Shown here: in pieces, positions 1-42,059 of the stretch
Layout: the number at the start of each line of letters is the position of its first letter
Position numbering within the stretch: position 1 is the stretch's first letter
NCBI GenBank assembly: GCA_024239075.1
Contig: JANBVI010000021.1
Span: 1-42,059 of the forward strand
Direction of reading: 5' to 3'
Length of the DNA: 42,059 nucleotides
From: Fischerella sp. CENA71
Lineage (GTDB): Bacteria > Cyanobacteriota > Cyanobacteriia > Cyanobacteriales > Nostocaceae
Notes under the pieces: generated by a model
The model's input: only the letters and a program-made list of their open reading frames with translations
The model's database searches: none
What the model was told of the DNA's origin: nothing
Position numbers and translations under genes: made by a program

Positions 1-102
1 TCAAAGAAAGAGGGTTTATTTCTCTGATGAAGAACATCTAAAACCTTAATTTTTATGCAAATTTAACTTTGATTATATTCTATCAGTTGTTTGTGTAATT
101 AA

Positions 103-432
103 TTCTGCTTAGTTACTTATGCGGACACCACAACCAACTTAGGCAATGGGGGCGTATTTAGTGGCGTTGCTAGAGACACGTTAGGCAGGTACTCTAAGTT
201 CCGCGTGATCGCTTTGTCTGACCAGGCTAGCGCTGCTAATGGTTTAGTCATTCAACAAAGTGCCGATGGATCAAATAAATGGATGACCACAAAACAAGTA
301 GCCCTCGTTGCAAACACAGTGGCAACTCTGATCGAGACTGACATCATCTTAAGGTACGTCCGCGTACAACTAACTAACGGTGCTACACCTACAACCAGCT
401 TAGACGTTAAAAGTTCTTTATCAGCTTGTTAA
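103..432 (+). pseudogene. C-terminal fragment of phage-type structural protein
   Basis: The frame is open from a stop at 100-102 to the TAA at 430-432, but its only start codon is a GTG at 205. Protein-like sequence begins before that GTG: the 28 codons from 121 read ADTTTNLGNGGVFSGVARDT and continue smoothly. A glycine-rich start, an alternating beta pattern and an ending of the RYVRVQLTNGA type resemble small phage tail or decoration domains, which is a family-level impression only. The only nearby ATG (119-121) is in another frame and stops after seven codons. I infer a gene that lost its 5' end, perhaps at a recombination junction near 105-120. Translation from the GTG would give a 75-residue protein. 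Confidence 0.5.
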
Positions 433-479
433 GCCACAATAGAGATGTGATCTACTTTTTCTGTTGTCTGTCTACGATG

Positions 480-508
480 AACCCACCTACAGCAAACATA
501 GGTGGGTT
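480..508 (+). terminator. Hairpin after the structural fragment
   Basis: A perfect 10-bp stem (AACCCACCTA at 480-489, TAGGTGGGTT at 499-508) with a 9-nt loop lies between two convergent genes and is followed by TTATTGTTG. It probably works as an intrinsic terminator for the plus-strand gene and perhaps in both directions. Confidence 0.6.
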
Positions 509-594
509 TATTGTTGAAAATTATTTAAGCTTGTTGAGAAAATAGTCCTCTCAGGATTGCCCACAGTGCCTCTATTTTGAGTTGGGCGTGTGAT

Positions 595-1362
595 TCATCG
601 TCCACTTCTGAGCTTAATCACCACTTCTTTGATGATTGTCTTGTATTGCGGGTGCGACCTGTGAATACGAAGCTCAGACTCGACAGCCATCTGTAGGGTG
701 TCACCTTTAGAGTACCTGGCTTTTATCCCCTCTAGTTGCTTGGGCGTGACGTTGCCTGTACTATCTTGTATTTCTTCATTTCCATCTACAAAGGGATTCC
801 AGGTTGGCTCCTCCTCTTCATCCTCTTCAGCCACACCTTCTTCAGCATTGACTTGACTTTGTTTAAGCTTGCGATAGGTGGGATTCTGCATGAGTTCAGT
901 CATGAGCGTTGCGGCAGTAACTAAGCTCCTCTCAGACGCTAGCTTGTTGTGTACTGCCGTACTGTGGTCTATATCAATCTTGGCTTTGGTTAAGTTGCTG
1001 ATTGTTTCGTATTGTCTCAGTTCCTTAAGTTCCTCTTCCCGGTCAGATGCCCAGTAACTAATACCTGCCAACAATAGGGCCGCCACACCAAAACCTACCT
1101 TAAACAGTGTGGCTGATTTCTCAACATATGCAACTTTAGGGAGTAAAAATGTAGGCTCTCTTTTCTTTGCGAATTCCCTCTGAATCACGTAGGTGTATGG
1201 GGGAAAGTGTAAACCTGTGGGCTTGATGTAGACCTCATACTTTTGCAGAGAACCATAAGCAGCCAACCCTAAGCTGATGATCGCTCCTATGGTAGTGCTG
1301 AGAATAACAGGCTTAAGACTACCAGTGGTGACGCTTACGGCTTGCTTGTCTTGAATAGACAT
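595..1362 (-). CDS. Unrecognised two-TM membrane protein
   Basis: I do not recognise the family. The protein has 255 residues from the chosen start. There is a hydrophobic segment near residues 15-35 (LKPVILSTTIGAIISLGLAA), an extramembrane stretch rich in aromatic and basic residues, and a second hydrophobic segment near 88-106. A long, charged, helical C-terminal half follows, with an acidic run (EEDEEEE) in the middle. An in-frame ATG four codons earlier (1374) exists, but GGAGGTGG sits 2-3 nt ahead of the ATG at 1362, which favours 1362. The gene overlaps the upstream membrane protein gene by about 44 nt, so the two are probably translated from one message. It belongs to the minus-strand run of the accessory element. 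Confidence 0.6.
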   Translation of the reverse strand: MSIQDKQAVSVTTGSLKPVILSTTIGAIISLGLAAYGSLQKYEVYIKPTGLHFPPYTYVIQREFAKKREPTFLLPKVAYVEKSATLFKVGFGVAALLLAGISYWASDREEELKELRQYETISNLTKAKIDIDHSTAVHNKLASERSLVTAATLMTELMQNPTYRKLKQSQVNAEEGVAEEDEEEEPTWNPFVDGNEEIQDSTGNVTPKQLEGIKARYSKGDTLQMAVESELRIHRSHPQYKTIIKEVVIKLRSGR

Positions 1363-1675
1363 ACCCACCTCCAACTACAAAAGCAACGGCTACGAACAGA
1401 AACAGAGGGACAAAAACTTCAGTAAATTGGTAACGCCAGAGTAATTCGATCTCATCCTGATAACCCAGTAAGACACCTACCAACATCCCAGATGAGATTA
1501 AGCCGAATAAGAACCTATCCCTAGTGCCTGCGATCGCAAAGCTGGAAGACACCAAGAATACACCAGCTTTAAAGATGAGGACTATCAGAGCAAAGTCAGG
1601 GAACACACGAGATAAAAATGACAATAGCAGCGTTATGGATGCTGCTAGTACTACAATGGATATAAACTTAGACAT
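1319..1675 (-). CDS. Small polytopic membrane protein, unknown
   Basis: This 118-residue protein is mostly hydrophobic, with about four membrane segments (residues about 4-23, 27-49, 57-72 and 84-106), short loops and a basic end (SRQASRKRHHW). The start is supported by AAAGGAAG about 7 nt ahead. Its 3' end overlaps the start of the next gene. A small membrane protein beside a two-TM protein in a phage- or plasmid-like block could be a holin-like, anchoring or assembly protein, but no motif decides this. Confidence 0.55.
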   Translation of the reverse strand: MSKFISIVVLAASITLLLSFLSRVFPDFALIVLIFKAGVFLVSSSFAIAGTRDRFLFGLISSGMLVGVLLGYQDEIELLWRYQFTEVFVPLFLFVAVAFVVGGGYVYSRQASRKRHHW

Positions 1676-1699
1676 GTTTAATCTTCCTTTAAATAAGAG

Positions 1700-1725
1700 G
1701 GCTAGCTACCACCACATAGCTAGCC
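1700..1725 (-). terminator. Intergenic hairpin in the minus-strand run
   Basis: GGCTAGCTA (1700-1708) and TAGCTAGCC (1717-1725) form a perfect 9-bp stem with an 8-nt loop. On the minus strand it follows the stop of the 217-residue gene by 7 nt and is followed by CTCTTATTT. It may be an attenuating terminator or an mRNA-stabilising hairpin, since the next start follows only 24 nt further on. Confidence 0.45.
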
Positions 1726-1732
1726 TTATGTT

Positions 1733-2386
1733 TTAGATGGCTCCTCTAGTCCATTGCTGGTTTTTCACTTTGCGATCTCGGCTAGCCTGTGCTGTCAGTC
1801 TCTTGGTTTCAGTAGCAGCTAGGGCCGCATCAGTCACAAAATCGAATTGAGCATCAAGTAATTCGGCTTCTTTACCATAGGTAGTGTCGTAGTGTCTTGC
1901 TTGCGCTGCATGTACACGGGCCAGCTTTTGAAGCTTGCGTTCTAGCTTAAGAGCGAGTCTATCTCTCTTGTGTACGTAACCAGCTAATGCCAGCAGTATA
2001 TCTGCTTGAGCAGAGTCAATTTTGTGCTGTTCTTTGAGAGAAGCTTTGACCACATCAGCGTTAAACTCAGCCATCTTTGTAGCTGCTTTCATCGCTTTCT
2101 TCAGTTCTGCCGCGAACTGTGGGAGCAATTTGGCGTTATTCGTGATCAAGTCTATGGTTGTCTTCAGTTCCTTTAAAAGTTGCCTATTGTCCTTATTCAA
2201 TGCCAGCTTGGTGATATCGAAGTTGAGACCTACAGACTTAAATTGTGTTGCCAAGATTTGCTGAACTGGGGCGGGAATGATGGACTGACAAGACACCACA
2301 TTCTTAGGTAGTTGGTAATCGCTTAAGCTTCCCTTGTTGCCATCAATCGCAAACAGATTGCGTTTTGAAACTGTTAAATCAGACAT
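1733..2386 (-). CDS. Helical hypothetical protein
   Basis: This 217-residue protein matches no family I can name. Residues 1-45 include an NLFAIDGNKG stretch. From about residue 60 it is almost entirely helical and charged with heptad-like spacing (for example FAAELKKAMKAATKMAEF and LALKLERKLQKLARVHAA), so a coiled coil or helical bundle is likely. The C-terminus is basic. The start is well supported by AAGGAG 8 nt ahead. A long soluble helical protein among small membrane proteins would suit a structural or scaffolding role in an element, but that is inference. Confidence 0.55.
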   Translation of the reverse strand: MSDLTVSKRNLFAIDGNKGSLSDYQLPKNVVSCQSIIPAPVQQILATQFKSVGLNFDITKLALNKDNRQLLKELKTTIDLITNNAKLLPQFAAELKKAMKAATKMAEFNADVVKASLKEQHKIDSAQADILLALAGYVHKRDRLALKLERKLQKLARVHAAQARHYDTTYGKEAELLDAQFDFVTDAALAATETKRLTAQASRDRKVKNQQWTRGAI

Positions 2387-2398
2387 GGTTAATTCTCC

Positions 2399-2878
2399 TT
2401 ACAAATCAGCTAGTAGTTTTTCTAAATCTGCTTTCATTTGTGCGAATTGCTCAGGACTTAGTATCCCGTCTGGATCTTCTGGTAGTTCCTCTTTAGTTTT
2501 GTTATTGAACTCTTTCTCAGATGCCAAAAAATCCTGCATCATACGCTGACCAAATTTGTAGTGTTGCTGAGATGCATATTGAGCTAAGTCCTCGTATTGC
2601 TTATCAATCATTCGTTTTATCCGAGTTGTACTGTTGATAAGTACACGAGCAATGATTGTCTCCGCATCTGTGTAACCCATAGTTGATAGGTGGGTTACTT
2701 CTGGCTGATTGCTAGGTGTGATCGCGTGTTGTTCTGGGGGCGTGGTGAGAGCATCTAACAATTGCTGCTGCTGATGCTCATCCAAGCATTCGGGAATATT
2801 ACCAAATAAGTTGGTACACAGTTGCTCAACTTTAGCGTGAGAAATATTATGCTGTTCGCTGAATTGTTGCAGATTCAT
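2399..2878 (-). CDS. Hypothetical protein with acidic C-terminus
   Basis: The frame runs up to 2953, but its first 25 codons (rich in Ser, His and Lys) lie inside the end of the upstream gene. I therefore start at the internal ATG at 2878 (MNLQQFSEQHNISHAKVEQL), giving 159 residues. The N-terminus looks like a small helix-turn-helix-like fold. A central part, TTRIKRMIDKQYEDLAQYA, is helical, and the end is acidic (LPEDPDGILSPEQFAQMKAD). Overlap with the upstream gene by 32 nt suggests translational coupling. Function is unknown. Confidence 0.5.
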   Translation of the reverse strand: MNLQQFSEQHNISHAKVEQLCTNLFGNIPECLDEHQQQQLLDALTTPPEQHAITPSNQPEVTHLSTMGYTDAETIIARVLINSTTRIKRMIDKQYEDLAQYASQQHYKFGQRMMQDFLASEKEFNNKTKEELPEDPDGILSPEQFAQMKADLEKLLADL

Positions 2879-3227
2879 AGTCAAACTCTTGTTGTGGGAA
2901 TTGCTTTTCAAATGTGGACTTACTGAACTTTTGTGAAAACTTAAAGTCTTCAATCAATCGGAACTTTAGAGATTTTACGGACGTATGTCGGATATTCAAC
3001 CAAAAGTAAACGTTACACAGACACCACACTTGATACAGGGTCAATCTTGTGGTTGTTTCACGTACTTTACCAATCAGAGGGAAATCATCTCGGTAGGATG
3101 GGCAGCACTCTAAAAGAATCTTGTGGTAGGAAATCACGGTAGTTCTAGAGAGATTAAGTACCGTAGCCACCTTATGCTTTGTAGTGCCATATTCATCCCA
3201 ATCACTTAATTTGAATTTGGTGTACAT
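2847..3227 (-). CDS. Helix-turn-helix protein, possible regulator or initiator
   Basis: The 126-residue product has a helix-turn-helix-like stretch at about residues 15-40 (TTKHKVATVLNLSRTTVISY), where VATVLNLS and TTVISYHKI fit the two helices. The rest is rich in aromatic and basic residues (WLNIRHTSVKSLKFRL). It heads the minus-strand run and reads away from the iteron array just upstream, so it may bind those repeats as a repressor or a replication initiator. No replication-initiator motif is visible. No clear ribosome binding site precedes the ATG. Confidence 0.5.
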   Translation of the reverse strand: MYTKFKLSDWDEYGTTKHKVATVLNLSRTTVISYHKILLECCPSYRDDFPLIGKVRETTTRLTLYQVWCLCNVYFWLNIRHTSVKSLKFRLIEDFKFSQKFSKSTFEKQFPQQEFDYESATIQRTA

Positions 3228-3285
3228 AAACGTTCATTTGTATGGACTGTTCAAAACCGATTGGCGGGGAACGTATCACGACGTT

Positions 3286-3352
3286 TTATTTAATCCTGTT
3301 CAATCAGTGTTTAATCTGTGTTCAACTGCTGTTAAATAGGGCGTTCAGTAAG
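3286..3352 (+). repeat. Array of about 11-bp iterons (TGTTCAAT-type)
   Basis: Five consecutive units begin at 3297, 3308, 3319, 3330 and 3342: TGTTCAATCAG, TGTTTAATCTG, TGTTCAACTGC, TGTTAAATAGG(G) and CGTTCAGTAAG. A weaker unit precedes them at about 3287 (TATTTAATCCT). Isolated copies occur at 3248-3254 (TGTTCAA), 3231-3236 (CGTTCA) and 3455-3466 (CTGTGTTCAACT, identical to 3316-3327). The spacing is about one helical turn, so one protein could contact the same face repeatedly. An AT-rich stretch follows (3361-3410). An iteron origin or a multi-site operator is likely. Confidence 0.65.
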
Positions 3353-3479
3353 AATGTCTGAATTTATTTAAAAGTCCGTTTCCATAGGAGTAGATTTTTA
3401 AATTTTTTCAGCTTGCCTTAACAAACGACTAATTACAGTAGGTAAACGTTAAACCTGTGTTCAACTCAATCTGATAACT

Positions 3480-3511
3480 ATGCTAGCATGAATTCTATGA
3501 AAACTTCATAG
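3480..3511 (+). promoter_or_regulatory. Two palindromes before the RHH gene
   Basis: ATGCTAGCAT (3480-3489) is a perfect 10-bp palindrome, and CTATGAA-AAC-TTCATAG (3495-3511) is a perfect 7-bp inverted repeat. They lie just upstream of a ribbon-helix-helix protein, a class that commonly binds short palindromes in its own promoter, so autoregulatory operators are plausible. Confidence 0.4.
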
Positions 3512-3538
3512 TATTGCATGAAAAAGGATAAATTACTA

Positions 3539-3769
3539 ATGCAAAAGTACAATGAAAGCATACACTGTGATACTGATACAGGCATGACAAAACGAACTAC
3601 TGTAGTCCTTCCCGATGAAGTATACGAAGCATTATTAGGGTGGGCTGAGGAGGAGGGTAGACCTACCGCAAACCTAACAGCCTTTATACTTGAAGCTGCT
3701 GTGAGGTTTAAATACCCTGATAAGTTCCCCATACTGCCCAAGAAGTTTAGAGGCGAAGATCAGCCATAA
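3539..3769 (+). CDS. Ribbon-helix-helix (CopG-like) DNA-binding protein
   Basis: The core TKRTTVVLPDEVYEALLGWA begins with the beta strand and first helix of a ribbon-helix-helix fold. TANLTAFILEAAVRF follows as the second helix. Such proteins dimerise to repress plasmid or toxin-antitoxin promoters. Three starts are possible: ATG 3518 (83 aa), 3539 (76 aa) and 3584 (61 aa, directly before the fold). I chose 3539 because AAGGA lies about 10 nt ahead, but 3584 would give a complete domain. No toxin gene follows. It is transcribed divergently from the helix-turn-helix gene across the iteron region. Confidence 0.6.
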   Translation: MQKYNESIHCDTDTGMTKRTTVVLPDEVYEALLGWAEEEGRPTANLTAFILEAAVRFKYPDKFPILPKKFRGEDQP

Positions 3770-3776
3770 ATAAATA

Positions 3777-3807
3777 TGTCCCCTCTAGCTATGGCTGGAA
3801 GGGGACA
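3777..3807 (+). terminator. Long hairpin between convergent genes
   Basis: TGTCCCC (3777-3783) pairs with GGGGACA (3801-3807). The stem continues inward as TCTAGC with GCTGGA, giving about 13 pairs with one bulged A, one G-U pair and a TATG loop. It lies 7 nt after the RHH stop and 5 nt beyond the frameshift extension of the next minus-strand gene, so it may terminate both. Confidence 0.6.
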
Positions 3808-3812
3808 CACTA

Positions 3813-3958
3813 TCAATCGTTCAAAATATCTTCTACTGCTTCGTTGATTTTCCTGGTTAAGAGCTTTCGTATGGCTGGAGGCATACGAGACACGACGGCA
3901 CTCTTTAGCTTCTCAGCAAGCTCCCTAGTGACCACCTCTGTCGTGTCTTCTTTCCCAC
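3813..3958 (-). other. -1 frame extension with GGGAAAG slippery site
   Basis: On the minus strand, G-GGA-AAG (3956-3950) lies in the zero frame of the RHH gene. Slipping back one base there continues as GKEDTTEVVTRELAEKLKSA and runs 46 codons to a TGA at 3813-3815, giving a 107-residue fusion. The extension is charged and helical and ends just before the terminator hairpin. It has no ATG before its end region. An AGAGG sequence lies about 12 nt upstream of the heptamer, where an internal Shine-Dalgarno stimulates -1 slippage in bacteria. A single-base deletion or a sequence error would look the same. Confidence 0.5.
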
Positions 3959-4135
3959 GGCTATACTACCTCTTGCTATGGACTCTACAAACTCAGACAC
4001 AGACAAACCATATTCCTTAGCTTTCTCTTTTAACAACTGCTGTGCAGTGGGTGTGAGACTTACAGCTACTACTTTCTTAACTTCGTCGTACAACTCTGGC
4101 TTGCCTTTCTCGTTCTTTTGTCCTTTGGTGGGCAT
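3905..4135 (-). CDS. RHH-like DNA-binding protein, zero-frame product
   Basis: From ATG 4135 (MPTKGQKNEKGKPELYDEVK) the product has 76 residues. VVAVSLTPTAQQLLKEKAKE and YGLSVSEFVESIARG fit the strand, helix 1 and helix 2 of a ribbon-helix-helix domain. An upstream extension to 4198 lies in the operator region and is probably not translated. After residue 60 the zero frame ends in a short basic tail and stops at 3905, while the -1 frame continues with well-formed coding sequence. The gene is preceded by direct repeats typical of an autoregulated promoter. It could be a partition or copy-control repressor. Confidence 0.55.
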   Translation of the reverse strand: MPTKGQKNEKGKPELYDEVKKVVAVSLTPTAQQLLKEKAKEYGLSVSEFVESIARGSIAVGKKTRQRWSLGSLLRS

Positions 4136-4154
4136 GATGATTATTCCTACATCT

Positions 4155-4256
4155 ATATAAGCTATTATATATGAGCTAATGCGTTTTATGTCAAGCATTA
4201 TAGCTGTTTTAAATTAGTAACAAATACTTATTGACTAGCTACTATATAAGAGCTAA
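4155..4256 (-). promoter_or_regulatory. Direct-repeat operators before the RHH gene
   Basis: TATATATGAGCTAA (4167-4180) and TATATAAGAGCTAA (4243-4256) match at 13 of 14 bases and are 76 bp apart. A partial copy, TATATAAGCTA, lies at 4155-4165. The first two flank the promoter region of the minus-strand RHH gene and the third is close to its start. Repeated short sites of this kind suit cooperative binding by an RHH repressor. Confidence 0.45.
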
Positions 4257-4550
4257 GGTATTGATATAGACCAACTAAATAGCCTCTCGACCGATAGAAA
4301 GGTGTACGCCCTAGAGGAGCCACCCAAGAGAGAAAAGAGGACAAACACACACATGTTGCACACAGGGCTATAGACGCAAGTCACAAATCAAGGGTGGAAG
4401 CACACATGAGTAGGCTTGATAAAAGCTAATGATCCATGTCGCCCGTTTGGGTAGGAATGAACGATTGATGCCCTGTCTACAGCATGTGTACAAGTCAAGT
4501 CTTCACCAGCTATCCCCACAGGCTGACTGTAGACTTTAAAGGACAAGCTT
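4257..4550 (+). other. Non-coding leader before the AT-hook gene
   Basis: No convincing gene is visible here. A 36-codon frame from ATG 4429 has neither a good ribosome binding site nor a recognisable product. GTCTACAG (4475-4482) and CTGTAGAC (4527-4534) form a perfect 8-bp inverted repeat just ahead of the downstream gene. The region is less AT-rich than the other spacers and may be a structured leader or a small RNA, but this is not established. Confidence 0.3.
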
Positions 4551-4961
4551 ATGTTATCCGCATTAATCGCTCAAGTTATCGAAATATCCCTGGCCCTATA
4601 TGGTGCATTCGTTATCGCCGATGGAATTGAAGGCATGTACTTTTTATGGTTAGAGAAATATAACGAAGTGTTCAAAAGTGTTACAAGTACACCCACGTCA
4701 TCCGAAATCACGACAGGGTATGCAGAATACAGTTTTGGTGATCAAGTCGAGTTTGTCAGGACACGCACAGATAACGAGCCAGAAGCTTCCATAGAGCCAG
4801 CTTTACTTCAAGAACTAGTCAAGGCTGATGATTGGGAAGAGGCTCGCCAACTCATGATGTCTGGTGAGAAAGAGACATCGTTATTCACAGACGACGAAAG
4901 ACCAATTGAACAACCAAAGCGTAAACGTGGAAGACCTAGAAAGAACGCAGTAGCTGTTTGA
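4551..4961 (+). CDS. Membrane-anchored protein with C-terminal AT-hook
   Basis: This 136-residue protein starts with a hydrophobic segment (about residues 3-35, LIAQVIEISLALYGAFVIAD and the following aromatic residues). A polar, acidic middle follows, and the protein ends in PKRKRGRPRKN. The RGRP core flanked by Lys and Arg is a textbook AT-hook for minor-groove binding at AT-rich DNA. The start has AAAGGA 7 nt ahead. A membrane anchor plus a DNA-binding tail suggests tethering of DNA to the membrane, for example in plasmid partition or replication. That role is inference, as I do not recognise a named family. Confidence 0.6.
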   Translation: MLSALIAQVIEISLALYGAFVIADGIEGMYFLWLEKYNEVFKSVTSTPTSSEITTGYAEYSFGDQVEFVRTRTDNEPEASIEPALLQELVKADDWEEARQLMMSGEKETSLFTDDERPIEQPKRKRGRPRKNAVAV

Positions 4962-4970
4962 TTCACACAT

Positions 4971-4997
4971 GCCCACAGCCAGCCGCGATCTGTGGGC
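4971..4997 (+). terminator. Hairpin after the AT-hook gene
   Basis: GCCCACAG (4971-4978) and CTGTGGGC (4990-4997) form a perfect 8-bp stem with an 11-nt loop, 9 nt after the stop. No T run follows, so it could stabilise the mRNA rather than terminate transcription. Confidence 0.4.
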
Positions 4998-5028
4998 TAA
5001 CCATAGCGGCAGTAGATAAAGAGGTTTT

Positions 5029-5382
5029 ATGAAGTACGAGAATTTACAAGAGTATTACTACAACGCATTGATGTGTAGAGAACCACTGCGAGAGCTAGAC
5101 ATGGACGAAAAAATATGGCTAGAACTCTTCATGAAAACAGAGACTTTTGAAAAGATAGCAGCCAATCAACAAGCTGATGAAGATACGCAGCTAAGAGAAC
5201 CTGAATACTTAAAGTGTCTAGAATTCCTCAAGCAAAACTACCCACTACTATCTGAGTACGATTTGAGCAATATTGAGCTTATGCAAACAGGCTATATCGC
5301 TTTGAGTGACATCGTGGCGTCAAACCCCAGATTGGCCAACTTTATCTTTGAGAACCCACAACACTTTGCAAGCTTACAGTGA
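5029..5382 (+). CDS. Hypothetical acidic protein
   Basis: This 117-residue acidic, mostly helical protein has no family I recognise. It is rich in Glu, Leu and Tyr (for example MDEKIWLELFMKTETFEKIA) and has no membrane segment or obvious catalytic motif. The ATG has AGAGG 6 nt ahead. It lies in the plus-strand run between the AT-hook protein and the recombinase operon and is probably an accessory-element gene. Confidence 0.5.
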   Translation: MKYENLQEYYYNALMCREPLRELDMDEKIWLELFMKTETFEKIAANQQADEDTQLREPEYLKCLEFLKQNYPLLSEYDLSNIELMQTGYIALSDIVASNPRLANFIFENPQHFASLQ

Positions 5383-5513
5383 TTAGCTGTTTAAATAAAA
5401 CAGCAAATGTTTGTGGCAGTGTAGGAAGCTTCCATCAATACACACATTTCGATAAGTGGTGTTCAAGTTTAAATCGATTTATACGCATTAATAGAAAGAG
5501 GTACGCTGGCACG

Positions 5514-5771
5514 ATGCATATACGAAAGATGAATCCCAAAAGTTTAGAGAATTTAAGGTTAGGTGCTGTTTCAAGGAAGAAAGGTAAAGTACGAGTCAAT
5601 GTCACCATACTGCCTGAAACAAAACAATGGTTAGAGCGTAGCGGTAATGTTTCAGAACGTATTGATGACATGGTTTGCAAAATACTTAAGCAAGAATTGA
5701 TAGGTAGACACAAACTCGATACAGCACTACAGCGTATAGCCGAACTTGAAAACGAGATTAAAAAAAAGTAA
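5514..5771 (+). CDS. Small putative DNA-binding protein upstream of recombinase
   Basis: The frame is open from a GTG at 5379, but the first 45 codons look non-coding and overlap the previous gene. I start at ATG 5514 (MHIRKMNPKSLENLRLGAVS), with AAAGAGGT about 12 nt ahead, giving 85 residues. A basic N-terminal part (SRKKGKVRVNVTILPETKQW) suggests a ribbon-helix-helix-like or other small DNA-binding fold. The C-terminus is a short coiled coil (ALQRIAELENEIKKK). It ends 15 nt before the recombinase start, so the two are probably one operon, and it may act as repressor or accessory factor. Confidence 0.55.
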   Translation: MHIRKMNPKSLENLRLGAVSRKKGKVRVNVTILPETKQWLERSGNVSERIDDMVCKILKQELIGRHKLDTALQRIAELENEIKKK

Positions 5772-5786
5772 TTCTAGGAGGACATT

Positions 5787-6452
5787 ATGGCTCGCTTAAT
5801 CGGTTACGGTCGCTGTAGCACCACAGAACAGCAATACACCAGACAAGTACAGGAAGAGAAAATCAAAGACTATTGCAAGCTTTACAACCACGAGCTTATC
5901 GGTTTTTATTATGACCACGGTGTCTCAGGCTCCAAGATTGATCGACCTGAACTCAACCGGGCATTGTTGGAACTCACGAGTGGAGAAGCAGAGGGAATGA
6001 TAGTCTACAAACTCGATAGACTTACGCGGAATTTAGGCGACCTATCAGAACTCATGACTAGCTACTTTTCTGATAAGTATTCCCTGGTGAGTGTGTGCGA
6101 CCAACTAGACACCAAAACTCCGTCTGGCAGGCTTGTTATAAACATCTTAGGCAGTGTGGCCCAATGGGAGCTTGAAACCATACGTGATCGCGTAAAATCT
6201 GCCCTAGTGGTTGCCAAAGCTAGCGGCAAGCATTTAGGTAAAGTCCCCTATGGGCATAAGTTGATTAATGGTTATCTAGCCGAAAGTGTGGAAGAGATAC
6301 ACACCATTGACACCATGCGGCAGCTTAGGAATGAAAAGATGTCATATCAAGCCATAGCAAGGCATTTAAACGATGCGGGCATGTTGAATAGAGGCAAGCA
6401 GTGGTATGCAAGCTCTATTCATGATGTTCTCAATCGTGTACCCATACTTTAA
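5787..6452 (+). CDS. Serine recombinase, resolvase/invertase type
   Basis: This 221-residue enzyme catalyses site-specific DNA strand exchange through a phosphoserine link. The catalytic motif YGRCSTTEQ has Ser11 as nucleophile, with Arg9 beside it. YDHGVSGSKIDRPEL (about 42-56) and YKLDRLTRN (about 74-82) carry the conserved arginines, and SGRLVINILGSVAQWELE covers the later part of the catalytic domain. A short C-terminal part from PYGHKL to the end contains a helix-turn-helix-like SYQAIARHLNDAG. It is far shorter than large phage integrases, so a resolvase or invertase is likelier. AGGAGG 6 nt ahead fixes the start. It is the last element gene before the tRNA. Confidence 0.9.
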   Translation: MARLIGYGRCSTTEQQYTRQVQEEKIKDYCKLYNHELIGFYYDHGVSGSKIDRPELNRALLELTSGEAEGMIVYKLDRLTRNLGDLSELMTSYFSDKYSLVSVCDQLDTKTPSGRLVINILGSVAQWELETIRDRVKSALVVAKASGKHLGKVPYGHKLINGYLAESVEEIHTIDTMRQLRNEKMSYQAIARHLNDAGMLNRGKQWYASSIHDVLNRVPIL

Positions 6453-6543
6453 ATTATGTGTACTAGGTCACTACTTGGGATATACTAAGGAATAGTAAAA
6501 CTTTTGGCTGTTTCCCCGCAGGTGAGTGTTAACATAGGAAATT

Positions 6544-6568
6544 GTTGGTTGTTAGTGGAACAAACAAC
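6544..6568 (+). repeat. Inverted repeat between recombinase and tRNA
   Basis: GTTGGTTGTT (6544-6553) and AACAAACAAC (6559-6568) pair over 10 positions with one mismatch around a 5-nt loop. It lies 5 nt before the tRNA. It could be a recombinase recognition site or part of the tRNA promoter region, and nothing seen here distinguishes these. Confidence 0.35.
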
Positions 6569-6573
6569 TGATC

Positions 6574-6646
6574 GGGGAATTAGCTCAGTTGGTAGAGCGC
6601 TGCGATCGCACCGCAGAGGTCAGGGGTTCGAGTCTCCTATTCTCCA
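6574..6646 (+). tRNA. tRNA-Ala (anticodon CGC)
   Basis: A full cloverleaf folds by hand. The acceptor stem is GGGGAAT with ATTCTCC, including the G3-U70 pair that marks alanine tRNAs. The D arm is GCTC/GAGC, the anticodon stem CTGCG/CGCAG with loop ATCGCAC, and the T arm AGGGG/CTCCT with loop TTCGAGT. The anticodon CGC at 6607-6609 reads GCG. The discriminator base is A and CCA is not encoded. A HIP1 octamer (GCGATCGC, 6602-6609) overlaps the anticodon stem-loop. Confidence 0.93.
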
Positions 6647-6647
6647 T

Positions 6648-6804
6648 TCACCTTGAATCCATATACAGCAACAATGCATCGAATGCGATAACCGCAGTAT
6701 TGGTGCATTCCTTCTCAATCAAGGTGATATCTCGGATGAAACTAAATTTCAAATCGATTCCCGTAAATCGATGGAAACCTGATGCGCTTCGTGGGACGCA
6801 TCAG
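6648..6804 (+). other. Spacer with nested inverted repeats after the tRNA
   Basis: TCACCTTGA (6648-6656) is matched by TCAAGGTGA (6719-6727). Inside these, GAATGC (6681-6686) is matched by GCATTC (6705-6710). A further hairpin, CTGATGCG (6779-6786) with CGCATCAG (6797-6804), follows. No gene is seen. This may be a structured tRNA trailer, a terminator region or the edge of a mobile element. Confidence 0.35.
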
Positions 6805-6824
6805 CAATCTCTAGAACGCCATTG

Positions 6825-6944
6825 ATGAAGGGGCATCCTCGAAAATTGGGACTTGCATACCAGGATGGTGAGATTGAAGTTTTCTTAGCAGCGGGTTACA
6901 CCCAACAGCATCAACACTTAGGAATTAATTACGAATTGGTATGA
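6825..6944 (+). pseudogene. Short orphan frame, possible gene tail
   Basis: An ATG at 6825 opens 39 codons (MKGHPRKLGLAYQDGEIEVF and so on) that read like the end of a real protein. There is no clear ribosome binding site, and the frame overlaps the end of the next minus-strand gene by 20 nt. I cannot name the family. It is probably a remnant of a gene cut when neighbouring DNA was inserted or lost. Confidence 0.25.
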
Positions 6945-7308
6945 GTTGAATTTCTCCACCTTGGGGTTTTGATAGTGCTTGTAATTCTTCCCAACTATAA
7001 TGACTAGGTAATTCAATCGGTTTGTGATCGGCTCCTAATCCTAATCCAATTGTCGGTTGAAGTTCTTCCGTAAATTCTTCAACATATCCTGCCAGTTCAT
7101 TGCCTGCAACCCCACCAGCAATCGCACCTGCAACTCCACCAATCGTAGCACCTACCTTACCAGCAATTGAGCGACCGAGTGCGGCTCCAGCAATTCCACC
7201 TCCTGCTGCTCCCAATCCTATTGCAATAGGATGAGCATGAGAGGGTGTTTCAGGAGAGGTTTGGGTTTGGTTTCGCACTTCCAAATCAGGTTTTTCTTCG
7301 TTGCTCAT
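6925..7308 (-). CDS. Glycine-zipper domain protein
   Basis: From ATG 7308, which has AAGGAG 6 nt ahead, the product has 127 residues. A further 17 codons upstream are open but contain the ribosome binding site. A polar N-terminus is followed by a glycine- and alanine-rich stretch at about residues 29-75 (IGLGAAGGGIAGAALGRSIA and VGATIGGVAGAIAGG). Its small-residue spacing is typical of glycine zippers that insert in or associate with membranes. The C-terminus (HYSWEELQALSKPQGGEIQL) is soluble. Cyanobacteria have many such small proteins, often stress-related. It ends the minus-strand group with the HPP and DUF1622 genes. Confidence 0.7.
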   Translation of the reverse strand: MSNEEKPDLEVRNQTQTSPETPSHAHPIAIGLGAAGGGIAGAALGRSIAGKVGATIGGVAGAIAGGVAGNELAGYVEEFTEELQPTIGLGLGADHKPIELPSHYSWEELQALSKPQGGEIQLIPIRN

Positions 7309-7363
7309 CACTTTCTCCTTGAAATTATTAAACTCTTGAGTATTTGTGTAGATCAGCATGGAA

Positions 7364-7882
7364 CTACTTTGGGCTAAGGTACACTAACAACCACAGGGCA
7401 AAGCGTTCTAGTCCAACCAACAAAGCAGTGATGCCCACAGCCAGACCAAACAAAACTAAGTTGTTTTCATTGCCAGCTTTTAAGGCAAAGCTTAAGGATG
7501 TAGCAACGGCTGGAGGATGCATAACATCTAACAGGATCATCAGCACGATTGTGATGATCATTGCAGTTCCCCCAGACGCATAACCTGAACCTAACAAAAT
7601 ATATGTTAAAAAACCGATCGCAGCTGCCATTATTTGAGAAATGACTAGAGTTCTTACCGTATTTGTACCGTGCTGAGGATCGAGATAAATGAGAAAGGCA
7701 CTAGAGGCAAGGGACGCAAATAACAAACGCTGGCGTGTTAGTACTTCGACTAGGGCAAACACGCTCAATATGACTACTGTCGGGGCAGTGGCTAATGCTA
7801 ACTCACCCTTCCAATTGAGGCGGCGGCGGAGCGATCGATTCGCCCCTTCTAAAGGCTTTAAGCTGGAACGATGAGGTTTCAT
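7364..7882 (-). CDS. HPP family membrane protein
   Basis: The 172-residue protein carries the hallmarks of the HPP family: LIYLDPQHGTNTVRTLVISQ near residue 65-84 and LDVMHPPAVATSLSFALKAG near 116-135, with four to five membrane segments. A plant chloroplast member of this family has been linked to nitrite transport, but most bacterial members are uncharacterised, so the substrate here is unknown. It overlaps the DUF1622 gene by four bases (ATGA), indicating coupled translation. Confidence 0.85.
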   Translation of the reverse strand: MKPHRSSLKPLEGANRSLRRRLNWKGELALATAPTVVILSVFALVEVLTRQRLLFASLASSAFLIYLDPQHGTNTVRTLVISQIMAAAIGFLTYILLGSGYASGGTAMIITIVLMILLDVMHPPAVATSLSFALKAGNENNLVLFGLAVGITALLVGLERFALWLLVYLSPK

Positions 7883-8379
7883 CGTATACTCCTATCAAGT
7901 TCCGGCTCCGGTAAACGGCGCTGTTCTCCTTGCTGAATCTCACGCTCCAAGAAATAATTTAGCAAGGTTCGCAGTAGGACGATCGCTCCCAAATTCAAAA
8001 TATCTTGGCGAGTTGGTGCTACTGCTGTCCGTAGAATATCGCTGGCAACAGTGAATTCCAAACCCAATGCTAGGACTCGCCCCAATTGCAGACGAACTCC
8101 TTCTGTAGCATCAAAATGTTGTTTGGAGCGAGAGAACAACAAGCGCAAATAGGCAGCAATGCCTCGAATCACTGCTCCACCAATCACAACGGCTGCGGCA
8201 ATTTCTGTCCCTGCTGCCAAGTAACCAACGATGACTTTCAGCCATGTCTCTAAAGGAGTTGTTTCCCTAGCCTCTTCCCCGCCTTCTACGTTCAAACTCA
8301 AAAGCAGAACTAGCCCTAGAATGAGTGCTAGGGGCAATAACAAATTAATCAATGAATCCCGTGATGGCTCTCTTTTCAT
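7879..8379 (-). CDS. DUF1622 family membrane protein
   Basis: The 166-residue protein has an N-terminal membrane segment (about residues 10-29), a second one around 45-75, and a stretch diagnostic of DUF1622: VRLQLGRVLALGLEFTVASD followed by ILRTAVAPTRQDILNLGAIV and LLRTLLNYFLEREI. Its biochemical role is unknown. It starts 6 nt after the GMC oxidoreductase gene and overlaps the HPP gene, so all three are probably one operon. Confidence 0.85.
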   Translation of the reverse strand: MKREPSRDSLINLLLPLALILGLVLLLSLNVEGGEEARETTPLETWLKVIVGYLAAGTEIAAAVVIGGAVIRGIAAYLRLLFSRSKQHFDATEGVRLQLGRVLALGLEFTVASDILRTAVAPTRQDILNLGAIVLLRTLLNYFLEREIQQGEQRRLPEPELDRSIR

Positions 8380-8385
8380 GCCTTT

Positions 8386-9960
8386 CTACTTCAATTGTTC
8401 AGCGATGCAATCGCCAACGCGCAACGCATTCGCCATAATCGTGAGCGTAGGGTTAGCACCTGAATTTGAAGGGAAAAAACTACTATCTACAACGTAAAGA
8501 TTATCGACATCATGGGTACGGCAATTGAGGTCAAGAACTGAAGTTTGAGGATCGCTACCAAATCGACAACTACCGCATTGATGGGCTACTGCTTGTTCAG
8601 GTAGATGAGTGCGGGGATAAATGCTAAATGGTAGGACGTGTTTCGCGGAGTGAGGAATTGACTTGAGTACAGATGTCCAACGGTGGATCAAGCGATCGCT
8701 TGCTTCGGTATTATTTAGTGTATAGTCAATGTGAATCTTGTCACCGACTAAACGAATCCGATTATTGGGGTCTGGTAAATCTTCTGTTTGCAACCACCAA
8801 CCAACTGACCTTTCAGCCAGCAAATGTCGCTCAAAATGAGGAATCAGCTTGACAAACGGAGCCATCAGTGGTGAAGCTTCTGCGGGAATCATATCGGCTA
8901 GGACATTGCCTGTATTCTGCACCATCCCCATCGGATAAGGAAAATCCGGCTCTCCCCAGTAAAAATCATTAACAGCGATGGTTTTTTGAAAGTTGGCGTG
9001 ATTTATTTCTATATGTATAGAAACGATCGCGGTTTCCAATTGTTTCATAAAATTCCGCCCTACTTGATCGGAACTGTTTGCCAATCCGTTGGGATGCTTG
9101 TCGTTAGCAGACCGTAACAACAAAGCAGGCGAGTTGACAGAACCACAGGCAACTACCACAATATCGCTTGTAAACCAATGCTTTTCCCCAGCGATTTCAG
9201 TTTCTACCTTCGTTACCTCTGTTCCTGATTCATTGGTATGCAACCGCAAAACTTTGGCATTAGTTAAAAGGGTGAAATTGGCATATTTTTCGCGGGTAGG
9301 ACGAATGGCGTTGACATCAGCATCGGCTTTTGCATGTACTAGACAGGGGTATCCGTCGAAAGTATCGCAGCGAATACAGGGACTTTTTGTGCGATCGCTT
9401 TCATTAAGCTTTAATCCTAGTGGTAGGTGAAATGGGTAATATCCCAGTTCGCGGATGCCATCAGCCAATTGCTGCATATCCGGCTCATGACTCACAGGCG
9501 GATAAGGATATGGCTGGCTGCGGGGTGGTTCGGTGGGGTCTTCTCCTTCCTTTCCATGCACGTCATACAGCTTTTCTGCCTGGGTGTAATACGGCTCAAA
9601 GTCTTGATATTTCAAAGGCCATTCGGGTGAAATTCCTCCTTTGTGAATTACTCTTTCAAAATCTCGCTCTCGTAATCGCACTAAGGCTGCACCATAGAGT
9701 TTTGTATTGCCGCCAACCCAGTAGCCTGTCTGGGGTTTAAAGGCTTTGCCTTGTTTGTCATACCATTGCTCATCTGTATGGTAGCGATGTTTTTGATAGA
9801 CTTCCTGTGGATTCCAGTTATCTTTTTCTCTCGGTAAAAAGTCGCCTCGTTCCAGTACGAGAATTTTTTTACCCGTGGGTGCGAGGTGGTGAGCTAGTGT
9901 ACCGCCACCTGCTCCCGTACCGATAATGATGATGTCGTAGCGTTCAGTGATGTTCGTCAT
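8386..9960 (-). CDS. GMC family FAD-dependent oxidoreductase
   Basis: This 524-residue enzyme of the glucose-methanol-choline family oxidises an alcohol or sugar hydroxyl using FAD. The dinucleotide-binding motif GTGAGGGTLAHHL lies at residues 14-26 and ends in VLERG, which binds the FAD ribose. The C-terminal catalytic part has HQCGSCRFGSDPQTSVLDL, with the active-site His, and SNSGANPTLTIMANALR, with the Asn. No signal peptide is seen. The closest types are gluconate/sorbosone-dehydrogenase-like GMC proteins, but the substrate cannot be read from sequence. A remnant gene lies just upstream. Its likely partners are the divergent lactonase and DoxX genes. Confidence 0.9.
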   Translation of the reverse strand: MTNITERYDIIIIGTGAGGGTLAHHLAPTGKKILVLERGDFLPREKDNWNPQEVYQKHRYHTDEQWYDKQGKAFKPQTGYWVGGNTKLYGAALVRLRERDFERVIHKGGISPEWPLKYQDFEPYYTQAEKLYDVHGKEGEDPTEPPRSQPYPYPPVSHEPDMQQLADGIRELGYYPFHLPLGLKLNESDRTKSPCIRCDTFDGYPCLVHAKADADVNAIRPTREKYANFTLLTNAKVLRLHTNESGTEVTKVETEIAGEKHWFTSDIVVVACGSVNSPALLLRSANDKHPNGLANSSDQVGRNFMKQLETAIVSIHIEINHANFQKTIAVNDFYWGEPDFPYPMGMVQNTGNVLADMIPAEASPLMAPFVKLIPHFERHLLAERSVGWWLQTEDLPDPNNRIRLVGDKIHIDYTLNNTEASDRLIHRWTSVLKSIPHSAKHVLPFSIYPRTHLPEQAVAHQCGSCRFGSDPQTSVLDLNCRTHDVDNLYVVDSSFFPSNSGANPTLTIMANALRVGDCIAEQLK

Positions 9961-9971
9961 GTTTGATTTTT

Positions 9972-10013
9972 AAACGCAAAGGAGCGCAGAGGTTCACGCA
10001 GAGGTACGCAGAG
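9972..10013. repeat. Dispersed heptamer-type repeat
   Basis: The sequence from AAACGCAAAGGAGCGCAGAGG to GTACGCAGAG is built from the short units GCAAAGG, GCAGAGG and GCAGAG. It is of a kind scattered through Nostoc-like genomes. It lies directly upstream of the GMC gene and covers the end of a gene remnant. Confidence 0.6.
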
Positions 10014-10179
10014 TGCTTTGTAATTGTTCGAGTGTTTGCATCTGGTTTAAGCGCATCAGTTGAGAGATGGCTGGTTGCAACTGCCAAGACTCGATCGCTT
10101 TTGTGGTTGTTTGTACCTGCTCAACTCGATGATTCAACAGCAATTCAATGGTGTGTTCAGAGAAGAAATCAGGCGATAG
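9994..10179 (-). pseudogene. Gene remnant upstream of the GMC oxidoreductase
   Basis: On the minus strand an open stretch reads SPDFFSEHTIELLLNHRVEQ, then VQTTTKAIESWQLQPAISQL, and ends in the dispersed repeat at 9994-9996. It looks like real helical coding sequence but has no usable start codon and is preceded by a stop at 10180-10182. A small helper subunit often accompanies GMC enzymes, and this may be what is left of one. The family is not identified. Confidence 0.4.
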
Positions 10180-10190
10180 CTATCAGCTAA

Positions 10191-10939
10191 ATGACTATAC
10201 TATTTATTATTAATTGATACATGATAAGTTATATCTGTGAAGAATATCAACACTTTTATCGAAGTTAAAATTATTATTATATTCAGCTTGTTAAACAATA
10301 ATTTACAAAGACTTGAGTTACTTTTGAGCAATTAAACAAAGTCGATTAACCCTAAATGCATCTTTATAAGCTTAGGCTAAAGCTTCAATTTAATTTTTGC
10401 TTCTATCTAACGGATTAATATTGATTTCTGCCTAAAGAGAGGTAATTATTTCATTTAAATTTCATTTTTTATCTATAATATCTAAATTAATTATGTGTTG
10501 TATTTGTAAAAAAGTAAACTTGTAAGCTATTCCGCATTTAATTTACAAAATTAGGGCAGGCTTTCCGTCTGACCTCACAAGATTTATATTTAGAGCATTG
10601 TGTATAACTTGAAAAACTTTTAGCCTGAAAATAAATTTTCAGCTAAAGATGATTATCTCAAAAAGTAAATATAACTTATTGTTAATTAAATCAGATTTGG
10701 TAAATTACTTCATTATCTATATCTACGGTTTGAGGTAAATGCAATTTCATTAAATAATAATTATGCCGAGCGCAATCATTAACGAAAAATTTGTGTTTAA
10801 TGACCAGCTATAAATCTATTATTTACAAGTTACACACTCAGGTTTTGGCAAAAATTTAAGTGCAACTTTATAGCTATTTTGCAGTAGCTTGAAGCTGCTA
10901 TTTATTATCTCCAACCAAATTAAATAATAGGAGGTTCCT
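10191..10939. other. Long AT-rich intergenic region
   Basis: About 750 bp without a supported gene separate the GMC and lactonase genes, so promoters for both presumably lie here. The clearest structure is a hairpin at 10621-10645: TAGC-C-TGAAAAT pairs with ATTTTCA-GCTA over 11 pairs with one bulged C and an AA loop. No tRNA, CRISPR or conserved RNA was recognised. Confidence 0.5.
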
Positions 10940-11845
10940 ATGCCACAAGTCGTTGAGATTTATGACGATCGCCTGCGTGCTATTGTATCGACTGATGCTT
11001 CACTGCAAAAGCTGGCCAACGGTGCAGTTCACAGTGAGGGCCCGGTTTACATGCACGAAGACGACAGTGTGGTGTGGAGCGATGCTCATGGCAATCGTCT
11101 GCTGCGGTGGAGTTCCAGTGACAACGTGACCGTCCTACGCGATCCATCTGATTATCAAAGTGGTAATTACCGCGACTTAGAGGATCGTCTAGTTGCGTGT
11201 TCGTCGGGTTTGCGTGCGATCGTCCGACAAGAACAAAATGGTGAATGGAAGGTTTTATGCGATCGCTACCAAGGAAAACGCCTCAACAGTCCCAATGATT
11301 TGGTAGTCAAAAGTGACGGCACGATTTGGTTTACCGATCCGCCCTATGGTATCACCGAGCCAGACCAAGGATACGGCGGCGAACAAGAACAAAGTGGAAG
11401 TTATGTGTATCGCTTCGACCCAGTAACAGGTGAGATTTATCCTGTAGTAACGGACATGGTACGGCCTAACGGACTGGCTTTTAGTCCAGATGAAAGTTTG
11501 CTGTATGTTTCAGATACAGCTGCATTTAATATTCCAGGCGGATCGCATCATATTCGCGTCTACGATGTCGTAGATGGTCGATGGGCAAAGAACGGACGGG
11601 TGTTTGCAGTTATCGAGCCAGGACAACCTGATGGATTGCGTGTTGATGAACATGGTAATGTTTTTACTAGTTCTCAAGATAGCGTGCAGGTATACGCTCC
11701 TGACGGAACTCGATTAGGAAAAATCTTTGTACCAGAAGTATGCGCTAATCTAACTTTTGGTGGAAAGGAACGCGATCGCCTATTTATCACAGCAGGCAAA
11801 TCCTTATATGCTATCGACCTGAATACCTGTGGTGTGCAGCTATGA
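10940..11845 (+). CDS. SMP-30/gluconolactonase family protein
   Basis: This 301-residue six-bladed beta-propeller probably hydrolyses a sugar lactone using a bound divalent metal. Family motifs are HSEGPVY (about residues 31-37, metal-binding Glu), GKRLNSPNDLVVKSDGTIWF (about 112-131, with the Asn-Asp pair), VRPNGLAFSPDESLLYVSD and PDGLRVDEHGNVF. No signal peptide is present, so it is likely cytoplasmic. AGGAGG 6 nt ahead fixes the start. It overlaps the DoxX gene by four bases and diverges from the GMC oxidoreductase, which could supply its lactone. Confidence 0.88.
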   Translation: MPQVVEIYDDRLRAIVSTDASLQKLANGAVHSEGPVYMHEDDSVVWSDAHGNRLLRWSSSDNVTVLRDPSDYQSGNYRDLEDRLVACSSGLRAIVRQEQNGEWKVLCDRYQGKRLNSPNDLVVKSDGTIWFTDPPYGITEPDQGYGGEQEQSGSYVYRFDPVTGEIYPVVTDMVRPNGLAFSPDESLLYVSDTAAFNIPGGSHHIRVYDVVDGRWAKNGRVFAVIEPGQPDGLRVDEHGNVFTSSQDSVQVYAPDGTRLGKIFVPEVCANLTFGGKERDRLFITAGKSLYAIDLNTCGVQL

Positions 11846-12411
11846 TTTATCAATTCGTGCTAGGTATAGCTATCGCTGTATGGATGCTACCGAAAGTAAT
11901 TACTCTTGGATTAGCTTCAGTTAATTATCCCTTCCTTGGGCCATATTTGTTGAGTTCTCTTGCTCATGCATATCCTGGCGGACTAGCAGGATTAGCACTT
12001 TTACTGCTGAGAGTGAGCGTCGGCGGTTTGTTTTTGATTCACGGCTACCCAAAGGTACTGCATCTGCGTCGATGGGCAGAATCTATTAATACACCTGTCT
12101 TTCTTTGCTTTATATCTGCATGGACAATGTTAGGTGGGGGATTGTTCTTAATCATTGGGTTACTTACACTTTTGGCAACTTTGCCGATATTGGCTTCTAT
12201 GTTGTTTGCAATATTGTTACATCTGATTCAAGGTAAGCCTTTTGTGGCTACAGATCCCTACTTAATTCCCGAAGACCAGTACAAAGGTCCTTTAGGAAAA
12301 GGCGAACCACCTAGTTGGGAAAAAGCTTTGATGTATTGCGTGATGCTGGTTGCGATCGCAGTTTTAGGTCCTGGTGCTTATTCACTAGATGCTGCGATTT
12401 TTGGGCGTTAA
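11842..12411 (+). CDS. DoxX family membrane protein
   Basis: The 189-residue membrane protein has about five hydrophobic segments. It contains LLLLRVSVGGLFLIHGYPKV, the usual DoxX N-terminal signature, and a late EKALMYCVMLVAIAVLGPGA segment ending in the SLDAAIFG typical of the family. DoxX proteins are linked to membrane redox reactions and to quinone or thiosulfate use in some organisms, but the role here is unknown. Its start overlaps the stop of the lactonase gene (ATGA), so translation is coupled. Confidence 0.82.
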   Translation: MIYQFVLGIAIAVWMLPKVITLGLASVNYPFLGPYLLSSLAHAYPGGLAGLALLLLRVSVGGLFLIHGYPKVLHLRRWAESINTPVFLCFISAWTMLGGGLFLIIGLLTLLATLPILASMLFAILLHLIQGKPFVATDPYLIPEDQYKGPLGKGEPPSWEKALMYCVMLVAIAVLGPGAYSLDAAIFGR

Positions 12412-12414
12412 AAG

Positions 12415-12498
12415 ATGGCACATAACCATAGCCACGGACTGCACGAACACGAAACTGTTATCAGCCTCTCACGAGTGAGTGCGCGTAGTGTCTCGTAG
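12415..12498 (+). pseudogene. His-rich N-terminal remnant
   Basis: ATG at 12415, 3 nt after the DoxX stop, opens MAHNHSHGLHEHETVISLSR and stops after 27 codons inside a GCGCGTAGTGTCTCGTAGAG repeat. A His-rich start of this kind is typical of zinc or nickel transporters such as CDF proteins. The gene has evidently been cut by the repeat or by a deletion. Confidence 0.4.
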
Positions 12499-12515
12499 AG
12501 AAAATTTTGCTTAGA

Positions 12516-13508
12516 TTATTCTGCAATTAGCAATACTGCGTGTCCGTCAGGGTCTTTAACTAAACAAGCTTGTTTATAAGGAAATGAGCGATCGCTAAAC
12601 TGCACGACTTGTGGTGATATAAACTGAACCCCATTACGTCGTAGCTTATCTACTAACAACTCAATATTATTAACAACAAGTTCAATTTGTACCCTCGCAA
12701 TATCGCAACTTTTCCAATCACTCGGTATGGAACGACCTTTTCCAGGCACAAGATAATCTAGCAGTTCAATTCCTAAACCACCTTGAACTGGTCGCAATGC
12801 TGTAATTTGAACTTCGGCTCCTGGTAAATGATCCATGCGAGCTTGAGTTGCACGCCAGTTGAGACTGCGGCTATCGATTTGCATTCCCAGAAGGTCGCGG
12901 TAAAAGTGTAGACTCTGTTCAGTGTTAGAAATTGCGATCGCACTATGATCGATTCCTAAAAACAAGCGATTCTGGTTCTGATGCCATTTATCTTGTCCCT
13001 TATCAGGCGGAAACCAAATTAACTCCAAATCATGTCCATCAGGGTCTTTAAATTTGAAAGCGCGGACACCACCAGAAGCTTTATTCCCTGGTGGTATTGT
13101 CTGCGGCTCAACTGAAATTGATGCAATAGGAAATGAGCGCAAGTGAGCATAAGCACGATCCATATCACTCACCACAATCGCCAAATGTTGAAACCATAGG
13201 TCATTACTTTGGGAATCGCTGGGGATAGGTTTTCCTTTTACATTGAGATACTCGATTAATTCGATGAGTTCATCACCTAGCCGCAGAGTCACAATGCGAA
13301 TTTTTGCATCAATCACGCCTTCTAGGTCGGTGTAATCCTGTCCTGCAACAGTGATGTCAGAAACAAGTTCAAACAAAAGTACTTGCGTGTAGAAATCCAA
13401 AGAGCGATGTCTAACGACAAGCCGCTTCGCGTCTACGCAGTTAGTTACTGTTAAGCCAATAGCTCTAATTCTTTGTACTTGTACATCAGTTTGATTAGGC
13501 GTATTCAT
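12516..13508 (-). CDS. Two-domain VOC family protein with repeat insertion
   Basis: The 330-residue protein has two vicinal-oxygen-chelate (glyoxalase/dioxygenase fold) halves. Metal-ligand-like positions include WFQHLAIVVSD and KDPDGHDLELIWF in the first, and GIDHSAIAISN and VKDPDGHAVLLIAE in the second. Such proteins bind a metal and act as dioxygenases, isomerases or resistance proteins; the substrate is unknown. In the first domain, the usual short link between TV(S/T)D and SLDFY is lengthened by about ten residues (NCVDAKRLVVRH), encoded by a dispersed repeat inserted in frame. ATG 13508 follows AAGGAG at a spacing of 9 nt; a TTG one codon earlier is less likely. Confidence 0.8.
   Translation of the reverse strand: MNTPNQTDVQVQRIRAIGLTVTNCVDAKRLVVRHRSLDFYTQVLLFELVSDITVAGQDYTDLEGVIDAKIRIVTLRLGDELIELIEYLNVKGKPIPSDSQSNDLWFQHLAIVVSDMDRAYAHLRSFPIASISVEPQTIPPGNKASGGVRAFKFKDPDGHDLELIWFPPDKGQDKWHQNQNRLFLGIDHSAIAISNTEQSLHFYRDLLGMQIDSRSLNWRATQARMDHLPGAEVQITALRPVQGGLGIELLDYLVPGKGRSIPSDWKSCDIARVQIELVVNNIELLVDKLRRNGVQFISPQVVQFSDRSFPYKQACLVKDPDGHAVLLIAE
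13406..13442. repeat. In-frame dispersed repeat inside the VOC gene
   Basis: GACAAGCCGCTTCGCGTCTACGCAG and its flanks resemble a short repeat (GCGTAGACGCGAAGCGGCTTG on the other strand) that is common between genes of Nostoc-like genomes. Here it sits within a coding region without breaking the frame. Confidence 0.55.
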
Positions 13509-13548
13509 CAATTAATGCTCCTTTTTATCAGAAAAATGCCTCCACTTC

Positions 13549-14934
13549 TTATTCTTTTTTCTCCTCTTTCTCCTCTTTCTCCTCATCTCCTAACATTTTC
13601 AACAATTTCCTCGCTACTAAAATACCAACAACTCCAGCACCTACTAATTCCACCGCTTGTACAACTTTTTTGCCTACATTGTTGGGGTCGAGATGGTGAT
13701 GAAATATCTCTTCATCTAGCCATTCTGTAGTGGCTTTAAAGTCATGAATTGGGGTCGGTAATAGTGTTAAATAAGTACCTTGACGAATTAAATGAGCGGG
13801 TTCACCTGCAACTTCAAAAACATTGAATAAATTAGCAGCAGCATCATTTAATCCCAACTTTAAAAGAGTTCCCCGGATGTTAACCGTCTTTTGTTTGGGT
13901 TCTTCTCCTAGAGCAAGTGCCTTCAAATTTTGAGCGATATTTGCTCCTTGTTGATAAGCTACTTGAGCTGTAGGTGGTAGTGAATTATCCTGAACTGCTG
14001 CACAATCACCACCTGCAAATACTTCTGGAAAGTCGAGTAGTTGCATGGTAGAAGTGACTAGGGGACGGTGATGACGATCGCGATGTTCTTTAGGAATTGG
14101 TAACTCTTGAATCAAGGGATGGGTGGAAGTGCCAGCTGTCCAGATTGTGGTATGTGTTGCTAATGAATTAATCTGCTCGTGGTGCTTATATTCAACTGAG
14201 TTGAAATGAACAGCAGTAGCTTCGGCTTCTACAATCATCTCTATTGATACAGCGCGTTTTTTCAATTCTTGTTCGGCAATTTCACGTAATGGATCGTTAA
14301 TATCGCCATCAATAATTTTTTCCCCATGATTGAGTAAAATCACCCGAATTTCTGCTGAATTACCTCCTAAAGCGCTATACCAATGTGGTAGAAAATCAGC
14401 TAAAGTCGCTGCCATTTCCACACCAGAAGCACCACCACCAACTACAACTACTGTTAACAGTTTTCGGCGTTGTTCTACATCTTCGGTTTGGATGGCTTTT
14501 TGTAAACAGTCGCGTAAATGTCGGTCAAGTGCGATCGCATCTGCTTGTGTCCAGAAAGGTAGAGCATATTCTTTGGCTCCCTCGACTTGATGATAGCTAG
14601 TAACACTACCTAAAGCTAATACTAAATTGCTGTATTTGTAGGAATTTCCCGAAGCTAATTTGACTTCGTGTTGATGTAGGTCTATCGATTGCACCGTATC
14701 TTGAACAAAGATGACACCGCTACCTTGAAGTAATTCCGAAAAACGCGGTACTACTTGAAAGCTATCCATTTCGCCATCGAAATATTCATACAGTAAAGGC
14801 TTAAAGCAAAATCGCTCATTCTTATCAATCAAAATTACAGAGCGGGGATAATGTTCATGAGCCAGGTGTAAGGCTGTAAATAGTCCGGTAAAACCACCGC
14901 CGACAATCACAGTTTGATAAACTGGGCTGTTCAT
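13549..14934 (-). CDS. Type II NADH dehydrogenase (NDH-2)
   Basis: The 461-residue flavoprotein should pass electrons from NAD(P)H to quinone at the membrane without pumping protons. VIVGGGFTGLFTALHLA at about residues 9-25 binds FAD, CFKPLLYEYFDGEM matches the quinone-side motif of NDH-2, and VVVVGGGASGVEMAATLAD at about 163-181 binds the nicotinamide nucleotide. VFAGGDCAAV holds the second FAD contact. The hydrophobic C-terminal segment (VELVGAGVVGILVARKLL) may anchor it. The acidic/basic tail EEKEEKEEKKE is encoded by a 9-bp tandem repeat. AGGAG supports the start. It lies downstream of the terminal oxidase genes on the same strand. Confidence 0.87.
   Translation of the reverse strand: MNSPVYQTVIVGGGFTGLFTALHLAHEHYPRSVILIDKNERFCFKPLLYEYFDGEMDSFQVVPRFSELLQGSGVIFVQDTVQSIDLHQHEVKLASGNSYKYSNLVLALGSVTSYHQVEGAKEYALPFWTQADAIALDRHLRDCLQKAIQTEDVEQRRKLLTVVVVGGGASGVEMAATLADFLPHWYSALGGNSAEIRVILLNHGEKIIDGDINDPLREIAEQELKKRAVSIEMIVEAEATAVHFNSVEYKHHEQINSLATHTTIWTAGTSTHPLIQELPIPKEHRDRHHRPLVTSTMQLLDFPEVFAGGDCAAVQDNSLPPTAQVAYQQGANIAQNLKALALGEEPKQKTVNIRGTLLKLGLNDAAANLFNVFEVAGEPAHLIRQGTYLTLLPTPIHDFKATTEWLDEEIFHHHLDPNNVGKKVVQAVELVGAGVVGILVARKLLKMLGDEEKEEKEEKKE
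13560..13586. repeat. 9-bp tandem repeat, three copies
   Basis: TCTCCTCTT occurs twice (13560-13568 and 13569-13577), followed by TCTCCTCAT. The array encodes the repeated Glu-Glu-Lys tail of the NADH dehydrogenase, so copy-number change would lengthen or shorten the tail without a frameshift. Confidence 0.7.
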
Positions 14935-15008
14935 AAAATGATTTCTCCTAAATCCTTATATCCCTTTTCCAGATATCGGAAAAAGATTAAACAGTAATGA
15001 ATTTTTTG

Positions 15009-15254
15009 CTATACAAATAAAAAGAAAGCTATTAAAATAGCACTGAGAATAACCGCAAACAAAATAGCATATTCAACTCTGCGGCTAAAAATCCCAATAG
15101 CAATAAACACAATCACCGCTAGAACAGTAATAGCTACATATTGTTCTTTTTGTAAACCACGTGCAATTAGTGAATCTTGACCTGGTGGTGGAGCTTCCCG
15201 AATTCTATTTGAGGAATTATTTTTTGTTGGTAATTCTTGAGTTAAGAATCTCAT
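15009..15254 (-). CDS. Small two-TM protein of the oxidase cluster
   Basis: The 81-residue protein has a polar, proline-containing N-terminus followed by two membrane segments (about residues 39-55 and 60-80). It sits 38 nt downstream of the subunit III gene on the same strand. Its size and position recall the small subunit IV of bacterial heme-copper oxidases, but it carries no diagnostic motif, so that identity is a guess from context. Confidence 0.55.
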   Translation of the reverse strand: MRFLTQELPTKNNSSNRIREAPPPGQDSLIARGLQKEQYVAITVLAVIVFIAIGIFSRRVEYAILFAVILSAILIAFFLFV

Positions 15255-15292
15255 AATTTATTTGTAAAGTAGATTTTATTGTTGAAAAAATT

Positions 15293-15961
15293 TTATGCTT
15301 GCCAAAGGTAGAGAAGTGAAAATAAAAAGACCCAAATTATATCAACAAAGTGCCAAAACAATGTAGTAGCACTCACACCAAAATGACCTTTGTCGTAATT
15401 ACCTGGAATAAATGAACGAACAAGCATAGTTATCTGGAGAATCACACCAGCAAGAACGTGCAAACCGTGGAAACCTGTTAATACATAAAATGTTGAACCA
15501 ACTAGTCCTGTGCTTAATTTAAAATCCAATTTACTCCATTCAATTCCTTGACCAATTAAGAAGTAAGTTCCCATTACAATTGTCATCAACCAAAGCCAGC
15601 GAAATTTCATTAATCTGCCATGCTGGAGAGCATTTTCTGCTGGTTGAATGACAAAACTGCTTGAAAGTAAAACAATCGTATTAATAATCACCAGAGTAGA
15701 CAATTCCGGCCCCGAAACACCAGGTGGAAGCCAATTTCCCGAATGTGTCAATCGCAAGCCAACGTATGTGAAGATAAAACTCAAAAAGACTATGCTTTCT
15801 GACAGCAGGAATACGGTAAACCCAAAAATTGCTTTGCCATGATGATCTTCAGCGCGTCCACCCCGACTTGGCAGGAAACGCTTGAGCCAATTCGGTAGGT
15901 ATTTCCGCCACTTTTCAAAACGGATAGGACTTTCATCTATATAAATGGTGCGACGATTCAT
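15293..15961 (-). CDS. ctaE: Heme-copper oxidase subunit III
   Basis: The 222-residue membrane protein has about five helices and family motifs such as GKAIFGFTVFLLSESIVFLS, FYVLTGFHGLHVLAGVI and the ending LFWHFVDIIWVFLFSLLYLW. Subunit III has no metal centre and stabilises the catalytic subunits. It follows subunit I after 35 nt on the same strand, completing the usual II-I-III order. Confidence 0.92.
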   Translation of the reverse strand: MNRRTIYIDESPIRFEKWRKYLPNWLKRFLPSRGGRAEDHHGKAIFGFTVFLLSESIVFLSFIFTYVGLRLTHSGNWLPPGVSGPELSTLVIINTIVLLSSSFVIQPAENALQHGRLMKFRWLWLMTIVMGTYFLIGQGIEWSKLDFKLSTGLVGSTFYVLTGFHGLHVLAGVILQITMLVRSFIPGNYDKGHFGVSATTLFWHFVDIIWVFLFSLLYLWQA

Positions 15962-15996
15962 AATTCAAATACAGCAGGGAACAGGTTTTATGGCGA

Positions 15997-17691
15997 TCAT
16001 CTCTCCCATATTTCTCTACGCCTCTCTTCGTCTGACTCTGTAGGTTCTATGACTGAATATTTGGGATCGCCATAATCGTAGGGGGGTCTTTTCACAACTG
16101 GAATCTCTTCAAAGTTATTGCGTGGTGGTGGTGAGGTGGTTGTCCATTCCAGTCCAGTAGCGTGCCAAGGGTTGTTGACTGCTCTCTGTCCGTATAGACA
16201 GGAACCCACCATATTGGCAATAAAAGGCAATATAGATACTCCCAGCAAGAAGCCACCTAGACTAGCGATGACATTCCATCCTTGATAGCGTGGGTCATAG
16301 GAGGAAATGCGGCGTACCATTCCCTGTAAACCTAGTGGCAGCATGGGGAAGAAAGTCAGGTTAGCACCGATAAAAGTTAACCAGAAATGCAATTTACCCC
16401 AGCCTTCAGCGTACATTCGTCCGGTAATCTTCGGAAACCAAAAGTAAATGGCAGCAAAGATTGCCATCGTGATGGTGTTAAAGACAATGTAGTGGAAGTG
16501 TCCCACTATAAAGTAGGTATTGTGGACGTGAAGATCAAACGGTACTGCTGCCAGCATCACACCAGTGACACCGCCAAGTAGAAACATGGCCGCACCTCCC
16601 ATAGCAAACAGCATGGGTGTCTCCAAGTGCAGCTTACTTTTCCACACTGTAGCCGTCCAGCCAAATGCCTTAACACCAGTCGGTACAGCCACCAACATTG
16701 ATGTCACCATAAATAACATCCGCATCCAGCCAGGGGTAGCACTGGTGAACATATGATGTACCCAAACGAAGATGCTGACAAAAGCGATACCTAAAGAGGC
16801 AATAGCTAACGACCGATAACCAAACAGGGGGTTACGGGAAAAGGCAGGTAGAACCTCCGCAAAAATACCGAAAGCTGGTAGCGCCATAATATAAACTGCG
16901 GGGTGGGAGTAGAACCAGAATAAATGCTGGTAAATAATCGGGTCGCCATTTTCTAAGGGTTTGAAGAATTGCGTCCCAAAACTGAGATCGAATAGTAGCA
17001 GTATCAATGCACCTGTTAGGGAAGGCAAATTAACCAGCTGCAATAACTGGGCGCTGAGAACTGACCAAACAAACACAGGCATTCGGAAAAATGTCATCCC
17101 TGGCGCACGCATCCAAAAGATGGTAGTCACAAAGTTAACCGCCCCCATAATAGACGAAATGCCAATCAGGACTATACTGACAATCCAAATAAATTCACCG
17201 TTAATCGGCTGACCGGGAGGAACTTGCAAACTAATTGGTGGATATGACCACCAGCCGGACTGCGCTGTACCATTGGGTAGCAAGAAGCTAGATATTAATA
17301 AAATCCCGCTGGGTGGAATAATCCAGAAAGAGATGGCGTTGAGCAAGGGAAATGCCATATCCCGCGCTCCAATCATTAGCGGCACTAAGTAGTTAGAGAT
17401 ACCTGCATTGAATGGGATAATCCATAAAAAAATCATGATTGTCCCGTGCAAGGTGAACAAGCCGTTGTACAAGGGACGATCGAGTACATTTGATTGAGGG
17501 GTAATCAGTTCGGCGCGGATGAGCATCGCCAACAGTCCGCCAATCAAGAAGAAAATGAAAGTCGTCACCATGTACTGAACGCCGATTACTTTATGGTCGG
17601 TGCTGAAGTTGAAGTATCGTCGCCAGTTATTCTCCGACTCGTTTTTAGGCTCTCTATCTTCGGTTATATTTTCACTCAAATCATGTGTCAT
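15997..17691 (-). CDS. ctaD: Terminal oxidase subunit I, A2 type
   Basis: The 564-residue catalytic subunit reduces O2. Heme and CuB ligands are visible: His82 (LFTLHGTIMIF), His263 and cross-linked Tyr267 in FYSHPAVY, His312 and His313 (VWVHHMFTS), and His398 and His400 (IVGHFHYIVF). Helix VI reads YSHPAV rather than GHPEV, so the D-channel glutamate is missing and a tyrosine takes its place, the published mark of A2-type oxidases. Lys341 of the K channel is present (VPTGVKAFGW). The start overlaps the end of subunit II by 11 nt. With a CuA-less partner, a quinol oxidase is the best reading. Confidence 0.93.
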   Translation of the reverse strand: MTHDLSENITEDREPKNESENNWRRYFNFSTDHKVIGVQYMVTTFIFFLIGGLLAMLIRAELITPQSNVLDRPLYNGLFTLHGTIMIFLWIIPFNAGISNYLVPLMIGARDMAFPLLNAISFWIIPPSGILLISSFLLPNGTAQSGWWSYPPISLQVPPGQPINGEFIWIVSIVLIGISSIMGAVNFVTTIFWMRAPGMTFFRMPVFVWSVLSAQLLQLVNLPSLTGALILLLFDLSFGTQFFKPLENGDPIIYQHLFWFYSHPAVYIMALPAFGIFAEVLPAFSRNPLFGYRSLAIASLGIAFVSIFVWVHHMFTSATPGWMRMLFMVTSMLVAVPTGVKAFGWTATVWKSKLHLETPMLFAMGGAAMFLLGGVTGVMLAAVPFDLHVHNTYFIVGHFHYIVFNTITMAIFAAIYFWFPKITGRMYAEGWGKLHFWLTFIGANLTFFPMLPLGLQGMVRRISSYDPRYQGWNVIASLGGFLLGVSILPFIANMVGSCLYGQRAVNNPWHATGLEWTTTSPPPRNNFEEIPVVKRPPYDYGDPKYSVIEPTESDEERRREIWER

Positions 17692-18601
17692 TCATTACTT
17701 TCCTTTCATTGGCGATCGCTCTTTGCTCAGGTGCAACAGTGTACCAGTTGCTCTTAAAGAATGTTTTTGGCGGTTGGGTATACTCAGCAACAGCCTGATT
17801 TTTAATGCTTGTTGGTTCGTGTTGGGCTTGACTAAGCCACTGGTTATATTGCTCAAGGGATTCAATGTATACATTGGCATCCAACAAAGCAAAGTAAGTA
17901 CCGCTAAATAAAGCATCTTTGAGCTTGTATTCGCCCATGCGAGTGGGTGTAACTACCAGGTCAATGTTGCGTCCAGGGACAATATACTGCTGTAAGCGGA
18001 ACTCAGGGACGTAAAAACTGTGGAGTACGTCTTTGGCGTGCAGATTCAGACGAGTCCGAAGATTTACGGGCAGGTGTAATTCATTACTCGTAACATTATT
18101 TGGATAGCGGAAAGACCAATCCCACTGCTTGACGAAAACCTCAATAGTTTCCGCAGCCGGTTTAGGTTTGTCATCGCTGGCTACGGCATAGGCTGGTTCT
18201 GATTCTAAAGGTGTATGCAAATGTACGATTTGCCGCAAACCCAGAACATCTAATTGCTGATAGATATTGAAGCCTTGGAAAGCAATCCACAAAACTAGTA
18301 CGGTTGGAGTCGCCGTCCATAAAAATTCTAGTCTTAGATCACCTCTAGATGGGTGTCCCTCGCTGTAGTCATTTGTAGGTGCGCGAAAGAAAATTACTGA
18401 GTACACCATCATGCCCACAAGCCCAAGAATAATAAACGCGCCAATTGAAGTTAAGAAGCTAAACAAACTATCTACCTTTTGCGCTTCTGCTGTAGCTTCA
18501 GGTGGCATCCAAGAATACGCCTGCTGTCCAATGCAATGGCTGACGACGAGCAGCACTGCAATATAACCAGCTATTAGTAAATATTCTAAAAATCTCAACA
18601 T
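17681..18601 (-). CDS. ctaC: Terminal oxidase subunit II lacking CuA (ARTO type)
   Basis: The 306-residue protein has two N-terminal helices (about residues 5-25 and 47-72) and a C-terminal cupredoxin domain. The first ligand region DVLHSFYVPEFRLQQ is kept, but the region that should read C-x3-C-x3-H-x2-M is LKDALFSGTYFALL, with Asp, Ser, Phe and Leu at the ligand places. CuA therefore cannot form as in cytochrome c oxidases. This matches the alternative respiratory terminal oxidase of cyanobacteria, thought to take electrons from quinol. From memory, a comparable operon in Anabaena (called cox3) is heterocyst-specific. It overlaps ctaD. Confidence 0.92.
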   Translation of the reverse strand: MLRFLEYLLIAGYIAVLLVVSHCIGQQAYSWMPPEATAEAQKVDSLFSFLTSIGAFIILGLVGMMVYSVIFFRAPTNDYSEGHPSRGDLRLEFLWTATPTVLVLWIAFQGFNIYQQLDVLGLRQIVHLHTPLESEPAYAVASDDKPKPAAETIEVFVKQWDWSFRYPNNVTSNELHLPVNLRTRLNLHAKDVLHSFYVPEFRLQQYIVPGRNIDLVVTPTRMGEYKLKDALFSGTYFALLDANVYIESLEQYNQWLSQAQHEPTSIKNQAVAEYTQPPKTFFKSNWYTVAPEQRAIANERKVMNDT

Positions 18602-18621
18602 AAACTTAGAATGCTTCTCAT

Positions 18622-19227
18622 TTATTTGGGTAGTAAGTTTGGGTTTGCGCCTTCTTGAACTAACTTAGCCGCCGTAACGTGAATGCCAAACTCCTCTCCT
18701 AATTGTGCTCCTAAAGTTCCGTGGACATACAAAATGCCTAGCATTGCCAGACCTACTAACAAGTAACCCCATTGCACCTGTCTAGATTCATTCTTGCGCC
18801 AGTGGTAGCGTTGTAAACCTCTCCACACGGTCATAGCGACGATGATCCCCAATAGCAAAACACCACCCAAACCATGCAAAAGCATTGTCCAAGAAGCATT
18901 TAACCCCCAATCACTTTTTTGATTAATTGGTGGGTTTGCCAGTAGTAGCTCGAAAAAACCAAATGCGACGGTGAAAAATGTGATAACAGCTGCCCCTAGC
19001 AGGTTGTACCAGCCAACATCAAAGAAGCCAGAACGGATGGCAGTCAGACCCAAAATTTTGAAGATTGGTCTTTCGATGGGAAAAATAGCTGCTGCTATGT
19101 CAAAAAAAATACCAATTATAAATAAACCTAATGTCAGATGCACTAACTGCGGATGCATAGGAATTTCGTAGGGTAGTCCGTTAGCGCCTAATCTTAATCC
19201 TAAAGAGTCAATTAGTTGCGAGTTCAT
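18622..19227 (-). CDS. DUF2231 membrane protein (second of pair)
   Basis: This 201-residue protein has about four membrane helices and the DUF2231 start HPQLVHLTLGLFIIGIFFDI at about residues 25-44. Other intramembrane histidines follow (LLHGLGGVLLLG, YVHGTLGAQ and FGIHVTAAK), all candidates for heme ligation. The biochemical role of DUF2231 is not established. Its position directly before subunit II, on the same strand with a 20-nt gap, makes a role in the oxidase pathway likely. It overlaps its paralogue upstream by four bases. Confidence 0.8.
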   Translation of the reverse strand: MNSQLIDSLGLRLGANGLPYEIPMHPQLVHLTLGLFIIGIFFDIAAAIFPIERPIFKILGLTAIRSGFFDVGWYNLLGAAVITFFTVAFGFFELLLANPPINQKSDWGLNASWTMLLHGLGGVLLLGIIVAMTVWRGLQRYHWRKNESRQVQWGYLLVGLAMLGILYVHGTLGAQLGEEFGIHVTAAKLVQEGANPNLLPK

Positions 19228-19718
19228 AGCGAAACTCCCTGCTTCATGGCCTCAACGACAGGCTCAACGTGCAAACCGTATACCCAAAACAACTTGCTTC
19301 CTAAATAAACTTGCAAGAACACTAGGCAAATTAAAAAGGTGGCAACACCCAGGTAAGCAGGCGGAACTTTGAGGGGGTTGCGATCGCGAATCACAAACCG
19401 CCAAGCTGTAATAGCGGCAACGATCGCTCCCAGTGACCAACCTATGAGTGTGTGAAAATATAGTGTTGGCTGGACTGCTGGATACACTTGCGCCAGCCCT
19501 GCTTCAAACTGCCCAAAAATGATAGCGATAAAAATTGCGATCGCCGCAACAAACATATTCCAGAAACTAACTTCAAACAAACGTGCATTGCGTGTGAAAT
19601 AACCTACTACGTCGCAAAAGAATGAGAAAAACACCATCGCAATTACGAAATGGACAACTATCGGGTGTATGGGGTCGGGGTATGGCAGATTTTGGCTATT
19701 GAGAGTCAGAGCGAACAT
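19224..19718 (-). CDS. DUF2231 membrane protein (first of pair)
   Basis: The 164-residue protein has four helices and the same pattern as its neighbour: HPIVVHFVIAMVFFSFFCDV at about residues 18-37, FHTLIGWSLGAI and WVYGLHVEPVV. The paired histidines in helices 1, 3 and 4 recall small b-type cytochromes. AGGAG precedes the ATG by 7 nt. It heads the operon (two DUF2231 genes, then ctaC, ctaD, ctaE), so the promoter should lie just upstream of 19718. Confidence 0.8.
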   Translation of the reverse strand: MFALTLNSQNLPYPDPIHPIVVHFVIAMVFFSFFCDVVGYFTRNARLFEVSFWNMFVAAIAIFIAIIFGQFEAGLAQVYPAVQPTLYFHTLIGWSLGAIVAAITAWRFVIRDRNPLKVPPAYLGVATFLICLVFLQVYLGSKLFWVYGLHVEPVVEAMKQGVSL

Positions 19719-19928
19719 CGCTTTCTCCTGGCGATCGCTAGATGCTGTAATAGTAAATTATTGAGTTTTAACTTTTAAAATTGCTCTCCACAAAAGTATT
19801 CTTAGTAACTCTTACCTAACAAATAGAACAAAAAATACTATCGTAAGGGTGATTTAGAGCCTAAATAATTTATTGAGTTTTGTTAACAAATCATTTAAAT
19901 TTTAAAAAATATAAATATAAAAAATCTC

Positions 19929-19990
19929 ATGAAATCTATTTTCCATGTGGAAAATTAAGTGCTGCTACCTTGATTTTTTCATGATTTCAT
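19929..19990. promoter_or_regulatory. Nested inverted repeats upstream of the oxidase operon
   Basis: ATTTTCCA-TG-TGGAAAAT (19938-19955) is a perfect inverted repeat, and ATGAAATC (19929-19936) is matched by GATTTCAT (19983-19990) around it. The rest of 19719-20244 is AT-rich and holds no gene. No canonical NtcA box was found. The repeats could be operators or a transcript structure serving the divergent oxidase and SDR genes. Confidence 0.35.
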
Positions 19991-20244
19991 ACAACTATGA
20001 AAATTAGATGAAATTTTTCTAGCTCTTAGGATAGAAATATTGATTACTCCAATAGCTGGAGGCGATCGCCACTGCAAACTTCTAAAGTAATGTCAGAATC
20101 AAAGCAATTGTTGTCAAAAATTAAATACATACTTATGTATTTTCTTGCACATATTTAGCAATTTACTTAGTAATGATTGTTAACCTAAGTTATCAAATCT
20201 TGAGTTGTATAAATAGCTAACAAGAAAAAAGTAATATAAAGCGT

Positions 20245-20274
20245 CATTATTCGACATTATTCGACATTAGTGAC
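20245..20274 (+). promoter_or_regulatory. 10-bp tandem repeat in the SDR promoter
   Basis: CATTATTCGA occurs twice in tandem (20245-20254 and 20255-20264) and is followed by the related CATTAGTGAC. The one-turn spacing and position 32 nt before the SDR start suggest a regulator binding site or a site of copy-number variation. Confidence 0.4.
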
Positions 20275-20306
20275 ACTAAAGCTCTAAATAAATTTAAGGA
20301 AACATT

Positions 20307-21119
20307 ATGAGCTATTCCCCTTACCTGCTCAAAAGTCAAAAAGCACTTGTAACTGGTGCTAGTTCTGGCATTGGTGAAGCTATAGCTCGTTATCTAGCTT
20401 CATGTGGTGCAGCAGTAGCTATTAACTATCACTCCCAAGCCCAAGAAGCCCAAAAAATTGTCGATGATATTGAAGCCAATAATGGTGAAGCTTTTGCCAT
20501 TCAAGCTGATGTCAGCCAGGAAGAACAAGTAAAGGCGATGTTTAAACAAACACTCCAGCAATTTGGAACTATTGACATATTAGTAAACAACGCAGGACTA
20601 CAAAAAGACTCACCTTTTGTAGATATGACCCTCGACCAATGGAATACGGTGATTGGAGTAAATCTCACAGGACAATTCTTGTGTGCTAGGGAAGCGGCAA
20701 AAGAGTTTTTGCGTCGAGGTGTGCAACCTCAAATCTCTTGTGCCGCAGGCAAAATTATTTGCATCAGTTCAGTGCATGAGGTGATTCCTTGGGCGGGTCA
20801 TGTTAATTATGCTGCTAGTAAGGGTGGTATTCATATGATGATGCAAAGCATCGCCCAAGAACTAGCTCCCCATAAAATCCGTGTTAATAGTATTGCCCCT
20901 GGTGCGATTAAAACTCCCATTAATCAATCAGCATGGGATACCCCGCAAGCCGAAGCGAAGTTACTCCAACTAATTCCAGCAAAACGAGTCGGCGATGTAG
21001 AAGATATTGCCAAAGCAGCAGTGTGGCTGGCTTCTGATGATTCTGATTATGTCAACGGTACAACCCTGTTTGTAGATGGTGGCATGACTTTGTATCCCGG
21101 TTTTGCGGAGAACGGTTGA
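20307..21119 (+). CDS. SDR family oxidoreductase, glucose 1-dehydrogenase-like
   Basis: The 270-residue short-chain dehydrogenase has TGASSGIG (residues 16-23) for the cofactor, NNAG (94-97), and the catalytic Ser154/155, Tyr168 and Lys172 in ISSVHEVIPWAGHVNYAASK. The ending VNGTTLFVDGGMTLYPGF is typical of glucose 1-dehydrogenases, which make gluconolactone from glucose. An insertion around residues 138-147 (VQPQISCAAG) is common in this cyanobacterial group. AAGGAAA 5 nt ahead supports the start. It is followed by the tail of a glycan-debranching gene, suggesting that the two once formed an operon. Confidence 0.88.
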   Translation: MSYSPYLLKSQKALVTGASSGIGEAIARYLASCGAAVAINYHSQAQEAQKIVDDIEANNGEAFAIQADVSQEEQVKAMFKQTLQQFGTIDILVNNAGLQKDSPFVDMTLDQWNTVIGVNLTGQFLCAREAAKEFLRRGVQPQISCAAGKIICISSVHEVIPWAGHVNYAASKGGIHMMMQSIAQELAPHKIRVNSIAPGAIKTPINQSAWDTPQAEAKLLQLIPAKRVGDVEDIAKAAVWLASDDSDYVNGTTLFVDGGMTLYPGFAENG

Positions 21120-21122
21120 GGT

Positions 21123-21284
21123 GTGGGGAGAACAAGTCTACCAGAGTGTCTGCCAGATTTAGAACTGACAAATCTAAGTGTAGGAGACGCTAATGTATCA
21201 CTGCGTTTTTGGTGTGAGGGAGAACAAACCCACTGGAAAGTTACCCATCTTGATGGCGAATTACAAGTGCTGAGTATTGAGTAA
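21123..21284 (+). pseudogene. C-terminal remnant of glycogen-debranching-type enzyme
   Basis: Starting 3 nt after the SDR stop, the frame reads LPECLPDLELTNLSVGDANV and continues SLRFWCEGEQTHWKVTHLDG to a stop at 21282-21284. This resembles the C-terminal beta domain of bacterial amylo-alpha-1,6-glucosidases. The catalytic domain and start are absent, so most of the gene was deleted. Confidence 0.55.
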
Positions 21285-21290
21285 AAATCC

Positions 21291-21326
21291 TAGTCCCCAG
21301 TACCCAATCCCCAATCCCTAATCCCT
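21291..21326. repeat. CCCCAATCCC-type dispersed repeat
   Basis: TAGTCCCCAGTACCCAATCC continues as CCAATCCCTAATCCCT, a degenerate 8-10 bp tandem of a kind common between genes in Nostoc-like genomes. It separates two gene remnants. Confidence 0.6.
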
Positions 21327-21327
21327 C

Positions 21328-21653
21328 ATGGCAACTGATTCATCTAAAAAACAATTTTTGCGGCGATCGATGCTAACTTAGCGATCGCTATCACTAAATT
21401 TATCGCCGCTTTCATTACCAATAGTTCAGCGATGATATCTGAGGGTATTCATTCACAGCCTGTGCTTTGGGAGTCAGTAGTGAATTTCCGCTCTTCTCAC
21501 TCTTTGTTTCAAAAATGGACAACGCTAAATTTGACCCAAAAAACCTTAGCTAATCAAGTAGAAAAGGTAGGAAATCAACTACAAAGCCAAGAATTTAAAG
21601 TTCCGAGATTGCAGAGATTACACCGGGCGATACAGTTGCCATATTTGGTTTAA
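21328..21653 (+). pseudogene. Broken CDF cation efflux gene
   Basis: The ATG at 21328 opens MATDSSKKQFL, the usual start of a cyanobacterial CDF transporter, but stops after 17 codons. One frame over, the coding continues as ANLAIAITKFIAAFITNSSA and MISEGIHS, matching the first and second helices of the family, then changes into unrelated sequence up to 21653. A frameshift plus a recombination junction near 21457 explain this. The end overlaps the ssuE gene on the other strand. Confidence 0.6.
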
Positions 21654-22190
21654 ATTCTGGGAATGATTTACTGCTTGAACAAACTCATTAAGAACATCTT
21701 TTAATCTTTGCTCAATTTCCTCATCAAGTTGCACGTCACCATCTGCTTGGACTTGAATTTGCTTATCTATTGCGTAGACAGTACTCAAAATATGACGTCC
21801 GCCTAACTCAGCTAATACAGGTTTCAAGGCATACTCTACTGACAACAAATGTCCTATTGTTCCACCTGTAGCCAGTGGTAATATAACTTTGCTTGTCAAA
21901 GCTTTCTGTGGTAATAAATCGAGAAATGCTTTGAGGACACCTGTGTATGCTGCTTTATAAATTGGAGTAGAAATAATTACGCCGCTTGCTTTTGCCAATA
22001 ATGCTTTCGGTTGTTCTAACGCTGGACTATCGTAACGTCCAAATACTAAATCTTCAGCTGGTAAATCCCGCACAGAAATAATGTCTGTTTGCAAACCTTG
22101 CTGTGACAGAAACTTGGCAGCATATTCTAAAAGTGCGTAAGTTCTTGAAGGATGGGAGGGGCTGCCAGCGATCGCTAAAATATGAGTCAT
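21618..22190 (-). CDS. ssuE: NADPH-dependent FMN reductase
   Basis: The 190-residue flavodoxin-like protein starts with ILAIAGSPSHPSRTYALLEY, where GSPSHPSRT binds the FMN phosphate. It has IISTPIYKAAYTGVLKAFLD (about residues 72-91) and LPLATGGTIGHLLSVEYALK (about 104-123), both typical of SsuE. It supplies reduced FMN to the monooxygenase SsuD, whose gene lies 139 bp upstream on the same strand. The product is cytoplasmic. Confidence 0.9.
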   Translation of the reverse strand: MTHILAIAGSPSHPSRTYALLEYAAKFLSQQGLQTDIISVRDLPAEDLVFGRYDSPALEQPKALLAKASGVIISTPIYKAAYTGVLKAFLDLLPQKALTSKVILPLATGGTIGHLLSVEYALKPVLAELGGRHILSTVYAIDKQIQVQADGDVQLDEEIEQRLKDVLNEFVQAVNHSQNLNQIWQLYRPV

Positions 22191-22329
22191 TATTAAAGAG
22201 GGAATAAGGCTGTAAGGGTCTGTAAGGGTGTAGGAAGAAGGAAGTTATAAGGGGATAAGAGTGTCAAGAGAAATGATTTTTAAACTAAGAGTATGCCATT
22301 CCTCCTAAACCCCTAAACCCCTAAGTTTC
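22191..22329. repeat. ssuD-ssuE spacer with short tandem repeats
   Basis: The spacer contains GTCTGTAAGGGT-type units (CTGTAAGGGT at 22211-22220 and 22221-22230) and a CCTAAACCCCTAAACCCCTA run (22303-22322). These are dispersed-repeat types. The genes are still likely to be co-transcribed, since no clear terminator is seen. Confidence 0.45.
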
Positions 22330-23490
22330 TTAATCTACAGTTGCAATTGTCTTTACTTTAACCTGCTGTTTCGGAAATTCCCGGTTAGCTACAATCTCGC
22401 CAAAGGGACTTAATACTTGCGGTTCTAAGGTTTGTTGATTCTCTAGAGGTAAAAGTGGGAATAGTAATTCTGCTACTCGATACGCTTCTTCTAAGTGAGG
22501 ATACCCAGAGAAGATAAAGGTATCGATACCTAACTCGGTATACTCCAGCATTCTCTTGGCAACAGTATCAGGATCACCAACTAATGCAGTCCCGGCACCA
22601 CCCCGCACTAAACCAATTCCTGCCCACAAATTTGGGCTGATTTGCAAAGCTTCCCGACTGCCGTTGTGTAAGTCTTGCATCCGGCGTTGTCCTTCCGAGT
22701 CCATGCGTGAGTAAGCTTGTTGGGTTTTGGCGATCGCTTCATCATCTACGTAGCGAATCAAATCATTGGCTGCATCCCATGCTTGACTTTCGGTTTCCCG
22801 GACAATTACATGGAGGCGAATACCAAAGCGTAATGTTCTGCCTTCTGCTTCTGCCAGTCGTCGCACCGAAGCAATCTTTTCGGCAACTTGTTCTGGCGGT
22901 TCACCCCAAGTTAAGTACACATCTACGTGTTTAGCGGCAATCCGCTGGGCGATGGGTGAAGAACCGCCAAACCATAATGGTGGATGTGGCTTCTGTACTG
23001 TTGGAAATAGCAACTTACCACCTTGAATATTAAGATAATCTCCCTGGAAGTCAGCAATTTCCCCTGCTGCGATCTGCCGCCACACCGTCAAAAATTCATC
23101 TGTTAATTCGTAGCGATCGTCATGGGAAAGATGCAAGCCATCCCCCGCTAACTCTACAGGATCGCCACCAGTGACGACGTTAATCAACAATCTACCACCG
23201 GATATGCGATCAAACGTTGCTGCCATCCGGGCCGCTACCCCTGGTGACATCAACCCCGGACGAATCGCTACCAAAAATCGCATTCTTTTAGTATGTGTTA
23301 CCAAGGTAGAAGCCAATATCCAGGCATCTTCACAAGAACGACCTGTAGGTAATAATGCCCCTGTAAAACCCAAATGATCCACGGCTTGGGCAATCTGCCG
23401 CCAGTAATCAAAGTTGACTGCCCGTCCCCCGATGGCAGTACCAAGATAGCGCCCTTCACCGTGAGTCGGAATAAACCAAAGTAGCTGCAT
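22330..23490 (-). CDS. ssuD: Alkanesulfonate monooxygenase
   Basis: The 386-residue luciferase-like enzyme uses reduced FMN and O2 to release sulfite from alkanesulfonates, so the cell can use organosulfur as a sulfur source. Family stretches are [20 protein letters not shown] at the start, [56 protein letters not shown] and [20 protein letters not shown]. Length fits the family (about 380). A conserved inverted repeat ends 42 nt before the start codon. The reductase partner lies downstream. Confidence 0.93.
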
Positions 23491-23532
23491 GATATATATT
23501 TAGAGTCGCTGCAAAATTTTTTTACTCTGTAT

Positions 23533-23560
23533 TTACGGCAAATCTATCGGTATACCGTAT
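23533..23560. promoter_or_regulatory. Operator site 1: TTACGGC-N14-ACCGTAT
   Basis: This is one of four matching 28-bp inverted repeats in the sulfur region. It lies between ssuD (42 nt away) and the divergent TPR gene (289 nt away). Inside it, CGGTATACCG (23548-23557) is also a perfect palindrome. The rest of 23491-23849 has no gene. Confidence 0.65.
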
Positions 23561-23849
23561 TATTTTATTTACTTCAGAGTATCGCACAGGCAATTAGGTT
23601 AACGCAATACCTTTACAAAACTAAATACTGTTTATCTATCAATTTACAGTAGTTAATTTGTTGTTATTTTTGGAATGGTGTGACATACTTAATATTAAAT
23701 ACACTATTCCGACCGAAATATAGTACTTAAATCCTGGCGATTATAAATCTCAGCTATACAAACAAAGTCTGCTGATGCGGACTTTATTAATTAGCCTGCG
23801 TAGTCCCAGAATTTCAGTCTGCGGGGATTTTTGGTGTGAGGAATTAATA

Positions 23850-25100
23850 ATGCGAAAAGATTCACAAGGACTAGTAGTTACAACAGATTCGCCAGATGCG
23901 ATCGCAGCTATTAACCGCTTCATTGATCAAGCACTTTCTTATGGCAAAGATGCAGAAATAGCGATTTTGCAAGCAATCACAGCAGATCCAACTTGTGCTT
24001 TAGCCCATACCTATGCTGCTGCTTATTATCTTTCCCAGGAAAACAAGATAGCTTGGCAGCAAGCGCAACCCCACCTGCAAGCAGCACAAAAGCATTCAGC
24101 TAATATTACCGACAGAGAGCAATTATATGTGCAAGCAATTTTAACTTGGGCAAATAAAGAGATTGATGTGGCGATCGCCTTCCACGAAGAGATTACCAAC
24201 AAATTTCCCCATGATTTGATTTCCGTACAGCAGGGACAGTATCACTATTTTTATTTGGGTGACAAAGAAAGATTATTACAAATTGCCCAAAAGGTTTTAG
24301 CTGTCAATCCTGAACATCATTATTTATACGGTATGGTTGCGTTTGGTTTAGAACAATGCCATCAACTAGCAGCAGCAGAAGCAATGGCACGCAAGGCAAC
24401 AGCTATGAATCGCTATAATCCTTGGGCGCATCATGCCGTTGCCCATGTATTAGAAACTCAAGGGCGAGTGGATGAGGGTATCGCTTGGATGGAGAGTTTT
24501 GCTGATAGTTGGGAAAACTGTAACTCAATGCTGTATACCCATAACTGGTGGCATGTTGCCTTGTATTATCTAGAACGAGTTGACATAGAGAAAGTTTTGT
24601 CACTCTACGATATCCATATTTGGGGACGTGCCAACAAGCGATCGCCCAAAGATCAAGTCGGAGCAATTTCACTTCTATTAAGGTTAGAGTTACGCGGTGT
24701 GAATGTGGGTAGTCGCTGGCAAGAATTGAGTACTTATCTTTACCCTCGTATTCATGAACATGCTCTTCCTTTTCAAGACTTGCATTACGTTTATGCAATG
24801 GCTAAGGCAGGATTTACGGATTGGGTAAACCAAATGTTATTGAGTATGGAACAACATGCCCTAAGTATAAATCCTTTTTTACGACAGGGCTGGATAGAAG
24901 TAGCAATTCCCGCAGCTAGGGGAATGGTTGCTCATGCCAAAAGTGATTTCAATACAGCAATAACGCAACTCAAACCTGTTTTGCCACGCTTGCATGAGAT
25001 TGGTGGTAGTCATGCCCAGCGAGTTTTGTTTCAACAGGTTTATCAAGATGCGCTATTGCTGGCAGAAAAGCAGAGTTGGATTTATGGGATCACTGCTTGA
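23850..25100 (+). CDS. TTC38-like tetratricopeptide repeat protein
   Basis: From ATG 23850 the product has 416 residues. A frame extension to 23775 exists, but GAGG lies 8 nt ahead of 23850 and the extension looks non-coding. Repeated helical hairpins are visible, for example AILQAITADPTCALAHTYAA, LYGMVAFGLEQCHQLAAAEA and NPWAHHAVAHVLETQGRVDE, the last being close to the TTC38 family. Such proteins are scaffolds and no catalytic residues are evident. It diverges from ssuD and shares the intergenic operator, so a role in organosulfur use is plausible but unproven. Confidence 0.75.
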   Translation: MRKDSQGLVVTTDSPDAIAAINRFIDQALSYGKDAEIAILQAITADPTCALAHTYAAAYYLSQENKIAWQQAQPHLQAAQKHSANITDREQLYVQAILTWANKEIDVAIAFHEEITNKFPHDLISVQQGQYHYFYLGDKERLLQIAQKVLAVNPEHHYLYGMVAFGLEQCHQLAAAEAMARKATAMNRYNPWAHHAVAHVLETQGRVDEGIAWMESFADSWENCNSMLYTHNWWHVALYYLERVDIEKVLSLYDIHIWGRANKRSPKDQVGAISLLLRLELRGVNVGSRWQELSTYLYPRIHEHALPFQDLHYVYAMAKAGFTDWVNQMLLSMEQHALSINPFLRQGWIEVAIPAARGMVAHAKSDFNTAITQLKPVLPRLHEIGGSHAQRVLFQQVYQDALLLAEKQSWIYGITA

Positions 25101-25116
25101 TGGGATTGAGTTGGAA

Positions 25117-25944
25117 TTAACCGAAGCGCCCACTGATATACTCCTCAGCTTCTTTAGTTGTAGGAGTATTGAACATTTGTTCTGTAGGACTGAACTCGAC
25201 TAATTTACCACGACGTTTGCCATGCTCATCAATCTCTGTATTGAAAAACGCCGTCCAATCTGCAATCCTGGAAGCTTGTTGCATATTGTGAGTCACCATA
25301 ATAATGGTGTACTGTTCCTTAAGTTCCAAGCAGAGTTCTTCAACTTGACGAGTAGAAATCGGGTCGAGAGCAGAACATGGTTCATCCATTAACAATACAT
25401 CTGGCTTCATAGCGATCGCCCGCGCAATACAAAGCCGTTGCTGTTGTCCACCAGATAAAGCTGTACCCTTTGCCTTGAGCTTGTCTTTGACTTCATCCCA
25501 AATAGCAGCACGTTTGAGGGAATTTTCGACTAATTCATCAATATTACCTTTATAGCCATTAGAACGCGGGGCAAAGGCTATATTTTCGTATATTGACTTA
25601 GGAAAAGGATTTGGTCTTTGAAAAACCATTCCTACTTGTCGGCGCAATTTTACAGAATTGATTTTAGGATCATAAATATTGCGATCGCGGTAAATCAGCC
25701 TACCTTCTACCTTTGCTCCAGGAATTAAATCATTCATGCGGTTAAAGCAACGTAGTAGAGTACTTTTACCACATCCTGAAGGGCCAATAAAAGCAGTAAT
25801 TTGTTTTTGAGGAATTTTTAGATAAACATCCAAAAGAGCCAAAAAACCACCATAGTAGACCTTCACACCTTCAACATCAAATACAGCATCATCTTGTTGG
25901 TTAAATGTGGCATCTAATTGACTTCTACTGTTATGATAATTCAT
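25117..25944 (-). CDS. pstB: Pst-type ABC transporter ATPase
   Basis: The 275-residue ATPase has Walker [10 protein letters not shown] (about residues 54-62), the signature [20 protein letters not shown] and Walker [14 protein letters not shown]. Length and the ending [20 protein letters not shown] match PstB. It energises the PstC/PstA pore on the cytoplasmic side. It is the last gene of the sbpA-pstS-pstC-pstA-pstB run and ends 16 nt from the convergent TPR gene. No phoU gene follows. Confidence 0.93.
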
Positions 25945-26026
25945 CTTAATTCATCTCCAAATATTTATAAAACCTGGATTTAGACAGTTACTAATTATGC
26001 AATTAACTGTTTACTTGTCCTTCCAT

Positions 26027-26923
26027 CTAATGATAGAAGCGTTGACGAATATAAATTGCTAAACCATTTAAAGCCAAAACCAAGAGTATTAACACAATAA
26101 TTGTTGCTGCTGCTGCATTCGCAAAACCTGGTTCTGGACGACTAATGTAACTATAAATTTGAATGGGCAATGCCATAAATCTCTGGAACAAACCAGGATT
26201 AAAAGTCAGGAAAGCCACAGCACCTACTACAATTAAAGATGCTGCATCACCAATGGCACGAGATACAGAAATGATCACTCCTGTAAGGATACCGGGAATA
26301 GCATAGGGTATGACGTGATGGCTAACTGTTTGCCATTTAGTAACACCTAAGCCATAGGAAGCATATCTGAGGGAATCCGGAACTGCACGAATTGCTTCTC
26401 TCGCTGTCACAATAATTACTGGTAAAGACAACAAAGATAAAGTCAAAGCTCCGGAAATCAGAGTCGGGCCAAACCCAAGTAAATAATTGAAAACTCCTAA
26501 ACCCAACAATCCATAGACAATAGAAGGTACTCCCGCTAGATTGCTGATATTAATCTCAATAATTGCTGTCCACCAAGTTTTGGGTGCGTATTCTTCAAGA
26601 TATAAAGCCGCTCCTACGCCAATTGGTACAGTTATCAAAATGACGATTATTCCCAAAAGAATGCTGCTAACAATCGCAGGACGGATACCACCTTGATCAG
26701 GAAAACGAGAAGGAGTTTCAGTCAAAAATCCAGGTGACAAAAATCTACCTAATCCATCTCGTAAAACATCAAATAGTAACAACGTAAGGACAAATAAACC
26801 TATCAACAAACCTAATAAAAAAAGTAATTTAAAAACTTTTCCTATATTTTCTCTTTTGTCAACATTATCAGTAAATTCTGTTGGAGAAATTTGAGAATCA
26901 TCTCTTGGATAAATTGTAGCCAT
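26027..26923 (-). CDS. pstA: Pst-type ABC permease
   Basis: The 298-residue permease has about six helices and the binding-protein-dependent transport signature EAIRAVPDSLRYASYGLGVT near residues 176-195, with IPYAIPGILTGVIISVSRAI after it. It resembles PstA, with a start 6 nt after pstC ends. The ATPase PstB would dock on the EAI loop. Confidence 0.9.
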   Translation of the reverse strand: MATIYPRDDSQISPTEFTDNVDKRENIGKVFKLLFLLGLLIGLFVLTLLLFDVLRDGLGRFLSPGFLTETPSRFPDQGGIRPAIVSSILLGIIVILITVPIGVGAALYLEEYAPKTWWTAIIEINISNLAGVPSIVYGLLGLGVFNYLLGFGPTLISGALTLSLLSLPVIIVTAREAIRAVPDSLRYASYGLGVTKWQTVSHHVIPYAIPGILTGVIISVSRAIGDAASLIVVGAVAFLTFNPGLFQRFMALPIQIYSYISRPEPGFANAAAATIIVLILLVLALNGLAIYIRQRFYH

Positions 26924-26929
26924 GCCTAT

Positions 26930-27871
26930 TTACTCGTACTTTTCTTTAAAGCGATTAGAAATCCAGTAACTGACTATATTTAAAGCCAGGGTAATCAGAA
27001 ACAAAACAGCACCTACAGCATATAAAGTCTGGAAATTAAGACTACCACGCGGACTATCTCCACCAGAAATTTGTGCCATGTAAGCCGTCATTGTTTCTAC
27101 CGACTCTGCAAAATTAACAGTCAGTTTTGGCTGTTGTCCGGCGGCAATGAGAACAGTCATAGTTTCACCAACAGCGCGAGAAATACCCAAAATAATTGAG
27201 GCTGTAATTCCAGAAAGAGCAGCTGGCAGAACAACTTTAAAAATGGCTTCTAGTTTGGTTATGCCTAAAGCGTAAGCGCCTTCTCGCAAAGAACGTGGAA
27301 CTGAGCGAATCGCATCTAAACTAATAGAACCAACTGTAGGAGTAATCATGATCCCCATCATCAACCCCGCACTCAAAGCATTGAAGATTTCCAGAGGGAT
27401 AAAATTTCGCAGCAATGGTGTGACAAACAACAGCGCAAAGTAACCATAGACAACCGTGGGTATTCCTGCCAAAAGTTCTACAGCTGGACGTAAAATTGCT
27501 GCTACTTTGGGTTGGGCATATTCACTTAAATAAATAGCAGAAGATAAACCCAAAGGAATAGCAACTGCCATTGCAATAGCTGTAGTCAAAAAAGTGCCAT
27601 TAATCAGAGGCCAAATACCAAAATGCTGTTCTGCAAATAAAGGTGTCCATTTAGTATCAAGAAAGAATTGGGTAAGCGAAACTTTTTGGAAAAACTCAAA
27701 TGCCACCTGAAAGATAATTACGACAATTCCAAAGGTAGTCAGCACAGAAACTAAAGCACAACAAAATAAAATTGCTGCAACAATCTTGTCTTGGATATCT
27801 TCTGATGGGTGTTTCTCCAGTGAGTGCCTAGAGTTTTGAGAAAAACCGTTTTGAGGATTTATGCTTGTCAT
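26930..27871 (-). CDS. pstC: Pst-type ABC permease
   Basis: The 313-residue permease has about six helices, the loop DAIRSVPRSLREGAYALGIT that contacts the ATPase, and MTVLIAAGQQPKLTVNFAES typical of PstC. A perfect inverted repeat, TAGTGAA-TT-TTCACTA (27875-27890), lies 3 nt before the start and could affect its translation. No good ribosome binding site is visible. A palindromic insertion separates it from pstS. Confidence 0.9.
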   Translation of the reverse strand: MTSINPQNGFSQNSRHSLEKHPSEDIQDKIVAAILFCCALVSVLTTFGIVVIIFQVAFEFFQKVSLTQFFLDTKWTPLFAEQHFGIWPLINGTFLTTAIAMAVAIPLGLSSAIYLSEYAQPKVAAILRPAVELLAGIPTVVYGYFALLFVTPLLRNFIPLEIFNALSAGLMMGIMITPTVGSISLDAIRSVPRSLREGAYALGITKLEAIFKVVLPAALSGITASIILGISRAVGETMTVLIAAGQQPKLTVNFAESVETMTAYMAQISGGDSPRGSLNFQTLYAVGAVLFLITLALNIVSYWISNRFKEKYE

Positions 27872-27909
27872 AAATAGTGAATTTTCACTAGTACAAGGAG
27901 GCAGATTTG

Positions 27910-27988
27910 GTAGGGTGCGTTATAGACATTAGTCCTAACGCACCGGAATCTAGGATGGTGCATTGTGTTACGCGACAAAACACCCTAC
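27910..27988. repeat. Palindromic repeat within the pst operon
   Basis: GTAGGGTG (27910-27917) and CACCCTAC (27981-27988) form terminal inverted repeats. Inside are GGTGCGTTA (27914-27922) and TAACGCACC (27936-27944). This GTAGGGTGCGTTA family is widespread in cyanobacterial intergenic DNA. As a hairpin in the mRNA it could lower expression of pstC relative to pstS. Confidence 0.6.
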
Positions 27989-27991
27989 AAC

Positions 27992-28993
27992 TTAAATAAA
28001 GTTTGTGATTGGTTGACCTGGTTTTGCTTTTTTGAATTTAGTACCAGTTTCCCCAGCAGCAAATTTCTGTTTCGTTTTGACATAAGCTTCATCTGGTAGC
28101 GCTACATAACCAACACTGTCTACCCACTTCCAAGAATTTTCTAGATAAAAATTTACAAATTCTTTGACTGCTGGCTTGGTATCTATGGATTTTTTACTGA
28201 CATAAATGAAAAGGGGACGAGACAGTGGTGTGTAGATATTCTTTACAACATTGTCTACTGGAACTGGTTTTTCACACTTTCCTGTAGGGCTTTTGACCGC
28301 AACTAAATTGAGTTTATCTTGGTTTTGAATATAATAAGATATCCCGACATATCCTAAAGCTGATGGTTCTCCTGAGACTCCTTGAACAAGCAGATTTTGA
28401 TTGTGACTAGGAGTGTAGTCTGTACGACCATTTTTGGCTTTCTTTGTCACAGCTTGGGTAAAATAATCAAAGGTTCCCGTATCAGAAGCAGGAGCATAAA
28501 GTTTCAGCGGTTTATCAGGAAATTTGGGATTAACTTGATTCCAACTCAATATTTTGCCATCAGATTTGGCACTCCAAATTTTGTCAAGTTCCTTGATAGT
28601 CAAACATTTAGCAAAATTATTTTGGCGGTTAGCGATCACAGCAATTCCATCTAAGCCTATAGGTAACTCTATAAATTCAATATTCTTACTTTTACATCTA
28701 GCGATTTCTTCATCTTTAATAGTACGAGAAGCACCAACAATATCAATGTCACCAGCACAAAATTTACTGATTCCACCACCAGTACCACTAGAAGCAACAC
28801 TAACATTAGCTTTTGGTTCAACCTTCTCGTATTCTTCTGCAACTGCTAAAGAAATAGGAAAACCTACCGCTGCACCATCAATACTCACTTGACTTTTCTC
28901 TTCTTGGGCGCGATCGCAACCAGTTATACCGTAACTAATAAGCATCAAAAATGCCAGGAACAATTTACCCTGAAATCTCTTATAAAGCTTCAT
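27992..28993 (-). CDS. pstS: PstS/SphX-family substrate-binding lipoprotein
   Basis: The 333-residue protein starts with a lipoprotein signal (LFLAFLMLISYGITGCDRA, lipid-bearing Cys near residue 26). The binding domain has VASSGTGGGISKFCAGDIDI and VGASRTIKDEE, as in cyanobacterial SphX/PstS. The first ligand loop reads DGAAVGFPIS where related proteins normally have a Ser/Thr-rich DGSSTVFPI, which may change affinity or ligand. It follows the sulfate-binding gene after only 58 bp, with no Pho box or terminator seen in the gap. Phosphate is the default guess, but another oxyanion is possible. Confidence 0.85.
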   Translation of the reverse strand: MKLYKRFQGKLFLAFLMLISYGITGCDRAQEEKSQVSIDGAAVGFPISLAVAEEYEKVEPKANVSVASSGTGGGISKFCAGDIDIVGASRTIKDEEIARCKSKNIEFIELPIGLDGIAVIANRQNNFAKCLTIKELDKIWSAKSDGKILSWNQVNPKFPDKPLKLYAPASDTGTFDYFTQAVTKKAKNGRTDYTPSHNQNLLVQGVSGEPSALGYVGISYYIQNQDKLNLVAVKSPTGKCEKPVPVDNVVKNIYTPLSRPLFIYVSKKSIDTKPAVKEFVNFYLENSWKWVDSVGYVALPDEAYVKTKQKFAAGETGTKFKKAKPGQPITNFI

Positions 28994-29051
28994 ATGCTAG
29001 TAGCTAATATTAAATTTGCAAACAAAACTGCATTTACACTCTTCTGTCTTC

Positions 29052-30209
29052 TCACGCTTTCTTAGCAGCTTGAACTTTGTCAAAAATTGCCCCATCTCCA
29101 AAAAACTTTTTCTGGATACTATCCCAACCCCCTAAATCTAGAGCCGTGAATAAAGTTTGAATTTGGGGATATTGTTTTACCACTTCTTGACTAACAGTGG
29201 GATTAACAGAACGATATCCTAATTTGGCAAATTCGCGTTGGGATTCTGTGGAGTAAAGAAAATCAACAAATGCTTGTGCAACTTCTCTCGTGCCGTGCTT
29301 GTCAACGTATTTATCAACTACAGTTACAGGGTTGTCGATAGAAATATTTATTTGTGGTACTACATAAGGTAGTTTTGCCCCATTCTGTTCCGCTAAAATT
29401 ACCTCGTTTTCATAGTTAATTAAGACATCTCCTTGACCCTTTTGGAAAAATAAATCACTAGCTTCACGAGCATCTTTTGTTAATACAGGTGTGTTCTTAT
29501 AAACTTTGGTGACATAATCTAGCGCTGTCGCTTCGTCACCTCCTGTTTGAGTCACCGATCCCCACAAAGCCAAGAATTCCCAGATCGCAATACCAGAAGT
29601 TTTTGGGTTAGCAGCAATCAGTTTCACGTCATTTTTTGCTAAGTCTTCCCAAGTCTTGATGCCTTTAGGATTACCTGCGCGGGTTACAATCGCGGCTACG
29701 GATCTACTGACAACACCATTTCTCGGAGCTTTAATTTCCCAACCTGGTTTAATCAATCCTGCTTGTTGAATTTTGTTGACATCTAGGGAAAGTGCCAGAT
29801 GTACGATATCTGCTTCTTGCGAACCTGCAATCACAGCAGCCGTTTGAGTCCCAGAACCTCCATAACTCTGCTCAAAAGTGACGTTTTGGTTATGCTCCTT
29901 TTTCCACTTTTCCACAAATTTGGGAATAATCTGGTCATGAGCAGCTTTAGTTACAGAGTAGGAAACGAGCCTAAGTTTGACATCAGGCTTGGTAGCTAAA
30001 CTACTTCCACAGGCAGCAACTGCCATACTCAAAACCACGCCTACTAAAAATAGACAGGCAAATCTTGGCACAGAGCTTCTATTCAACCAACTTCTGATTA
30101 TTCGGTGATACGAAACTTGTACAGCCTGCCAAGCTTTCACAACATAAGTCTGTATTCGCTCAATTCGGTAAGCTTCAAATTGTAGCGGATGTTGCGACTT
30201 ACTCATCAA
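29052..30209 (-). CDS. sbpA: Sulfate/thiosulfate-binding protein
   Basis: The 385-residue periplasmic protein has an unusually long basic leader (about 50 residues) before the hydrophobic core FACLFLVGVVLSMAVAACGS, which ends in a lipobox (Cys near residue 67). Family motifs are FEQSYGGSGTQTAAVIAGSQ, ADIVHLALSLDV, NPKTSGIAIWEFLALWG and KGQGDVLINYENEVILAEQN. Sulfate permease genes (cysT, cysW, cysA) are absent here; instead Pst-type genes follow on the same strand. AGGGGGAAAG precedes the start, and a conserved inverted repeat ends 15 nt before the ATG. Confidence 0.92.
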   Translation of the reverse strand: MMSKSQHPLQFEAYRIERIQTYVVKAWQAVQVSYHRIIRSWLNRSSVPRFACLFLVGVVLSMAVAACGSSLATKPDVKLRLVSYSVTKAAHDQIIPKFVEKWKKEHNQNVTFEQSYGGSGTQTAAVIAGSQEADIVHLALSLDVNKIQQAGLIKPGWEIKAPRNGVVSRSVAAIVTRAGNPKGIKTWEDLAKNDVKLIAANPKTSGIAIWEFLALWGSVTQTGGDEATALDYVTKVYKNTPVLTKDAREASDLFFQKGQGDVLINYENEVILAEQNGAKLPYVVPQINISIDNPVTVVDKYVDKHGTREVAQAFVDFLYSTESQREFAKLGYRSVNPTVSQEVVKQYPQIQTLFTALDLGGWDSIQKKFFGDGAIFDKVQAAKKA

Positions 30210-30224
30210 ACTTTCCCCCTAAAT

Positions 30225-30252
30225 CTACGGCATTTTGAGCGGGATACCGTAA
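30225..30252. promoter_or_regulatory. Operator site 2: CTACGGC-N14-ACCGTAA
   Basis: This is the second copy of the 28-bp inverted repeat. It ends 15 nt before the sbpA ATG, directly upstream of its ribosome binding site, a position that fits a repressor. Compared on the minus strand with site 1, it also shares CGGTAT and CCG inside the spacer. Confidence 0.65.
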
Positions 30253-30414
30253 TCTAAAGTATTATAGAGCAGTAGAACAAGAGTTCTTATCTGCCTTTAT
30301 CTTTTGTTACTAATTGAGCAATTAATGATTAAATTATTTGCTTAAATAGTCAAAATATGTATAGAAAAAATACCCCACTTGGCGATATGCTTGGCGGGGA
30401 TGGAGCTTGAAGAG

Positions 30415-30606
30415 GACACGGAGACACAGAGACACCTCATAGCTAAAGCTAGGGAGTCCCGGAGCCTCCGGCTAAGGAGGGACGTGGATTCAAGTAAGGA
30501 ACCGATTTTTCGTCTCCACGACTAAAGTCGGGGGCTTGCAACCAAGTGCTTCGATCTTGAGAAAGGTCGCGCTCCGCGTCTCCCTCTCTCCGTGTCTCCG
30601 CGTCTT
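30415..30606. repeat. MITE-like composite repeat
   Basis: GACACGGAGACAC (30415-30427) is matched near the far end by GTGTCTCCGCGTC (30593-30605), 12 of 13 bases in inverted orientation. Inside are the hairpins TAGCTAAAGCTA and CGACTAAAGTCG and a GGAGCCTCCGGCTAAGGAGG run. No transposase gene is present. It may be a non-autonomous element; subterminal hairpins of this type also occur in IS200/IS605 elements, but this link is weak. Confidence 0.5.
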
Positions 30607-30611
30607 CTTAG

Positions 30612-30956
30612 TCAAGATCCTGAATTTTCTTGGTGTCTTAGTGTCTTGGTGGTGAAAAATTCTTTTTGTTCACCCTTACCATACATCAAGGCATTATAGT
30701 AGTTGAACCAAAGTAGCAGATGTTCAGGGTTGAGTGAATAGCCAAGGAAGAAGCTATGCACAAAGCCGTAGCGATCGCGTTGTTCTTGGAAGAGTACTTG
30801 TACTTGTGGCGGTAGGGTTGCTTCGTCAGGCGCTTCTAACAAGGAGTTAGCCACCGTTTTCTTTTCTTGAACAGCTACTGTCTCTCGCTTTGCAGCTACT
30901 TTGGTAGAACGGTGTAAAATTTTGGTTTTGCGACTGTTCTTAGGCATAAAAATCAT
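30612..30956 (-). pseudogene. Truncated AhpD-like peroxidase-related gene
   Basis: From ATG 30956, just after the acyl-CoA dehydrogenase stop, the frame gives about 114 codons. After a basic low-complexity start, LPPQVQVLFQEQRDRYGFVH and SFFLGYSLNPEHLLLWFNYY match the N-terminal part of carboxymuconolactone-decarboxylase-like (AhpD fold) enzymes. The catalytic Cys-x-x-Cys region is missing, because the sequence passes into a repeat (FTTKTLRHQENSGS) and stops. Intact versions often accompany flavin monooxygenase genes of sulfur use. Confidence 0.6.
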
Positions 30957-30957
30957 T

Positions 30958-32166
30958 TTACAACCAGGGGTGACGAGGTGGATTGACGTTGTTGAGGAAG
31001 TAGTTACCGACAGCGTAGTATTTCCAACGTACAGGATCGTGTAATGTATGCGCTCTGGCATTCCGCCAATGGCGATCGTAGTTAAACTCTTGCAAGGTAG
31101 ATTTCGTACCTGCTAATTCAAATAACTTGTTAGTTGCTAACAGTGATGCTTCAGTTGCTAGTGCTTTGGCTTCAGCAACTGCAATGGAAGCTTCAACTAC
31201 CTTAGTTTCTTCTAAGCCAGAAGCATTTGCCTCATCAATAAACTCACCTGCACGTCGCAGTAATGCTTCGGCTGCATGAACCTGGATTTGGATGTTACCG
31301 AAGTTATAGATAGTTAGAGGATCTTCGTAACCATGTTCTAAATTACTATCAACCCAGGGGCGGGTATGATTGCGAACAAAGTAGATCGTGTCCCGGACAG
31401 CAGCTTTGGCAATACCAACGTCCACAGCTGCTTGAATAATCTGGGCTACAGCACCCATCGGTGTGGCACGCTCAAAGGCTAAGTAATGGGGAATCACATG
31501 TTCTGATTTAACCTTCACATTCTCTAGAATGGTTGTGCCGCTAGCAGTGGTTCTTTGCCCAAAGCTCGTCCAGTCATCAAGTAAGGTTAACCCTTCTGCA
31601 TCCCGTTCGACAAAAGCGATTACTGTTTTACCTTCATCATTAGCTGCAATCACTGGAATCCAATGAGCTAACAGCGCACCAGCAGAGTAGTATTTGCGTC
31701 CATTGAGGACGTATCCATCACCAGACTTTTCCAAGCGTGTCCGCACGTCGGTAACAGATTTAGTGCCAATTTCCGAAAAAGCATTACCAAACCGCTTGCC
31801 TTGCAATACCAAATCAAAGAAAAAGTGCTTCTGTTCTTCTGTGCCATCTAACCGGATGGCTTCTACCATATACAGGTGATTTTGGGGAATTTGTCCCAGG
31901 CTGGGATCTGCCTGCGAGATAATTTTGATGACTTCTGCTAGGGTAATATTGGATACAAATACTCCACCATACTCTTTGGGAACTGTGATACCCCACAAAC
32001 CACTGGCAGAAAACTTTTTTACTTCCTCATAGGGTAAATGCCGCTCTCTATCGCGACCAGAATCTCCCTTGGCGAATTCATCTGCTAATTGGTGAGCGAT
32101 CGCAATCGCTTCTGCATCACTAGTAATTACATGGGCTTGCTGCTCAGTACTAATCACAGTTGTCAT
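30958..32166 (-). CDS. SfnB-like acyl-CoA dehydrogenase family oxidoreductase
   Basis: The 402-residue flavoprotein has the acyl-CoA dehydrogenase fold: GLWGITVPKEYGGVFVSNIT (about residues 55-74), NAFSEIGTKSVTDVRTRLEK and KYYSAGALLAHWIPVIAAND in the middle, and the C-terminal DRHWRNARAHTLHDPVRWKY. This subgroup includes SfnB and DszC-type enzymes of organosulfur metabolism, which use flavin rather than CoA esters. It lies 49 nt downstream of sfnG on the same strand, which supports a dimethyl sulfone or sulfonate role. Confidence 0.82.
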   Translation of the reverse strand: MTTVISTEQQAHVITSDAEAIAIAHQLADEFAKGDSGRDRERHLPYEEVKKFSASGLWGITVPKEYGGVFVSNITLAEVIKIISQADPSLGQIPQNHLYMVEAIRLDGTEEQKHFFFDLVLQGKRFGNAFSEIGTKSVTDVRTRLEKSGDGYVLNGRKYYSAGALLAHWIPVIAANDEGKTVIAFVERDAEGLTLLDDWTSFGQRTTASGTTILENVKVKSEHVIPHYLAFERATPMGAVAQIIQAAVDVGIAKAAVRDTIYFVRNHTRPWVDSNLEHGYEDPLTIYNFGNIQIQVHAAEALLRRAGEFIDEANASGLEETKVVEASIAVAEAKALATEASLLATNKLFELAGTKSTLQEFNYDRHWRNARAHTLHDPVRWKYYAVGNYFLNNVNPPRHPWL

Positions 32167-32215
32167 AATTTTGTCTTCCTGCTTTGTATGTTTTTCGTGT
32201 GCGAGTAAGGCTCAC

Positions 32216-33310
32216 TCACACAGTTACTAACTCATCAGATATGCGACGATGTGCTTCAATTTCTTGCACCAAAGGAATAACTGTGCGACCGAAGGCGGAT
32301 AGGTCATCGCTATAGTGGAGGAAGCCACCGAGAATTAAATCTACTCCGACTTCGTAGTACTGGCGGATGCGATCGGCAACTTGTTCAGCTGTACCAATCA
32401 AGCCTGTTCTGAAGCCATCGTTGTACTGCACTAAGTCTTCAAAATTAGAATTTGCCCACATTCCCTGACGTTCACGGGTGGATGCTCCTGCATGTTTGAC
32501 TGCCGCTCCAAAGCCTTCAACAGCTTCTTTGTCTGCCTGAGCAATAATCTCTCGCAGTAGAGCATGGGCCTCTGCCTCAGTCTCTCGTACCAAAATAAAA
32601 GCATTCAGTCCAAACTTCACCTTACGTCCTTGTTGATGTGCTAGAGCCGATACTTCCTGAATCTGTTGCCGCACACCGTCGATAGTATTGCCATTCATGA
32701 AATACCAGTCAGATACGCGGGATGCCATGCGTCGCGCTGCTTTTGAGTTTCCACCTTGGAAAATTTCTGGGTGTGGATTCTGATTGACTGGTCTGGGCTT
32801 TACCCAACCACCATTAATGCGGTAAAAGTCGCCTTTGAAGTGGAAATCATCTTCTGTCCACATACCTTTCAGCACACGAATAAATTCCTCGGAACGACGA
32901 TAGCGTTCGTCATGATCTAACCAAGGTTCGCCATAAATTGTGAACTCGTCTTTAAACCAACCGCTAACGACATTCAAGCAGAAGCGACCATTGGAAATAA
33001 AATCTATTGTCGCCCCCATCTTGGCAACCACACCTGGATGCCACAGTCCTGGATGAACAGCAGCAATCAATTTCAGCCGCTCAGTAACTGGTGCTAAAGC
33101 TGCTACAGTAGAAAGTGCTTCTAACTGGTATTCTGCACCATAGCTAGCAATAAACCTAGCCTGGGCTAAAGCGTAATCAAATCCAACTTGTTCAGCAGTT
33201 TGAGCTAGTTGAGCGTTGTAATCGAAAGTCCAATCTGTACGTTGGGGAATTTTACTGACTACTAATCCCCCGCTAACGTTAGGAACCCAGTATGCAAACT
33301 TAATATCCAT
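32216..33310 (-). CDS. sfnG: FMNH2-dependent dimethyl sulfone monooxygenase
   Basis: The 364-residue luciferase-like enzyme starts FAYWVPNVSGGLVVSKIPQR, which is characteristic of SfnG. GATIDFISNGRFCLNVVSGW, YGEPWLDHDERYRRSEEF and IFQGGNSKAARRMASRVSDW follow. SfnG converts dimethyl sulfone to methanesulfinate with reduced flavin, which could come from SsuE encoded elsewhere in this window. The protein is cytoplasmic. Upstream lie the binding protein and permease genes, downstream SfnB, so a sulfur-scavenging operon is likely. Confidence 0.88.
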   Translation of the reverse strand: MDIKFAYWVPNVSGGLVVSKIPQRTDWTFDYNAQLAQTAEQVGFDYALAQARFIASYGAEYQLEALSTVAALAPVTERLKLIAAVHPGLWHPGVVAKMGATIDFISNGRFCLNVVSGWFKDEFTIYGEPWLDHDERYRRSEEFIRVLKGMWTEDDFHFKGDFYRINGGWVKPRPVNQNPHPEIFQGGNSKAARRMASRVSDWYFMNGNTIDGVRQQIQEVSALAHQQGRKVKFGLNAFILVRETEAEAHALLREIIAQADKEAVEGFGAAVKHAGASTRERQGMWANSNFEDLVQYNDGFRTGLIGTAEQVADRIRQYYEVGVDLILGGFLHYSDDLSAFGRTVIPLVQEIEAHRRISDELVTV

Positions 33311-33454
33311 GATTTCAACTCTGTATTGAAGTTGGATGATAAATTTCTCAAGTTACGTTTAATATGAATGAGCTAAACTCGCATTTTTTGATCATGGAGT
33401 TTTTGCCAAAATACAGTCTGATGATAATAACGAACACAGATAAACACCGATGAT

Positions 33455-34267
33455 TCATCTGTGTACATCTGTGGTCAATTTCCAAAACTCGCTGTAAATC
33501 TGCCCCAGTACTCTATAGTCTTCTAATTCAATTGTGGCAAAACGCTTAACTCCTACTCGTTCCATTGCCGTTTGTAGTTTTGCATCTGTTTGCAATAATG
33601 CCGACTGCATTTGCTCAATCAAAGGTTTACCTAAACGCTGTGCTACTACCAACGGTGGCATAGGAGATGGACCAAGTACTTCTATCACACGCAAATGTTT
33701 TGATAATTCAGGAAAGTTGCGTAATTCTTGTTCTAATACCACACTGTCAATCGCTGCACAGTCTGCTAATCCCTCAGTGATCCAGCGAATGGAACGTTGA
33801 TGAGAGGCTGATTGTATCGTCTTGCCAAAAAAATCTGAGGGATATCTTTCTTGAACTAACTTGTAGCGCAGCAAATTATAACCACTGTTAGAACCAAGGT
33901 CGTTATAGCATAGGGTTTTTCCTGCCAAATCTGCAAATGCTTTTATATTGCTATCAACATTGACAATCACATCTGCAAAGTAAATAGGACGGTTGTAATA
34001 TCGAGATGATTGCATCACAGGTGCAACCAATGTCTGTAATTGGTCTGAAATCACCTGACAGTATCGAATTAGCGGTAATCCACAAATAAATGCTAGGTCT
34101 ATTTGGTCTTGCAATAGTAGCGGATCTTCCAGAGGGTCGTATTCTCCTTGGTGTAGCTTTATTTCTAATCCTAAAACATGACTTAGATAAGCTGTAATTG
34201 CTTGGTAGAATCCGAACCAATTGGGAGCTAAGTAGGATACAGCACGCAGTTTTGGTAAGATAGTCAT
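33455..34267 (-). CDS. PhnD/SsuA-like substrate-binding protein
   Basis: I start at ATG 34267, which overlaps the stop of the upstream small gene (ATGA); the open frame extends to 34324 but that part lies inside the neighbour. The 270-residue product resembles PhnD-type phosphate/phosphonate ABC binding proteins: SYLAPNWFGFYQAITAYLSH, DQIDLAFICGLPLIRY, FADLAGKTLCYNDLGSNSGY and ITEGLADCAAIDSVVLEQEL. No signal peptide is visible, so it may be held at the membrane by the small TM protein. In this context the ligand may be a sulfone or sulfonate. Confidence 0.7.
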   Translation of the reverse strand: MTILPKLRAVSYLAPNWFGFYQAITAYLSHVLGLEIKLHQGEYDPLEDPLLLQDQIDLAFICGLPLIRYCQVISDQLQTLVAPVMQSSRYYNRPIYFADVIVNVDSNIKAFADLAGKTLCYNDLGSNSGYNLLRYKLVQERYPSDFFGKTIQSASHQRSIRWITEGLADCAAIDSVVLEQELRNFPELSKHLRVIEVLGPSPMPPLVVAQRLGKPLIEQMQSALLQTDAKLQTAMERVGVKRFATIELEDYRVLGQIYSEFWKLTTDVHR

Positions 34268-34500
34268 TCTTGTTCTACAACAGTGTGATGCTTGGAAACT
34301 TGTGTTATTTTCCGACCTGACCAATGAATGTATAAAAAGCCCAAGCTAGCAAAGGTCAACAGCATTATTCCAAAAACTGTCGTGTATGCTTTAGTGTGCC
34401 ACCATAGCCGCGCGATCCATGCAGCACCTTTTTTTGGTAACTTCCATAAATCATAGTTATTAACCCTTTTAGTCTTGTGGATAGTTTGGGCTAATGTCAT
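34264..34500 (-). CDS. Small single-TM protein
   Basis: The 78-residue protein has a basic N-terminus and one membrane segment (about residues 41-60, TTVFGIMLLTFASLGFLYIH). Its end overlaps the start of the binding-protein gene. It may be a membrane partner or the displaced anchor of that protein, which lacks its own signal. The family is not recognised. Confidence 0.5.
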   Translation of the reverse strand: MTLAQTIHKTKRVNNYDLWKLPKKGAAWIARLWWHTKAYTTVFGIMLLTFASLGFLYIHWSGRKITQVSKHHTVVEQE

Positions 34501-34593
34501 TTTGATTGCTTCCTTAAATTTAAATCCGGCAAACCGATAAACTTACAGTAGATTGTATAACAAATCATCCCGATTCGTCAAAACAACTTGACC

Positions 34594-35397
34594 TTAGCCC
34601 TTTACATAATTGGGATTCCACTGCAACCAGTAGTTTTCTAATCCTCTGGCAACGACATCTGCTAATTTTCCAAATAGGGCGTATAATAAAATACTCAAAA
34701 CTACCACATCGGTTTGCATAAATTCTCTAGCATTCATTGCCATATAACCAATGCCAGAATCAGCAGCGATAGTTTCTGCGACGATAAGTGTCAACCACAT
34801 AATCCCCAGAGAAAAGCGCACACCCACTAAAATAGAAGACATTGCCCCTGGTAAAATAATTCGCCAAAACAAACCCCAAGCATTTAAACCATAAATTTTT
34901 CCCATCTCAATCAATCCGGAATCAACGCTACGAATGCCGTGAAAAGTATTTAAATAGATGGGGAACATTACACCTAAAGATACAAGAAATAATCGAGCTT
35001 CATCACCGATCCCAAACCATAAAATCACTAGAGGAATTAAAGCTAAGTTAGGAATATTACGGAGCATCTGGATAGATGTATCTAACAATTTTTCGGCAAT
35101 GGGAGAAATGCCGTTAAGTAAACCTAAACCAAACCCAATACTTCCCCCAACTAAAAAACCCATAATAGCTCGTGTAGCACTAATGGTAATATTTCTAAAT
35201 AGTTCGCCTGTTTTTGCTAATTCAATCGCAGCACTGAATACACTGAGAGGGGCAGGTAAAATTCTTGTGGGAATTAAGCCAATAGAAGATAATAATTGCC
35301 ACACAGCAAGTATTGATATGGGTACAGCCCAAGGTATAAGTGACTGAATATGACGATTCTTTAAAAACTTAAACTGGAGTTTATTTTTTTTCATCAT
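34594..35397 (-). CDS. SsuC/TauC-like ABC permease
   Basis: From the ATG pair at 35397/35394 (GAGG just ahead) the product has about 267 residues and six helices. The start PWAVPISILAVWQLLSSIGL and the ATPase-contact loop GLIEMGKIYGLNAWGLFWRI are typical of nitrate/sulfonate/taurine permeases. A matching ATPase gene is not in this window, so it is either borrowed from elsewhere or the operon is incomplete. It heads the run permease, small TM protein, binding protein, SfnG, SfnB. Confidence 0.85.
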   Translation of the reverse strand: MMKKNKLQFKFLKNRHIQSLIPWAVPISILAVWQLLSSIGLIPTRILPAPLSVFSAAIELAKTGELFRNITISATRAIMGFLVGGSIGFGLGLLNGISPIAEKLLDTSIQMLRNIPNLALIPLVILWFGIGDEARLFLVSLGVMFPIYLNTFHGIRSVDSGLIEMGKIYGLNAWGLFWRIILPGAMSSILVGVRFSLGIMWLTLIVAETIAADSGIGYMAMNAREFMQTDVVVLSILLYALFGKLADVVARGLENYWLQWNPNYVKG

Positions 35398-35551
35398 ATG
35401 CCTCGAATTAAAATTTACACGGGAAGAGGAGATAATTTTCATAGGGTTTTGCGAACTTTATGAATAATGTTTATGAAGTACTGGCTGGAATTGCATATTT
35501 CGCAAATCTTGCATTTGTTAGCTCACCTTTGAGGAAATTTGTGATTTTAAA

Positions 35552-35687
35552 TCAATACGCTTCAGTTAAGATTTTGATTTCCCCTAGCCCCTATGAAAAT
35601 GGAGGAACTGGAGTCTTGAAGTCCCCCTTGTAAAAGTGAATTTAGGGGTGATTCAAAGATTTAATTGTACTAACTGAACCGTATTGA
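35552..35687. mobile_element. MITE-like element with 17-bp terminal inverted repeats
   Basis: TCAATACGCTTCAGTTA (35552-35568) and TAACTGAACCGTATTGA (35671-35687) are inverted repeats matching at 16 of 17 bases. The 136-bp interior has no gene. A target duplication was not resolved with certainty. It inserted between the permease gene and the remnant upstream. Confidence 0.6.
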
Positions 35688-35918
35688 ATTTTAACTTGTG
35701 AATTTTTGTTGAGAAAATAAATAGTTAATTATTTCATACATTTGAAACAATACTACCTATTTAAATTTGGTATTTTTGTTTGATTTATTGATCTATAATT
35801 GAGAATTGAAATTTTCTCAACTGCAAAATTGAGTTTTATTAATTAGGAAGTAAGGTGGGTAACTCCCACCTTGAGATGAGAGGAGTCTACTGTGGCAAAA
35901 ACTTGTAATTTAGGAATA

Positions 35919-36029
35919 TTAAGTAACGAGGGGTAATGCTTGATTAAGCGTCCAGTTACCGATATCTCGGAGTTTGTAATCTACGGTATCTTGTAGGGTA
36001 AAGATACGTAGATCCCGCCAGTAACGATC
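35919..36029 (-). pseudogene. C-terminal remnant of SfnB-like acyl-CoA dehydrogenase
   Basis: The minus strand reads DRYWRDLRIFTLQDTVDYKL and then RDIGNWTLNQALPLVT before a TAA. It matches the C-terminal end of the intact SfnB-like protein downstream (DRHWRNARAHTLHDPVRWKY). The rest of the gene is gone; upstream the frame stays open without recognisable sequence into operator site 3. A deletion appears to have joined a promoter to the tail of a second dehydrogenase gene. Confidence 0.7.
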
Positions 36030-36098
36030 AAAAAAGCAAAATATTCCATGGTATTTGTACCATAAACTTGTATAGTGATTTGATATGCTTTCAGATAA

Positions 36099-36126
36099 AT
36101 ACGGTAAATTGGTAGGATAACCGTAT
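36099..36126. promoter_or_regulatory. Operator site 3: ATACGGT-N14-ACCGTAT
   Basis: This copy has perfect 7-bp arms. It lies upstream of the dehydrogenase remnant and hence of the permease to SfnB run. No intact gene now starts directly beside it; on the plus strand an AAGGA and an eight-codon frame follow. Confidence 0.65.
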
Positions 36127-36204
36127 ATTGTTTATAGTAGTTTTACATAGTTAAAAACAAAATACAAGGATATTTTGTAAAAAAATGCAAAACTCAAAAA
36201 CCTT

Positions 36205-36444
36205 TTAACCCAATTCAAATCCCAAATTCTTCAATGCTTCCTGTAACCTATCCCGTCCTGATAAAGACTCAACAAAGCCCACTCGTTTAGTTGGGTATTC
36301 CGTCCAATCAACAGGGACATTCATCTTTTGGGAATTGTCAAAGGCTTTCATCACCTGATTGTAAAATGCGATCGCGCAATTATTGTTACCAGTCTGACAC
36401 TGGATTGAGAATAATTTCTTTAACGCAATCATCAAACACTTCAA
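36205..36444 (-). CDS. Hypothetical small protein
   Basis: The 79-residue frame is not recognised. The C-terminal half (VDWTEYPTKRVGFVESLSGR and RLQEALKNLGFELG) looks like structured coding sequence, while the N-terminus looks less so. No ribosome binding site is clear. It may be a fragment of a longer gene. Confidence 0.35.
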   Translation of the reverse strand: MKCLMIALKKLFSIQCQTGNNNCAIAFYNQVMKAFDNSQKMNVPVDWTEYPTKRVGFVESLSGRDRLQEALKNLGFELG

Positions 36445-36594
36445 AGTAAATCTATACGTTAAATGTATTCTGATACCAAAGTATTTTTATCTAACTTGTA
36501 ACAATCTTGTTTATTAACCTAAACTTAAACTAAAGTTAATCTATCAAGATTACGGATATTCTACTTAACATTCAGAATATCAGGAGTATAAGCA

Positions 36595-37113
36595 ATGAAT
36601 GTTATGTTCCTTACTTCCAATGATTGGTTGCATATAGGTTTTAGACTGGGGCTGGCAATGTTTGTAGGTTGCGTGATCGGACTTAACAGAGAGCGTAAGG
36701 GTAGACCAGCTGGGATGAGAACTTTTATGTTAGTGAGTATGGGTGCAGCGCTTTTTGTCATGATTCCATTACAAGCCGAGGGAGATAGTCCCTATGCAGC
36801 AACTAACGCACTCAGTCGCACTATTCAGGGAGTAACTACAGGAGTTGGCTTTCTAGGAGCTGGGTTGATTTTGCAGCAGTCTTCCACACCATCATCAGAT
36901 ACACCAAAAGTACGCGGATTAACTACCGCAGCTTCAGTATGGATTGCCGCAGCATTAGGAGCAGCGATTGGTTGTGGTTTATGGCAAATGGGTGTTATGG
37001 GAGCTTTGCTGACTTTAGTAACATTAAGTGGTGTAAAGCGTTTGCGAAAGTCAGTTAATTTAGCTACCAATAAAGAGTCAACAACATCACTTGCTGAAGA
37101 TATAGAAGATTAA
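36595..37113 (+). CDS. MgtC/SapB family membrane protein
   Basis: The 172-residue protein has about four to five helices and MgtC hallmarks: LAMFVGCVIGLNRERKGRPA (about residues 20-39), GMRTFMLVSMGAALF, TTGVGFLGAGLILQ and VRGLTTAASVWIAAALGAAI. The family is linked to growth at low Mg2+ and to membrane energetics, and its transport role is disputed. CAGGAG 8 nt ahead supports the start. The Glu-rich tail is short, and the C-terminal ACT-like domain of long MgtC proteins is absent. Confidence 0.88.
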   Translation: MNVMFLTSNDWLHIGFRLGLAMFVGCVIGLNRERKGRPAGMRTFMLVSMGAALFVMIPLQAEGDSPYAATNALSRTIQGVTTGVGFLGAGLILQQSSTPSSDTPKVRGLTTAASVWIAAALGAAIGCGLWQMGVMGALLTLVTLSGVKRLRKSVNLATNKESTTSLAEDIED

Positions 37114-37194
37114 GTTTTCTTACTTGAAATAGTGATCAACAAAATAGAACTTGATTTTTGCCGTCATGTATGAAAATATTTCTATAATCATCAA

Positions 37195-37222
37195 ATACGG
37201 TTTATCTATATATTGACCGTAC
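37195..37222. promoter_or_regulatory. Operator site 4: ATACGGT-N14-ACCGTAC
   Basis: The fourth inverted repeat lies in the gene-free stretch between mgtC and the convergent Rrf2 gene. A GTAAGGAG follows on the plus strand (37246-37253), but no gene begins there, so this looks like an orphaned promoter. A second inverted repeat (CATTAATC at 37308, GATTAATG at 37332) is nearby. Confidence 0.6.
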
Positions 37223-37441
37223 AATACTAAAATAATATTCTTTTGTAAGGAGTAAGCACAGAAGTTTAATTACAAGTCTAAGCATGGATGTTGATTGAAA
37301 ACTCTGTCATTAATCGTTTATATTTATGAATGATTAATGGTATTTATTTAAATCAGTAGTTGTTAAGAATTGTATACACCCAAGTAAATAAAAATGTAAC
37401 TTTTCCTACACCCTTAAACCCAGACACTCCTATATCCTTAT

Positions 37442-37882
37442 CTAAATATAATACATGGGTTCAGATTGGTTTTGATTTTCTCGTTGCTCATAAAGATCCT
37501 GGAGTGTATATTTATTTAAGACAGCATTCACTGCTTGATACGCTTCCAGATAAAAACTTTCAATAATTTTTCTATCTTTCGTTGTTTGATTGGAAGTATC
37601 AGCAAAATTAGCAATTCCTGAACCCCCTTCAATACAATTAAATGCATCCAAAAGCGTAATTTGGCTAGGCTTTCGCGTTAGTATATAGCCACCTTTAGAA
37701 CCACGTGTACTTTTAATTAAACCTCCATTTCTTAATGTTGCCAATATTTGTTCTAAATAACGGCTAGGAATATTTTGAACTGCTGCTATTTGGCGAATAT
37801 GTAGAAATTCACCTTTAGGATAAGCACTTGTCAGTTCTAAGAGAGCTAGAAGTGTGTATTCATATTTACTGGAGAATTGCAC
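37442..37882 (-). CDS. Rrf2 family transcriptional regulator
   Basis: The 146-residue protein has the Rrf2 winged helix: MQFSSKYEYTLLALLELTSA, IRQIAAVQNIPSRYLEQILA (recognition helices) and LIKSTRGSKGGYILTRKPSQ (wing). The three-cysteine cluster that holds Fe-S in IscR is absent; only one Cys is present (FNCIEGG), so it resembles CymR-like members that sense sulfur status through a partner enzyme. That, and its place beside sulfur genes, makes it a candidate binder of the 28-bp repeats, although none of the four sites lies in its own promoter. Confidence 0.88.
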   Translation of the reverse strand: MQFSSKYEYTLLALLELTSAYPKGEFLHIRQIAAVQNIPSRYLEQILATLRNGGLIKSTRGSKGGYILTRKPSQITLLDAFNCIEGGSGIANFADTSNQTTKDRKIIESFYLEAYQAVNAVLNKYTLQDLYEQRENQNQSEPMYYI

Positions 37883-38187
37883 GGGTGTTAATGCTCTTGT
37901 TTATTACTTATGAGTGTTAAGTAATTGAATAGATTTAGTTTTGTTCAAACTAAACCTCATTTGATATTGGAACTGAGCGATCGCTAATTGATTTTACTCT
38001 AAAGAGTCTGAATCATAAAAGCAATTGTTTTTTCTTTTTATTTTCATAAATTAAAGTGATTATAGCCTTTTTAAGTAGATAAAAATGAGAAATAGCTTTA
38101 ACATCCATATCATAAGGCTTTTGGGAATTACTCTTGCTGAGTTTTGCAGATTGATATGAGGATTGACCGTATCTTCTAACAAAAAAA
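37883..38187. other. Gene-free spacer upstream of the Rrf2 gene
   Basis: This AT-rich stretch holds the presumed promoter of the Rrf2 gene and one HIP1-like site. A half-site, ACCGTAT, occurs at 38167-38173 without a partner arm at the right distance. No gene is supported. Confidence 0.45.
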
Positions 38188-38207
38188 TAGCCCCTTTTTT
38201 GGGGCTA
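38188..38207 (-). terminator. Intrinsic terminator of the copper operon
   Basis: TAGCCCC (38188-38194) and GGGGCTA (38201-38207) form a 7-bp GC-rich stem with a 6-nt loop. Read on the minus strand it is followed by seven T residues, so it ends the transcript that contains the cupredoxin gene. Confidence 0.8.
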
Positions 38208-38270
38208 ATCAAATATACTTCTTCGTTTATAGTTATCAAGCTCACGCTGGGTGCAGATGCTCTCACTTTA

Positions 38271-38840
38271 TCATGCTGAAATCTGTGTAGAAAATTGCTG
38301 TGTACCAAGAGCATTGGATGGCTCTACTTCAATCACACCACGAAACATATTCATACCGCAGGTAAAGGTGTAAGTTCCTGGTTGGTTGGGAGTAAACTCA
38401 ATCGGAGTAACTTGGTTTAGGGGTAGTTCTTGAGCAATATGAAAATCAGGAAATCGGATTTCTTCAAGGCAACTGCTGGAGTCTTTGCGGTAGAAATTGA
38501 GCCGCACTTTTTGGCCTGAATTAACTACCACTTGGCTTGGTTCATACCCGCCATCAACGGTAATTGTTACCTCCTGGATGCCCTGCTTTGATTGTGCTTT
38601 TTGCGATTTTGGTTTACTCAGCAAAAACCACCATAACTCCAGTCCTATCAATCCTAATCCGCCAGCTGTAACGGCTGCTTTTGCCCACAAGGGTTGTTCG
38701 ATACGACGGAACTGACTTGTTTGCTTCGTTTGAGATGGTTGCATCTGTTCGTGGGACATCTGTGCAACTGCTTTGTGAGAAGTAATTCCAAATATCAATC
38801 CCAAACTCGCAACACTGCCAATAATTGCTATTCTGTTCAT
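38271..38840 (-). CDS. Membrane-anchored cupredoxin-domain protein
   Basis: The 189-residue protein has an N-terminal signal (about residues 5-26), a polar His/Met-containing linker (QMSHEQMQPSQ), a second hydrophobic segment (about 53-73) and a cupredoxin domain. VTITVDGGYEPSQVVVNSGQ, SSCLEEIRFPDF and GTYTFTCGMNMFRGVIEVEP give Cys and Met residues that could bind copper. It lies in one minus-strand run with the copper ATPase and a 30-residue peptide and ends at a strong terminator, so a role in periplasmic or lumenal copper delivery or detoxification is likely. Confidence 0.8.
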   Translation of the reverse strand: MNRIAIIGSVASLGLIFGITSHKAVAQMSHEQMQPSQTKQTSQFRRIEQPLWAKAAVTAGGLGLIGLELWWFLLSKPKSQKAQSKQGIQEVTITVDGGYEPSQVVVNSGQKVRLNFYRKDSSSCLEEIRFPDFHIAQELPLNQVTPIEFTPNQPGTYTFTCGMNMFRGVIEVEPSNALGTQQFSTQISA

Positions 38841-38881
38841 TATTTAAACGCCTCCATTGGCAAATATAACTACATTGCAAG

Positions 38882-38974
38882 TTATGCTAATGCGCCGGAA
38901 ATAGCTCCAAGTAAAAATCCAAATCCTGCCAAAGTTCCAAAAAATGTTACTTTCTTAAGCATGTTTCTACTCAT
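38882..38974 (-). CDS. 30-residue membrane peptide
   Basis: ATG 38974 lies 10 nt after the ATPase stop and opens MSRNMLKKVTFFGTLAGFGF followed by LLGAISGALA. Basic N-terminus and glycine-spaced hydrophobic helix suggest a single-span small protein, possibly a regulator of the ATPase. The ribosome binding site is weak, so translation would depend on coupling with the ATPase gene. Confidence 0.5.
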   Translation of the reverse strand: MSRNMLKKVTFFGTLAGFGFLLGAISGALA

Positions 38975-38984
38975 TGTGATTTAT

Positions 38985-41243
38985 TCAACCAGTTGTTTTA
39001 GTGTGGAAATTACGCAAGCGTAGTGCATTAGTGACTACCGAGACAGAGCTAAACGCCATTGCTGCACCTGCAATAATCGGGCTGAGCAGCCAACCGAAGA
39101 TGGGGAAAAGAATTCCTGCTGCAATTGGAATACCAGCGACGTTATAGATAAAGGCGAAAAAGAGATTCTGACGAATATTGCGAATCGTGGCCCGAGAAAG
39201 TTGAATAGCAGTGACGATCCCGTGTAAATCTCCAGAGATGAGCGTGATGTCACTAGCGGCGATCGCCACATCCGTTCCTGTGCCAATTGCCATCCCGACA
39301 TCGGCTTGAGCCAGCGCCGGTGCATCATTAATGCCATCCCCAACCATTGCCACAATTTTGCCTTCCAACTGAAGTTTCTCGACAGTTTCGGCTTTCTGAT
39401 CCGGACGAACTTCAGCAAAGACTCGCTTGATGCCCACTTCACGAGCAATAACTTCGGCTGTGCGGCGATTATCCCCAGTCAACATTACCACTTCCAATCC
39501 CATTTTCTGCAATGTGCGAATCGCGTTCACAGAAGATGGTTTCACCGCATCGGCAATACCCATAATCCCTTGGATTTTGCTATTCACCGCAATCCAGATG
39601 ACCGTTTTACCAAGATATTCCAGGCGATCCCAATGTTCCTGCAATGCACCTGTATCAATACCTAACTCATTCATCCAACGATGGGTACCAATTTGTACCC
39701 ATTGATTCGACACGTACCCTTGCACACCACTACCAGCGTTCGCTTCAAAATCCTCTGCATCTGTTAACTCTACACCTTGGAATTGAGCATAATTCACAAC
39801 TGCTTCAGCCAAAGGATGTTCTGAATTGCGTTCGACGGATGCTGCAAGGCGCAGGAGATTTAGCTCATTACCATTAGCTGTACCATTAACGGTGACAAAA
39901 TCTGTGACGGTGGGTTTCCCTTGCGTAATTGTACCTGTTTTATCAAGAACAACAGTCTTGAGCTTGTGCGCGAGTTCCAGACTTTCTGCTCCTTTAATGA
40001 GAATACCATTTTCTGCACCCTTGCCTGTTCCTACCATGATAGAAGTCGGCGTTGCCAAGCCAAGAGCGCACGGGCAAGCAATAATTAACACACCTACAGT
40101 GGTAATCAGTGCCATCGTCACATTGCCCATGATGTTATACCAGATGATGAAAGTGGCGATCGCGATCGCAATTACAGTAGGGACAAACCATCCAGTAACT
40201 TGGTCAGCTAGCTTTTGAATCGGTGCTTTTGAACCTTGTGCTTGTTGTACTAGCTTGACAATCTGCGCCAAGAATGTGTCTTTCCCGACTCGTGTTGCTC
40301 GGAATTTGAAGCTACCAGTTTTGTTAATTGTGGCTCCAATCACTTCATCGCCCGGATGTTTCTTCACAGGTACACTTTCACCTGTTACCATTGCCTCATC
40401 AATAGTCGAGGAACCATCAATAATCTCGCCATCTACTGGAATCTTTTCACCCGGACGCACTAAAACAATATCGCCTTCAATGACTTCGGTAAGTGGGATG
40501 TCTACTTCTGTGCCATTGCGAATCACACGAGCGGTTTTAGCTTGTAAGCCTATAAGTTTACGAATTGCTTGGGAGGTTTGCCCTTTGGCACGATTTTCAA
40601 GCAGTCGTCCCAGCAAAATTAGAGTGATGATGACTACCGCTGCTTCGTAGTACACATCAGGTGGCAATCCTCGCTCAGTGAAGAACCCAGGCAAGAAGGT
40701 GGGGAAGAGGGAATAGAGATAAGCGGTACCTGTGCCAATCGCCACCAAGGTATCCATTGTTGCCGTGTGACGTTTCAGAGCTTTCCAAGCATTGATAAAG
40801 AAAGATGCACCACACCAAAACAATACAGGTGTTGCCAGTACGAGCTGTAACCAAGGATTGTGCATCCACATCGGGATCAAGGGAATGGACAACCCTGTCA
40901 TCATTGGTAGCGAACCAATGACTAGAATGGCGCTGATAATGCCGCCAACCCAAACTTTTCTGACTAACGCTCGATTTTCTGCTTGGCGTGCTTGTTGTTC
41001 TGCATCATCTGTGGTGTATAAATCATCGTCTTGTATCGGCATCGCAGAGTATCCCACCGCATCTACTGCATCGCAAATTGCTTTTGGGTTAGTTTTGCTG
41101 GGATCATAGGTGACAGTGGCTTGCTCTGCTCCAAAGTTGACGCTACACTCATTCACACCCCTGACGGAACGAATTGCATCTTCAATGGTGTTAGCGCAAG
41201 AGGCACAACTCATACCCCGCAGTTTTAGATTTGTGTTTTCCAT
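38985..41243 (-). CDS. copA: Copper-exporting P1B-type ATPase
   Basis: The 752-residue pump exports Cu+ using ATP. One N-terminal metal-binding domain has GMSCASC (about residues 11-17). The transmembrane metal site is CPC in [14 protein letters not shown] (about 390), the phosphorylation site [12 protein letters not shown] (about 432), the actuator loop MVTGESVPV and the hinge [24 protein letters not shown] 7 nt ahead of ATG 41243 fixes the start; a TTG two codons earlier is less likely. It heads the run ATPase, peptide, cupredoxin. Confidence 0.95.
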
Positions 41244-41294
41244 TGTCAACCTCCTAACGATTCCTCAACTGCTTTTTAAAGAATTTAGTGGTAT

Positions 41295-41399
41295 TTAATT
41301 AACTAATCCCATTGTGAAATCTCCATCTTGCTGGAGAGTCAAGGGGTAGTGAGAAAATTTTTTGAGAACGCGTTTTTGGGTTTCGGTGGCTACCGCCAT
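41295..41399 (-). CDS. Possible small protein upstream of copA
   Basis: ATG 41399 opens 34 codons (MAVATETQKRVLKKFSHYPL and on to FTMGLVN). The open frame continues upstream to 41486 but looks less protein-like there. No good ribosome binding site is seen and the family is unknown, so it may be spurious. Confidence 0.3.
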   Translation of the reverse strand: MAVATETQKRVLKKFSHYPLTLQQDGDFTMGLVN

Positions 41400-41541
41400 C
41401 GCAAGTTCAATTATCTTGAAGAGAATTGTCTGCCTTTCGTGACCATTTTTAGTAGTTATTTGATAAATTCTGTTTATTATTTTCAAAAAAAAGAATATTT
41501 GCTCTTATCTGGGTCAAATCATAATATTAAAACTAAGCTAA

Positions 41542-41817
41542 GTTGTAAAGACAAAAATCGCAAATCTGATTAATGGCGATCGCCTAGACATCAAAAAAAT
41601 TCAAATATCTTCTGAACTTTTATGTGTTTGCTATTTGACTGTTGGATTATGGTGCTTACTCTCTTACAATCTGACTCGTAATCCTCTCATGGCAACGCTG
41701 ATGGCTCGCTATGGTCGAAAAATCTTCCCCTGGGTGTTAATGTGGTTAGGATTCTCGATTATGATGAAGAGCGCGACTTTTCAACTTGTTCCCAGTGTGG
41801 CAACGATTTTCCAATAG
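41542..41817 (+). pseudogene. Decayed CadD-like transporter fragment
   Basis: The frame from 41542 reads IANLINGDRLDI, then LTVGLWCLLSYNLTRNPLMA and ARYGRKIFPWVLMWLGFSIM. This resembles the middle and C-terminal part of CadD-type cadmium resistance transporters, with a degraded form of their ANGGDN motif. There is no proper start and the N-terminal helices are missing. Confidence 0.5.
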
Positions 41818-42047
41818 ATGTGAAGCAAGTGAACAGGTGAAGATTTATCAAGATTTTAAATTTTAAATTCTTAATTTATATTCCCCAGTTTGCAGGCTAA
41901 AGAGTTGAGTAAAAGAAAATCATTACTTTTGTCTATTATTAGGAAAAATAATAATATTTGCTTTCAGAGTTTGATTGGTTCTATCTTGAAATCAAGGTGA
42001 ACTAAAAGCAGATAAAAAAGATTACCAAGTTCAAAAGGAATAAACTA
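41818..42047. other. Short gene-free stretch at the window end
   Basis: This AT-rich stretch holds no supported gene. It presumably contains the promoter of the gene that begins at 42048. Confidence 0.4.
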
Positions 42048-42059
42048 ATGAACAAACCA
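42048..42059 (+). CDS. Start of a gene running off the window
   Basis: ATG 42048 is preceded by AAAAGGAA at a suitable distance and opens MNKP before the window ends. Nothing can be said about the product. Confidence 0.4.

Follow-up and report, generated by a model that had tools for sequence, protein, structure and literature searches.

How a Nostoc-like cyanobacterium coordinates its sulfur genes is the question raised by a 42,059-nt stretch of DNA from Fischerella sp. CENA71 (contig JANBVI010000021.1; genome of 7.47 Mb), referred to here as the window, in which copies of an inverted repeat accompany genes for sulfate and sulfonate use. By our judgement of the literature, sulfur sensing in cyanobacteria other than Synechococcus elongatus is poorly known. 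A 2008 microarray study of Synechocystis called a common mechanism for the repression of sulfur genes and the activation of sulfur scavenging still to be determined (PMC2491639), and no description of the present operator appeared among the papers listed in searches of the open-access literature, a scope outside which most subscription journals fall. The repeat is a palindrome that appears, in many Nostoc-like cyanobacteria, to lie just after the promoter of genes for sulfur scavenging. It is likely to be the operator to which a cluster-free, CymR-like Rrf2 repressor binds; this repressor would govern a sulfur-limitation regulon in the family of the window organism and in further families of the same order.

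The palindrome and its copies in the window

The search pattern TACGGY-N14-RCCGTA matched the window at exactly four places (sites 1 to 4, Table 1) and had no match in 100 dinucleotide shuffles of the window, which rules out a chance origin and bears out the original prediction of four inverted repeats with a 14-bp spacing. The 28-bp unit described there had correct coordinates with one free base added on each side; the real unit is a 26-bp palindrome with the outline TACGGTAWWYCGATNRAWWTACCGTA, whose outermost five bases on either side were dictated by the search pattern. The spacer bases said to be common to sites 1 and 2 were recovered as CGGNATACCGTA and not as the full CGGTAT. The sites, their conservation, their positions and the identities of their neighbour genes were read directly from the sequence.

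Sites 1 and 2 stand ahead of ssuD and sbpA, as had been claimed. The GATACT -10 hexamer has its first base 24 bp upstream of site 1. Site 2 lies between a TATAAT -10 hexamer (30266-30261, minus strand) and the sbpA ribosome-binding site; a by-eye reading put the probable ATG of sbpA at 30206. The degenerate copy near site 1 is 123 bp upstream of the TPR gene; the divergent arrangement of the TPR gene and ssuD was also found in locus L099, and the gene order of the sbpA cluster was matched in L082, L092 and L117. The weak copy ahead of the PhnD-like gene may be a chance match.

Sites 3 and 4 are intergenic, site 3 lying amid gene remnants. Neither is directly followed in the window by an intact sulfur gene. 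Site 3 is predicted to be a relic operator between two remnants; elsewhere in this genome, at locus L038 on contig C32, the corresponding gene order is intact. The nitroreductase remnant has an intact relative in L115 that matches Pfam Nitroreductase, and the SfnB-like protein is of the acyl-CoA-dehydrogenase type. Site 4 is downstream of both of its convergent neighbours, and this MgtC/Rrf2 gene neighbourhood recurs in L049 and L122. The whole genome contains six exact copies, four of them in the window, one inside an ORF and one on another contig ahead of an ABC ATPase and an SfnB-like gene.

Table 1. Genes, gene remnants and palindrome copies around the window sites.
Feature	Position	Strand	Evidence or remark
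NADPH-dependent FMN reductase	21618-22190	-	Pfam; downstream of ssuD
ssuD, FMNH2-dependent alkanesulfonate monooxygenase	22330-23490	-	NCBIfam, above cut-off
Site 1	23534-23559		Exact 26-bp palindrome, 32.9 bits; ssuD (-) starts 44 bp downstream
Predicted ssuD promoter	23578-23607	-	-35 TTGCGT (23607-23602), 18-bp spacer, -10 GATACT (23583-23578)
Degenerate copy TACTGT-N14-ACAGTA	23626-23651		19.3 bits; 92 bp from site 1
TPR-repeat protein	23775-25100	+	Weak Pfam TPR; divergent from ssuD
Rest of sbpA cluster: PBP-like protein, two permeases, ATPase	25117-28993	-	Pfam
sbpA, sulfate ABC transporter substrate-binding protein	29052-30209	-	NCBIfam, above cut-off
Site 2	30226-30251		Exact palindrome, 30.0 bits; 17 bp to first possible sbpA start
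sfnB	30958-32166	-	Pfam; SfnB above NCBIfam cut-off
Luciferase-like monooxygenase	32216-33310	-	Pfam
PhnD-like binding protein	33455-34324	-	Pfam
Weak degenerate copy	34525-34550		14.6 bits; gap ahead of PhnD-like gene
Permease	34594-35442	-	Pfam
Remnant, last 40 codons of SfnB-like gene	35913-36032	-	tblastn, 80% to intact L038 gene
Site 3	36100-36125		Exact palindrome; between nitroreductase-like and sfnB-like remnants
Remnant, C-terminal part of nitroreductase-family gene	36211-36396	-	tblastn, 87% over 55 residues to L038
MgtC-family gene	36595-37113	+	Pfam
Site 4	37196-37221		Exact palindrome, 25.6 bits; between mgtC-like (+) and rrf2 (-)
Rrf2-family regulator, CymR-like, paralogue D	37442-37882	-	Pfam, NCBIfam; PDB neighbours 4CIC and 2Y75 (CymR); lacks the Fe-S cysteine triad

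Distribution in related genomes

A genome scan had been named as one test that could overturn the original prediction. Across 100 related genomes 113 exact copies were found, of which 105 were examined for context; the census left out eight near-identical copies in a single genome (G054), and those eight resemble a repeated mobile element. The placement of the examined copies was not random: 49 were at most 70 bp and 26 were 71-400 bp upstream of a start codon (75 of 105 at 0-400 bp), 22 were in ORFs and 8 were elsewhere. The commonest nearest downstream genes were sbpA (23), ssuD-type genes (9), cysA (6), ssuB (4) and SsuA (3). A sulfate, sulfonate, sulfatase or NIL-domain gene was nearest downstream for 47 of the 75 upstream sites, and the next gene of the other 28 had no obvious sulfur role or no identity here. 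The proposed sulfur regulon is supported by those 47 sites, but not by window sites 3 and 4 in their present state. A repeated mobile element was rejected as the source of the copies because spacers differ between sites, while the start codon stays close to many of them.

Among control copies with other spacers, 33 of 36 were inside ORFs and two of the remaining three were within 70 bp of a start, the 36 having been hand-picked from the matches listed out of 275 counted. By spacing, the same genomes held 113 copies for N14 and means of 66 for N12-13 and 71.5 for N15-16. Raw counts showed no excess over a reversed-pattern control, either in the 100 genomes (113 vs. 157) or, with one mismatch allowed, in the own genome (16 vs. 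41), so the case rests on position and context.

The first choice of loci was made by eye and favoured AT-rich spacers; it skipped 13 listed sites that were examined later, nine of which were inside ORFs. Two tallies of site context used slightly different ORF rules, L018 being inside an ORF in one and intergenic in the other. The scoring matrix was trained, before the full census, on 32 sites at most 70 bp from ORFs of at least 150 aa. Beyond order-level relatives the analysis covered 80 named loci and one plasmid search; several named loci are from the same genomes as the G-labelled ones, so the two sets overlap.

Promoter geometry

A promoter of the form TTGnnn-N16..18-nAnnnT with its -35 at -54 to -44 from the site was found for 21 of 49 sites, compared with 2.3 ± 1.5 after shuffling; this paired test and its position window were designed after inspection of the sequences used in a test for the -10 hexamer only, which had shown no enrichment near the sites (15 of 32 vs. 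14.1 shuffled). The palindrome was downstream of the predicted -10 in these 21 cases, and no such promoter was found in the remaining 28. An operator downstream of the predicted promoter has the geometry of a repressor site, and a repressor function of the palindrome, first guessed from site 2, is thereby supported in many genomes.

If the predicted promoters are right, many sites fall in the 5' leader, where a riboswitch-like RNA hairpin could take the place of a DNA operator. This reading has a very small probability. An RNA element was rejected because Rfam gave no match in the window at the gathering score except a tRNA at 6574-6646. In addition, copies ahead of rrf2-B hold their position in the examples inspected though one arm is degenerate, and the location of site 4 behind two convergent genes argues against a leader RNA.

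Candidate regulators

Three regulator families (Rrf2, LysR and CysR-like) were profiled in 33 genomes with sulfur-gene sites, listed by hand from the census; G025, whose only sites precede an mgtC-like gene and a gene near cysK without an assigned identity, was excluded. A close Rrf2 protein (E<=1e-30) was present in all 33, and none of 17 genomes lacking one had a sulfur-gene site (Fisher 6e-4, with no correction for relatedness). Rrf2, originally proposed for a gel shift, is the best fit to the genomic evidence among the three families.

A LysR-type regulator encoded beside CadD-like genes might instead bind the palindrome as an activator or autoregulator, with Rrf2 a mere neighbour. Five loci have sites of 12.6-26.9 bits 28-69 bp upstream of the LysR gene, a sixth (L091) has an exact site 26 bp upstream of it, and in four genomes a same-strand rrf2 gene follows it. 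We regard this alternative as unlikely and LysR was rejected as the binder, since its orthologue (E<=1e-60) is missing from 11 of the 33 site genomes. A palindrome downstream of the predicted -10 is also unsuited to a LysR activator, and its length of 26 bp and strongly constrained outer arms set it apart from the usual LysR site, T-N11-A.

Binding by a CysR-like Crp/Fnr regulator is more unlikely again. This regulator is a relative of the known S. elongatus sulfur regulator, and the one representative analysed has a Crp HTH by Pfam. Among the 127 matches that scored over 9 bits across the 80 named loci, a CysR-like gene was nearest downstream of 19, mostly 4-11 bp away among the examples listed. 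The gene (E<=1e-25) is missing in only two of the 33 site genomes, G027 and G030, and both retain sites 26-29 bp upstream of cysA or sbpA, on which ground CysR was rejected as the binder. Moreover, CysR acts positively, whereas the predicted position of the operator is that of a repressor, and Crp-type half-sites are about one turn apart, whereas the conserved halves here are 19 bp apart. A regulator outside the three profiled families, which would be conceivable as the binding role of Rrf2 is deduced from sequence, ranks just below CysR in likelihood; the recurrent neighbours identified, through representatives only, included no further regulator family.

Returning to Rrf2, the window protein scored 110.2 bits against Pfam Rrf2 (cut-off 30) and so belongs to the superfamily, and the candidate proteins scored 102.9 and 111.7 bits against TIGR00738 (cut-off 73.3). 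The best-scoring NCBIfam equivalog was CymR, at 100.7 bits for the window Rrf2 and 94.4 for Rrf2-B, short of its cut-off of 195. The three-Cys Fe-S motif was found in none of 66 distinct Rrf2 proteins; the helix motif, located in 63 of them, reads IPxRYLE(Q/E).

The palindrome was also linked to rrf2 genes themselves. Of 79 named loci, 65 had a matrix match in the 330 bp preceding rrf2-B, and in 49 of these the distance was exactly 47 bp, whereas 40 shuffled palindromic matrices matched a mean of 0.2 and a maximum of two loci; none of the 32 training sites came from rrf2-B. These sites are degenerate, exceeding 5 bits in the 65 loci and 14 bits in only 20, and 7 of 30 rrf2-B genes of a second set had no match. 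Aligned rrf2 upstream regions showed the motif, twice, though it was not used for the alignment. cysK or cysE lay within two genes of 26 of 30 distinct rrf2-B genes (representatives of both enzymes pass NCBIfam cut-offs), and one genome (G079) has an exact site 126 bp upstream of another rrf2-cysK pair. At the level of sequence, the palindrome occurs both at genes for sulfur uptake and cysteine formation and in rrf2-B/cysE intergenic regions.

The binder would be among paralogues Rrf2-A, -B, -C and -D. Adjacency to cysK is a feature of A and B, and the window paralogue is not beside cysK. In the loci scanned, the promoter of Rrf2-A, a paralogue more widespread than Rrf2-B, lacked the motif. 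Eleven of the 33 site genomes have no Rrf2-B (E>1e-50), so the binder there would have to be a different paralogue. Neither of the two full orthologues closest to the window Rrf2 (82-83%; L121 and L122) had an exact site within 8-12 kb on each side, so linkage to these orthologues alone was dropped in favour of a case built on the Rrf2 family as a whole; L122 has two weaker palindrome copies.

Comparison with known systems

CymR of Bacillus subtilis and Staphylococcus aureus, an Rrf2 protein that works with CysK, likewise lacks the Fe-S motif and is among the nearest PDB sequences to the Rrf2 proteins here. Also as for CymR, several rrf2 copies adjoin cysK, the targets are predicted to serve sulfur uptake and the synthesis of cysteine, and the geometry is that of a repressor. 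The differences are in score (94-101 bits against the cut-off of 195), organism, target set and the presence of several paralogues per genome. The Fe-S regulators IscR, NsrR, RirA and RsrR share the protein family and have long operators (the NsrR consensus is 23-bp; PMC9338935), but they have different targets and the cluster motif missing here. CysR (Crp/Fnr) of S. elongatus PCC 7942 is likewise a cyanobacterial regulator described for sulfate uptake genes (PMC12016511), but from a different protein family, and the CysR-like gene here is a probable target. The plastid cysT/cysA motif TAAWATGATT, a predicted cis site before sulfate transport genes with a suggested repressor (PMC3773388), is a 10-bp single box unrelated to the palindrome.

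Predicted regulon and implications

From these patterns we infer Rrf2 binding and the paralogue involved, as well as repression, a response to sulfur and a signal that runs through CysK and O-acetylserine. When cysteine is sufficient, an Rrf2 dimer, possibly joined at the operator by cysteine synthase CysK, would cover the 26 bp that follow the -10 closely and block RNA polymerase. When sulfur is short, with O-acetylserine high and cysteine low, it would release the operator, allowing expression of sulfate uptake, alkanesulfonate use, sulfatase, NIL-domain proteins and methionine salvage, of the rrf2/cysK/cysE hub and additional regulators (LysR, CysR-like), and also of a sulfur-sparing phycocyanin in some strains. 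The palindrome is probably where a cysteine-sensing repressor lands, and that repressor would be a candidate for the long-missing sulfur switch.

Methionine salvage genes are further predicted targets, as is a phycocyanin gene without internal methionine at four of eight loci. Of the eight loci whose CpcB lacks internal Met, four have a site above 5 bits upstream of cpc, compared with 0 of 22 others (Fisher 0.0026; rank test 0.08; 30 loci, one of which, L390, has a doubtful ORF). Nothing relevant to the phycocyanin operon appeared among the papers listed in searches of the open-access literature. Sulfur-limitation phycocyanin is a textbook example of a protein whose composition has been altered to economize on sulfur; Mazel and Marliere reportedly described phycocyanin 3 (cpc3) from Calothrix/Tolypothrix PCC 7601 in 1989. 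The own-genome cpcBA subunits resemble it in having no internal Met and few Cys (two and one), and the upstream operator is a new element by comparison.

With a defined operator and named candidate proteins, sulfur sensing becomes directly testable in these organisms, and the operator would also offer a mechanism for the classic sulfur-limitation phycocyanin. Perhaps, and we put this forward only tentatively, the sulfur sensor long sought in filamentous cyanobacteria is a CymR-like Rrf2 that senses cysteine via CysK, with one operator type joining sulfate and sulfonate scavenging, methionine salvage and the swap to methionine-free phycocyanin. Nutrient sensing would then directly remodel the light-harvesting antenna.

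Exact Copies in the Window and in Its Own Genome

The four copies of the inverted repeat claimed for the window are real and lie where the original prediction had placed them; the 14 bp between the arms also held, and the proposed length of 28 bp gave way to a 26-bp palindrome with six-base arms. The genome's own assembly (7,465,651 bases) contains only six exact copies, four of which fall within 14 kb, in the window. The fifth lies within an open reading frame (ORF), and the sixth, on contig C32, lies ahead of genes for an ABC ATPase and an SfnB-like protein, with a nitroreductase-like gene on its opposite side. The C32 locus explains site 3, since the same gene order is left in the window as remnants with the site between them. 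Site 3 thus resembles an operator left behind after its operon had been lost by deletion, and it may or may not serve the next gene after it, a permease gene (34594-35442). Site 4 lies between an mgtC-like gene and rrf2, downstream of both.

Palindrome sites, flanking remnants and the phycocyanin gene pair (window positions unless a locus or contig is named)
Feature	Position	Remark
Site 1	23534-23559	ahead of ssuD
Site 2	30226-30251	ahead of sbpA
Site 3	36100-36125	
Site 4	37196-37221	
SfnB-like gene remnant, 40 codons	35913-36032	flanks site 3
Nitroreductase-like gene remnant, end of gene	36211-36396	flanks site 3
cpcB-cpcA pair	L367:862-1383 and 274-765 (own genome C5:96681-97199 and adjacent gene)	phycocyanin subunits above NCBIfam cut-offs

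Among 32 gene-oriented sites, whose five outer bases per arm were set by the search pattern, position 7 was A in 29, and the centre was A or C (24 and 7 sites) followed by T or C (21 and 10). The interior is roughly symmetric, near TACGGTAWWTCGATCGAWWTACCGTA. A weight matrix trained on these 32 sites detected weaker copies in the window at 23626 and 34525.

The TPR gene at 23775-25100 is divergent from ssuD, a position that it also has in another genus (locus L099), and a degenerate site belonging to it lies 92 bp from site 1. Further decayed DNA of the sulfur region includes a remnant (30669-30845) with 63% identity over 59 residues to a gene that is intact in locus L093 (10525-11166). Cupredoxin and PacS-type P-ATPase genes (38271-41249) have 88% DNA identity to a Brasilonema octagenarum plasmid (CP030122.1). 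The short stretch 21457-21603 is 88% identical to Tolypothrix and Microchaete plasmid stretches, which are annotated as ISKra4 transposase, as hypothetical, or not at all.

Sites in Related Genomes

Exact N14 copies numbered 113 in 100 genomes (own included), and 56 genomes had at least one. This spacing was in excess over its neighbors (113 vs. 132 for N12 and N13 together, an average of 66 per spacing, and 143 for N15 and N16 together, an average of 71.5), but the reversed-pattern control was commoner than the palindrome (157 vs. 113). The raw counts alone are not convincing; the position of the sites is. Context was read for 105 copies, the remaining eight being near-identical repeats with a GC-rich spacer in one genome (G054), probably copies of a dispersed repeat that has nothing to do with the regulon. 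A start codon followed within 70 bp at 49 of the 105 sites and at 71-400 bp at another 26, while 22 sites lay within ORFs of at least 100 aa and eight were otherwise intergenic; 33 of 36 control matches with other spacings lay within ORFs. Thus the genome scan that the original prediction had proposed, on whether the pattern falls at random positions without a link to sulfur genes, placed 75 of 105 copies upstream of starts, with sbpA and ssuD as the commonest neighbors.

Downstream genes were assigned by phmmer to references, most of them typed with Pfam or NCBIfam. The nearest downstream gene was sbpA at 23 of the 75 upstream sites, ssuD at eight (a second ssuD type at one), cysA at six, ssuB at four and an SsuA gene at three, with single cases of a sulfatase, a NIL-domain and a PBP-like gene. 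The remaining 27 included genes for GST (three), MFS (two), LysR, MgtC, an SBP56-family protein and an O-methyltransferase, plus genes without identification.

Near ssuD-like genes, two loci (L086:5028-6679 and L087:5061-6712) have a tandem pair of related proteins of about 270 aa, 340-350 bp from an exact site; a Pfam scan of both L086 proteins gave no match. In locus L122 (genome G020; positions 7729 and 15489-17824), a close rrf2/mgtC pair has in its vicinity an ssuD gene, preceded at 38 bp by a weak site, and a TPR gene split in two pieces.

Promoter Geometry

A TTGnnn-N16..18-nAnnnT promoter with its -35 element at -54 to -44, counted from where the site begins, was present at 21 of the 49 close sites, including window ssuD (promoter 23607-23578), compared with 2.3 ± 1.5 of 49 (maximum 7) in 200 shuffled runs; an earlier promoter test with single hexamers was negative. 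In a second group, including window sbpA, the site comes 15-16 bp after a strong -10 hexamer (six hexamers). The operator is downstream of the predicted -10 in both groups, a repressor's place, in line with the repression suggested originally.

By eye, the -10 of window-type sbpA promoters is preceded by a second short inverted repeat, GAACT-N2-TGTTC (window 30275-30286, minus strand, with counterparts at the corresponding position of loci L082 and L117), and another regulator may act there.

Candidate Regulators

Three candidate regulator families recurred: Rrf2, LysR and CysR-like Crp/Fnr. In relatives, cysK or cysE lay within two genes of the paralog rrf2-B in 26 of 30 distinct cases (CysK and CysE representatives were above NCBIfam cut-offs), and another rrf2-cysK pair, in G079, is preceded by an exact site at a distance of 126 bp. 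Two palindrome copies emerged when rrf2 upstream regions were aligned without use of the motif, about 91 bp apart in five loci (L160, L164, L165, L166, and L172). Of 80 named rrf2 loci, several of them from genomes also in the census, 79 were usable (one had no recognizable start). The matrix exceeded 5 bits within 330 bp upstream of rrf2-B in 65 of the 79 and 14 bits in 20, and in 49 of the 65 the distance to the same codon was exactly 47 bp; 40 shuffled palindromic matrices gave a mean of 0.2 loci and a maximum of two, vs. 65.

The 127 matches above 9 bits in these loci had as nearest downstream gene rrf2 (53), a NIL-domain gene (23), a CysR-like gene (19), TauE/SafE (11) or LysR (5), with 11 within ORFs and five other, as typed from one profiled representative per type and, for the rest, one N-terminus per length class. 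The 19 matches ahead of CysR-like genes make a CysR-like protein a candidate regulator, and sites upstream of LysR genes in six genomes (G000, G008, G014, G021, G047, and G053) do the same for LysR; an rrf2 gene follows in four of the six. Presence profiles, with kinship ignored, decide among the three families as far as they can. All 33 genomes in which a recognized sulfur gene has a site also had a close Rrf2, whereas 31 had CysR-like, 22 LysR and 22 Rrf2-B proteins; such a site was absent from all 17 genomes that lack a close Rrf2. Against both rivals, G027 and G030 keep cysA sites (G027 also an sbpA site) with neither LysR nor CysR-like proteins at the thresholds used. Rrf2-B is absent from 11 of the 33 genomes, so other Rrf2 paralogs would have to act there. 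The paralog groups have the start of the recognition helix in common, which fits, without proving, one operator shared by them.

The simplest model for the palindrome would be a CymR-type switch, given the operator after the -10, the cysK/cysE neighborhood and the CymR-like, cluster-free Rrf2 protein. In Bacillus, the DNA-binding partner is CymR and the O-acetylserine sensor is CysK (PMC2940859, PMC2869319). The Rrf2 protein here falls below the CymR equivalog cut-off and is therefore not classed as CymR.

Possible Further Targets and Significance

When one mismatch was allowed, the own genome had 16 sites, ten of which do carry a mismatch (reversed control, 41). Three of the nine scored one-mismatch sites reached at least 20 bits and six had at most 8 bits. 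The strong sites lie ahead of a LysR gene, 25 bp ahead of mtnD-mtnX-mtnB (locus L373, C64:397031) and 117 bp ahead of the cpcB-cpcA pair. The mtn genes, as judged from their sequences, are probably a methionine-salvage operon: MtnX is of the MtnX type by NCBIfam, below the equivalog cut-off, MtnD had no NCBIfam match, and MtnD and MtnB were named by eye.

The own-genome CpcB and CpcA lack methionine except at the start and contain just two cysteines and one, the composition of the sulfur-limitation phycocyanin known from Calothrix PCC 7601. CpcB lacked internal methionine in eight of the best 30 cpcB loci (own included); a site above 5 bits lay within 600 bp upstream of cpcB in four of these eight vs. 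none of the 22 others. By eye, three of the four positives (L375, L377, and L379) have a TTGTNT-N17-(C/G)ATACT promoter with the site 12-14 bp after it. Control of cpc by Rrf2-B makes no simple story, since Rrf2-B is absent from three of the four (G012, G025, and G033), and none of the exact sites in G033, if any, is at a sulfur gene.

CysR is known in S. elongatus (PMC12016511) and sbpA-cysTWA is induced by sulfur starvation in Synechocystis (PMC2491639). The parts of the literature searched yielded no description of the palindrome operator, so the finding would be a new regulon whose mechanism is of a known kind. One consequence would be surprising if confirmed, namely that this operator controls an antenna protein that spares sulfur.
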